NCBI RefSeq assembly: GCF_000189635.1
Contig: NW_002476407.1
Span: forward strand, 434,001 to 498,000
Reading direction: 5' to 3'
Origin: Tetrahymena thermophila SB210
Taxonomy: Eukaryota > Ciliophora > Oligohymenophorea > Hymenostomatida > Tetrahymenidae
DNA: 64,000 nucleotides
The notes under the pieces are model-generated. The model was not told where the DNA came from. It ran no database searches and saw only the letters and a program-made list of their open reading frames with translations. Made by a program: the position numbers and the translations under genes. Numbering within the stretch: the first letter of the stretch is position 1; every line of letters starts with the position of its first letter. Below, one piece after another: positions 1 through 64,000 of this stretch.

Positions 1-926
1 TTAACTTTCAAGCCTTTAGAACAGTAGATATGCTTAATGCATTATACCTCTAAAATAATATGAGCAGTATTGTATTGGTTAATATAAATTAAAGGAAAAT
101 TTACAGCAAAAAGATTAAAGTTATGCGGAAAGATTAACATAATATTTTTAAGAAAAAAATGAAAGCGTGATAAATTCTATACAATTTGAAAATAAGTACA
201 TTTTCATTCTCTAAAGGGGATTCGATCAGCATAATAATTAAGTTGCTTTATAATCAATTTATTATTCAGAAATTCTTTTGGATTTAATAGGAATATTTCA
301 TGGACTAAAAATGTTTGTAAATATATATTAGTTTGATTATATTTATTGATTATATTAAGTTAATATTGCTAATTCATTTTGTATTAAATTATTAGGGTAT
401 TGAAAGGACAGAAATGACTAATTTACTTAATAGGCTAGGAGTTTACAGCATATTCAATGATATTAATTCTATGGAATATAGTTTGGATTTTTTTATTAAC
501 TAAAATGAAAGAAAAGATGAATAAATTTAAAATAAAATTGTAAACTTCGATTTTTAAACTCTTGATAATATTCGTGTTTAATGCTAAGGAAAAAGGATAT
601 AACATAATATCAATCTTGATATAGATAGAAATTTGGATTCTAATCATAATTAACTTCTTACAACAAATTAATAAATTATATATGAATTATTTATTTCTAA
701 AGAGTAGATAAACAAAATTAATGCTTAAAGAATTGAATAACTTAGATACTTTTCTAAACTTACTGACAAGTTAAAAAGAGAAGAAGCCAAATAATTTTGT
801 ATGAATGGATAATATCCTGAAGAATGCAAACATTTTCTAACAAGATATTACAAAGATATATTCAATAAAGAAGTTAAAAATATAAATTCTAATTTCTATG
901 ATTTATCATGGCTCAACAATCTATGA
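1..926 (+). CDS. Hypothetical protein, 3' part of a gene entering from the left edge
   Basis: Read in the ciliate code, frame 2 is open from the window edge to 316, followed by a 79-bp phase-0 intron (317-395, gtaaat...attag). The second exon (396-923) reads in frame to a TGA at 924-926. About 280 residues are visible; the start lies outside the window. The protein is rich in Asn, Gln, Lys and Ile, and its C-terminal 90 residues look helical and charged, with a small Cys cluster (FCMNGQYPEECKHF). No domain was recognised and no function is proposed. Unbroken coding across a correctly phased intron argues for a real gene. The alternative frame, open from 171 with an ATG at 300, would need no intron, but it fails to explain the open frame upstream. 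Confidence 0.6.
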
Positions 927-1739
927 CTTAACTCCTAATATTAATCAAATAATTTTTATTTAAAGATAATAAATAAGAAACAATCAAATAATTTGTAATA
1001 AACAATTTAAAAAATAATTAATTTAAACTTACATCTTATCAAAAAATTTAAAAACTTGAATTTGAGTGGAATATAAAAAAAAGTTTTCTTTATAATTAAT
1101 ATAAATAAATACTAAAAATAAAATTATAAAATGTTAATATAATTAATTTATTGATTTAACATTTTTCTTTAAATTAAATTAATCTACTTAATGTATTTAA
1201 ATTGCATATTACTTCAAATTTAATATTTATTTTAAGATTAATAAATTTATTTATTTAAGATATATATAATGAAACTGAGTTAAATGCCTTTTTAATTTTG
1301 GATAGGCATATACTAATTAATGAATATTTAATTAAAAGAAATTTAGACAAATTTTTAGTTTTATTAATTTTAAGTGCTTCATTCTCAAAAATTCTAAAAA
1401 CCACCCCTACTGACTGAAAGGGTTAATAAACTAAACTTTTATAAATATATTGAAATATTTGATATATTTTTTTTAGTAGTTAAGTACATTTTGTTTAAAT
1501 TTAGAAGTAGAAGATATAATTAATTAATTAATTTGTTAAATTTCGAATTTTCTGACAAGCATTAATTAATTATAAAAAGAATATTAAAAACTTTTCTAAA
1601 ATTCTATGAATTTATTTGATATAATATTTAGTATAAATATTCTTTTTAGCATATCCTTTTTTATATAATTATTAATCAATACTAATCATTAAAAAGAAAA
1701 AACTTATTTTGATAATATAGAATATTTTAAATAGCAAAA
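927..1739. other. AT-rich intergenic region
   Basis: There is no coding frame with protein-like composition. The stretch holds poly-A/T runs and a small GC patch around 1400-1420. It should contain the 3' UTR of the preceding gene and the promoter of the Aha1-like gene, but I can place neither. Confidence 0.6.
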
Positions 1740-2362
1740 ATGTACCAAGAATTAAAGTTTGAAGTAACTTTTGAAGTCCCTTCTAAGTGCATCTTCTAAG
1801 CATTGACTGAACAATTGTAAATAATTTTCCTTTTCTAAAAACTCTAATTGCATTAAAGAAGCAACCATTTGCAAAAAGTAATTAATAGTATAAAATAATA
1901 TATTTTGAAAATAAAAGCGAAGTTATGAAATATACAAGATCTCCAGCTGTAGTAGAACCCAAGCCTTAAGGCAAGTACTCAATTTTGGAGGGAAGAATTA
2001 CTGGTACTTTCCTTGAAGTCGTAAGCACCTATGATTTTATACTATACTCTTAATTTGTAAAATCTATTTGTTTAAAAAAATAAGGACAATACTAAAAAGC
2101 ATATCAAAATGACATGGAGAATGAAGGACTGGAAAAGCGATTCTTTGGTCAATTTTACTTTCATTGACAGAGATGTAAAAATACCTTTTTAATCTAACTT
2201 TATAAATTAAATCATTTTATTATGTTAAAGGATGAATGCACTCTTTCTATTGTTTAAAGCGATATTCCTAATGATGTTAACTGTGAAAACTTAAGAAAAG
2301 GATGGATGACACAAATTTTTGAACCTATGAGTTCTATTTGCGGTTATCCTATTGATAATTGA
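1740..2362 (+). CDS. Aha1-type (AHSA1/SRPBCC) Hsp90 co-chaperone domain protein
   Basis: Four exons (1740-1816, 1879-2020, 2085-2174, 2231-2362) give 146 residues. The translation matches the C-terminal Aha1 domain from end to end: FEVTFEVPSKCIFQALTEQ, YTRSPAVVEPKPQGKYSIL, EGRITGTFLEV, MTWRMKDW, LVNFTFIDRD and LRKGWMTQIFEPMSSICGY. In animals and fungi this domain follows an N-terminal domain that docks on the Hsp90 middle segment and stimulates its ATPase. Here only the C-terminal domain is present, so it is either a single-domain AHSA1 protein or a co-chaperone with a reduced role. The first intron (1817-1878) was chosen because only that acceptor keeps the frame; it leaves a short insert (FNQQYKIIYFENKSEVM) compared with the usual family spacing. 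Family assignment is strong; role in Hsp90 regulation is inferred. Confidence 0.85.
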
Positions 2363-3643
2363 AATTTAACATATTAAAAATGAAAATAATTTAAAAGATA
2401 GATGATATCTTTGGCTGTTGTATTTTATATGAACTGAGTTGGAATTTATTATTAAAAAATATATATATATATAATCTTTATTAAATTTAACATTAGGTAG
2501 ATTCTAAATATAACAAAAAGATCTATCTATTTGATATTATCTTTTTCAAAATTATTCTAATTCTTTTTCATAATAGTTTTATTTATTTATTTATTATTAG
2601 TAAAAAGCAAAAGTTAAAATAATTTCATAAACATGTCTAATTGTAAATTATATTAATTTTTTTAATTCTATTTTTTTATTGTTAGTTCAGTTTGATAATA
2701 TGAAAATTTTTACTATAGTAAAGATTTATTTTTTTAAAATTAAATATTTAATATATTTTATAATATTGATAATGTTTGCTATTAGTTTTTATTATTCTTA
2801 CTGACTTAAAGTGGTTTAAGGCTATCCTATTTTAAAGATAGATACTCAATCTACTTGTTAATAATTTAATTTTAATTTTTAGTTAAATACTTTTTAGTAT
2901 TTAAACACATTTGCTTAAGTAAAATCAAACCCTATTTTTAAGCATTTTTCAAAGAAAATAATTTAAAATCCAATTCCTATTTACAATTTACAATGAATAG
3001 ATTTAGGTTATGAATGAATTATTCTTTAATATTTTTTTTCTTAAATTATTTTAAAATATAAATAGAAAAAATAAATTGGTTGCTTTATTGAACCTATAAT
3101 ATTTCTAAAATTGTTTTGAATTAATTTCTTTATTTTTCAACTTAAATTTTGATAAGTTTCTATGGTTAGTCAATATTCATTTCTATTCCTCTTGTATTTT
3201 TTACATTTTATCTATAATATTTATTCCTTTGAGAATTATATAAACCTTATTCAAAAAATCAATTTAACGCTATCCTATATATATTTAATAAATACTCAGT
3301 CTATTTCGTAATGATTTAATTTGAATAAATTGTTTTAAATAATTATAAATACAATAATGAATTTAATTCATAGTAAAGCCTATTTTTAAATTAAAATGGA
3401 TAAATTTTATGTAAATTTAAAACATATTTTAAGTTTTTAACTTCTAGATTATTTATTATATGAGTTTTTTTGCTCAAATATTTGATTCTTTCTTAAATTA
3501 ATAATTTAAATTTTAAAATTGCTTAGTTTTTTGGAGACACACTTTTTTTATATTAAATAATAGAGTATTCTTTAGTAAATTAAATAAAAAATAATAAAAA
3601 TTAAGAATTCAAAATATAAATATCAAGAAAAAAGGACTGAAAT
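2363..3643. other. AT-rich intergenic region with a degenerate direct repeat
   Basis: No gene seen. A segment of about 130 bp at 2818-2950 recurs in diverged form at 3267-3395. Both copies hold gctatccta, then a block like atactcaatctac and later a cctattttta block, in the same order. Confidence 0.5.
2818..3395 (+). repeat. Degenerate direct repeat pair (2818-2950 and 3267-3395)
   Basis: The two copies share ordered blocks: gctatcctat, then atactcaRtctaYtt, then taatttaatttKaa, then cctatttttaa. Similarity fades between blocks. It is probably an old local duplication of non-coding DNA. Confidence 0.45.
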
Positions 3644-5306
3644 ATGTAAGTAGAACCTCAAAAAAGCAAAAGTATTAACCTCTCAAAAAAAGAGCTCAAA
3701 AGTTTTAATAAGCTTCATCTTGTATTAATTATTTTAAAATTATTTTGAAACAATTTATTTAAATTATAAACAGAAATAAAATGACATTAAAGAAATTGAA
3801 GAATTAAATCTTTCTGCTAACAATATAGAGTCAACAGACAACATTTCACTTTTAACAAATCTGAAAGCTTTAAACATTTCTTCGAATTTGCTTGTGAAAA
3901 TGTACGGATTACCAAAATCATTAATATTATTAAATGCATCAAACAATAAAATAAATGAACTCTTTAGCATAAGGAATAATTAAGTACTTCAATCTTGCTT
4001 TGATTAGATGGCTAATCTGACAATTCTTGATCTTTCCAAAAATAACATTGCTAAATTACATTCAAATCTATTTGATAATTGCAAGCACTTATCTGACATT
4101 GACTTGTCTCATAACAAAATTTCAGACTAATTAGAATGTTTTGTTAAATTACCTGACTTAATAAAGTATTTTACTTTTAAAAATATTCATATTTATAATT
4201 AATTATTTTGTTAAATTTATTTTCTTAAAGATTGAATTTGAGTTACAACAAAATAACAGATTTAAATTCTCTTTGCTAGCTAAAAGGATGCTTAGTTATA
4301 GCACTTAACGTTTTATCTAATACTGTCACTAAGTAACATTAGAAATCTTTCCAAAAAAACAAAAATATTCTTTTTATAATAATAGACAAAACTCTTTACA
4401 GTGTGAGAATTTGTTGAGAGCTATTTTACCCAATATCTAATCTCTGACTATTAACTAAGAAAGAAGTTTAACTCCATAACCTATGAAAAATCAAAAAATT
4501 GAAAAAAATAAAAACAGCTCTGCACTTCCTGACAAAACTCAAAAATAATTTATATCCCCATTTAAAAAAAGATTGTCAATTGCAAGTACTGATAGCTCTA
4601 CCAAAAATTTATCTGCATAAAGATAGCTTTAGTTTGATAATGTTTCTTTTATGAGATAAGTTGATCCATAAAATGAAACTTAAGTTTTCTAAGACTTCAT
4701 TCTCCTAAATAATTCTTTTGTTTAGCCTAGATAAGATATTCCCTAGAATGCATGTATTTTTAGCTCTGCATCTCCATTTGATTATGTAGATAATCAGTAG
4801 AAAAAAATTAAATTGTAAGAAAACAATGAAAATGATGAGAAACTTCATAATCATAACAGCTGCTTAAAAAAAATATCTATCTTGCAACAAAAACAAAAGA
4901 TGGATTAAGAACTTATCAACCAGTAAACTAAAATGATTTAAGATCTAGTTTTTTGCAAAAATTGTGAGGAATAAAAAAAAATAAAATAAGTAGCATTAGA
5001 AGAGATATCGTTTAAGGAGGATACAATGATTTAAAAATCATTTAATTTGACTTATTTAAAAGCTAAGTTTGACATTTTAATGTTTGCCTTTTCAAAATGT
5101 AAATAAATAAATTTTTTAATTAAAACTTTAATTATTTTTTTTTTACAATTAAATAAGAAACTAAATTGAACATTAATGAAATCGATGATTATCTAAAATA
5201 AGTAATTGGTGATAAAGTAATTTTAACGTCTGAATAGAAATGTTAGTTGGGATACTTAATTTGTGACAAGGTACATTCTGCAAATAATAGCAAATAATCA
5301 TTTTGA
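3644..5306 (+). CDS. Leucine-rich repeat protein (SDS22-like LRR) with low-complexity C-terminal half
   Basis: Five exons (3644-3721, 3774-4165, 4231-4332, 4386-5098, 5158-5306) encode 477 residues. The first 170 residues hold about six LRRs with the pattern LxxLxLxxNxI: ELNLSANNIEST, ALNISSNLLVKM, LLNASNNKINEL, ILDLSKNNIAKL, DIDLSHNKISDQ, KLNLSYNKITDL. They close with a cap-like segment ending LLRAILPNIQSL. The rest is Ser/Asn/Gln/Lys-rich, with a Cys pair (CKNCEE) and no recognised domain. SDS22-type LRRs are protein-binding modules, common in ciliary and phosphatase-regulatory proteins; the partner here is unknown. The intron at 4333-4385 was inferred because it is the only GT...AG pair that joins the LRR cap in frame; without it the frame ends soon after. 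Confidence 0.85.
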
Positions 5307-5743
5307 ATTAAATAAGAGATAGTTTGTTAAAAAAGTTATGTTGTTAAAATATAAACTAATATAAACTTTAGATGAATTTATATTGATATAATTTAATATT
5401 TTTTATTAATAAGTAATTGTATTTATTTGTGTGTATGTGTGTTTGAATATTTACTTTTGCAAATTATTTTAATTAATTTTTTGATTCTTGTATTTTTCTT
5501 TAATCATTACTTTAAATTTTTTAGAGTTGAGTAGAATAGAGGAAATAGTATTTTTTAAAGTAAAGGAGCGCTTGGGAATTTTTATAAAATTCTAATTTTT
5601 AAAATTTATTAAAAAATTAATTTTTAATTTAAAAAAGAATTTAATTAACTTTTTCAAAAGGATTAAATAAACTACGAGTGCCACTGCAATCATTATATTT
5701 CTTTTAATGGATCTCTGTTTTTAAAAATAAAATATTTGTTAAG
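5307..5743. other. Intergenic region between convergent genes
   Basis: AT-rich DNA separating the 3' ends of the LRR gene and the minus-strand hydrolase gene. No coding frame. Short GT-rich run near 5430-5450. Confidence 0.6.
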
Positions 5744-7157
5744 TCATTTAAAATAAATCGATTAAATGTAAATGTTTACAGCAAAATTATCTTGTAAGTG
5801 AGATTTGTAAGTCACCTTAAAGTTCTTATCAAACTTAACTGAATGAGGAACTCTTTCATCCATCCATTCAACGATTAGCTTTTGTATTTCACCTACTTAA
5901 TGGTCATGCTGCATTTGATGGTAACCACCCTCAAATAACTTAATTTTTTTATCATTGCTGTTAATAAATCAATAAATACATTTAAATAACCTTTTTAACA
6001 TGTGTAAATAATTAATTGATTATTTACCTTGAGCAGTTCTCATAAAAGTTAATAGAATCTAAGTGGTTGGTAACGAAATCACTGTTGCCGTGCATTACAA
6101 AAATAGGAAATTTGAATTCTTTGGCCTGTTATTGAATCATTTCTATAGCCCAAAGCATACTTTTTGCCATTTTAGCTCTATTTTTTATTTAAATAATTAA
6201 TTTAATATAAAATAGATTTATTTGAATACCCTAAAAATGGTATCATAAGCTTATCTTCAAGTGCTGTTCTTAAAAATCTATCGTTCTATGTTAAAGCTGT
6301 AAGATTAATCATAGAATTAGCAACAATATCCTAATTTTTAATTAAAAATTAACAATAAATAAACTAAATTTAGAAAAAATCTATATCAAAATTAATCTCA
6401 TTTTCATTTATTAATAATTTATTACTCCTAAAAAATCACCAACTAACTTTAAAGTAAACATTTTAAATATATCTATGTTTCTATCCTTAGGTAATCCTAA
6501 AAGAGGTGCATTTGCTATAATACCAGCTATCTTTATGTGAGGATTTCTTGCGCCTAATGATGTCACTAATAAACCTCCTAAGCTGTGGCCAAATAAGAAA
6601 AGTGGCAATCCTTCCTAAACTTATCTCATGCACATTTCAATATCTGCTATCATATCTATTAAATTGAAAATTGATAAATACTCATTAGTTTAAAGTAAAT
6701 AAGTCAACCTTCTATGACAGACACACCTCTAGCACCTCCTGAATATCTATAAAATAATTTTAAATTGTAAAAAAAATTACATTCATTTTAAATAAAATTA
6801 ATATATTTATTCTTAGAGTGTAAAATTATGAATCAAATCCATAAAAATTTACCCGAAACCTCTCAAATCTATGAAGTGAACATCAAAACCTTATAGAACA
6901 AAGAATTCTCCGAAATCTAAGAATTTGCCTGAATGTTCTCCAAATCCGTGAACAATGATTAGCGTGGCTTTCTTAGGTTTAACTATAGGCTCCATATGGT
7001 TGTAATATAATCTCATTGCTATTCCCTTTCCTTCAATGAATTTTCTTGTTAAACGATATTCTTTACATTCAAATGTGCCTAAAAATTTATCATCTTCACT
7101 AAAAACAGTATTGAGATCAACAGGAAAGCTAGTATTCTTAATAACTCTTACTTCCAT
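5744..7157 (-). CDS. Alpha/beta hydrolase, monoacylglycerol lipase / lysophospholipase type
   Basis: Six exons on the minus strand (7157-6853, 6746-6709, 6655-6426, 6330-6230, 6177-6028, 5957-5744) give 345 residues. The protein has the serine-hydrolase layout: an oxyanion strand ending IIVHGFGEHSGKF, the segment IDLRGFGYSGGARG, nucleophile elbow GHSLGG (Ser139), acid in FVMHGNSDFVT (Asp258) and the catalytic His in EGGYHQM (His288). This matches the Hydrolase_4 (serine aminopeptidase S33) family, which includes monoacylglycerol lipases and lysophospholipases; the lid between residues 165 and 225 is variable, so the substrate is not predictable. The start was taken at the ATG whose complement is 7155-7157; no upstream ATG is in frame nearby. 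An optional mini-exon between 6331 and 6425 cannot be ruled out. No signal peptide is evident, suggesting a cytosolic or membrane-surface enzyme. Confidence 0.85.
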
Positions 7158-8567
7158 TTTCAACTTAACTTTAAAATATTATTAAAAGGAATTAATTTGA
7201 TTTCTTTAAATTAATGAATTTATAAATTATTTAATTATTTATTTATGGATTGGATTTTGATGAACTTATATTTAGAAATTCAGATTAGCTATAAATTTTT
7301 ATATTGTAATTGACAAGTGATGTTAGATATGATGAGATAAGTATTCAAAAATGTTTAACAATTACTTTTTCAATTTGATTACAAAAAAATATGTTTAATT
7401 GTTTAATTTATTCATTCATATTAAAAATTTTGTAGAGCGATTAGCTAAAATGCGTATTTTATAATAAAATATAATGACGTAACGTGATTAAAGCGTAATA
7501 AACAACTATTTATATTATGGTCTTAATATGATTTAAAAAAAGATAAAATATAACATTATTAAATAAAATATATCATCAATATATATAAATTTTAAACAAA
7601 TTTATTAGATTTTCATTTTTTTTTAAATTTGTTTTAGATTCAAACTTAATTAAAATCAATTTTTATTATATTATCTAAAGGTGATTTTGATACAATATTG
7701 GAAAGAAAAAACGTATAATAAATGGATTTAAAAAGTATGTATGAAATCTCTTTAAATTATTAAAATTTGCTTTTCTGTTGTTTTTAAAATTTAAAATATT
7801 AAAAACTAATAGATAAGCTAGTTTTATGATTGTTTAAAGATAAAAGAAATAAATTAAAAAGTAATGTTTAATTATTATTTTTAAAATAGATAATTAATTA
7901 TCTTGAGAAATTAATAAAAAAAGTTTAAAAAGCTTATTCTCACTAAATTGAAATAAAAGAAATTTATATATGTAAATATGTATATTTATTTATACTTATA
8001 TTCTTTGAAGTATTTGTTTAATTGTTTTTTTTGTTTATTTATTTATTAATTGATGTATTATTAGAGAATATTTGTTAAATCTCTTTAAATTACTAAATTA
8101 TGCTTTCTGTTGCTTTTAATAGTTAAAATATTAAAAACTAATAGATAAGCTAGTTCTATGATTGGTTAAAGATAAAAGAAATAAATAAAAAAGTAATGTT
8201 TAATTATTATTTTTAAAATAGATAATTAATTATCTTGAGAAATTAATAAAAAAAGTTTAAAAAGCTTATTCTCACTAAATTGAAATATAAGAAATTTATA
8301 TATTATATGTAAATATGTATATTTATTTATACTTATATTCTTTGAAGTATTTGTTTGTTTTTTTGTTTATTTATTTATTTATTAATGGATGTATTATTAG
8401 AGAATATTTGTTACATTTCAGTTGAAATTAAATTAAAAAAATGAATATATATATGCATATGACAAACCAACTGTTTAAAAATTGTATAGATACATATGTT
8501 ATTAGTTGGAATTTATTTTTCGTTTATTAGTGTATGTATTTTAAAATAAATCGATTTGTGTGCTTGT
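7158..8567. other. AT-rich intergenic region containing a tandem duplication
   Basis: No gene seen on either strand. The stretch is dominated by two adjacent copies of a unit of about 333 bp (7744-8076, 8077-8412), described separately. Confidence 0.6.
7744..8412 (+). repeat. Tandem duplication, two copies of a ~333-bp non-coding unit
   Basis: Copy 1 runs 7744-8076 and copy 2 runs 8077-8412, directly abutting. Both begin aaatctctttaaatta and end attagagaatatttgtt. Long internal stretches are identical, for example the block around actaatagataagctagtt and the block with gataattaattatcttgag. Differences are scattered substitutions plus small indels in T and TTTA runs. By eye identity is over 90 percent, so the duplication is fairly recent. 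The unit carries no open frame of note. Confidence 0.85.
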
Positions 8568-11425
8568 TCATTTGCTTGCTTTTTAATTAAACTTTTCAAG
8601 AACTTGCTTTCTAATTTCTTCTTCAGAAATGTGTTCAATGTCTTCATAGAATTTATTAAAATCGAATGAAGAAATCTTGAATTCAAGGTAAGGATTATTG
8701 CAAACAATTAAGTAACGAGCAATTACCAAAATTTCTTTGTCAGGTTTACCATTAATTATCTATGGCTTTAATGTTTCTATCATTTCATTAAGGGTAGCTT
8801 TAAAAATGCTTTTGAATTTATTGTCAAGAGTGAAAGTTTTATCAATAATGCCTAAAAATTTGTTTAAAACTTCTTGCTTGTCTTTATTGGTTTCTTTGTT
8901 AAATGAATGTGTAACAACATCTTTTGTCTTTTTGAAGAGTTCTTCAAAGAAATTCTTAGAATGATCGATATCAGCTCTAATAAGCTTGACAGTAGTTTGG
9001 TATTCAGTGGATTCTTTGTATTTCTACCACACTTGCTCGCTAAAACCTTCAGTCTTAGATTGATTCAAGAATTCGTTCATTTTATCTAATTGCATATTTT
9101 AATACTTGCATATAGAGAAAATGATACGGAAGTAGAGATCAGCAGGAACTTACAACTTAGAATCATTGTAAGCCTTAATCAATTTCTAAATGACAAAATT
9201 AGAGAAGAAAGCAATATTACGTTCATACAAAATATACTCGTTGATCTTTAAAATATTCTTTCTTGTCTATTCATTTTCCTTTTGCTTATTAACAATTTCA
9301 TTAACTTTTTAACTGCTTTACTCCATTTTGGAGGTCATTTATGAAGACTATTGAGTAGAGCTTGTAGTTTATTGTTCTTATTTTTTTAAAATATTTTGCT
9401 AGATAGCATCAGGACCTTTAGTTTATACAGTGTCAGGATTTGTAAGATAACCAGCGACCAAATTCTTTTTGATATAGTTATCATTTAAAGAGACACTCTA
9501 TTCTAAATCGTCTTTATTAGGAGCAGGTTCTTTAGCTAAAGCAGGGGTAGTGTAGTCTTTGATAAGAGGATGGTTGAAGATTTCTTCCCAACTCATTCTT
9601 TCTTCTTCTTTGACTTTCAACATACCTCTAAGTAAATCCTTAACTTCCTATTCATCAAAATTAAAAAAATTTTAGTTTTTGAAATATTAAATAAAATATA
9701 TAATGAGCTATTTTGATAGTCAAAATTTATAGAAATTCAGCTTTTATTTTGTGATTAGTTTAAATTAGAATTAATAGAATATTAAAAAAATCTTCACTAA
9801 TTTTTAATAAATTTGTAAAATAGAATTTTAGAATATTTCCTCTGCTGTAAGCTTTATTAGCACTCATCTTACTACACTTTTTAATTTTTAACTAATTTAA
9901 TTTTCTATTACAATATTAATCTATTTTTTTCTTCTTCAACTTATAGTTTAAATTACAATTATGTATTCACAATAGTGGATAAAATTTAGTTATTTAGTTA
10001 GTCAATTAATTAATTACTTTGCTTCTGATGGGATTTTCTGGGAACTTGAGAGGAATTGATTTAATATTTTAAAGAAGCTTAACTTAGCTGTCACCAATCC
10101 AAGGAGTGGTACCATAAAGCATTTCGAAAAAGACAACACCAACACTCCAAACGTCGCATTTGAAATTGAAAGGAACACCATCAAGAATTTAAGGAGTCAT
10201 ATATAAAGGAGAACCTAATCTGGAAAGCAAAGCAGGATCGTCTTTTTCAACAACTCTTGAGAAACCAAAATCAGAGATTTTAGCAATACCGTTACTAAGC
10301 ATGATATTGGCAGGCTTAATATCTCTGTGAATGATTTTATGCTTTTATAACTCCTTGAAACCTTCAACTATATGTCTGAAGAAAATCAAAGCCTCTGGTT
10401 CACTGAGTCTCTTGCCTTTGAAGAAAAAAATTGTAAATAAGTTTGTTTTATTTAATATTTTATGTGTAAATTAATTAATGCATTTAAATTTGATTAGCTT
10501 GTTTTTTATATCTTTTGTTGATGTTAAATTTTATTTGCTGGCTCTGATAAATCTAATTAGAAGTTTTATCTATTTTTAATAATTTCTCCCTCAGGTTTTT
10601 TTTAAGTTATTTATTTCGCATAGTCATTGTTCAACTATCCGTAAGTAAAACATTACTTACTTCTTAAGCAATTAAGCTTTACTGAATATTTCGCTTATTT
10701 TTTTGCTTTTTTTTTTGCTGCTAACACGGGGTCAAGTAAAAAAGGAGAATTATTTTTTAAGAATTTGCTTTTCTGGCTAAAATGAATGATTTTCCTTTAT
10801 TGCATTAATTATTGAGAACACAAAAATACACCGATAATCTAGCTTTCTTAAGATTTTGATCAAAGCTTATGCGTTTTTTGCTGCTTATCTATTTGAGAGA
10901 TATGTGTGAAAGCTAAGATTTAGCTGGTAAATAAAATGGAGAAGGGAAAATGGATTTTTTCCAGTAGTTAAGAATTTTTATTTAGAAGAGAAAAGGATTG
11001 TTTGCTTGATATTTATATAGAAAAACAAACAAACACAAAATAAACAAGCTAATAAAATAGTCAAAAAAAGAATCGCTTTTTGTACCTTCCTTCTTTTTAA
11101 GATACTCTTTAAGATCACCATCATGACAGTATTCCAAGAACATGTAAAGATTATTTGAAGTTCTAGCAACATCATACAAGCTTACAATGAAAGGTGATGA
11201 AACTTTTTAAAGAATTGCAATTTCTCTTTTGATCAATTCAAGCATTTTACCTGAATCGCTAATTGATTTTATAGGTATAGCCTTGGCTGCAACTAATTTA
11301 TTTTCATCTTCAACGCAGAAACCTCTATACACCTTACCGAAGGCTCCCTTACCGAGCACGTTGTTAACTACTACGAAATGATCTACCTTCTTATTAGTCC
11401 AACTTTTTTCTTCACTATTTGACAT
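8568..11425 (-). CDS. Serine/threonine protein kinase, ULK/ATG1-like catalytic domain
   Basis: Three exons (11425-11086, 10415-10018, 9647-8568) encode 605 residues. The N-terminal kinase domain has every canonical element: glycine loop GKGAFGKVYRG (25-35), Lys48 in VAAKAIPIK, HRDIKPAN (catalytic Asp145), DFG (Asp162), activation-segment end SPLYMTPQ, DVWSVGVVFFEML, and the late-lobe segment DLLRGMLKVKEEERMSWEEI. The absence of LHR spacing oddities and the SPLYMTPQ motif recall ULK/ATG1-like kinases, a group much expanded in ciliates. The C-terminal 330 residues are helical and Gln/Lys/Glu-rich, without a recognised domain, so a role in autophagy cannot be claimed. The first intron is unusually long (10416-11085, 670 bp). 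Phases across both introns are consistent. The ATG ending at 11425 was preferred; an in-frame TTG lies just upstream. Confidence 0.88.
10416..11085 (-). other. Long intron (670 bp) in the kinase gene
   Basis: It begins gtacaaaa after the codon for residue 113 and ends ...ttcaaag before the codon run for KRLSEPEA. It is about ten times longer than most introns here. It is AT-rich with one small GC patch near 10720-10740, and I see no nested gene on either strand. Confidence 0.7.
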
Positions 11426-12447
11426 CTCTTTTCTTGTTTGTTTTTGCAAATAAAAACTAATGATTTATTTATTTATTTATTACTCTACTTTTTTATTGTT
11501 TTAACAATATATTTTTCAATTTATTAATTAATAATTATCACTTTCTATTAAAAATTATCTATTTTTTACTTTCAAAATCTCTTTCTATTTATTTATCTAT
11601 CTATCTTGTTTATGTCTTTTTTTATTTTAATGTATATACCAATGGCATTATGCCGCTATCAATTATTAAATGTATCAATCTTATTTATTTTCTGTTTTGC
11701 TTTCCACCTATCTACATAAAAAAATAAACAAACAAACAAACTCATTGATTGATTGCTGCTTTAGTATCGTTTATTTGTTTTTTGCTCATTAAAAATCCCT
11801 TTGTTTCTCTCTATCTATTATTTTTGTTAGTAAATAATTTTTTATTTAGGTCATTCATATGCTTAATCTAATAACCTCATTATTATTTTGCTTTTCTTCA
11901 AATTTTAATTTTATTGTAAAAACTTATTTTCACTAAGTGCAAAATTTATCACAAATTTTTTGCAAATAATTGTCTTTTACTTGCTTGAATTTCTTTAGTA
12001 TCTTTCAAATCAAATTAAAATCAGCTGGCTAGCTACACAAATATGTAAAAGCAAATACCAAATATTTATATTTGATTTTCACAAATTTAATCTATTTTCA
12101 AAAAAACGCTAAATATTGTGTACATAATTCAGAGTTAATTACAAAAATACATTTAACCATCAATAAAAATTATCAAACTCAACGATTTTAAAGCCATTTA
12201 TAGAAAACCCATTTTGACTTAAAAAAATTTTGAAAGAATTATTTATTTAGCCTTTTTATCTAAACTTAATGAATACATTTTTAATTCCTTACAAAAGCAA
12301 AATTTGAATTCGGTTGTATTTTCAGTCAAACACACACACACTTAAAATTTATATTTTACAATTAAAACATAAAAGAAAAATAAAAATATTTTTAAAACTC
12401 AAAAAATTTGAATAAATTAATTTTTCAAAAAGCTATTTTAAAATAAA
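11426..12447. other. Intergenic region upstream of the kinase gene and downstream of the CLASP-like gene
   Basis: AT-rich with short simple-sequence runs of attt and caaa units (11460-11480, 11725-11745) and a small CA run near 12330. It must hold the kinase promoter. No coding frame with credible composition. Confidence 0.6.
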
Positions 12448-15400
12448 TCATATTTTTTCAGCTAATTCTTTTATTTTAAAAGCTATTTCCTTTTGTTAAT
12501 CTACTGTAAACTATTACCAAAACTAATTCATTTCTTTTTAGTCACAGAAGTACAGTAAGCATAAGCACTTTAAAGCTCTTTTCCTAGTTTATTTATTGGA
12601 TGAAATTTCTTCAGAATCTTGATTTTCTAAAATCTAATTTTAGTAAAAATCAAAATACAAAAAATATAACAAACATTTTTTAATTAATAACAAAATTTTA
12701 CCTTTTTTGAAATTCTTACTATTATTTCCATATGCTCAACAATAATTGTATAATTCCTCTCATCCTTTATTTATTTGTTAAGCAATTTGATAAAGTGGGA
12801 TTTCACAACTCCTTGTTAAAACGATTACGTTTTTTCAGCTATTTTTTCTATAAGGCTCTATATAAGTAATTTATTTGTTGGCTATACATACTCCAACTCA
12901 TTCACAATTTCGTCTAATTCCAAAAATTCCTAAAATAAAATAATTTTTTAACATAAAAAATCGCTTTTAATTTAATAAAAGGAAATAAACTGATAAATTT
13001 TAATGATTAAACAAAATAATTTTAATAAAATAGAATAAATACCATTTAATTATGGGGATAGAAGTAGTACAAATTCAAAATCTTTTTTATAGAAGTCTTT
13101 GTTATGTTATGAAAATATACTTAATTTTAAAATAATTTTCCAAGGATAGAGATAGGATAATGGTTGTCTTGTTAGTTTGAAGATAAATCTTGAATAGATT
13201 AAGTGATTAAACCAACGATTTCATTTACATTTTCTTATAAAATATTTTCGTTGCTAGTGAAATTGTCAATTAAAAATCCTGTTTATTCTAAACTGTTTCT
13301 ATTTCTTTAACTGTAATGACTATTTTCTTCTAAATTTGATCTTTGTATCTATTTCTTTATCATTCCTTGTTTTCTCATCTAAATAAAAATAGTAAGTTAA
13401 GATTAAATAATATTTCTTTCAATAAATAAATAACAACTGGCTTCATTTATAATGACTCTGAAGTGGGAATCACTCTTATCGGACTATATCTTTGGTGAGC
13501 TTTAGCTACTAAGTTATTATTATGAAGAGGATTTACAGTATTGAACTGCATAAGGCAATTAAACTATGTAAATTCTCTGATAGCACACTCAAGTTGTGGT
13601 GAATATATGCAAGCAAGAAAACGAAAATTAACTAAATCATCTTCGTTTGAAGAGTTGTATTTTACTAAACTTTCGATGCAAATATCTCTTCCGAATTCCA
13701 AAGTGTAATTCAATATAGCAAAGCAACTCATCTAAATTTACTTAATTTCTTAATTTTGTAAGATAAGAGTACTCATTCCTAAACAAATCTGTTAAATTAA
13801 ATTTGTTTCATGCAGTTGGATTTAATTCCTATTTTAATTGGAAAAATATTTAGATTTTTCATATTTATTTTTTTAATCTTATGCTACCTCCTTAATACTG
13901 GAAACATAATTTAAATTATGGACAGCTTATTTTCGATTACTTTTTCAGTAATAGCCAAACTTAAAAGAATATCTAAATAATCGTTGATACTGTACGAATC
14001 TGTAATTAATTTGATGATCTACTCTGCCTAAACAGAAACTGACTGCTTTTTGCTTTATTAAGCCTTAATAAACTTCATTTTTAAATTAAATAAATTAAAT
14101 ATTTTTTAAATGTATTAAATAATTTACTAATCTCATTGCTGTATCAAGGTAATTTTAGTAATGATCTGAATAGAATTATATTAAGAGCGAAGTACAAGCA
14201 AGTAACTATTCGATAATCTAATGATTTGATTCACTTGATAACTGCTGAAGAGTTATTTCAATCAAATTCTTAATAACCTGCAAATCATCAATTTATTCAT
14301 ACTGCTCAAGTGCTTTATTAATTCTTCTGATACATTCTAGCTTCGTTGCCCAGTTGTGAGATTTAAGTTTTTTAATTTCAACTTTAATTATTTATTGTGA
14401 ATTCATATTAACATCTAGTTCTTCTATCTAAAAATTCTCGCTTTTTAATTAATCATTAGACACTAACCTATTTTAGCTATAAACAGGATTTGATTTAGTT
14501 GCCTGATGCCAATTTTATCTATAATTAAATTAATTTTTTGAAGAGTTGCAGCTATTAGAAGGTATTTGCTATGATTTGTTTCTGTTATTGAATGATCCTA
14601 AAAATTTATTCATGTTAAAACTAGATGAGGAATTGTTGTTTTCGCTATTTTCACTATCCGAAAAAACTTCTTAATTTTAATTATTCATCTTGCTTTTGAT
14701 GCTCTTTGTTTTGCCTTAATTTTTTTTCGATTTCTTTTTATTCTCATTATCTTCATTATGAGATTCTTATTGCTAAGCTGGTTATGCAGATGAAATTTTC
14801 TCTTAAATTAAGTTTATTGATTTCTCGAATTGTTCTTAAAATCCCTTAGCTAATTTTTCATATTATGTGGCTAACATTTCTTAATAATATTATTTTAATT
14901 GAGCCTATTATTATATAAGTTATTACTAAATAAAATAATTTTATCTTTAGTAGAATTCTTCTTTTTCATTTTAACTTTAATAAAATTAGTCAGAATTAAC
15001 TCTCTCATGATTACTATCTTGCCAATTTTTATTTCTTGTATTGTTTAAACTGTTATTAAATGTTTAAGTGTTATATTGAGGTAATTCATTGCTATTTTTG
15101 TGAGCATGATTTGTTAACATATTAGCAGTAAAATAAGGGTTTTGCTAATTTGCTAAAAATAACCCACTATGGATCGATTAGGGGCTCAACTACCTATTGA
15201 TATAGTTGCTGTAATTATTATTGGCATAGTCTGTTTAATTTGTTTATTGGATTTAGTTTATATTAGAATAAGAAGCGATAGGTAAGTAGCTCTCAAAATT
15301 ATTTACCGATGGATATTAATTAAATTATTTATTGATATTATTTTATTATTGTTCACTCTGAATGATTTGCTAATTAATAAAAGCATTTTCATTTTATTAT

Positions 15401-18400
15401 TAATTGTTAAATTGAGGCTATTATATATTTTATGGTTGCTATTGAAGCTACTATTGTTATTATTATGATTATTATTGAAATTGTTATTAAATTTATTGTT
15501 AATACTATTGTTATTATAATTATATTTATTGCTGCTGTTATTGTAATTGAAGGAGTTAGTTTTGTTGCTACTGTAGCTATTGCTACTATAATTAAATTAA
15601 TTTATTTTATTAATCTGTAATATATTTTAAACTTTCTGAATTTTGATTAGTTTATAAATCAGCTAAGTTTTACTCTTTGCTAAATAAATTATTTGTTTGA
15701 TCGCTAACAGGTTAATTGCTTGCAGTAAAATTTTATTATTGGTTATTATTATTTTGATATACTTAATTATAAATATTTTGATTTGAAATAGGAATAATTT
15801 GTTTATTTTTATCGATTTAAGAATCTAAATTTTCTTAATTTTTATTATTTAAATTTATATTTTATTAAAATTGCTTATTTTACTCTTAATTATGTTGATC
15901 TCTTAACGAGCTTTATACTTATTTTTGTTAAATTTAATCTTATTTAATTTACTCTTACTTTTTCATATTTTAATACATCGGATTGTTGTTTTATCTTTCA
16001 CTTGGCGAACTTTTTTCTATGCTGCTTTTTACCTTTTCGCTATTTTCTTTACTTCTTTATTAGACTATTGTAGGTTTAGGACTTTAGCTACTTTCTTAAG
16101 TTATTTAATGGAATTTCATATTTTAATTACTTTTTTTGCTAGATGTAGAGCCATCTTGGTTTGAGGAATAAAAAGTTTGTATCTTATTATCGTCATTTTG
16201 TGATTTTGATGACATCATTGTGTTTTAACTTTCCACTGTTTTGTATTGCTACAAAATAAAATGAGATTTCGTACTTTTTGATGTTAACTAACCAGGACCT
16301 TATTCATCTTAATCTTGAGATAAATTTGAATTAATATTTGTTATTACTAAATTAGAAGATTATTTAGTTATTTTTTTATCTGTTGAGATGTTATCTGGAT
16401 GAGTAACAATAGAATTTGAATGAGACATTGAAGGATTTTCAACTATGTTTATAGCTTAGCTAATTTTATTAGGAGTATTTGTATTTATTTAACTAGCTTT
16501 TTTTTCTTCACTATTAAATTACTCTTCCTTACTTTTATTTATTTTTAAAGGACTTTCCATTTTGTTCTTTACATTTTTTTCATTTATTTTTACTTCTTCG
16601 TTAAGTTTAGGCTTTTTAAGATTGGCTGGTACTTTTATGCTACTCTGAGATTACTTGTTAGAATTATTAACTTTAGAGGTATTTGCTTCTGATTAAGCTA
16701 AACTTATGTTTGTTTTTGCATTTGTTTGCTTTTAAGCTGTCTATTTTAAGCTCAGAGATAGAGTTTTCTGTTTAGTTGTTTAAGTAGCTGTTTAGGGAGT
16801 ATCATTCTTTTTTCTTGAATCTAATAGCTTACTTTTTTAAGGTGATTATTCTTCTTTTTTTAAGCTAAGGGAGTTTATTTTATTTTTATTAACTGAAGAG
16901 GTTAGCGATCTCACAGCAGATCTCTAGACTAAACTTTTATTTTTATCGTTATCGATTGCTTATTAAACAGGTAGCTTTTCTTATTTTTCTTTCTTTTCTG
17001 ACATTTCCTATTTTTATTTATTTAAATTCTTCTCTTGATTATTATTTTTTGATTCACTAACTGAAAATCTTTATTTCTATTTTTCTGTTAATTCTTTCAA
17101 TTCCCTTTCTAAATCTTGTTCTTTTGTAATTTCTTCTGCTTCTTATTAAGTTTTAGAGTTCGATTTTTAAAGCTAATTACTTTGAGAGTCAAACTAAATT
17201 GTAATCTTTTCTTTATTATCTTCTGATACTAATTGGGCTCTTTATTATGCTCCTAGTTTTATTGATTGTGCTAAACTTTTTAGATTCGAATCTTTTTATA
17301 CCTACACTTCTGCTCCTTCATAAGTTTAGCTGATTGATTTTTCACGTGAACTTAAAACTAAAACAGGCGAACCAGAGTTTCTTCCAGTACCAGGATTCAT
17401 TATATTTTAAGATGTGTTACTATTACTTATTTTATCTAAGTTTAGCAAGGGATGGATCATATTGTTAGATGTTTAATTTGATCCAAATTAATTCAATTAC
17501 GAATTAGCAAAATTCGTCGAATTATTTTTATTAAAATAAGAAAATTGTTAATTTTCTAGGTGTTAGCTGTTGATTGGAGTTATTTCTTAATTATTGTGAT
17601 CATAAGTCAACATTCTTATCTCCTATTGAATTTATGAAGAACTATAATCATCGTCTTAAAGAAAATTCTAACTTAGAAATTTAGGGTTTTCTAACGAATT
17701 TTCATTTAATTCATTAAGTTCATCGAGTAAGAGGTCCTCGTGATGGAGATCAAATTCGACTACAGCATTTTAATTTGTGAAAAAATCATATTTTGGAGAT
17801 TACTAAGAAGGCTTAATAGTGGGTGTTTCTTTTGAATAATTGCTATCTAAGAAATTATTTTCATGAGCTGTTGATTACTTCATTCCACTTTACGGTTTGA
17901 AGTCACCTTAAAAACTCAATTCTTCGGAGTGAAATTTATTTATTTAAGCTAATTTAGAAGGTGATGCAGTGCCTTCTTATTTTTCATTTTATGAATTTTT
18001 AGTTTTGAGTTTTTTTGAATCGTCTTCGTCACTACTTTCTTTGGTAACTAATAACAAGTCATCTTCTTAAACTTTTTTAAATAAAGAATCCTAATTTATA
18101 ATATTATTTTCAGTAGCTAAAATATTATTCTTAAAGATCTAGCTACTTAATGAAGAATTATTGCTAATAGGCAAATGCAAGCTTAATTAATTGCTAATCA
18201 AAGTTGTGGGCGCAGCTGCTGCTGGAGTATTCTAAATAATAGAAGATTAATTATTTTAATCGCCAAGACTATCGTTTTTAAAGAAATTAATTTTATCAAT
18301 GTTATTCTAGCTCTTAACACTTTCAAGATTATATTCCTAGTTTTCATCAATACTAAAATCATTAACTTTAATATCATTCATTCTATTTTAATGCAATTTC

Positions 18401-19815
18401 TAGCTAGTTTTCTTAAAAAAACTGCTCTTTTCATCTGTAGTTTGAGTATTCTAATTCGATGCTTTTTAATTTGTTTATGGCCTAGACAAAGAAGTTCCAG
18501 GAGATGATTAAGCTGATTTTACTGCAACCTTTGAATAACCTGTTTTAGGAGCTGGAGCAGGATTTATAACAGAAACCGTTCTCTTAACGCCTCCTACACT
18601 GTTTGAAACTCTGTTATCAACAATTCGAACATTTTTGCTATTTGCAGATTTTGTTATATTAGTTTATGCAGGAGTTTAGTTTCTTTTCTCCTGTTTTTCA
18701 GTTTTTTCTTCATTAGCGATACTTGAATTAGATCTTATGCTTTTAGCACTACTCTGATTGATGTACGAGAGACTTCTTTTAGATGAAGATACTTTTTTTA
18801 TTGAGCTAGTTCCACTTATTGCACTTGAATCCGCTTCTGGGATATTGCTTGTGTTTTATGATAGTAATTTCTTTGTTGTATTGTCAAATTATTAGTATAT
18901 GATATCAGAAAGCTCGGGATATTCTATTGTCAAAGAATTATATGCTTATCTAGAATTAGCTCTTACTTCTGAAGAAGCATCTTTGCATGTTTTTATAATC
19001 AATCCCTCTATTATATTTAAATTTTTTTCTTTGTATTTGTTTTCGTATTACCTCAGCATTTAGTTTAAATATCCGGTGAGTTTTATTCTAACATTGTTGT
19101 TTTTACTATTTATTTCATCATTTATTACACTAAAGTACTAAGAAGAAGGCACATTAGTAATAATTTTTTCTAAACATTCATGAGCTGTATCAGCAAGAAT
19201 CTTTATTTTATATTAACATTACCTTTTGTAACTTTCCTAAAATGTATTAATTCAAACATACCTTCTTTCCATTACCAAGTAAATGCAGCATTCCATCCCA
19301 TTTAAATAGCTGAACTGCTGCGTTCTCAAATTTAGATCCCATTTTTTCACTTGCCAAAACTAAGCTTTTACATGCTTCTTTTTAAATTGCAGATCTCAGA
19401 TCATTAACCTATTATTTTAAACATATTTAGAGATAAATTGCTGTTGAATAAAGTGTTTAGCAACTATTTTATATTTTAATTATTACCTATGCAATCATGT
19501 TTGGTATTAAGTTTGTTAAATGCTAATCAAAGCTGCTCATATGGTAGCATTCACCTAGGATTAATCCTTAAAATTATTTTAAACTCATCAAACGCTTATT
19601 CCAATCAGCACCTATTTTAAAATTTCATTTGAATTAATAGCTTTAAATTGCATAAAACAACAAAATGTCTTTTAAATATGAAACATGTAAAAGCTATTGA
19701 TGAACTTACTGGTGTCTAACAACGTTTTCTAAAATGAGTCAAAATACTGCTAAAGTTCCCTTTCTGTGTTGACTGAAATAGCTTTTACTTCATCGTCTGT
19801 TGGTTTCTTTCTCAT
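12448..19815 (-). CDS. CLASP-type TOG/HEAT-repeat microtubule-associated protein
   Basis: Ten exons on the minus strand (19815-19710, 19611-19487, 19408-19262, 19200-14128, 14063-13888, 13828-13438, 13378-13121, 13081-13043, 12929-12720, 12633-12448) join in phase to 2,236 residues. Residues about 25-250 match the CLASP N-terminal TOG domain: SADWNKRLMSLKQFQGLI, NDLRSAIQKEACKSLVLAS, ILADTAHECLEKIITNVPS, NNNVRIKLTGYLNQML, DASSEVRANSRQAYNSL. About 1,450 residues of Ser/Lys/Gln-rich, basic linker follow, including a Gln-run zone near residues 1310-1440. The last 500 residues look like a second TOG array, beginning LKSHNWATKLECIRRINKAL. CLASPs bind tubulin through TOG domains and promote microtubule rescue; Ser/Arg-rich linkers carry plus-end and lattice binding. 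The central exon is 5,073 nt without a TGA. The family call is strong for the N-terminus and good for the C-terminus. Confidence 0.85.
15290..15660 (-). repeat. Glutamine-run segment inside the CLASP-like gene
   Basis: Mixed CAA, CAG, TAA and TAG codons give long Gln runs broken by Leu and Asn (around residues 1310-1440). On the plus strand it appears as a ttattg/ttattat-rich simple sequence, which explains an apparent plus-strand reading frame here. Low-complexity tracts of this type are variable in length between relatives. Confidence 0.75.
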
Positions 19816-20590
19816 GTCTACTTGTTTGTTTTAAATCTCTTAAAATATTATTTTCTATTTTATTTGAGTGCTACCCTTTTACAAATATCACTGCCAATAT
19901 AAATAGCTTGATTGATATATTAAATATAAGTGATAAAAAAAGTTTAAATCGAAAAAAGATAATTTTTATTATGACCAGCAAAAATTTTTAATAAGTTTAT
20001 TTGATCAATATAATAGATATTTATAAAGTAAATAAAGAGCATATAGTAATTATATTTATAATCATCTTACTTAAAACCATATGTAGATAGTCCTGTATGC
20101 CTCTACAACAATTCTTGCATATTTTGTCTATTTAGATTGATTTAAATTTTCATATTATTTTTAAACAATTTTTAAAAAAAATTTAAACACGAATTTGGAA
20201 ATATTTGTAAAATTCAAAAAATAAACCCTTTCAAATTGATTGACTCTAATCAAAAACAATCAAAATACAAAATTAAAATTAAATAAAATAAAATAATAAG
20301 TTAATGAAATTAGCTTTTGTCGTTTTTTAATTTAATTAATTAATATTCTAATTTCTATTCAATTTTTGCAATATTCATTAAAAAAACATAATTTTAAATA
20401 AAAATTAATAGATGATTAAATTTAATCTAAAAAAGCTTTTAATCATTGAAAAATAATAATTTTTTTTACAAAAAATTTCAAATAAAAAAATTTAACAAAT
20501 TTAATCAGAAAAAAATATAAAAAAACAATAAAGATTTCTAAACTTGTGAAACTATTTTTGTAAATTAATTATTCAGTATTTTTTTTTAAA
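19816..20590. other. AT-rich intergenic region
   Basis: It holds the presumed promoter of the CLASP-like gene and the 3' end of the first ADH paralog. There is no supported gene; the open frames seen are short and of AT-driven composition. Confidence 0.6.
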
Positions 20591-21652
20591 TCAATTAGCT
20601 CTCTCAAAGAAATCCTAAACATTGCTTAAAACTACCTTGCCTATTGTTTTACCAGATTCACTAAAAGCGTGAGCTTCAAGTAAATTTTCTAAGTTAAATG
20701 GTTTTTCAATCTAAACGGTTGAAATAAAAATACCACTATCATAAAGGTCACCAATTTTATTTAGTATTTAGTTTTACCTTTCAGGTTCTACCTAAAATAT
20801 TGCACGGGTAAATATACATTCTACGCTTAGCCTAGCTCTCTTTAAAAATAATCCTTGTATATTAAGAGGCTATTCAAAGCCAACAATACCGACAATATGA
20901 CCAAATGGTTTAATTAAAGGGGTAAACTAGTTAAAATATTATTGAGTCATATCAACTGTATTGAAAATATAGTCTAGGCTCTCAATATTAATTTTTTTAA
21001 GCTCTTCTGCAAGAGCGTTTTGATGATTAATCACATAGTCAGCTCCCATTTTCTTACAAAAATTGATAGTTTCAACTCTTGAAGCAGTAGTAATTACAGT
21101 AAGTCCTAAAATTTTTTTAGCAATTTAAATAGCAATGCTGCCAACACCACCAGCACCTCCAACTATCAATATTTTTTTGCTTTAGTTTTGAATTTTGTTT
21201 ATTTCCAAAATACCCAACTCTTCTACTAATGCTTCATAAGCAGTAAGAGCTACTAAAGGTATAGCAGCTGCTTCAGGATGAGTCAGCTTCTAAGGTTTTT
21301 TACCAGCCAGTCTTTCATCAACAATCTGATAATTTGAATTAGAACCTAACTTTGTAAAATCACCAGAATAAATGACTTGATCTCCAACCTTAAAAAGCCT
21401 GCAGTCACTTCCTGTTTGCACAACTACACCACTAGCGTCATAGCCAAAAATAGCAGGGCTGCTTTCAGAAATGTTTTGAGTTCTCATATGCTATGCCCAC
21501 TTATAATCTAAAGGATTTATACTTATAGCCTCAACTCTAATAAGTATATCCTGAGGTCCCAAAGTCTTTATAGGAATTTATATCAATTATAAATCTCCTT
21601 TAGGATCAGTTAATCCAATAGCCTTTATAGTTTATGGAAGAATTTAAGACAT
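20591..21652 (-). CDS. Zinc-type alcohol dehydrogenase / quinone oxidoreductase-like protein, paralog 1
   Basis: Single exon, 353 residues, from the ATG whose complement is 21650-21652 to a TGA at 20591. It matches the zinc-binding ADH subfamily close to TIGR02817 (adh_fam_1) throughout: IKAIGLTDPKGDLQ, ISINPLDYK, FGYDASGVVVQTG, VYSG-type IYSGDF, NYQIVDERLAGKKP, AAAIPLVALTAYEAL, Rossmann motif [35 protein letters not shown] and ESGKTIGKVVLSN. The subfamily belongs to the medium-chain dehydrogenase/reductase group and usually lacks the catalytic zinc ligands, reducing quinones or activated carbonyls with NADPH; the substrate is unknown. Paralogs 2 and 3 lie at 31071-32168 and 34429-35490 on the same strand. 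Cytosolic by absence of targeting signals. Confidence 0.9.
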
Positions 21653-23933
21653 TAAAGTATTTTTATTTAATTTATTTTATTTTTATTATTTAATTTAAAA
21701 AATATTTATATAATTTTTAATTGAGTGTATTTAAATTAATTTAATTGATTTTAACATAAATAGTATTCTCTTAGATTCTTTCTTACTTTATTTATAAATT
21801 AAATCAATTTATTCCTTAAATTTTCTATGTTTGTTCTCTTAAAATTCAATAAATGTAAACCCATATAATTTTTTCAATTTTTAAGTGTAAGAATTTTATC
21901 TATATGAATGAAAATCAACTTATGAAAATTTAAATTTGTATTATTTATTTAATAAATTTAAATAAATAATTTTATTTTTTTTGAAAATTAATAAATTTTA
22001 TAAATATTAAATCGATGAGAAAAAGCTACTATAAAGCCCGATCTTAAATTCAGATGATGAAATGAATATTCTTCTAAAAAAACAACATAAGTTTTTCAAA
22101 GAAAATTAATTTTTTAATTTCTGAAAGTTTCTGTAATTTTTCTCTTGATCTTCTAAATGTAATTACTATGTTATTTTTTATTTTATTAATGTAAGTAAAA
22201 AAATTAAAGCCATTAATTCAAAATTGTCCTAGAAAAATAAAAAAAGATTTCATACTGTAGTGAAATTTTATCACTGGCACAAAATCAGCATATTAGAAGA
22301 GAATATACAATCGGAGCATTTTTAGATCAGTAGGTAGAAAAAACCTCTCTACCTTACAATTTTTTCGCCTTCCAAGTATTTCCCTTGGAGGGCTACATTT
22401 TCAGACTTTTTAATTTTCTTAAAATATATGATTTAGAATATACTGATAAATGAGTATATTTATATGGATATTTAAAGGTATGTATGATATAAATAATTTA
22501 AAAAAAGATCAATATAAAATGAGTCTAATATGCTGATTCCAGTGATAAAATTTCACTACATTATAAATCTCTTAAATAAAATTTTCATCTTAGCATAAAG
22601 AACTCTATAAGAACAAATCTAAATATATCCATCTTTATATTTAAAATAAATTATTAATAAATTACTAAATAAAAATTAGTTCAATTATTTACAAGCAATC
22701 CAATCACATAAATTAAAATTTAAAAAAAATAAATAATATTATTTTTATCTTTTGTTAATTTTTTGTGTATATTTTTTATTAGTATTCATATGATTGATGA
22801 ATTAATAAATAATTATTTTTAATTGATAAAAAGAATACATAGAAATATCTTAAAGATTTATCTTTTTATTAAATTTAAACTAAGTATTTTAAATAATATT
22901 TTCAACATGAAATAAATAATCATTTTAAAATAATTTCTTTTGCTTGTTTCAATTTAAAATAAAATTAAATACTAAATTTTATTAACTTTCTTCAATTACT
23001 TTCATATTTTGCATTTTATCTTTTTTTTGAAAATTAATTATTTTTATCTTCTTAAGACTTAAAATATAAAATAATATTAGACATATTTCATTAATAAGAT
23101 TTGCTAAATTTTATGTTAAGGTATCAAAAAATTTTAATTATTTTTTTACTTTTCTTCACTTAAATATTAATACATCATAGTATTTCAAATTATCTTTTGG
23201 CTTTATTTTTACTTTATTGATATAATAATTTGAATGTTATTATATAAAAAAGTTTAAGTTTTATAAATTATTTTATAGAAGCATTCTTTTATCTTTTGCT
23301 CACAAAATTATATGTTTATTCTTTTCATTTTTTTGATCATTATTCAATAATAGGATTTATTAATTAAACAATCAATATTATACATGCTAATGTAGATATT
23401 AAATAATTAGGGAATAATAATTATATCAATTTACTTATAAAATTTAATCTTTAGTAAAAAGTAAAATATTGCTCTATTAGAATACCACACACATTTGAAA
23501 AATGAAATGATTAAAAATAAATAAAGCTCAAAAGTAGCCTTTTATTTTAGACAATTACTACAGATTCACTTTTAAAAAATGAAATTTTTAAAAACTTAAA
23601 TGATTCAAATATGCAAGAATTTTTTCTAATTTTTCTGATAAAAGCCTTATCAGCTTATTTAAAAATTTTATAAATCTTCTGATCAAGCAAAATAAGTTTT
23701 TTACTAATTATAGTAAAATTTAATTAAATTTTTTTATTTTCTCAACGAACAAAAATATTTTGTTTATGTTTTAATAAATTAAGTAAACTGACCATAAAAA
23801 TTATGATAATTAGACACTTTATATTAGCTATGATGTCTACCTGTTATACTTTAAAAAGGATTAAAATACATCTAACGAAATATAATAAATTAAATTCATT
23901 ATAAATGAGATAAATTAAATAAGTAAATAAAAT
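21653..23933. other. Intergenic region holding a terminal-inverted-repeat element
   Basis: Apart from the element at 22255-22561 this is AT-rich DNA. A short open segment at 22013-22129 (plus strand, containing SPILNSDDEMNILLKKQHK) has protein-like composition but no start or neighbours; it may be a decayed exon. Confidence 0.55.
22255..22561. mobile_element. MITE-like element with terminal inverted repeats, TA-flanked
   Basis: The ends are inverted copies. From 22256 and, reading the other strand, from 22560, both start TGTAGTGAAATTTTATCACT and stay identical for 22 nt. After a small indel they share a further block, AATCAGCATATTAGA. Total length is 307 bp and no reading frame spans it. A TA dinucleotide sits just outside each end, as expected for Tc1/mariner-type TA target duplication. 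The interior has a small hairpin (ccaag...cttgg near 22373-22390). It is non-autonomous. The superfamily is inferred from the TA flanks only. Ciliate macronuclei normally lose transposons during development, so retention is notable. Confidence 0.7.
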
Positions 23934-25406
23934 ATGCAAAAAGTCGAAGAAATAATTACTGAAGAGAATGCCTTATATTCTAATAGGGTATTTGAATACT
24001 TGACATCATTAAAAGGATTGAATTAGAAAGAAAAAGTTGTTTAAGTTGATCTAGAAACAGCTTTTTTAATTGATTTCTCTGTCAAAGAGTTAGAAGATGA
24101 TGAAGAGGAGAGCAAATAATTCTTAGAGTCAGATCAATTTCTTACCTATGTGAGAAGAGGATGCACATTTATTAGATATCCAAAAGATAAAAATGTTTAT
24201 CTTCTAAGAAAAGGCTATTAAAAATTTTGTTATTAGAGCAGCATTCCATAGAAAGTATGTGATGTATTCGATCTGGACTAATTTAATAGAAAAACCTCGC
24301 TTTTAGAAAAATTTTAGTCAATTAATTTACAGAGAACAAATAAAGAGGATGGATCTAATGTATAAATTTCATGGTGTGCTAAATTAAATTGTTGGGTTAT
24401 CTGTTCTAAAAATGAAGCTTACCTTATCAAAAACTTAAGCAAAAAATATCTGGATAAGCTATAACCAGTCATTGTTGAAATGGCTAAGCTTTGGTTCAAA
24501 TTTATTGATACTTTGCCCAAAGAGAAATTAGCTATTTTACAAGAATTTTGTTCCAATAAAACTTTGATTGGTGAAATATGTGGTGCTAACAAACATTTAA
24601 AATAATATGTTACTTACAAAGAAGAATAACTGGTTTTCTTATCTATTGTTGATAATTTTAGTGATCAAATTTGCTATACTCCAATTGAATCAGCTTAAAT
24701 TTTAAATGATTTTGGATTGAATACTGTCAAAATTTAATAGACTGGAGAAATAGCTTCTTATGAAGAGTTATAAAATTAAGTTAATAGAATTAGGTAAGAA
24801 ATAGCAACAGGATCTTTTGAAAATTATGGAGAAGGAGAAGTATTATATTACTGCATTACAGATAAGGAATAAAAAAAGACAGTTGTTTTAATGGAAAAAA
24901 TTAAAACCTTTGAATATTCTTTATTCAAAGCCATTATTAGGCTAATGCCATGCACTTTCAAAAAGAATAAAAATTAAGAATTTAATCTTAAAAAAGTTTA
25001 GTATGCAGAAGAAAACTTATTGAAATACATTGAAAAAGTAAAAGAGAAATTTTTTATGTATGGTAGCTTAGAATTATATTATAAAATGGTAAAATAAGTT
25101 ATTTAGTTTTACTTGGTGGGAGGATAAGTTGATTTATTAAGGTTCTAAGAATATTTTATTTCATTTAAATATATTTTGCAAAAAGAGCAAATAATTAATC
25201 AAGAGAATCTGCTTTTAGAATTGAAAAATACTTTCGGAATAGACATTTTAAAAGAATAGTAAGAAAAAATAGATAAAATTGAGAAGGAAAAACAATTAAT
25301 ATCTGAAAAAAAAGCAAATAAACTTCAGCTTCTATCCACCAAAAAAGATGAAAGTGTACAAAAAGATGCAACTAATATTTTTTAACTAAAAAAAATATTT
25401 GAATGA
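23934..25406 (+). CDS. RNA-ligase-like covalent nucleotidyltransferase
   Basis: One exon, 490 residues. The protein carries an ordered set of motifs of the ATP-dependent RNA/DNA ligase superfamily: motif I KEDGS with the candidate adenylated Lys137, followed by a strand NVQISWCAKLNCWVICS; motif III-like TLIGEICG (Glu214); motif IV EGEV (Glu300-Val303); and motif V EKIKTFEY (Lys322 and Lys324). Spacing and order resemble T4 Rnl1-type RNA ligases. The N-terminal 130 residues and the charged C-terminal 150 residues are not recognised. If active it would seal RNA ends through a lysine-AMP intermediate, in RNA repair, tRNA splicing or RNA processing. Family membership rests on short motifs, so fold-level homology is likely but the exact reaction is not certain. 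It stands alone, with more than 2 kb of empty DNA upstream and a gene-poor stretch downstream. Confidence 0.65.
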
Positions 25407-26770
25407 AAAATAAAAATATAAATTTGTTTTTTAATTGCAAATATTTTTACTTTTTTTAACTAAAACTTAATGAAAAAAAATTTTTGAATAATTATTTGAT
25501 TTATAATGTATCTGTGTTTTATATAAAATAATTGTTTTTCCTATTTTTTATTATTTTCTATTAATTTTTTTATAAATTATTTTTGCATTTTAAATGATAA
25601 CAAACATAAATTTGCAAGACTTAAAAATTATATCTCATTTTTCAAAATAATGAAAATAAAATAAAGTGTTCAAGTGTAAAGTTATTAAATATATTAAAAC
25701 CAGTTGATGATAAAATTTTCTAAAATGATAGAAATATTTTGTTTATTTATCTAATGTTTAAGAGTAAGCTATAAAATCTTACTTGTATTTTCTGCATTTA
25801 TTAAAAATTATTGAGTGAGAAATAATTAAAAACTTTCCTTTTCTTTATGGATCTGATTATATTTATATTGAAAATATTAAAGCAATAATATTTTGATGAT
25901 TAATTTTATTTACTCTTTATCTTCTTAGAATTAAGTAGAAAATATTGTTTCATTTATAACATAAAATTATTCAATTTATGGATTATTTTTAATTTTTAAA
26001 TCCTGTAAAAAATTAGTTTCCAAATCAATGAAAAGCCATCATAGTTTTATCTTTTATTTACTTTCATAGCCCTAGCGGTTACCACAAAAATGTGAAGATT
26101 AACTTAAAATCAATTGAATTTTGAAATATTAGTATTTATTAATTTTAAGATACTGTAAAATAAGATAAATATCATTTTTTTGTTAATTGGTTTTTTAAAA
26201 TAGCATTATTTAAAATTAAAAATTATTTTAAAATAAATTTTATGTTAAAAAATAATAAAAGAAGCAATAACTTTTATATTAAATTTCTCAAATATATATG
26301 AAATTCAAAAAATCACATAAAAAAATGTTAATAGTGAATTATGAAACTTTAATTTTTACAACAAATAAAATTAAAGGCTTAGAAAATCATATTACTAAGA
26401 TATAAAAATAAGTTAGCTTATTTTAATTTTTTTAAAAATTTACACTTGCATAAATAAATTTATTTAATTTACTAATTTTTTTAATATTTAATAAAAAATG
26501 AAGTGTTGAAATAATAAATAGATATGCTAACTAATTCATTCATTTATTTACTTATTTTTACCTCGTTTTTCATAATTCAATTCAATCAAAATATATTTAA
26601 ATAAAAAAATATCCCCCTCTCTACCCCAAATTTTTCAAGAATCAACGTTTTTTATTTGAGGGAAAATTTCAATATTTTAGCTGGCCTTATGTAGATTCTA
26701 GTTTCTTTTATAACAATTTTAATCTCTCTTATATTTCAACTTCTTCATTAAATTATTCCGTTTTTTGATT
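25407..26770. other. Gene-poor AT-rich stretch
   Basis: No supported gene. It includes a C-rich patch at 26610-26632 within what appears to be a decayed duplicate of the downstream region (26570-27000 resembles 27380-27850 in block order). Confidence 0.5.
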
Positions 26771-26840
26771 TCAATGTTTTTAAGATAAAATGTAAATTAT
26801 TTTTGAATCTCGTTTTATTAATGAATATAAATTAAGTATT
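26570..26840 (-). pseudogene. Decayed duplicate of the small coiled-coil ORF
   Basis: Reverse-strand reading from 26810 gives a segment like RFKNNLHFILKTLKSKNG, which parallels the start of the 27382-27687 ORF (MRLKNKLYLKIRRLPNQQ). It is then interrupted in frame and lacks the heptad array. Non-coding flanks also correspond: the blocks with gatgtt...aatcctaaaa at 26890 and 27763 appear in the same order. It is most simply an old tandem duplication of about 0.8 kb in which one copy lost its frame. Confidence 0.35.
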
Positions 26841-27316
26841 TTAATTTACAAATTGATATAACAAATTTTTGATAATATGTTAATTAAGATGTTTTAATCC
26901 TAAAATTAACATTGGCAATAAATAATTAATTAATTATTCAATTTGAAAAAGTTTTTAGAATAGTAAAAAATAGTTAACTAATAAATTAAAGACATATATA
27001 CTCCTAATTTTTTCTTACAAAATTAATCAATATATTTTTTTTTTTTGAGTTAGCAAATAATTTGTTTTTTCCTTTTTTAAGGTCTTTAATAGATTGCTTA
27101 GGTGATTTTGCCAATATATAAATTTTATTTTGAAAATATGGATTAAAAGTTTAAATAGCTATCTTTTCCAAATTTATATACTCTACAAGCACTAAATTAT
27201 TTATTCATTTATCGTTTTTTCAATTCAAATTCTTTTAAATTACATAATAGCTCTTTTAAAATTGAATTTATATAATTAAAAATATGGAAATTGTATTTTA
27301 GTTATAGAAGAAGCAT
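26771..27316 (-). CDS. Possible lysine/glutamine-rich ORF, doubtful
   Basis: In the ciliate code an open frame of 181 codons runs from an ATG (complement 27314-27316) to a TGA at 26771. It is rich in Ile, Lys, Gln, Asn and Cys. An overlapping frame also contains a protein-like piece (LAKSPKQSIKDLKKGKNK, near 27060-27110), so at most one of the two is real. With TGA as the only stop, chance frames of this size are possible in such AT-rich DNA. No domain was recognised. Its end overlaps the decayed copy of the 27382-27687 ORF. I keep it as a candidate only. Confidence 0.2.
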
Positions 27317-27381
27317 ACAAAACATTAAGGTCTAACTAAACAAACTAAAATTTAAATTCAATTTATGTTAAATTACACTAT

Positions 27382-27687
27382 TCAAAATATATAGCAATTG
27401 CAATTACATTCATTTTATTCTAATTTTTCCTTGATCTCATTTATCTAAGTTTATTACTAATTTACCTGGTTTAGTGTCTAATTCACCTAGTCTAGTGTCT
27501 GATTCACCTTATTTAGTGTCTAACTCACTTTGCTTAGTGTATAATTCTCTTAGTCTTATCTATTATTCAGATTATCTTTTTTAGGTTTTTATTTCTTATT
27601 CTTAGAGTTTAACTTCTCAAGCACTTCTTGAAATTATTGGTTTGGTAATCTTCTAATCTTTAAATATAATTTGTTTTTGAGTCTCAT
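27382..27687 (-). CDS. Small coiled-coil protein with a 7-residue repeat
   Basis: An open frame of 101 residues runs from an ATG (complement 27685-27687) to a TGA at 27382; an in-frame TGA lies just upstream. The N-terminus is basic (MRLKNKLYLKIRRLPNQQF), followed by a Lys/Asn-rich linker. Then come four to five copies of a 21-bp repeat that reads as a perfect heptad (SQTLNKV, NQTLDQV, NQTLNQV), the layout of a coiled coil. The tail has an unusual CNCNC run. An optional short intron may start within the last repeat (gtaaattag...). No family was recognised. A related but decayed copy lies at about 26570-26840. Expression is unknown; the 21-bp periodicity kept in frame is the main argument for coding. 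Confidence 0.4.
27440..27556 (-). repeat. 21-bp tandem repeat (heptad-encoding minisatellite)
   Basis: On the plus strand the units end tagtgtct, with bodies such as aattcacctagtctagtgtct. Five units are recognisable and decay toward 27556. On the minus strand each unit encodes one heptad of the small coiled-coil ORF. Confidence 0.7.
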
Positions 27688-27993
27688 TATGTTAAACGTT
27701 AATAATCAAAAATTTTGATATATAAATTATATTGATAACTTTTTGATAATCAATTAACCTATGATGTTTAATCCTAAAACTTAAAGTATCAGAAATATAT
27801 TATTTATATTGAAATTTATGTTTCAGTTATAATTTAAATTTTATTTATTATACAATTACACTTAAATTGAGGAACTTAAATTTATAATAATATATAGATT
27901 TTAGCTCATCTCTTTAATATTTTATTCTAAAATATTTCTAATTATTTTCTAGTTAATTTAATTAATGTATTCATATTATCATTTAATTAAAAA

Positions 27994-28434
27994 TTCATTT
28001 TATCAATACAAAAAAGTTATTTGCAGTCTAAAAATTTGGTAAACTTGAAAGAAAAAATAGTTGATATATCAGTTGAATTTTTATAAAATGATTTTGAAAG
28101 AACTCCAAACAATGTATTTTAATTTTATTATGTTTTTTCATTTGAGCTAAACTTTTTAATTTTTTTATTAAAAATATGCAAAAAATTATGCTTTAATGAC
28201 TAAAATGATTACGAAATTCATCAAGAGTAATGCGAAGATAAAAATTTTATAAATGACTTATTAAGGGTTTGTAATTTAATATAAAAAATTTACTAAGGAA
28301 TAATAAGAAGTATTTTTTAAAGTCAAAAAGTTTAATTGAGCAAAAAAAATTAATTATTTTACTTGAATAATATATTAAAATTAAAAATCAATTGCTATTT
28401 TAAATAAAAGCTAACTTTATTTATGTATTTTTGA
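27994..28434 (+). CDS. Possible orphan exon or gene fragment
   Basis: This open segment of about 146 codons is closed by a TGA at 28432-28434. Two pieces look protein-like: KNLVNLKEKIVDISVEFLQ with NDFERTPNN, and KKLCFNDQNDYEIHQEQCE with INDLLRVCNLIQKIYQG. Between them is a hydrophobic AT-driven stretch that may be an intron, though no good GT...AG pair was found. There is no in-frame ATG near the 5' end. It could be the internal part of a gene whose other exons I could not find, or a remnant. No family recognised. Confidence 0.25.
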
Positions 28435-29489
28435 TTATAATGTATTTGATTTTTTTTTAAATTTAATTACAAATATTATATATTAAAACAAATAATATTT
28501 TAGTTTTTAATTAAGAAAAGTTTTGAAATAATTAATTTAATATTAATATTTTTTAAATATAATTTATGTTTTATAAATAGTAAGTAGAATAATTTTCAAA
28601 AAATATTTCTATTAAAAATATTTTTATAAATATTTTACTCTATTTTTTTTTTCAAAAAGTTTGGATGAATTAAAGAATATATATGATATATAAATTTAAA
28701 CATTATGATTTGTTCTATAAAATTAATTTGATAGACTATTAATTTTAGTTTATAATATATTTAAGCAAATTAAAATCAGTAGAACTAAATTGCATATCTT
28801 TAAAATTTAAGAAAATAAAGCTATTGTAAATAAAAGAGATATGAATTTAATTATTTATTTTTTCATGTAATAAAAAAAAAGATAATTTAAGAAAATATCG
28901 ATCACCAAATTAGGTTATAAACATTTTTAATAATATTTTATTCAGATGTTTTTTATTAATGTCTTCTTTATCTTTTAAAAGAATACGAAATTATTTTTAA
29001 GGTATTATTAAATCTTATTATCATTAATGATTTTTTGTGATTTTAAATATGAAAAATTTAATATTTTTCATTTTTAAGTAGATAATAGAAATAGATTAAA
29101 AAATAAAATTGTTTTTAAATTTTCTATTTTACAAATACAATAGCAAAAATAAGTTAATTTGAAAGGAAAAAGGTTTGGTGCAAATCTGTCACCATTTACT
29201 GTCTTATATTTTTTGTGCGTATTTGAGTATATATGTTCATTGATTTATTTATATAATTTGATTGAAATATACCTATTTTGTTAGCGTCTATCTACATGTA
29301 TGTGTTGAGTAGAACCCTAATTTTATAGTTAAACTAAACCCTCCCTTTATATATATTTCTTTACTTTTGATTTCGGAAAGATAGATTGTTAGTTGGATTG
29401 ATTGATAGATTCATCATGAGTGAGATCATAGATGCAATTTTTTTCTATTTTGATATATTATTTGTGTTTAATATTTGATTTATGTTTAT
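28435..29489. other. AT-rich region without a gene
   Basis: Long A/T runs up to about 29160, then a patch of more mixed composition (29160-29420) with no reading frame of interest. It leads into the structured island described at 29490-29700. Confidence 0.5.
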
Positions 29490-29700
29490 ATATATTTTAT
29501 ATATATAGTGGTTAACTCAATTATCATGCCAATAATTGAGCACATATACCCTTTATCCATGATTGATTCACTTACCAACGTGATCATTTATTGTTTTCTC
29601 TGGGATGAATATCACAGTTAACTACATTTTTCACGTTCGCTTGTGTCTAAACCTAATTCCATATAAAATCTCAATATTATTTACGCGGGCATATAAGACA
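29490..29700. ncRNA. Candidate structured non-coding RNA island, strand unknown
   Basis: This patch is clearly richer in G+C and CpG than its surroundings and is not open in any useful frame. It holds a perfect 9-bp stem-loop (CTCAATTAT / ATAATTGAG, 29516-29540). A 7-bp long-range stem follows (AACGTGA at 29577-29583 with TCACGTT at 29631-29637), and it encloses a smaller stem (CTGGGAT GAAT ATCACAG, 29600-29617). Mixed-composition islands in ciliate intergenic DNA are often RNA genes. I could not match it to tRNA, U1-U6, U3, 7SL, RNase P or the Tetrahymena telomerase RNA template. A fragment resembling CATATAAG sits at 29690-29697. Confidence 0.35.
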
Positions 29701-30190
29701 GCAATAAATTAAGGCATTCAAATAATTTAAACAAATAAGTTAACAAAATAATAAAATTATGGGTTTGGTCATTTTAATTTAAAAAAATTAAATAAATGTG
29801 AAAATAAATAAGTGATATAGAACGAAATATTTATTAATTTATAATTTTAGTTTTTTTTAAATTAATAAATTTAGAAAAGCTCATTATTCTACTTCATAAA
29901 TAACATAAAGATAGATAGATAGATAAATAAATAAATAAATAAATAAATATATACACATTTACATAATTTAGCTATTTAAAAAATAACAATAATACATATA
30001 TTTATTAATTAATGGAGGGATATTATTTTTAAATCGACCAACACAAAAATTTCATTTTAGTTTATATATATATATATGATAATGATTTTAAAACTAATAT
30101 TAATCCAGCACCCTCATAAAATAAAAAAAATAAAAGTCATTTTACATTATTTATGAAATATTTCATTTTTTTGTTTCGAGCGTAAATAAA
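29701..30190. other. Intergenic region with microsatellite
   Basis: AT-rich. It contains the gata/aata microsatellite at 29908-29950 and a short TA run near 30063-30078. It is the 3' flank of the phosphatase gene. Confidence 0.6.
29908..29950 (+). repeat. GATA/AATA microsatellite
   Basis: Four gata units run into about seven aata units without a break. Confidence 0.9.
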
Positions 30191-30703
30191 TCATTTTAAT
30201 TGTAATTTTTAGCCCCATTTTTTAAGCTATTCTTAGAAGCCAGCATTAGGATCAACACAATCTCTCTTACTCCTTACATATTCTAATGTTGTTTAAAAGT
30301 TTTATTTTCTTTGCTTCATCAAATACGCAATTACTATTGTAGAACTTCTGGAAATGCCCATTTAACAGTGCACAAATACATTCGTGTGCAAAAGATTATC
30401 TGATATAAATTTATTAGCCTCATCGAAAAATTTAGACAAATCTTTCTCTGGTTCATCCTCCATTTATATGAATTTGTGTTTGATTTTTCTTTTTGGGTGT
30501 ATTTCTACAGGAGTATCAATTATTGATAGAATAGCTCCTATCTTCATTTATTAAATCTACTTTTCTCTTTCAACCATATGGACTCTCCCTAAATACAAAC
30601 CTCCCTTACCAAAATTATTTGGAGGAATTATTTCACTGATTATCTAAATGCCGCAATAAACATCATTTTTAGAAGGATCAATATATTATTCTTCTTCTTC
30701 CAT
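30191..30703 (-). CDS. Dual-specificity protein phosphatase
   Basis: Single exon, 170 residues. The signature HCQMGISRSST gives the cysteine-phosphatase P-loop HCxxGxxRS (Cys113, Arg119). Upstream are the family elements GLYLGRVHMV, IGAILSIIDTP and the general-acid region with Asp in MEDEPEKDLSKFF. After the loop come VIAYLMKQRK and the helix EYVRSKRDCVDPNAGFQEQL, the usual DUSP pattern (R..R..v.PN.gF..QL). The size fits a catalytic domain alone, as in atypical DUSPs. These remove phosphate from Ser/Thr and Tyr of MAP kinases or other targets; the target is unknown. No docking domain or signal peptide. It lies just downstream of ADH paralog 2, on the same strand, about 370 bp away. Confidence 0.9.
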
Positions 30704-31070
30704 TTTTAAACTAATAATAAATACTAAATAATATCAAAACTTTATTAATATTTTAACTAATTCTTTTAGATTTTGTTTTGAATTAACAACTCTAAATTTA
30801 ATGTATGAATAAACTTATAAATTCTTTTCGATCCACTATAAAAAGAATTCGTTTTTCTATATTTAATAAATTCCATTAAAATAGATTTTATAGCTTAAAC
30901 ATTAGAATGAAATAAAAACTCTATCTAAATAAATAGATAAATTAAAAAAGCGTTTAGGTTCAACAGATTAATTCAAACAAAATAAAAATAGACCTAATTA
31001 ATTTTTACTGAAAATAAATTTTAATATTTAAATAATATTTCTCAATGCAATTTATATTTCAAGTATATTT

Positions 31071-32168
31071 TCAAAAAAATCCAAAGCAGCTTGTTTTCTT
31101 CTAGACTTTTTTTTCAACACCAAAAAAACTCTAAACATCAAACAAACTTATTTTGCCCACAGTTTTACCAGATTTGCTTAAATTGTGAGCATCAATCAAA
31201 CTGTCTAAAGAAAACTGCTTTTATTTTTAGACTGTAGGGATTAATATTCCTTTGTCGTATAGCTCACTGATTTTATTCAGTATTTAATTTTATTTTTCTG
31301 GTTATTCACCAAACATAGAACGAGTAAACATACATTCAATTGAGATTTTTGCCCTTTTCAAGAATAATAATTACAAATTTAGAGGCTCGTCAAATCCAAC
31401 AACACCAACAATACGGCCAAAAGGTTTGATTAAGGATGCAAACTGTTCAAAATAAGATGACTTCATTTCTACACAGTTGAAGATGTAATCCAAACTTGAA
31501 ATATTTAGTTTATTTAGCTCTTCAGCTAAGGGATTTTAATGGTTAATTACAAAGTCAGCTCCCATTTTTTTGCAGAAATCTATGCTTTCCTTTCTAGATG
31601 CTGTAGCAATCACTGTTAGGCCTAAAAATTTTTTGGCTATTTAAATAGCTGAACTACCAACTCCTCCTGCAGCTCCAACAATCAAAATGTTTTTATTTTA
31701 ATTGTGCTATTTTTCTGTTGGAGAAATGCGCATTTCTTCAACAATACCCTCATAAGCAGTAAGACTCACTAAAGGTATAGCAGCTGCTTCAGCATGACTA
31801 AGCTTTCTAGGCTTGTTTCCAACTATTCTTTCATCTACAATTTAATAGTTTGCATTAGATCCATGTTTAGTATATTCTCCCGAATATATTACTTAATCTC
31901 CTACATTAAAAAGCTTACAGTCAGAGCCTATTTTAACTACCACGCCACTTGCATCAAATCCTAAAATAACAGGATTATCCTAAGAAATATTTTAAGTTCT
32001 GATAGACTGCAATTTTTTGTAATCAACAGGATTAACACTAACAGCTTCTATTCTGACAAGTAAATCTTTAGAACCAAGCTACTTGAGAGGAACTTCTATT
32101 AACGATAAATCACCTTTAGGATCTTTTAATCCAATAGCTTTAATAATTGCTGGAGTAATTTAAGCCAT
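31071..32168 (-). CDS. Zinc-type alcohol dehydrogenase / quinone o oxidoreductase-like protein, paralog 2
   Basis: Single exon, 365 residues, start ATG complement 32166-32168. It is collinear with paralog 1 over its whole length: [48 protein letters not shown]-type segment, [10 protein letters not shown], Rossmann [10 protein letters not shown] (one Gly of paralog 1 replaced by Ala), [28 protein letters not shown] and [13 protein letters not shown]. It carries a C-terminal extension of about 14 residues (FGVEKKVQKKTS...) not present in the other two. It probably acts as an NAD(P)H-dependent reductase in the cytosol. Its conserved core indicates a functional gene. It is closer to paralog 3 in several blocks (CVEM, VGFDEPL). 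Confidence 0.9.
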
Positions 32169-34428
32169 TTTAGAGAAATTCAAAGTATTTTAGATTTTAT
32201 AGGTTTTTTTTTAATTATTTTAAGTATAACAAAACAGCAACCAGGTCCTATTTAAGCTTTTTTCTAGCAAATATTAATAGAAATTTCAATAATTCTATTT
32301 TCATTCCAAATTTGTTCTATTTAATTAATTCAATGTAAGTTCATTGATTTCAAAAAAAAATTTTTTGTAAACAATTTGAGCTAAATTAGGTAAATTATTT
32401 ATAATTCATCATATTTTAAAAGAAATTAATAATGTCTTTATTTAGTATTCAAATTATTGAAAAAAAAATTAATATAAAAAAATTATTTCTGATTAAAACA
32501 TTTAATTAAATCTGCAAAGAAAATATTTTTATTAACCAAATAATTAAAATTAATTATTAATATGTATCACCTTAAATACATTTTATTAGAGAAATGATAA
32601 ATAAATAACTTATTCACTTTGACAAATAAATAATCTAATATCCTATTAGTAAGAAATTAAATAAAAGCATTTAACTTATAATTTTGTCGAAAAATTCGGT
32701 CAACTTATGAATATTTTACACTTGGTTTTATATATTATTATTTAACACTAACCCAATATTTATATAATTTACATTTGTTTTGTATAATTTTATTTAACAC
32801 TAACCCATTATATGATTATTTTACACCAAAAATTATGGTGTAAAATAAACTTATAATAAGTAATTGTAAAATATTATTATATAAAAATGTTGAATGTTTT
32901 TTAAAATAAATGAATAAAATATAATATTTTACAGTATAAGAAATTATCAGAAAAGAAAATTTTTAATTTATTAAAACAAATCAATAAATAAATAAAATAT
33001 TAAATTAATACAAAATATTTAAAACATTTTTTAATAAATTTTTTAACAAAAAAAGGTTAAAAATAAATACAAATATAAAATATAAAACCAGACTAAATAT
33101 AGAATTTAAAACTCACATGCTAAATTAAACAAATAAAAAATAAATATAATTTAAAATTTAATCATAAAATTTAGTTATTTTTTAGCTATTAAAACCAAAA
33201 TTAATAAAAAAAATAATTAATTTTAAATGATATTTATATTTTATTTGATTTATTAAGCCAAAGAGTTTATTAAAATTATATACTTAGCCTTAGTAACAAT
33301 CTGATAATTTTTTTTAATTAAAAATGCTATTACATATTTGATCAAATTACTACAGTTATTTATTTCTCATTATTTCTTTTTTAAAATCTATATTATTTAA
33401 AAAAAATTAATTAAAATAAAATATTTTTGAAAGTCTTAATTTACATTTAACTACGTTATAATTAATTACCAACGCTATTTATTCAAAAATAATCGAGTAT
33501 AAAGGTTTTTATATCTCTAATATAGCTGAAATATAAAATTAACGGCTAGATTTATATCACATTAAATCAGCCGTCAAGAATTATAAAACAATAGAATAAC
33601 TACTAAATTTAGTCTAAAGGTTTAATTCTAAATTCTAGTTTGAGTTTTAGGAAAATTACTAGAGATTTTTCTTTTTGATAAATATATTATCCAGATAATT
33701 AATTATAATTAAAATCCGCAATTGTTTGCTAAATTTCTAATTAACTTTTTTACTTCTTAATTTTAACAACTAAATTTTATCTTTCATAATTTATGTAATT
33801 TTATTAATAAATTTTATTTTTTTATGATATTTTCTGATTAAAGTTTTTTACTATTACTGCTTAAATTATATGTTTAGATAGCCAATTTAAAAGTTATTTA
33901 ATCATATTGTAATTAATTAATTACTTTTTATTTTAGAAAATATTTTACATCTACATAATAAATAATAGTAAAATTTTTTTATTTATGATTAATAAATAAA
34001 TAGCTAAACATTTTCACATTTTATTAACTTTGAAATAAATTTTAACTGCATAATTTTATTTTTAATCTTCAATAGAAAGATCAAATAAAATCTAATATAA
34101 GCTAACAAATTAATTCATTCTTTTTTCTTTTACTGTTTTTAAATTAAAATATAGTAAAAAATAATCATAGCAAAATAATTTAATATGAACTTTTTTTTGG
34201 AGATTAAAAATAAATCAAAACTTTGTTTTTAAATTGTTTAAAAGAATCAAAATTGTTTTAAAAAAGAAAATCATTCACATATTTTTAAACATTATGAAAA
34301 TCTTATAAATGTTAAACAAAAAAAGAATATTTTAATTATAAATTTATGTTTTATCAGAAATGCTTCAAACAAATTATAAATAATTTATTTGTATGTGAAT
34401 TTATTTATCTAAAATGTAAGATTATTGA
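32169..34428. other. AT-rich intergenic region between ADH paralogs 2 and 3
   Basis: No gene seen. It contains a direct repeat (ttaacactaaccca at 32741-32754 and 32792-32805) and a 12-bp perfect hairpin at 32816-32848. A small inverted pair (acggct...agccgt) occurs at 33541-33577. Confidence 0.6.
32735..32848. repeat. Direct repeat followed by a perfect hairpin
   Basis: The block tatttaacactaaccca occurs twice, about 51 bp apart. Right after the second copy, TTATTTTACACC (32816-32827) pairs with GGTGTAAAATAA (32837-32848) across a 9-nt loop. Function is unknown; it may be a transcript end or the remains of a small mobile element. Confidence 0.6.
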
Positions 34429-35490
34429 TCACTTTTTTGCATCAAAAAAACCTTAGACATCAGACAAAACAATTTTTCCAATAGTTTTTCCAGACTCTGA
34501 GAGTTCAAGCATTTGCTTCAGATTTTCAATAGAAAACTTTTTAGTGATTTAGATCGTAGAAATTAGTATTTGCTTATCGTAAAGTTCACTAATATGGTTC
34601 AAAATTTAATTTTGCTTTTCAGGTTCTTAGTTAAACATTGAGCGAGTGAACATTAACTCAGCTGTTATTTTGGCTCTCATATAGAATAATGGTTTTAAGT
34701 CAAGAGGCTCATCAAAACCAACAATACCAAGAATATGACCGAAAGGTTTAATTAATGAAGCAAATTAATCAAAATAGCTTTTTCCCATCTCAACACAATT
34801 ATAAACATAATCTAACCCATCAACGTTAATATTTTTTAACTGTTCAGCTAAAGGTTAGTTATGGTTTATTACATAATCTGCTCCCATTTTAATACAGAAT
34901 TGCTTACTCTATTCTCTGGATGCAGTAGCTATTACTGTTAATCCTAAAACATTTTTAGCAATTTAAATAGTCATGCTTCCCACACCACCAGCACCTCCAA
35001 CAATCAGAATTGTTTTATTTAATTTTTATTATTTTCCTGTATATGGAATCCTCATTTCTTCAACTAAGCCCTCATAGGCAGTAAGAGCTACTAATGGAAT
35101 AGCAGCAGCTTCCGAATGAGACAGTTTTTTAGGTTTTATTCCCACAATTCTCTCATCAACTATTTAATAGTTTTAGAAAGAGCCATTTCTTATATAGCTT
35201 CCTGCATAAAATACTTAATCTCCTACTTTAAAAAGCTAACAATCTGAACCTACTTTGACAACAACACCACTTGCATCAAATCCAGCAATAGTAGGATTAT
35301 CTTCTGAAAGATTTTTATTGTTTAGTCCTTAAAGTACTTTGTAATCAACAGGGTTTATACTAACAGCTTCTACTCTAACAAGTAAATCTTTAGGTCCAAG
35401 AGGTTTAATAGGAGTACGAATCAATTACAGTTCACATTATGGACTTATTAGCCCAACAGCACTGGCAGAGGAAGGTATTATTTAGGCCAT
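34429..35490 (-). CDS. Zinc-type alcohol dehydrogenase / quinone oxidoreductase-like protein, paralog 3
   Basis: Single exon, 353 residues, start ATG complement 35488-35490. Core motifs follow the other two: [112 protein letters not shown] and SESGKTIGKIVLSDV. The N-terminus is the most divergent (SSASAVGLISPQCEL in place of the lysine-bearing AIGLTDPKG), which may affect the first strand. Same subfamily (close to TIGR02817) and inferred reductase role. The three copies are not strictly in tandem, because a phosphatase and other sequence intervene between 1 and 2. Confidence 0.9.
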
Positions 35491-37236
35491 TTTTATCTTT
35501 TAGATTTTTTTAAATTTTTTGTATTTTTATAGAATTTATTTATATTTTAATATTAAAAAAGCTATTTTTAATAGTGAAAGGTTGGTTACTGTCCAAAAAA
35601 TTTATGAATTTTTTTCTTCTTTCGTTTTTCTAATATTGAAGTTTACTTTCTAAAATATAATAGATAAATTATTATTCAATTTTTTTTTGAAGTGGTTATT
35701 AAAAAATTAAAAGCAAAAAGTCAGATTTCAAAAGATTTATCAAATCACACTATCAGAAAAAAGAAGATAGCAAATTATTATAATTATAATTTAAATGTAA
35801 TTTTTTTAAAATTATTGAATAAGGATATAAAAAATCTATCACAGGTATTTAAATAATATAAAATAATTTGAAAAATACAACTAATGAATAAAAAATTATT
35901 TAGTTTTGTTATTCAACTTTAAGTGATGATTATTTTTATTTTAATAACTATTAAAAGCATCTTGAATTCTATAATAAAAGCATTAAAACATTTCTCTTAT
36001 GTATTTTGCTGTGTTAATAAATAAAATTTATTTTATCATCTTTAGAAATAAATTAAGATAATAATTGCTATTTTAAGAATGAATCTGTATTTTTTCATAG
36101 AATAATTATTATTCTTTTTGTTTTCTATAAAAAATCTATTTTAGTTATTTAGAAAAATTAAAGAATTTTTACTTTTTTTAAAATTAAGTAACCAAACCAA
36201 ATATATAAGTAACAATAATAAAACTATTTTTTTATTGTGATCTTTATTAAATTGCTTTTAAAAACAAACTTTTTAATAGATTTAATACATAAATAAAAAT
36301 ACTTTATTTTATAATTCAAAATTATATTTTAAAAAATTTTGAATTTTACATTTTTAATATTATAAATAATTTTGATATAAAATAGAATACTTTTGATATT
36401 AAAAAGTTTTTTTTAAGAAAATAAATTATAATAAAATATTATTGCTTAAGATAGACATGTATTTTATGATAATAGTTAGAAATAAAAAAACATTTTTATA
36501 CGTTTTGTTTGTAAATAAGATTTATTTGATATGTGTATTAAATATTAACCATAAAATTATTCTATATACTATCTTTTAATTATTTTAAGTTCTTCTTAAT
36601 AATCAAATAAATTTACTAAGTAGACATTTTTATATGTGTTAATTAAATTTTATTATGAAAATTTTAAACTTGTTATAAAAAACAGTTTATTTTATGAATA
36701 AATTTATATTGTATTGTTACAATTTAAAAATTAGTTATTACTAAATATTTTCACTTAATCACATCAAGTAAGTAAATAATTCAAATTTTGAAATTGATAA
36801 ATCGAAGATCTTAAAATTGTTTTGAAATGTATAAAAATGTGATTTTGAAATATTAAATTTGGAAAATTATTCATATAAAATCTTGGTAGAATTAAAGTAA
36901 ATTAAAATGATTATTTAATTAATTTTTGAATTTGTAAATAGTTTATTTGCAAAAAAAAATAAATACATTTTTTCTATCATTAGTTGTAAATTATAAATTG
37001 ATAAATAAATAAATAAAATCTTTGAAACATGAATAAATAGAAAACAAGATTTAGGCTTTGTGGGCCTTTTAGTTGAGTTATAAAATTAAAGAAACTTATA
37101 TTTTTTTTAATTGTTTGTTTAGCAGATATATAATACATCAATTTAAAAGTAATAAATATAAAAAGGCAGAATTAAATATAAATTAGTGATTTTTGATATA
37201 ATTGTAGATAAAAGCGACTAAATAAAATAAAATAAA
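35491..37236. other. AT-rich intergenic region between divergent genes
   Basis: It separates ADH paralog 3 from the CFAP221 gene, so both promoters lie here. No coding frame with credible composition and no repeat of note. Confidence 0.6.
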
Positions 37237-40200
37237 ATGGAGGAAACCATTCCACTAGAAATTCCAAATACTTTACTTTAAAAGGCAAAAATTTTAAACA
37301 AAGACACCATCGGATCCAAATGTAAAATTTAAAATAAGATTTCATTATAAATTTGTAACTTTTATTTAAGATAATCATAAATTGCAAAATAAAAACAAAC
37401 AAAAATTTATTCGCTTTTAGTTAGCCAATATTTAAATGAGTTAAAATAATTTACTATACAAACAGATGATTTCATTAAGTATTAGGGAAACTCGTTTATT
37501 TAGGTAGAGCCTCCTTCAGCTAAGTTTATGGGATATGAAATTAATAAATTGAATACAATAAAAGTTAAAGTTATCAATAAGGCTACTATTCCTTAAAGAA
37601 TTCATGTTTTGCCTTTAGAGTCAAATAATTTTACTATAAAAATGAATAAAAAGGGATTACTTCCTACAGGTATGAGCGAAGAAATTTAAATATCTTTCAA
37701 ACCTACAGAGTACAAGTAAATATTTAGAAAATTTATATTTGGGCTTCTTAAGTTCTTTTGATTTGTTAGTTAATTGTTAATAATAAATAAATAAGCGATT
37801 TTCGAATTTTTAGTGATAAATTTCAATACAAAACTTTAAAAAGATTAAAATCATTCTCATAAAAATTTAAAATTATTAAAAACATTCTAAACAGATAAAT
37901 TACATACTTTTTTTCAATTAAAAACTTTTAGATACTTCTATGACACTATAAGAATAAACACTGAAACAGAAAATGTCATAATACCCATTCATGCATATCC
38001 TGTTCTTGATAGAGATAATCTTAGAAATGTCTTTCCAAGACTTATTGACTTCGGAACCATTCTAATAGGAGAAACTAATACAATTGTAAAAATAGTTGCT
38101 TTTAACTTATATTAATCATAAATAAATAAATAAATAATAAATTAATAAATAAATAAATCTATTCTTGAACTGACATGTATGTAAGTACTTTACAAAAATA
38201 TCAGTTTAAGGATGCAAAAAGTTTATTTTAATTGAGATAAAAGTGTTAAAAATATTTTATAATTGAAAAAAGTCTAACTTTCTTGTCTGTAAAATACCGA
38301 TCAACTTTGAATTTGAGTTTATTTTTTAAAAAGACCATCCTGATATGAAAATCATTCCTATGAAAGGGATCATCCCAGGTAATGGATAAGTAGAGATTGA
38401 TATATAATATACACCTTCTACAAATACAACTATCATTTGTGAGGCAGAAGTAAATCGCTTTGTTCTAAATTAAAATTATTAAATAATTTAAATTTTAAAT
38501 GTTGTTAGCTAAGAATATCGTAATTTGATTTTGAACCATTGAAAATTAGACTGATGGGTTCAGGAAGGTATGAAGATCCTGCATAAAATAAGAAAACAAA
38601 AATGTAATCTCTTTAAGGAGGGAATAGTAAACGTCCCCTTTCTAATACAAAGCTTAAAAAATTAGAAAAATCTTTGAATAACTCTTAATTAGATCAAGGA
38701 ATTTAATAATTTGGAAGTCCTTAAGTGACTTTATCTGTTGGAAATGAAAATTTATTGTTAGGTTCCAAAAAGCAAAGCAATCTAGACATATAAAATGAGT
38801 TTGGCAACTAAGTGAAATAAGTTTTAGATGAAAATAATGCCAACTTATAAAGGATATAATCTAAATTTAAAAACTCTAATTTAGGAAATACACAAAATGC
38901 TGTTCCAGATGATAAATTAAATTCTTCTATAAAATCTATGAACAGTGAAAGAAATTTCAAAGTTAGAAATATAAATTCTGGGTCAGTAAAGAATCGTGTA
39001 AAAATAACAGTTCCAGAACAAGACTATGATCAGAATAGTATTTCTGGAAATTAAAATATTCGTAGCTAATAAGAAAGGGAATTCATTGAAAAGTGCAATG
39101 CTGTTTCTTTGATGGATAAGAATAAGGATATTAAATTTTTCTAGTGTATTGGTGATGAGATTATCACAGAAGAAGAAGTATAAAATATATTGACTGAAAG
39201 AAAGAACTACCATTAGTCAAAATTAGATAACATATAAGATGAAGGAGTTCATAGGTATTTATTTGGCAAATAACTATTCTTCTTAATTTTAATTTATCTT
39301 TTTGATATTAAATAAATAATAGATATAGCAAGAAAATTAATTCGGATCATGTCATGCTTGGACAGAGAAACTAGGAATTATAAATGTCAAATACATGGGA
39401 TACTGATAAAAATGACAATTTAAAATTGAGAAAAATTATTTTGAAAAGATTTATGAATGCAGGAACCAAAATTATTTTAAAAATGAGAATGGAAAACAGA
39501 CTTATAAAACTGAAAAATCTCCTTTGCGATTGTTAAACCAAAGAAGATGTCAAAAAGTTAGTTTAACTTGACTGGTAGAAGGCAGAATATGCAGGTGTTG
39601 GAAAAAAGGAGTTTGTAGCTTTCGAGTTTAGTTTTTCAGATGATGATGTTAGTACTACACTTTTCCCAATTTAATACGATGCTTCTAATTTAAAATACGA
39701 TCATACTTTCGAAATTAATCCTCGTAAAGATTTTAATGACCTCGACCTTCATGAATACGAAGTTCTACCTCGAAACGAAGTTGAAGCAATGCGTTATACA
39801 AGTATTTTATTTCTCAATAATTTATTTATATAGAAAGTTAAAAATAATATTAAAATTTTTCAATAGACTTCGAAAGACTTATATGCTCTCATTACACCCC
39901 AATAGAAACAGAAAGAGTTTACAGAACTGGAGCAGAATGGGAATACTCAAAGCAAGGAAAAACAGGAGCTTGTATTTTTATCTATGTTTTGCATTAATTA
40001 AAAATAATATCAATTTAAATAAAATAGTTAAAGAGATTAGTTCTGTTTAGGGTTTAATAGAGTGCATGCCAAAGACTTTCTTAAAGCCATTAGAATTACC
40101 AAATCATTTATTTATAACATCCCATGACACTCTAAGACCTTATATCAACTATAATCAATTCAACGAAGTAGATTCAGAGTACTATCTCTAGCCTGAATAT

Positions 40201-40886
40201 ATGGAAATATAAGATAATTTAGATCCAAAAATAAATAATGATTATTATGCTTTGAAAAATGAATTTTTAGGAAAAACACCTGGCCTTTCATCTAGATTTG
40301 CTCTTCATTCTATATATTCTGAAACAATCAGATACCTTCCCAAATAGCTTTAGCTTCCTAGAGGTATATTTTTTAGCAATAGATAAATTATAAATTATAA
40401 TTCTTATTTAATAATATTAAGATTGTGCCAATATTAATAAAATTGAAAATGCTTGTCCATCAAAAGTCAAAGAGCTAGAATATGATGATAATCTTACAGA
40501 TGATGACAGTGATGGTGAAGAGCCTCCAGTTGTATAAGTAAATGAAATTTTATACTAAAATATAAATTTAATGCTATATTATTAAATAGATTTAAAATGT
40601 AGACGATTTCTTAAAACAACTTGAAGATAAAGATGGTTAAATCACACAAATAAGAGATAAAAATAAGGAAAGACTTCCATTTGATGAATACGAAGATATT
40701 AATAAAACTGTAAATACAAACTTAAAGTAATTTTTATAAAATTATTTTTCATTTATAAATGAAATCAACTAACTTAATTTTAATAACAGATTAGAAAAAT
40801 AATATTGGATAAGTACCATTCCTACCAGAACAGATCACTATAATAAATTTATTAACAACTCAGAAAATAAATTAATAATTTTATGA
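37237..40886 (+). CDS. CFAP221: Cilia- and flagella-associated protein 221 (PCDP1/FAP221 homolog)
   Basis: Eleven exons (37237-37321, 37421-37715, 37932-38085, 38273-38449, 38509-39254, 39323-39801, 39877-39971, 40051-40363, 40422-40537, 40590-40726, 40790-40886) join in phase to 897 residues. The N-terminal 280 residues hold the family hallmarks: QVEPPSAKFMGYEINKLN, IPQRIHVLPLESNNFTIKM, LLPTGMSEEIQISFKPTEY, YFYDTIRINTETENVIIPI, HAYPVLDRDNLRNVFPR, CKIPINFEFEF, GIIPGNGQVEIDIQYTPST and ISQFDF. These are the MSP/ASH-like beta domains typical of PCDP1. FAP221 is a calmodulin-binding subunit of the C1d projection of the axonemal central pair, controlling beat frequency. The middle is Asn/Ser-rich; the C-terminus (LKPLELPNH, WISTIPTRTDHYNKF) recalls the family end. 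The first and last introns are multiples of three, so retention would also stay open. Confidence 0.88.
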
Positions 40887-41436
40887 GTCTAAATTTTATA
40901 AATATTATTTACTTATTTATTTTAGTCACAACTATTTCAATACATTAAAGGCAGGCTGCTCAAATAATTTCAAAATAAATTATTTATTTAGATTTAAAAA
41001 TAAACTAATTTTATAATTTAAAAATGAATTATTTTTTAATTAGCTTGATAATAAATAAATAAATTAGTTTAATAGTTTAAAAATAAATAATTGAATTAAA
41101 TAATTTATATTATAAAAACTATATCTAAACAAACTTTTCTAATAGGCTACTCCTTTTTTTATTAAAAAAATAATATTTTGATTCAATTTTTTTTACTGAT
41201 AATTCTCTACCAGCAAATTCAAATAAATTTCTTCTTTAAAATACTTAATTTAGTAAATAAAAAGGAATTTATGATGCTTTTTTTCATCACTGATAGATAT
41301 TTAAAAATAAACTCTTTTAAAATTATTTAAGTTTATGGGTAATTTATTGATAAAAGCTATTTACTTTATATATAATATGTACATTCATTTATTTTATTTA
41401 CACTTTTTATAAATTGTATTTTATTTACAAAGTTAT

Positions 41437-43253
41437 TCAAGAATAAACACTTGATACTAATTCATTTGCGTACAAGCAGCTTTGAAATTTATTTGAAGAA
41501 TTATTGTTTTTGTTTGTTCTTTGGTCGTTTAAGTTGCTTTCTGTATTTACCTAGCTTGTTGAAACATAGCTTTCGCAATAGTTATTCAAACTTACAATTT
41601 ATTACTACTTTTTTTATTCTTAGTAGTTATTTTCTTTTAACGGAGTTACTTCGGAGCTAATGTTTATCTGAGATTCTGGCTTATTTTAGATAAGATTTAA
41701 ATCTTGATGCTTAGTTTAATATTCTTGTAATTAGTCTGGAGTTAAAATCTATTCAATAGGAGTATATTTCAGTTTTATTTTAGTCGGTCTCTTCTTTTCT
41801 CCATAATTAAAGAATACACAAGAAACTGCGTCTTTGGATCTTTCAGGAGTCTTATGGAATTATGAAGGTTAATCATTAAAATGAGGTTAAGGATTATTTT
41901 TAGAGATATACTGTAAGCTCACTTTTCCTATTATTGGAGAAAAAGCTATTCCTTATTGAGAATAGCACTAGTTTTCTTTGAAATCTACTTGTTTGGGAGT
42001 TGAATTTTTAATATCTAAAACTTAATCCGAATTCATTTGTTTCATAGGAGTGCAAAATTAAAACTCTTCAGATTTTAAATAAAATTCTTTATTTTATTTT
42101 AAAGGGCTCCAAGCAGATTTACTTCTTTAATGAGTAGGATAGTGATTTGATTATTCATTTAGATTATTTATTAGAGTGAGATTTGGTAAAAAATGATTGA
42201 TCTTAACTGCTGGACTATTCTTAACTGAAGAAGGTGTAAAATTTATTTGCTTTTAAGGAGAAGAAATGAGGGGAGCATTTTATAAGTTAGATAATAGAAA
42301 ACTATTGTTATGAGAATTCTAATAGCTCTTCCTAATTGATTCTAAATCTCCAGCTGACTCTTTCACGTTGTTATTTTTATCTTTTGAAAATGAGACATTT
42401 AAAGCGTCATTGTTATTAATTTAATTTAAAAAGCTATCATTGTTTTAAATTTCGTTCTAAAATGTGTGGCAAACAATTTAATTATTTCTATCAGTTTAAT
42501 TTCCATCTCCTTTCAATATTTCTTAACATTAAATCGCACCATAGCTGCTTATATTCAGTGGTTTGATTTCCTAAATAGTACCCCTATAAGTCATTTCTGT
42601 GTTCGCTGTTGTTGGTTATGTCTTTTATATAAAATATAAAAATGATTTAAAATTATATTTTATTAATTTAAAGCCATTACTAGCTTTTCTATTTGATGAA
42701 TTCTCAAAGGACTACTAGATTTTACAGAACCTACAAAAGGTGATATTGTATTATACTGTAAATTAGCAATTTTACTGTAATCTACTGTCTATTATGGCAA
42801 TATAGGTTAAAAATTAGTACTTACTTTATCACTAGTAAATTATGATTATATTTGCTGCTATTAATACTATAATTACTATCTTTAATGAGGGTTTTAACTA
42901 TAATTTTGTTAAATTGGTTAACATTTTTAGGTTATATATTATATTTTCTAAACCTACTATGGTGTTTGTTAACATTGATGTATTTGATAATATAATCTTT
43001 GTGGCAATGCTGTCTATTCAATAGATTTATTTTTGAATTAAGGTATACCATATTAAACCTACCGAATCTAATTTGTTTAAACTTAATAAGGCTATTATGT
43101 TGGAATTTTCATGAGTTGCTAGGTTTAAACATTATTAATTTAAGAATAATTATTGAATAAAACTAAGCGCCCTGGATTATTATAAGATTAATTTGGCAAT
43201 ATACCCTAATTTAACTATGGGCAATTTTATTTTAACTAAGTTATTCCGCTCAT
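41437..43253 (-). CDS. Q/N/S-rich protein of unknown function
   Basis: Three exons (43253-42825, 42788-42681, 42621-41437) join in phase to 573 residues. The first exon is extremely Gln-rich, with many TAA and TAG codons, and ends in a QRQQLQYQQQQIQ run. The rest is Asn/Ser/Lys/Pro-rich with repeated short motifs of the form TP or SP after Ser or Thr: NFTPSSVKNSP, FCTPMKQMNS, KNSTPKQVDF, AFSPIIGKV, KTPERSK, KYTPIEQILTPDQ. Such S/T-P sites are typical targets of proline-directed kinases (CDK, MAPK), so a phospho-regulated, disordered protein is plausible. No folded domain, signal peptide or membrane segment was seen. Convergent with CFAP221, 3' ends about 550 bp apart. Confidence 0.7.
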
Positions 43254-45151
43254 TTAATTGATTTTTCTATCTAATTTTGTAAGCAATCAATACTTGTAAA
43301 TAAATCAAAATTTAATTTTAATTTTTATTATTTCAGTTAAAAATTAGAAATAAGTAATTTTTTGAATTATTAAAAATTGATAGTAACCAAGTTGAGGTTA
43401 TTGCTTGCTTAATAAAAAAGGAATACAATTATTAAAATATTATAAACAAAGAATATAAATATTATACATAATTAATTTTGATAATTTGTTTTATTTTTAT
43501 TAAATACCTACTTATCTATTTAATTAATTCAATATCTTTTTAAATTTTACTTAAGTTTTTATCAGCATGCAATTGGTCTATAAAAATTCAAAGGAAATCT
43601 TATAAATTGTCTATTTTGATAATTTACAATATACAATTATTATAAAACAACTTCAATTTATAATAAGTGACACTATTTTAAAAATAGACAATTCTTGAAG
43701 TCAATATTACCATCATCTAAAATTATTAAAATTAGATATTTACTACCTTATCTCTTTACACTAAAAACTAAACTTAAAATATGCAATAAAAAAATGATAA
43801 AGTTATTCTATAAATTAGGGGAAAGAAATGAAAAAAGTTTTAGCATAAATTTATTTATTTATTTATAATTTAAAAACTAACTAATTATTCTATCTGTACT
43901 GACTGTTTGCATGTGTTGTGATTTTTAAAAATTCTTTTATACTATCTTGCTTGTATCATTAAATTTTTAATCAATGAGAATAGAAAAATTAATTTTAAGG
44001 TAAAAGATACAATAATAAAGAGTGATTAATTTAGTTAATCAAAAGTATAAATTTCATTAAATAGATATTAAAATGTAAAAATTAATTATCAAATTTATTA
44101 ATATATTATATTTTGTATTGATTTAATATAAATACTAAAGTAGTTTTAAAAATATTTAATATTAGATGTATACTATGTATAATGAAATCAATAAGTAAAT
44201 AAATATAAAATATACTATCTTTATAATTTTTGAGTGAGATATTAGTTTAATTTAATTTTTAATAAATAAGTAGTGCATAATTAAATAGTGAATTTCTTAG
44301 TAAATAATTTTATTGTAATAATTTATAATAATATCAACTTTATATCTATTGCTGTTAATATTTTTATATAATTTTATTATAATATTCTGACTACTCCTTG
44401 GTTGGTTTTTTACCTTGTATTTACTTAAGCATTTGAATTAGCATATTAGCTTAACTACTAAAAAACAACATTTTGATTATTTGATTAGTAAATAATAAAC
44501 TGGTATTCACTTTTTTAGAGAAATATATAAGTAGATAAATTTTAATTAAAATATTAATTATTTTTATTTTAGAAAAATATTTAATAGAAAACAAATTCAA
44601 AGATTTAAAGAGCTGGCTGGCTGATTTTGTAACTAAATACTTTTTCAATAAAGTTCAGTAATTTAAATAAAATAGATTAGCCGAATTCAAATTTAAATCA
44701 TTACGTCAATATAATTGGTAATAGACAGTTTTTGTTATCATATTTAATCAAAACGAATAATATAGCTATTATTAAAAATAAATGCAAAATATTCCATCAA
44801 AATTATATCATACTATTAGTAAAAGAATATTCGATTTCGAACATTACGTTTATTAATAATATTTAATATTTTTATTATTTAATCGAACTTAAAAACCATT
44901 TTAAAAGATATTTGAAACAGCTATCTATGGAAAAAAAGATTTAGCTTATATTCGTGTTAAATAAGGGAATGATTATGAATTTTCAAAACCTTTTTGAAGA
45001 ATCACTAGATGAAAGCTTATTGATAAATAATAATCATGTAAGTTTATTATAAATATTATTATTATTATAAATTATCAAAAATTAATTAAATTGATAAAAA
45101 ACATAAAATTAAAGATATTAATTATATTATTAATTGTTTGAACGAACAAAA
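43254..45151. other. AT-rich intergenic region between divergent genes
   Basis: No supported gene. Near its right end an ATG at 44975 begins 21 codons (MNFQNLFEESLDESLLINNN) followed by a good donor gtaagt at 45038. It may be a first exon of the next gene, but no acceptor joins it in frame. Confidence 0.5.
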
Positions 45152-46435
45152 ATGTCCTCTCTATCGTTGGAAAAAAATGCAATCTCACAAGAAGATAGCT
45201 TAGAAATAATGTCTCCCCAAATTTATTCAACTGGATGCATAGATAATTATAATGTAAGCACGATTATCAAACCTCGTAAAGTGATTGCAAAGATGAAGGC
45301 GAATAATCGCAAGGGATATAAAAGAAAGCAAATAGAAATAGTTCCAATAATTACACTTCAGTTATAAAATTAAAATAAATATTTGTTATATGGATTTATA
45401 GAGATAGAATCTTACTACAAAGATTATCCTTCACCATATGAAATTGATTTAGTTGACTTGACAAATGCGCATACTGGAGTTTCTTCTATTGAAAGATCTA
45501 CAAATGGTATGGATATGGTGGTAAATTTCTATACAAAAGCAAGTTCAGGGCTTAGAGATTTTTAATTTTTGATTGATCATTATCAAACAATTCCAGACCA
45601 ACAATACCAAGAATTAGCAAAATATTTAAAAGAATATAAAGTTGTTGCAAACAAATGTATGTAACATATATCAGATTTATCTATCAAGCTAAAGCAGAGA
45701 TTAATTTCTTATGAGGAAATTCAAGAAACTTAAGAATAGTTTAGGATTGCATTTGAAGAATTCGTAAAGTCTTAAGTTGGTGAAGAAGATTTTTATTTAA
45801 CTAGTCTCAGCTCTCTGAATTTAGATTTTTTTGAAGTTGAAGTAAAGTAAACTAAAATGTCATTAGCTCTGTTAAGCTTAATTGGAGTGGAACCAAGAAA
45901 TTTCGAGATGTCAATTCTGAGGAATTAAGCCCCATTTTTAGAATAATTTGGATTTAAAAGATTGAAAAATGTGATTTAATAATTGTTTATAACTGTCAGC
46001 GATGCATATGAGTATGTAATAGATGATTAATATTATACTGCCGATAATATACCTTTTTATGGCTAAAGCTAGATAGTTTTATTTGACTGGAAGGAAAGGC
46101 CTTCCTGGTTGAGTAAAGAAGAATGCTCTGGCGTATTAGTTAAATTGAATGTTTCATTGTAGTAAATAAAAGCCATACTAGAAATAAGATCTTAAATGAG
46201 TAGCTAGAAATAGCTTGAATATGGGATGTTAGATGATGATTACCACTTTGAGTATACAGTTGAATCTGAGATTTTTATAGAAAGATATTATCCGGAAGCA
46301 TTTAGTGATCAAGTCAATAAAAAATCCTTGCAAATTAAGCAAGAGATGATGCAGAATTCAGATTTTACAAATTTTATGAACTAAGCAAAAAGTGAAAATG
46401 AAAATAGTAATATCTCAGAAGAAAATGTAAACTGA
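45152..46435 (+). CDS. Unrecognised ciliate family protein, paralog A
   Basis: Open from an ATG at 45152 (427 residues) to the TGA at 46433-46435 without an intron. It is the first of four related genes (A-D) on this strand. Landmarks shared with the others, in order: a basic patch (KMKANNRKGYKRKQ), a strand-like block YGFIEIESYYKDY, then SGLRDFQFLIDHYQ and YQELAKYLKEY, LLSLIGVEPRNFEM, RPSWLSKEECSGVLVKLN and a closing IFIERYYPEAF. No known domain was recognised, and there is no signal peptide or membrane segment. The exon-like segment at 44975-45037 may add an N-terminus. The tail is Asn/Ser/Glu-rich. The real start is uncertain; the coding frame is not. Confidence 0.75.
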
Positions 46436-47341
46436 TGATATCAATAAATTATTTAATAAACAATCAATTTTTTGTTGCGTATGAAAAAATTAATTTATAT
46501 TTTAAAAACTTGTAAATTAGATGGTTAAAATATTATTTATTTATTTATTTATCTATCTATTTATCTATCTTTATGCTTATTTTTACTTCTAATTATTTAC
46601 TTTCAATGTCTACATGGCTATAACTAAACAACTAACTACCTCAAGTTTTTGATTTAATTTTTAATCTTTTTTCTGATACCTGATAATCAAGATTAATAAT
46701 TCCCCAATCTATTTTACTATTTTTTAAAAATAAAAAAGAATTCATCAAAAGAACTTGTAGGATAGACAAAATTTTTATTAATATAATTAGTTATAATGCT
46801 TTTAACTCACAAACATTTATTTTTAGCTAAAACATTCGCCTGCTAGTTGGTTTTCCTATTCAAAAGCATACTTTTTTTGTTCTCTTGTTATAATTTTTTA
46901 TATTTGAATAGAATTACTAAATCCAAAAAAATTAAGTAAATAAATCATCAATTCAATTTAATAAATTGAAATTCAAAGATATTTTTCTAATTAATTTTGC
47001 ATTAGAAGTAATAATTATTAAAAAATCCACTCAATTTTTATGTAATTAAACATATCTATTAGCATTATTTAGTAATTTCAAAAAGATTATAAATTGTTTC
47101 CACTACACTAATTATTTTCCTCCCTCCTTACTTACATAGTTTCATAGTACTAAAATAAATTTTTTTAAAATATTCTCTCAAAATATATCTATCTACCTAA
47201 CAGTTTAAAATAAAAATATATAGTAAGTAATTGCAATTGTGTGGTGAAAATTTGTTTATAATAAAATTTTACTTTTATTTTATTGAAATAGAAAAAATTA
47301 ACACATTCTAAATCCTATTTATAAAAAAGTAAAAACAGAGA
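46436..47341. other. Intergenic region between paralogs A and B
   Basis: AT-rich. It contains a ttta/tcta microsatellite at 46534-46573. No gene seen. Confidence 0.6.
46534..46573 (+). repeat. TTTA/TCTA microsatellite
   Basis: Units of ttta pass into tcta (about nine tetramers, one interruption). Confidence 0.85.
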
Positions 47342-48553
47342 ATGCTCACAATTACTGATGAATAAAGTAAAAATATTTTTAATACAGGGTTAGAGTAAAT
47401 ATTTGAAAGAGAAGAAAATTAATCAAACTCTCTAGATTAAGTATAATTGCCTGTTCAAAAAATTTAGCTGAAAAAATATATAGCAAAAGTTAAGCCTTCA
47501 AAAAGTAAATTATACAAAAAGAAATAATTACATATAGTTCCTATTGTTTACTAAAGCTTGGAAATAAGTCACTATTGCATCATATTTGGCTATGTCATAT
47601 TAGAAAGTTAATACAGAGACTACAAAAGTTAGTCGCAAATAAATCTATAAAATAACGGGATATCTTGCCTCATTAAATTAAATTCTATTGAAAATAAAAT
47701 TTCAGAATAAAGCTGGGTATTTAATTACTAAATCTTAGGATAAAGTGGAATAAAAGATTTCTCTTTTCTGATTGATCACTATAAAAAATTTTCTAATTAA
47801 ACCTATAGATAATTAGCTTTATAATTAGAAGAGTATTAATAAAAAACACAATAAATATTAAATTATATAACTGACACAAGTTTGAAAATTAATTCAAGAA
47901 TCATTGATGAAAATGATGTTCATAAAGCTTATTAAGATTTTAGTATTTTTTTTGATAATTATGTGAAAGCTAATTATTCTGAGTGTGATTTTATATCCAC
48001 CTCTAAAATCATAGTTGATTATGCAAGTTAAGATTTTATGTTCAAAGATACTACAGTATCATATTCTACTTTAAGCTTGTTAGGAGTAGAACCATAAAAC
48101 TCAGAAATCATGTTTTAAAAATCATTTTAGAATTTTAATTTCTTAATAGGCTAAGAGAGATTATAGAATATAATTAGAAAGCTTTCTTTTGCTTTATCTG
48201 ACCAAACAATTTTTGAGTTTGTTCAAGAATATTTTACACTTGATGCAATATTATTTAGTGCCAAATCAACATATGAAATAGTTTATTGGCCTAATGCCCC
48301 TAATTGGATGGATAAAAAATCATGTTTTGGAGTAGTAAATAAAATAGATCTATCCTTAAATTAGCTGAAATCAATCATTTAATTAAGATAAAATTAGACA
48401 AATTCTGATTTGGATTTGAACTCCCTAGAGGAAGATAATAGTTTTGAGTATTAAGTTCAGAAAGAAATATTCCTACAAAAATTCTACCCTGATCTATTTT
48501 TTGATCCATAAACTATGAAATCTATTAAGCTAAAAGAAGATATATAAAAATGA
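47342..48553 (+). CDS. Unrecognised ciliate family protein, paralog B
   Basis: Single exon, 403 residues, ATG 47342 to TGA 48551-48553. It follows paralog A block for block: basic patch KVKPSKSKLYKKKQ, IIFGYVILESQYRDYK, SGIKDFSFLIDHYKKF, YRQLALQLEEYQQ, STLSLLGVEPQNSE, WPNAPNWMDKKSCFGV followed by LSLNQLKSII, and the end motif IFLQKFYPDLFFD. Identity with A is modest (by eye near one quarter to one third) but collinear, so the duplication is old. The N-terminal 40 residues are acidic and differ from the other members. No catalytic motif or Cys/His cluster is conserved among the four, which suggests a structural or binding role rather than an enzyme; that is inference. Confidence 0.8.
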
Positions 48554-51500
48554 ATCTACTTTTTATCATATTAAAATGTGTAATTAAATAAATATAAAAA
48601 TTAAAATTAAAGTTAAACATTTATTTCCACTATCCAAAATAATTTCGAAAGAAAAAAAGTAAAAATAATGAAAAATGTATAAAATTTTATTTACATACAT
48701 TCATTTCTAAATTGTTCAAATAAATAATTTTGTCAAAAATTTAATCAGTTTATAAAGCAGTTTATTATTGAGAAATTATTTCTAAATTGAATTAATTATT
48801 ACAATTCATTTATACAATTTGTTGAAATTGAGAAAAATAGTTTTAAATATTAAATATTTTTATTAGTCTTATTTAATGGTAATTCGTAGCTTTTTTGATT
48901 TAAAAGCAGGCAAAAAAATTATCTTTTCTTTTTATTAAAAAATTTTAGATTTTTTAAGAATAAAAATATTTTATTACTAAAATAAAAAAATATTTGAAAC
49001 AAACTGATTATTCTATGTAAAAATTGAAAATAAAATATTAGAAATAAACGATTTCTGCCAAATTTATTATAGACAGGTTTATGAATCTCGCTCGTATTTC
49101 ATCTAAAACAAATAAATAAAGAAATAAATGATTTACTTAAAAATTTTTAGATGAATACTTAAATAAATATAAATTTTGTTTTTTTCAAATACTAAATTTT
49201 AACATGACAAAAAAAAATCTATTCTATGATAGATTCAGTTTCATATAATCACAACTATTTTTTTTACATTTATCACGATTTAGATAGATATATTGATTTT
49301 TTAAATACAAATCTATTATTTATTATTTTGCATTAATAACTACTTTTTTACTTTTTAGAATGTTTAAAGAATTTCAAAACCAAATTGATTAACTTTAAAA
49401 AAAAATTATCCTTACTTAAAAATAAAGAGGAAAAAGGAAAATTTTAATTAATTTGTTTAAAATACACATTTTACAGAGACTCTTACTTTCTTTCAATTAA
49501 ATAAAAAAAGAAATTAAGAAATTTTACTTAAATTCTGATAAAAGCTTTGTTTTTTTCTTTCGTTAGCCATAAAATCAAAAGATTTAATATAGAAAATTAC
49601 TTTTAGCTATGCTTTTATATTGTCTCGGTACAAGTGTATATATAAGCTTAACTTTCAATTAAAATTAATGCTTATATACGTATATAGATATTTATGTAAA
49701 TAAGTAAGTAAGTAAGAATGAATTTGATTAAATAAAACCCTGAGAAGATGATTTTCAGTAATATGCTGATGCATAATCTATACTAAAGTAATTTATAATT
49801 TAAATATATGGGGGATTATAAGAAACTAACTTTATTATTATATTTATTAGCATTGATGATATTTACCATGAATTTTAATTTAAAGAGGTACCTTACAGAT
49901 ATTAAGATTTATAATTAGAATCTATATAAAATCCTACTTTTATTTTTTTTGAAATAAAAAATTTCTTTTGAAATTCTTCTATTAATTTTATTTTGTTTGT
50001 TTATGGTATTCTGTTATCTATAATAACTCGAAGATTTTCTTTAAAAAGTATATTTAGATAAAATAAAAGAAATAAATAAATAGAACGATTTTTGATTTAC
50101 TTACTTTGTTTTTGTAAATTATTACATTAATTTATTTTTTTTCTTTAGATTAGTTTTGATTTGTGGAAATAAATAAATAAACATTTTTAAATAAATTTTA
50201 TTTAATTAGTGATTTGTAAGTGAATTGTTGTTCAGATTGTTCTCAAAATATTAATGACAAGTATGTTTATAACATTAGATTTTAGCTTTTGTTTTGGTAC
50301 TTTTATGAAGGGTTTGCTTAGACTGATTTCTACAAATGAGATTTAACTAATTTAATTATTTTATTAAACATAATTATAAACAATATTTGCTATATTTAAT
50401 TTTTAGGGATTACACTTTTACATTTAGAGATGGCCTTACATTGATACAGTTTGCAATTATATTTATTTACATTAAATAAAAAATTTAATATTTATTATTA
50501 AGAAAAGCCAAAAATACTTACATTTTTTAACGAAAAATCAGTGGAATATTCTTTGCAACAAAGAAAAGATAAATTAATATACATTTTCTTAAAAGTAAGT
50601 CATTACCACAAATCCAAAATTATTTTCATACTTCAAAATATTGGCAATAAATACTAAATTTAACTTTCAAATTACTTGTTAATATAAATTTATTAATACT
50701 ACCTAATAGGATTTAGTGAAGTTTTAGCAGAATAAATACAAAAAACCATTTTAAATAAAAACTTTACATTTATGCTTAAAATTTAGGTTAAAAAATTTAT
50801 TACTTTTAAAAGCATATCAGTGTAAATGGTTAAAAATTTTATCCGATAATAATATAAAAAAATAAATACAAAGTAAAAGATATCTAGAGTAAAAGAAAAG
50901 TTACTAAAGTATTTATTCTATTTTTAGATACTTGCTGATATTTATTATCAAAAAAAAGTAAACTTTTAAAAAGTACATAAAAAATGTAACCAAAATAACT
51001 AGATTGTGATACTTGTTTTATATAAAAATTGGTCAAGTAAATTGGACACAATTTTTATGCATCTAATTTTTTAAAATTGACTTTTTTTTAATGATATAAT
51101 CAGTTGAACTGATTTGGTTCTAGTTTTAATTAGTTTAATCCAATATTATTATATTCGTTTTTAGGGGATTACTTATTTTAATTGATGTATCAAGAAAATT
51201 CTTTATAGCTTTGTTTGGTGAAAATTTAATTTACTTCCCAGTCATAAATTATAAAGAGGATTTAGCTATTTATAAATATATAAGCAGATAATAAAGTTAT
51301 TTTTAAATGATGTTTTTAGTAATCTAAGTCTTTGTGTTTTACATTTCCCAGTTTTTTAATTTCAGCTTTTTTATTTTACAAACTACAAATATCTACAAAA
51401 ATTGAGTTAAACTTTTAACAAGTAAAAAATAAAGTAAGGGAAAAACGAATAAAATTATATTATTAAATTTGTCTTATTTAAAAAAAATTTTCGTTCTCTA

Positions 51501-51929
51501 TAATTTAATTTGTGTTTGTTTGTTTGCTTTTTTACCTATGATAAATTAAATAAAATATGCATTTAATCTTTTTAATAAACCTGATTTGACCCTAATTTTA
51601 TAAAATGTTACTTAAAACTCGTTCTGGGTAATTTAGAATTAGAAAAACATCTGTAAATTTAAATTAAGACAGACAGACTGGCTGTTTGGATAACTTCTTC
51701 AAATTAAAGGAGATGCTATTTAAAAAAGCAAGCAAGACTTCAATTAATAAATTGACTTTATATTTAAATGTCTTTTATTAATAAAGTTGACTAATTTTTT
51801 GCTAATAAAGCAGAAACTAATTACTAAATATTATATAAACATTAAAATATTAAAAAATAGAAATAAAACAAAGACTAAGGAGTAAATATATTTTAAATTA
51901 CAACACATCACCAACCCAAATACTTACCA
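48554..51929. other. Intergenic region between paralogs B and C, with a doubtful small gene
   Basis: Mostly AT-rich DNA. A possible small membrane-protein ORF starts at 49808. Further protein-like pieces occur at about 50210-50340 (NCCSDCSQNINDKYVYN) and 51165-51300 (LILIDVSRKFFIALFGE, YFPVINYKEDLAIYKY), each just after a possible 3' splice site or in short open frames. They may be exons of one gene that I could not assemble. Confidence 0.45.
49808..50095 (+). CDS. Possible small membrane protein
   Basis: 95 codons from an ATG to TGA 50093-50095. The start context is unusual for this DNA (atgggggattat). The N-terminus MGDYKKLTLLLYLLALMIF looks like a signal peptide or first membrane segment, and a second hydrophobic stretch follows (EILLLILFCLFMVFC). 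It ends Gln/Lys-rich. Chance frames of this length are common when only TGA stops translation, so the case rests on the signal-like start and on the protein-like pieces downstream. No family recognised. Confidence 0.3.
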
Positions 51930-53774
51930 ATGTCTAATTACATCACTCAACAACAACAGTTTTAAGATCACTCTAACTATCCAGCATCTTTTTATGAATA
52001 ATATTTAACTTTCACACATAATAATATTAATAATAATACTTCCTAAGAGATTAAGGATGATAGCTGCTACGATGACAAACAATCTCAAATCTACGAAGAA
52101 AGCTTTTCATAAATGAACAATTAAGATATTTAATAGCAAACTAACCTTCAGTAACAAATTAAGACTTCATGGATTTAAAGCATCTACCAAAAAGTGAGGT
52201 CAAAATAAGCTAAATCTGATTAAATATGTTCATCCTCATCTGAATTAACTGAATCAGAAAACAACATATTTGAAAACATTGACTTGTATTATGATGAAGA
52301 AGATAAATTTATGATGAGCGATGAGCAATGGAAAAACATGCATTATAGCGCAATCAAAATTAATTAGCCAGATTAGCATAATATCTAATTAGAAAACGAA
52401 ATCTATTTTCAATAATTTATAATGAAAATTGAGAGTGCTAAGATGAAAAAAAATTCCTCCAAGAAATTTGTAAAAAAAATGCTAAATGTTTAACCAATAT
52501 TCTTCAATGAAGCATCCACTCACAATAAGTTTACTATTTTCGGAGGTAATTAGCTAGAGAAGTATTACAGAGACTATGAGCATTACAGTGATCAAAATTT
52601 GGCCATTCAAAGTAATACTATAGTTGACATTAACAAGATCATTTAAAATCATCAAGACAATCTTGTTGAAGTTTTCTTTGACTCCAAAGGTAAAAGCGGG
52701 CTGACTGACTTCAGGTTTATCGTAAATCATTTTTCTAAATAAAATGGAAAATAATATCAGGAACTAGCTGAGATACTGAAAAATTATTAATGCGTAACCA
52801 GCGTTTAGGTTGCTCATATGAATAAAATAAATCGTTAAATAAAATTTTAAATGATTTCTGAAGACGAAATATCAACAGCTTATCATCAAGCTGACTAATA
52901 TTTTAAAAATTATATCAAGACCAAATATTTGTCAGATTCTGAGAAAAATCCAAATTCTAAGAAATACTTGATGTATTCCCAAACGCGCAGTAATTTTAAC
53001 TCCATGGACTTAGAATTGCATTCAAACACATACACCAAGGATTTACTTGACTTGCTTAAACCTGATTCTTAGATGCTTGATTTTATCAAATCTTTTAATC
53101 AACCATTTTAAGTCTCACAAGGCGAAAAAAGACTTTAAAGTTTGATGAACATTGTCAAACTCTATTCTAGCCTAGAAAACATTCAGAATGTTCCAATCAC
53201 ATTTTTGGCAAAGGATGGAATTGAAATAACAACAACTGTAGATTATGAAATAATTATTTGGCCCGACTAACCTGAGTGGATGGTTCCATTAGATTGCTTT
53301 ACTATACTTCTTAAATTGAATATTTAAGATTACCAAATACAAAAGCTTAGCTTACCTCAGAGCATTCACAGAAAAAATTAAAATAAATACTCTTCATTAT
53401 CATCCGCATCTATATAATAATAATAATAATAATAATAATTATAATAACAAAGTTAAAATCCATAATAAAATGAATAATTTTTTAATATTAGGTTTTTTAA
53501 TAAGAATGATATACTTTCGCAAAATAATTTTGAGTTAAAAACGGAAAATAATCTTTCAGATAATAAATTTGAATTTTTGGTTCATTCAGAATTGTTTATT
53601 GAAAAGTTTTACCCTAATATTAATAATAAATAGAATATAGAATATTTCTAGAATAAAAAGGAGGAGAAAGAGAAAGTAAGCAATCCTCCTTAATCAAATA
53701 AGACAAAAAATATAAAGAAATAGAAAAATAAAAAATAAAACAATAAAAAAATTATAATAAATAAATTATTTTGA
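51930..53774 (+). CDS. Unrecognised ciliate family protein, paralog C (longest member)
   Basis: Single exon, 614 residues, ATG 51930 to TGA 53772-53774. It begins with a Gln/Asn/Ser-rich, then acidic segment of about 160 residues. The shared blocks follow: KMKKNSSKKFVKKML, FTIFGGNQLEKYYRDYEHY, KSGLTDFRFIVNHFSK, YQELAEILKNYQC, LLDLLKPDSQMLDF, IIWPDQPEWMVPLDCF and ELFIEKFYPNI. A Gln run made almost only of TAA codons interrupts the late part (53410-53445), and the tail is Lys-rich. Codon choice (more C-ending codons, more CAA in the first part) resembles a moderately expressed gene. Same family as A, B and D; function unknown. Confidence 0.82.
53410..53445 (+). repeat. (TAA)n run encoding poly-glutamine in paralog C
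   Basis: Eight consecutive taa triplets, then tta, two taa and caa, all in the reading frame of paralog C. In this genetic code they are Gln codons; in the standard code they would be consecutive stops. Confidence 0.9.
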
Positions 53775-56700
53775 AATATTTTAAAATACTAACAATTTTA
53801 TTAGCTACTTCTTCTATCTATCTATACTTACTTACTAATTTATGATTGTTTAAATTAAATTAACTAGTCTTAAGTTCTATTAAATGGAATTTTTGATGTT
53901 TTGCATGAACATTACTCTATCTAATTTATTAAATAATTATATATGTTAAACTTATTAAATTACTTTAACTTATGAGCCAATTAAAACATGCATACATAAT
54001 AGCTGTATTTATTTTTGATTTCTATTTTAAAATGAATAATTAATTAATAAATTTAAAATTTTTGAATCAATCATTTTAAAAAAATATTTATCCGAATTAA
54101 TAAGATAAAATATAAATATATAAATATACAATTATAATTTTGTTAAAAGTATCTAAAAAGCAAATGATATTCAATTAGACAAAAGTTGTGCGTATATGAT
54201 GCAATATTTAAATAAAATAAAAACTATATAAAACTTTTCGAACAAAATGTAAATTTATACCTAAAACAAAATTAAAATTAAGTCAAAAATTTATCATTAA
54301 AATAAAATTATTGTTTTTTCATCTATTATTAGATTTGGCACTGTTATTAAATCCAATATTTTAATTTTTACATATTTAAGGATGGATTTTTCATTTATAT
54401 TTTGATCAAATCATGTCTATTTTTACTTATTATATTTGTATTATAAATTGCGTCATTTAATTTAAAATAAAGAAAAACCCAGTATTAACTTTATAATACA
54501 CATTTTGATAATTTTTTCATAAGGAAAGAGAGTCATTTAAATTCTACTAGCTAAAAATAATTCGAACAGCTCACAAAAATTTATTTAATAGATTAGTAAC
54601 ATGCAAAAACACAATCAAAGTTAATTATTCAATATTTGAATGAGTTCTAGTTACTTTAGAGAAATTGAACTTCTGGATATTATTTATCCTTACAATTTAC
54701 TAATACAAATCAAATAATTTATGAATTTATAATTTTTTATTGATTTACTGTTAATTTCAGTATTAACTATCAAAAATTATAACTCTTGGCTTTATTAGTT
54801 ACCATTTAAATTTTCTTTTAATTAAAGTGAATACATTTAAAAACATTTTTATTTGTTTGTTACAAAATACTATTTTAATACTTTTAGAATATATATTAAA
54901 CACAAAATAAATACTCATTTCAAAGAACCTTAACTTGTGTTTTGAATGCGCTTGACTAATATTAAATAATATTTAAATAAGAAAAAACTCCACCATTTAT
55001 TTTTATTTAAACAAAATGAAAATGATATTTTATGAATTAAAAGTAACATACAAAATCTCTAATTGTTTTGAATTATATGTAATTAAAAACATCTTTTTAT
55101 TTCAATTAATACTTTTTGATTTGAGAAATATTAACCAACATCTATAAATAATTTTTTTTATATAGGCTTGTTTAAAAATTAAGAAAACAAATCTCTACGG
55201 ACAATATTAATCCTTACAACTAATTATCAGTCAGATTTAATCATTCATGAAAAATTAAATTCACTAATTTTAATAAATAAATTTCTATTTGATTTAAGTA
55301 TTATTATAAAATCTACGGTTTTTCAATACCTTCACAAACAAAAATTTTAACTTATTACAAATAAAATCTTAAGTGAGCCATTAAATACTTCATTTTTGCC
55401 TTTGTGTTTTTTTTTAATTTTCATAAAATTGATTTTAATAAATAAATTTCCTCATACTAAATTTTGCTTCTCATATCATTAAATATTTTACCTTTTAGTA
55501 TACTTTTAAAAAAATTTATTGAGATATATTTGCTACATAAATTATTTTATCTTTTTAAAAAGTAATAATTACACAGTTATTACTGTTTAACTATGCTTTA
55601 TTAGCAATTTTATATTAGCATTTTGGACTAAAAAATAAATGATAAGTACACTGAATACTTTTTAAAGGTATTATACTTGCAATTAACAAAAATACAAAAT
55701 ACTTTATTCTGAAAGTAAGTTGTAAAAATGTATTAATATTGCATATAAAATTATATTTACTTAAAATTGCATTGAGGTGTGAATGGTATTCTATTTTATC
55801 TGTTATTACTTAACCGTTTAATATAACATTCAGAATTTTTCTATCATATTTTACTGATTTTTAAACAATAATTTACAATGGACTAGTTAATTAATTTGAT
55901 TTAATTACTTGATTTTTTTTTAAAGCTCGAAATTTTTTAATTCTAGCTTAAATGAAATTTTATAAAAAATAAAAATAGTTTTTTAAGAATGTACGTTTTT
56001 TTATGAATATATTTAAAGGTGAGATTAAAAAAATCATTTTAACAAATGTTTTAAATACAAAAAAATTAAAACAAAAGGGATTGCTTTAATCAGATAAATA
56101 GATACTGAATAGGTATATAGATTAGGTGTTTGATTAAAACCCTAAATATATATCTTGGTTCTACTAAATTAAATATTCAAAGTTAAAATGTTAAGGAAAT
56201 AAATATATTAAGGTAATGTTACTTAACAATCACAAATTTTTAATTAACCCATCTATTTGTTTTGATAAGGGAAAAAGAATATTCTGTAATCAAATTTAAA
56301 GAATTTGCAAAATTTAGGTCAGGTATAATTATCAGTTGATATATATATATATATATGTATTTCAATTTCATGTGTAAATTATCTTTGAGTAAATTTAATT
56401 ATCATTAGATTTACATTTTTTTTAAAGATTATTCTAAATATCTTCTTAAAAAGTGCTTTAAAAAAAAAACGTGTTGGATTAAGATATAATTCACTTTTAT
56501 ACGTATGTCTATTCAATAATTTTAAAAATTAGACTAGCATTAATCAATAATTGCATATTTGTTAAATTTATGTTTTTATTTGATGAAATAGATTACTTGT
56601 ATAAATTGAAAATAAATCAGAGTAAAGTGGTTTTTGAAAAAATAGAAAAATCTTGGATGATTGATTATTTATTAATTAAAATCAATGTTTAGTTCACATT

Positions 56701-57610
56701 ATTTTTACATTTCCAAATATTTTGTTTAAATTACTAAATGATAATTTACATGAATGAATAAAATACCAAATATTTATTAAATACCTCAATTTTCCTATTC
56801 AATATATTCTAAATATTATTACAGGAAAAAATATATTGTAAACTTTAAAATTATAATTTAAGGATAAAGCTGTTTGTTGTTTTTACAAACATTCAACGCT
56901 GATTGATTATTGAAGCTTATTTACAGAAGTGACTTTAATTTACTCGTTATAAATTTTGATATAGATATATTTTATGAGTCTTTGAAAAGCATATTTATTT
57001 GAAAACCAGTGGTAGGGAAAAATTTTTACTTATTATTTTATTGTAAGCTGGATAACAAATTTAATAACTAAAGAAGCAAAATACAAGAGAGAATTTTCCT
57101 AAAATACATCTTACATTTAAATATTAAAAATGCTTTATTTTTTACATTGAAGCGCGAAGAAGATGGTAGGTTTTAGGAATATTGTTTTAAGCATCATAAA
57201 GTATATAATAGCCAAATTTTAATGCTAATCGGTCGAATTCACAAAAGAAATTGAAATTAGATTGATTAAATTTTTCTTTTCTTGAGTTTACATTAAAATT
57301 TATTTGAGAAACTAGAACGGAAGTATATTTAAATACAAAATCAAATTGATCTTAGTTTAGTTTACTAGAGATTATCAGTAGAGATTATTTTTATTTCTAA
57401 CTTAATTTTTATTTGATTCTTACTCTATTTAAATTTAGCGCAATTACCAATGCGTATAATTAAAACTTAAAAAAAACAAATTAAATAAACAATAACTGCC
57501 AAAACAAAAAAACATTTAACACTATAATATTTTAAAAAAAATATCATAGCTTTAAAATACTAAAAAAATTCATTTTAAATAAAGAACCCACTATTAAATT
57601 ATAAAAAATA
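53775..57610. other. Intergenic region between paralogs C and D
   Basis: It is 3.8 kb of AT-rich DNA. A TA run lies at 56339-56358. A protein-like piece at about 57148-57258 (TLKREEDGRFQEYCFKHHK, IGRIHKRN) ends in a TGA and has no start; it may be a remnant. Another open piece with moderate composition occurs at 54520-54640. No complete gene. Confidence 0.5.
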
Positions 57611-58981
57611 ATGAACACTTACAATTTTTAAGTAAATATTGAAGAAATATATTTAGAATAAAGATCATTGAATGATTCTCAAAACCTAATGTGTGATTCA
57701 GAAGATTTGAAGCATGTCACCTAAGAAACTCTCACCAACATACATTATTAACACTAAGAAAGTCTCAGCAAAAAAGATAACCATTATAACATTACTTCTG
57801 AAGAGAACTCTTATTAAATGAATGACTTTGAAATGGTTGATCAACATAATCAAATTTAATTACCAATCAATATTAATTAAAAAGATAAAAGCTCCAACTT
57901 TAGTTAAGTGCTTGGCGTAAAAAAATTTATCATTAAGACAAGAAGAACTTCATCTAAGCGCTTCAAAAGAAAGCAATACTAATCATTATATACTCACTTA
58001 GAAGATTAATACCCTAATAACAACAAATTTATCATTTTTGGGTATGTAGAAATTGAAGCTACTTATTCAAATTTTTCTGAAAATTTATTTGAAGAAAACT
58101 CGTCACTGTATAAAAGACTACTTTAAATAAATCATGCTGTTGATAATAAAATATAAAGAAGAGTAGAATTAAATTTAGATTGCATTGGAAAGAGCGGACT
58201 AACAAATTTTACTGAGTTAATCACCTATTTTAATTCCCAACAAAATTAAAACTTTTAATAACTCGCATAACAACTTAGTATTTACTAACCATCTTTACTA
58301 AAATAATTAGCCCACTTAAAAGAAATAAAAAAGATGATTACTAAAAAACAAATTTCTGAATGCAATCTCGTAAACGCCTTTTCAAACAGTCACAATTATC
58401 TAATTGAATATTTAAATGAAAAAAATAATTTCCTTTCAAAATCAGATTACAGCCATGTTTTGTTCTTTAGATCAAACATGACCTTTATTGATACAGAAAT
58501 TTACCAATCTCACTATTCTTATTCTTTTTTAGAACTTCTTGGTATAAACATTGAAGATGCCAAAAATACTATCCAAGTTTTCTCACCTTATCAGATAAAA
58601 AATGGTGAATAAAGATTAAAAAATGCAATTACATTTTTATCAATAATCAATTCCAAACAAAAATTCCATACTGCATTACCATACACAATTACAACCAAAG
58701 ATGGAATATAAATAGATTGCACAATTGATGTTGATATTATCTCCTCTGAAGATAATCCTTCATGGATGAATAGTCAAGACTCCTTTATGATGATTATTAA
58801 CTTTAATATAAACGAATAATAACAAAAATAAATTTTCGAAACACGCAATCAAGTGCTTAACTTTAGAGATAGCATTTATAAAAAATAATCTATTCATAAT
58901 AAAGGTATAGAGGAATAAGTTTAATTGGAAATTTTCTTACAAAAGTATTACCCTAAATCTTTCACTAATATCTGTGGATGA
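57611..58981 (+). CDS. Unrecognised ciliate family protein, paralog D
   Basis: Single exon, 456 residues, ATG 57611 to TGA 58979-58981. After a Gln/Asn/Ser/His-rich N-terminal segment of about 90 residues come the family blocks: VKKFIIKTRRTSSKRFKRKQ, FIIFGYVEIEATYSNF, GKSGLTNFTELITYF, FQQLAQQLSIYQP, FLELLGINIEDAK, DNPSWMNSQDSFMMI followed by NINEQQQ, and the end motif EIFLQKYYPKSF. It shares GKSGLT with paralog C, so C and D may be the closer pair. No membrane segment, signal peptide or known domain. It lies 1.2 kb upstream of the aspartic protease gene on the same strand. The family is real by mutual similarity; its function is unknown. Confidence 0.82.
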
Positions 58982-60164
58982 CATAAATAATTATAATAAC
59001 CACACCACACTAACCACATCTTATATAAATATTATCTACTAATTCTCCAGCACATTATAATCCTAACCAATATTTAAATTTAAAATAAATTATATTATAT
59101 TCTATTTCTGTTTCTACTTTTAATATTTTCTCTCATTTTCTATTACCTCTTCACATTTGTTGTTTAATTTTATCACTTGGCAAATAAATTTATCTTATTA
59201 AAAACTTTAATTTAAAATTAGTCTAATTTTAATCTAGTTAATTTCTTTAGAAAAATAAATCTAAAAACTGACTGGTTCTATCTATTCCAAAGAAAAAGTT
59301 TATCATCATCAAAAATTATCATATTAAATTTAATAAAGCTAATAATAATTAAGTACAAATAATAATGTTACCAGCGTATTAAGTATTAATCAGTCAATAT
59401 TTTGTTTATTGTCTGAAGGATTAGATAAATAATTTAATAATCCTCATTAACTTAATTAATAATATATGGTATTTATTCAAATATATAAAAATCTAATATG
59501 GGTTTATATGATTTAAGCTGCTATTTTTATGCATCAGTTAATTAGAAAACTTTTGCAATCTTTCAGCTAGATTTTAAAAAAATTACATTATTTTATTTTG
59601 AATACTGTTTTTTCAGAAATTCTAATTTTTATTATAAATTCTTTAAGTAATCTATCAAATTGATTTGAAAATGTGTTTATGTTTAATTAAATAAATTATC
59701 TTCAAATATTTATTGATTTTTAGTTGCTAAAAAATTTAGTTATGATATGAATTATAAATTCTTAATAATTTCCATCCATTTTAAAAAATTAATTTAAAAA
59801 AATATTAAAATTTTATATTGGAATAATAAAGTTAAATTTTAATTTTTTTTTTTATCATTCATTAAAATATTAAATATTGCAAATTAATTGAGAATTAGCA
59901 ATCTATTTTATCAATTTATAGACCTGATATTCATTTGATCTGTGCATTAGTGGATTGAGAAAATTTATTAAACATATTCAGAAGTTAAGAAAAGGATATT
60001 TTATCAGGCTAATAATTAAATTAACTACTGAATTTTTAATATAATTTAAGAATAATATAAATCAATTCAATTCAACTCAATTAAATAGTTAGTTAGTTAA
60101 TTTGTTTTAAGTAGTGTTTATTAGGAAAGCGAATAAAATCATATTATTGCTCATACTAATTTGA
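58982..60164. other. Intergenic region upstream of the protease gene
   Basis: AT-rich, no gene seen. It contains the presumed promoter of the protease gene. Confidence 0.6.
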
Positions 60165-62867
60165 ATGAAAAAAGCTTACAGCATAGCTATATTAGTATTA
60201 TTATTCTTCTAATGTGTACATTTGGCAGGTGATATTATTTATTAGACTATCTCAAAATAATATATTTTTAAATGAGGATGAAATAATCAATATCTCTCTC
60301 TTTCTCTCTCTTTATCTACGCACTTAACAAATTTGTATTTATTATTATTCAAATAGATGAAGGTACTCTTGAAGATGTATAAAAGGAAATAGAAGAAGAT
60401 CCTTTTGTATATTTAGATGAATAAGGTTAAAAGCAGAAAATAAATAATCCTACTGACGAGTTTTATTACAAGCGTATTCATACTGTTTAATTGGAAGGTA
60501 GCACAGGTGAAACAGTTTATTGGGTTAATTTATATATGGGATCTCCTCCTCAAAAGTAAACAGCAATTATAGATACAGGTAGTAGTTTACTTGCTTTTCC
60601 TTGCTCTTAATGTGAATCGAATTGTGGTAATCACTTGAATAAGCAGTATAACCTCACTCAATCTCTCACTGCGCTTAAAATGTCATGTGGTGCATAGTTT
60701 GATAATTTTAGATGTCAAAATTGTAATGGTAATCAATGCACTTGGGGAGTTAGTTATATGGAAGGTTCAAGCATAGGAGGATTTATGGCTATAGATTATA
60801 TCGTCTTTGGAGATGAAATTTAAGATTATTTAAACAGCAAAAATAGATAAAATCTAACTGAGATTGAAGATTCAGAATATTTGAAGTATATTAATCATGA
60901 GAAAGTTTAAATTCCCTTTGGGTGCACAACAAAAGAAACTCATTTGTTTAAAACGCAAGTTCCAGATGGTATTATAGGGTTAGCACCTTCATCTAACTAA
61001 TATAACAATCCTCCAAATATAATTGACAGAATCTTCTCTTAGCACAAAGATAATGATGAATAGCTAGTATTTTCCTTATGTCTAAATTCTTTGTAAGGAG
61101 GTTATATGAGTGTAGGAGGATATAATCATGAGCTCCACATACCTGGATCTAAAACAAAGATTATTAAATACAATAAAAATTCAAATTTCTATGATGTCAG
61201 TGTCAAGGAAGTTAGGGTACTTTTATTTTATTTTTATTTACCTATTTAGACAATCATGCATACTTGCATATCTAATATTAGAATCTCGATAATTTCTTTT
61301 AATGTATGTATGAATCAATCAACGAATATTAAACATAAAATTCATTTCACTATTTTTAGGTTATAAGAAAAGAAAGAATAAATAAAAAAATAAATAAATA
61401 AATAAGTATTTTATTTTCAAACAAAACAGATAATTAAACAAAATAAAATAGAATTTTTTCATTTAAATTTACATTAAAACTTTAAATGAAAATTTTACTT
61501 TTAAATGAAGTATTATTTTTATTTTATTGATTGATTATTTATTAGTTAATTGATTGATTAATTGATTAATTTATACGCAGCTTTTTACTTTTAAAGTATT
61601 TTTATTTATTTTGCAATATTCTTTTGCTTTTAATTATGAATTTATTTTTCAAATTCATCAAACATTATTTTTATAATAGATTGAAGGATAATTTGTCACT
61701 AATAGCCTTCCACATCCTATTTTAGACTCTGGAACAACTCTTGTGTTTGGTCCCAAATCATTTATTGAGTAATTTTTTAAATTTTATATATCAATAATGA
61801 AAATAATTTTTATTATTTTTATATTAATTTTTGCTTACTTGTTAATAATTTTTTAAAATTATAAAGTCCTATGATTGATGCAATCAATTAGCTGTGTAAA
61901 AATAACTAAAAATATAAATGTGGAAATGCTAAAGAAAATTTCAATCGCTAAATAAGGTGGCTCTATAGAAAATCAGATGAGTTTCCAACTGTCGAAGATT
62001 TTTTCAACTCCTTCCCTGTACTTGAATTTGATTTCGGAGATAACATTATTGAATGGAAGGCTCATGGCTATTTATACATTGATCCAGATAATAATAATCC
62101 TAATTTATTTTAATTTGCATTTGAAACACATCCAAGTGTTTCTAAAGTATATCTTGGAGGTCCCTTTTTTAAGAATTATGATATATTATTTGACAAAAAT
62201 AAAGGTGAAGTTCATTTCACACCATCCAGCTGCAAATTACCTCATGTTAACAGTGTATTAATGAATCTTCATTCAGCAAAAATTAGAAAGACTGTTATGG
62301 ACAATTAATACATTGAAGATTTGAGAAAATTTTAAAATACTTACAATTTTACAAATGACTTTTTCAAAAATGAAACTAAAAAAGATTAAAAAGATGAAAA
62401 AAATAAAGAAGATAATGACTAATAAAACAAAGAAGTTTAAATCATTGATAAAATAAAGTCTCATGAAAAATTTTGTAAAGTTTATTTTTTTAAAATATTA
62501 TTTACACATTAACTAACTTAAAATATTTTACTAAATAAAAGTTATTTCTGTAATTTATGTACTTGTTCTTTTGATTGTAATCGTATGTATTTGCTTATGT
62601 AGGAAGTCTTCAGGTACTGATAATAAAGATCTAATACCTTTATAAAGCATTGAAGTTGGAATACATGATAACAGTAACATGTAGGATCTTCCATAAGATA
62701 AAGACGAGCAACTTAGAAGCGAAGAAGATAATCCATATGGTTATAAGAATGACCCTGTTTATAACCATGAATAGATACATTAGGATGATGAAGAAAGCTA
62801 CAAAAATAGTCCTAATACTGCTATGAGTGACGAAGAAAAGGAAAGATAAAAAGCACTTTAGGAATGA
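60165..62867 (+). CDS. Membrane-anchored pepsin-type aspartic protease
   Basis: Five exons (60165-60228, 60357-61216, 61680-61768, 61867-62474, 62542-62867) give 648 residues. Exon 1 is a signal peptide (MKKAYSIAILVLLFFQCVHL). The catalytic core has both A1-family active-site motifs, DTGSS (Asp94) and DSGTT (Asp324), plus YWVNLYMGSPPQKQ before the first, GIIGLAP in the middle and the flap-region WGVSYMEGSSIGG. A Cys-rich insert follows the first motif (CSQCESNCGN...CGAQ...CQNCNGNQC). Near the end, FFISVIYVLVLLIVIVCICLC is a transmembrane helix, followed by an acidic cytosolic tail of about 85 residues. This is the layout of a type I membrane protease of the secretory or lysosomal pathway, as in plasmepsin V and BACE-like enzymes. 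The 463-bp third intron gap is unusually long. Strong call; substrate unknown. Confidence 0.92.
60292..60316 (+). repeat. CT-rich microsatellite in intron 1 of the protease gene
   Basis: tctctctctttctctctctttatc lies within the first intron (60229-60356), a pyrimidine-rich tract upstream of the acceptor aaatag. Confidence 0.8.
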
Positions 62868-64000
62868 TAGAAATGCTCTTTGTTTAAATTCAAACAAAAA
62901 TTAGCACCATAATACAACAAAAAATATATGGAATTGTTATTTAATGTTATTTTTTCATATATTAAATGTGTGTTTTTACTTTTCTTGTCTTAAGCTTTTG
63001 TAAAAAACCTAAGAAAATAACACTTAATATTATTTTCTAACATGAATGTTCATTCTAAAATAGTAATAAAATTTGTATTTCAAAAAATTAAAAAAAGCTC
63101 TTAAAAATTTATTTATTTATTATCAATAAAAAAGAAAATAATAAAATAATACTTCTGAGAATTTTAATCATTAATGATTTTTCCTTTCATATTTGATCAA
63201 ATTTAATTTGATCCATGAATTTTATTCAGCCAACCTATTTTTTCTTTTTTAATTAAAAATAAAAATTAGTGACACATTTATTTATTTATCCCCGATTATT
63301 GTAAATTAATATAATTCCATCTATTAAACAAATATTTTCCATTTTTTAATTAATATTTATACGGCTGTTGAATATTTGATAAATTAGTTTTATTTATTTT
63401 TCTTCTATCAATCCCTTCAAGTTATTAATAGCTAGCTGAATTGTTCCTAAGTTAATCACTAATTAGCTAGATCAATCAGCATTCAAGAAAATAAAATTTT
63501 TTTAGTATAATTTAATTAAGAAATTTTTTTTTTTTTCAATCACACTCAAGTAAAAAAGTAATAAAAAAAAATTGAATGAGCTTATTTACATTTTTCTATT
63601 TTAATTTGAAGTATAATCTATAATAATTAGTATTTTTATTGAATTTATATAATTTTAGTTTTATTTCGAGCATATTTAGCCTGTATGTAACATTTTATAT
63701 GTATAGGAAGTAATTTCAAAAATAGTAATTCACCTAAATGAGAATTCATATTATTTTATAAAATACTTTCTTTATAAATAATCTTGTAATGCTTTGTTTT
63801 TTTCATATTGAAAGTTATCTAAAAAATATTAAATGAGTCTTTATCATAATTTATCAAAATATTTTCTTTTTTGTGTAAAAGATCATCTTGTGATTATATT
63901 TTTCTAGTATTGATTTATCAGTATTGTTTAGTTTATTTGACATCTTCACAGAATATGAAGATTCAACAAGCTAAGATTGGTTTTTTAGTCATCAAATATT
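62868..64000. other. Intergenic region to the right edge
   Basis: No complete gene. At 63955 an ATG opens 15 codons to the window end (MKIQQAKIGFLVIKY), possibly the start of another gene, but too little is visible to judge. Confidence 0.5.

Follow-up and report, generated by a model that had tools for sequence, protein, structure and literature searches.

A large, apparently undescribed protein family of Tetrahymena thermophila with a predicted PAS-like core, represented by a cluster of four paralogous genes

Results

Genes and features of the locus

A telomerase stretch of the genome analysed here matches the TERT chain of PDB 6d6v (T. thermophila TERT) in 129 of 131 aligned residues, both differences being at the edge of the aligned piece; the source is taken to be T. 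thermophila or a very close relative. The window, i.e., the whole stretch of 64,000 nucleotides of T. thermophila DNA, contains four open frames on the forward strand, found by translation with the ciliate code (code 6) exactly where the original prediction had placed them: gene A (45152..46435, 427 aa), gene B (47342..48553, 403 aa), gene C (51930..53774, 614 aa) and gene D (57611..58981, 456 aa). All four terminate with TGA, the sole stop of the ciliate code. The start of C is uncertain because an earlier in-frame ATG is present at 51768. The G+C content is 24-29% in the four frames vs. 18.8-18.9% in the intergenic gaps.

The four proteins share the same order of parts: (i) an N-terminal tail; (ii) a basic patch; (iii) a block around G[YF]..E, a putative small domain; (iv) a predicted helical hairpin; (v) a predicted PAS-like domain; (vi) a closing, predicted helix with an F[LI]EKFYP-like motif. 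The basic patch, delimited by alignment and pattern count, lies on the forward strand at 45269..45331 in A (residues 40-60), 47471..47527 in B (residues 44-62), 52425..52481 in C (residues 166-184) and 57920..57973 in D (residues 104-121). A bipartite-NLS-like pattern is found in A, B and D and is not matched in C. The closing motif of A, FEYTVESEIFIERYYP, is located by alignment at 46247..46294 (+), residues 366-381, and is mostly helical in the AlphaFold2 model.

Elsewhere in the window, Pfam recognises two zinc-binding dehydrogenase genes (20591-22213 and 34429-35490, both on the reverse strand) and, downstream of D, an aspartyl-protease gene (60272-61489, forward strand). An RNA_ligase match at 23766-25406 (forward strand) is barely above the cut-off (28.7 vs. 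27 bits), and an open frame of 1704 aa at 13945-19059 (reverse strand) has no Pfam match at E 0.01.

Paralogy and shared blocks

The four genes are true paralogues, as had been proposed: BLASTP gives E values from 1e-20 to 1e-69 for four pairs, i.e., A-B (34% identity, 1e-69), C-D (29%, 3e-30), A-C (25%, 4e-29) and B-D (28%, 1e-20). In the four-sequence alignment A and D are 22% identical. A profile was built from 14 family copies, none of them from the window. This outside-window profile recognises A, B, C and D with E values of 2.5e-92, 2.1e-87, 1.2e-57 and 9.6e-69, respectively, while the next frame of the window reaches 0.036 and the best control values are 0.052 (reversed DNA) and 0.011 (residue-shuffled frames). 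The shared blocks are thus real and not a chance similarity of low-complexity sequence, since E values of 1.2e-57 or better are to be compared with 0.011-0.052 for the controls. With the same profile, no frame of the window beyond A-D exceeds the control range, and the gaps between the four genes hold no further copy.

The outline of the predicted motif list is retained, although the agreement varies from motif to motif in the four-sequence alignment. The closing hF[LI].[KR][FY]YP is present in all four proteins, as is [QE]LA, whereas the stricter QLA is found in two. Three of the four have Y.DY (YSNF in D), [KS]SGL (QSGI in B), the following H[YF] (YF in D) and WM (WL in A). LxLLG is found in two, A having LSLIG and C having LDLLK. 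The «Cys/Ser-rich block» was overstated: it comes down to one position, which is Cys in A, B and C and Ser in D. A fixed core with variable N-termini is indeed what the alignment displays for A-D, the N-terminal tail being the most variable part. Its low-complexity character holds for B, C and D (25-27% of Gln plus Asn) and fits A less (13%). It must be noticed that several divergent members elsewhere in the genome (L063, L064, L067-L070, L079 and L081) carry, after the FYP-like helix, a short [CA]-x-Y motif (e.g., RRCEYV, CSYK, CGYR, ASYK) which is absent from A-D.

Family size across the genome

The cluster had been taken for a four-member family; in the same genome (101 Mb, 445 contigs), members were found at 55 or more loci, spread over 26 contigs. 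The count was obtained by protein searches with A, D, C and one copy each from contigs C259, C338, C439 and C442, merged by start position, with a threshold of E <= 1e-3, two of these searches adding no locus; it is a lower bound because only the best candidates were scored and introns were ignored. Contigs carrying at least two members account for 41 of the 55 loci: C442 has 6, C259 and C338 have 5 each, C138 (the contig of the window), C173 and C279 have 4 each, C91 has 3 and five others have 2; the remaining fourteen have 1. Members of the same contig are mostly neighbours, except for the C439 pair and the C78 pair, which are about 90-135 kb apart. The 55 loci include weak rows, i.e., C78:195522 (2.2e-4), C328 (2.3e-6), C113 (1.2e-6 and 3.0e-6) and C81 (9.9e-7); those on C17, C78:103426, C340 and C135 are upheld by the family profile. 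Identities to A range from 20 to 33% in a 20-member alignment.

The third copy of C91 (L018, C91:1556663-1560361) occupies two frames, on either side of a short segment, LTKLQIEHIQDIKTQLN, that is present twice; an intron, a small duplication or damage to the copy may explain this. It was excluded from the alignments, the tree and the profiles.

The family alignment found no relative in one scan of viral sequences, and one plasmid search with A returned no match. No publication on the family was found among open-access PMC articles by title and abstract start, which leaves room for work printed elsewhere, and a term search of PMC6205968 matched 0 places. No plausible Pfam family was obtained either: the best E values are 0.049 for the four full proteins, 0.0052 for 20 cores and 0.48 for seven distant members. 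A-D belong to an apparently undescribed family, as the original prediction held; the family is a large one.

Duplication history and selection

In a tree of 24 rows, A pairs with B (83/93) and C with D (81/63), and the rows of C91, C403 and C338 form one group each. A single clade of A-D is not demonstrated, nor is it rejected (AU p 0.136), and the branching suggests that the four genes need not stem from one local amplification. The A-B and C-D pairs are close to synonymous saturation. For three recent copies of C259, dN/dS values are 0.106/0.55 = 0.19, 0.111/0.644 = 0.17 and 0.078/0.212 = 0.37; the core of these copies is under purifying selection. The tree and these ratios agree with the old duplications under constraint that had been suggested. 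According to PMC6564038, tandem duplication and fast evolution are frequent among species-specific Tetrahymena genes; leucine-rich-repeat genes contribute most to such tandem duplication. No word beginning with «PAS» occurs in the main text of that paper.

Predicted fold

The original prediction had recognised no known domain. A PAS-like fold is nevertheless predicted in the C-terminal half by two AlphaFold2 models and Foldseek. The models of A and D, for which the input alignment consisted of the four window sequences alone, have a common order of elements: a long helical hairpin, strand-strand, three helices, strand-strand-strand and a helix. The model of A has a mean pLDDT of 50.9, with ten-residue means of 69-83 at residues 281-350 and 43-67 at residues 211-280; the N-terminal block around G[YF]..E is at about 24-39. 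The model of D (residues 185-456) has a pLDDT of 71.2 and a pTM of 0.67, and its PAS part is at 70-89 except for 43-48 at model residues 131-150.

The predicted hairpin extends over 45599..45775 in A (residues 150-208) and 58247..58420 in D (residues 213-270), where the ten-residue pLDDT is 73-92, most values being 84-92. The PAS-like domain is placed by model and Foldseek at 45788..46156 in A (about residues 213-335, the first half being weak in the model) and at 58451..58807 in D (about residues 281-399), and by alignment to A at 47987..48355 in B (about residues 216-338) and 52962..53327 in C (about residues 345-466). All these features are on the forward strand.

Foldseek was run against PDB with both models. 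The best 50 of 917 matches of A are all PAS/LOV-containing, 47 by title, the other three being 4gcz_A, 4gcz_B and 9hkf, which we take to be of this kind; so are the best 50 of 838 matches of D, 43 by title, the other seven being six phytochrome A rows and 6ywr, which we take to be of the same kind. The classes among the listed PDB matches are PAS, LOV, LOV fusions, phytochrome A, AHR-ARNT PAS-B and haem PAS. The scores are modest: the best E values are 1.7e-3 (A) and 9.8e-4 (D), TM-scores normalized by target are about 0.3-0.53 for single-domain targets, and the rmsd is 5.4 or more. Of the best 20 rows of BFVD, 10 bear one of the names histidine kinase, GGDEF, PAS or response regulator; two of the other half are named RGS and the rest are unnamed or of other kinds. 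From these models, the core of the family very likely has a PAS fold.

Comparison at the sequence level

Pfam gives no PAS match for the four full proteins, 20 cores and seven distant members, and no PDB sequence falls below E 0.0098. With hhalign, the PAS half of the family compared with 15 PAS domains plus a seed has a probability of 0.4% (E 0.15). The PAS domains used for the profile comparison were taken from plasmid records. In local mode, the family PAS part aligns colinearly with the PAS profile at a score of 14.5 vs. 9.9 +/- 1.5 for column-shuffled profiles, i.e., about 3 SD above them (1 of 100 shuffles as high), while the N-terminal block (10.2) and the hairpin (7.7) score lower; in global mode 39 of 100 shuffles are as high. 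A scan of prokaryote genomes with a ciliate PAS stretch returned 87 pattern stretches and no relative.

Genome-wide, Pfam PAS_9 is matched only at L065 and L066 (a lower bound, introns being ignored) and in no family member. The nearest PDB entry for the L066 stretch is FixL.

Several other identities were considered. An RGS domain, brought up by an RGS14 PDB sequence match (E 1) and by the two RGS-named BFVD rows, both from Catovirus, was rejected on two grounds: no more than three long helices precede the PAS part in the model, and the sequence match lacks significance. The match to biotin ligase 2ej9 (E 0.0098) covers 62 hairpin positions and reads as helix similarity. The weak Pfam and NCBIfam rows belong to assorted families, each matched by one or two members of the present family.

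Neither a kinase nor another output domain was found by Pfam in the four full proteins, 20 cores and seven distant members. A pattern scan of 28 members did not return the flavin-binding Cys motif of LOV domains, and in the PAS half the fullest Cys and His columns are occupied in 9 and 5 of 24 members, respectively. Cofactors such as those used by LOV and haem PAS domains are therefore not indicated, since there is neither a LOV Cys motif nor a conserved Cys or His column.

Basic patch

The basic patch is present in all 24 aligned members, with 8-13 Lys or Arg per 28-39 residues. The bipartite-NLS-like pattern is found in 10 of them, three of these in the window, whereas about 4.7 would be expected from shuffled rates. 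A bipartite nuclear signal is not claimed as a family-wide feature because only these 10 of 24 fit; the other 14, C included, lack the pattern. A nuclear role and contact with nucleic acids are perhaps suggested by the basic patch, which is the one feature pointing that way.

Discussion

As PAS is a sensor fold, its prediction here leads to the proposal that A-D may be signal-responsive regulators missed so far by sequence databases. The reading which we prefer, tentatively (a probability of about 40%), is that A-D belong to a large family of PAS-domain sensor-regulators in T. thermophila, with a basic N-terminal output, possibly nuclear. In this reading, the proteins are probably signal-responsive and perhaps nuclear regulators. 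Flanking helices mediate pairing in many PAS proteins, and a member of the family would dimerise through the hairpin and the PAS domain. The pocket or the surface of the PAS domain would bind a small ligand or a partner, and the change would be relayed to the basic N-terminal part, which might enter the nucleus and contact nucleic acid or chromatin. Duplication, to a large extent in tandem, would have expanded and diversified such a one-protein sensor-regulator. A stronger version, i.e., more than 50 ciliate-born one-protein PAS sensor-regulators that carry a new kind of DNA- or chromatin-binding N-terminal domain and make up a major layer of gene control missed by sequence annotation, is in our opinion unlikely.

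Protein binding is the sole role of many PAS domains. The family might then consist of PAS-like scaffolds that reside in the cytoplasm, at the cortex or at membranes and not in the nucleus. Their patch would bind RNA, tubulin or acidic lipids and their PAS domain would do no more than bring partners together, with no transcriptional role. The occurrence of the bipartite pattern in only 10 of 24 members and the lack of a known DNA-binding domain by Pfam (four full proteins, 20 cores) agree with this; however, no finding points to the cortex or to membranes, and no result separates such scaffolds from nuclear regulators. This explanation is judged somewhat doubtful.

The fold itself could be ciliate-specific, its likeness to PAS being a matter of low resolution: a mixed beta-sheet flanked by helices would have been matched to a common PDB fold. 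The four-sequence input alignment, the modest Foldseek scores, the lack of a Pfam PAS match and the hhalign probability are in line with this. On the contrary, the models of A and D, distant in sequence although built from the same input, agree in the order of elements and in the class of their matches, and the local colinear profile score stands clear of the column shuffles; a fold of this kind is thus quite improbable.

It is very improbable that A-D are fast-evolving tandem duplicates with species-level roles (e.g., towards pathogens or competitors), their PAS domain being a diversifying recognition surface and not a sensor of cell state: the clustering of loci on shared contigs, the low identities to A and the habits of species-specific Tetrahymena genes (PMC6564038) are in line with it, but the core of the three recent C259 copies is under purifying selection and variability is greatest in the N-terminal tail.

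In a standard model organism in which PAS_9 is matched at only those two places (again a lower bound with introns ignored), at least 55 additional PAS-like loci would alter our view of how T. thermophila perceives its state. The family also provides concrete candidate genes for functions in growth, starvation or mating.

Comparison with known PAS systems

The S-box proteins of the FixL type, including L065 and L066 of the same genome, resemble the family in predicted fold class and differ from it in that PAS_9 is matched at these two places and in no family member; moreover, Pfam finds no kinase or other output domain in the family (four full proteins, 20 cores and seven distant members). Aureochromes, i.e., bZIP-LOV photoreceptors, are represented by their LOV structures among the listed fold matches of both A and D, whereas the family has neither the LOV Cys motif (28 members) nor a Pfam bZIP match (four full proteins and 20 cores).

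The association of a basic N-terminus with a PAS domain is also that of the bHLH-PAS proteins AHR and ARNT, of which the PAS-B domains are among the listed matches of the D model, and of fungal Zn2Cys6-PAS regulators such as Ert1. Unlike these, the family has no Pfam bHLH or Zn2Cys6 match in the four full proteins and 20 cores.

The oomycete and algal bZIP-PAS proteins (PsBZPc32 and PlBZP32; PMC7273347) are, like the family, soluble eukaryotic proteins of about 400 aa with a basic region N-terminal to PAS; the 392 residues of PlBZP32 include bZIP at 246-294 and PAS at 304-376. The family differs in its spacing and in its extra N-terminal block, and Pfam finds no bZIP in the four full proteins and 20 cores. 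Moreover, the bZIP-PAS protein described in PMC7273347 is the only one among the 50 bZIPs of its species, vs. a family of at least 50 members in the present case. Membership in the bZIP-PAS or bHLH-PAS families is not supported because their DNA-binding domains are not found by Pfam; by analogy, the family may nevertheless work like bZIP-PAS or bHLH-PAS regulators.
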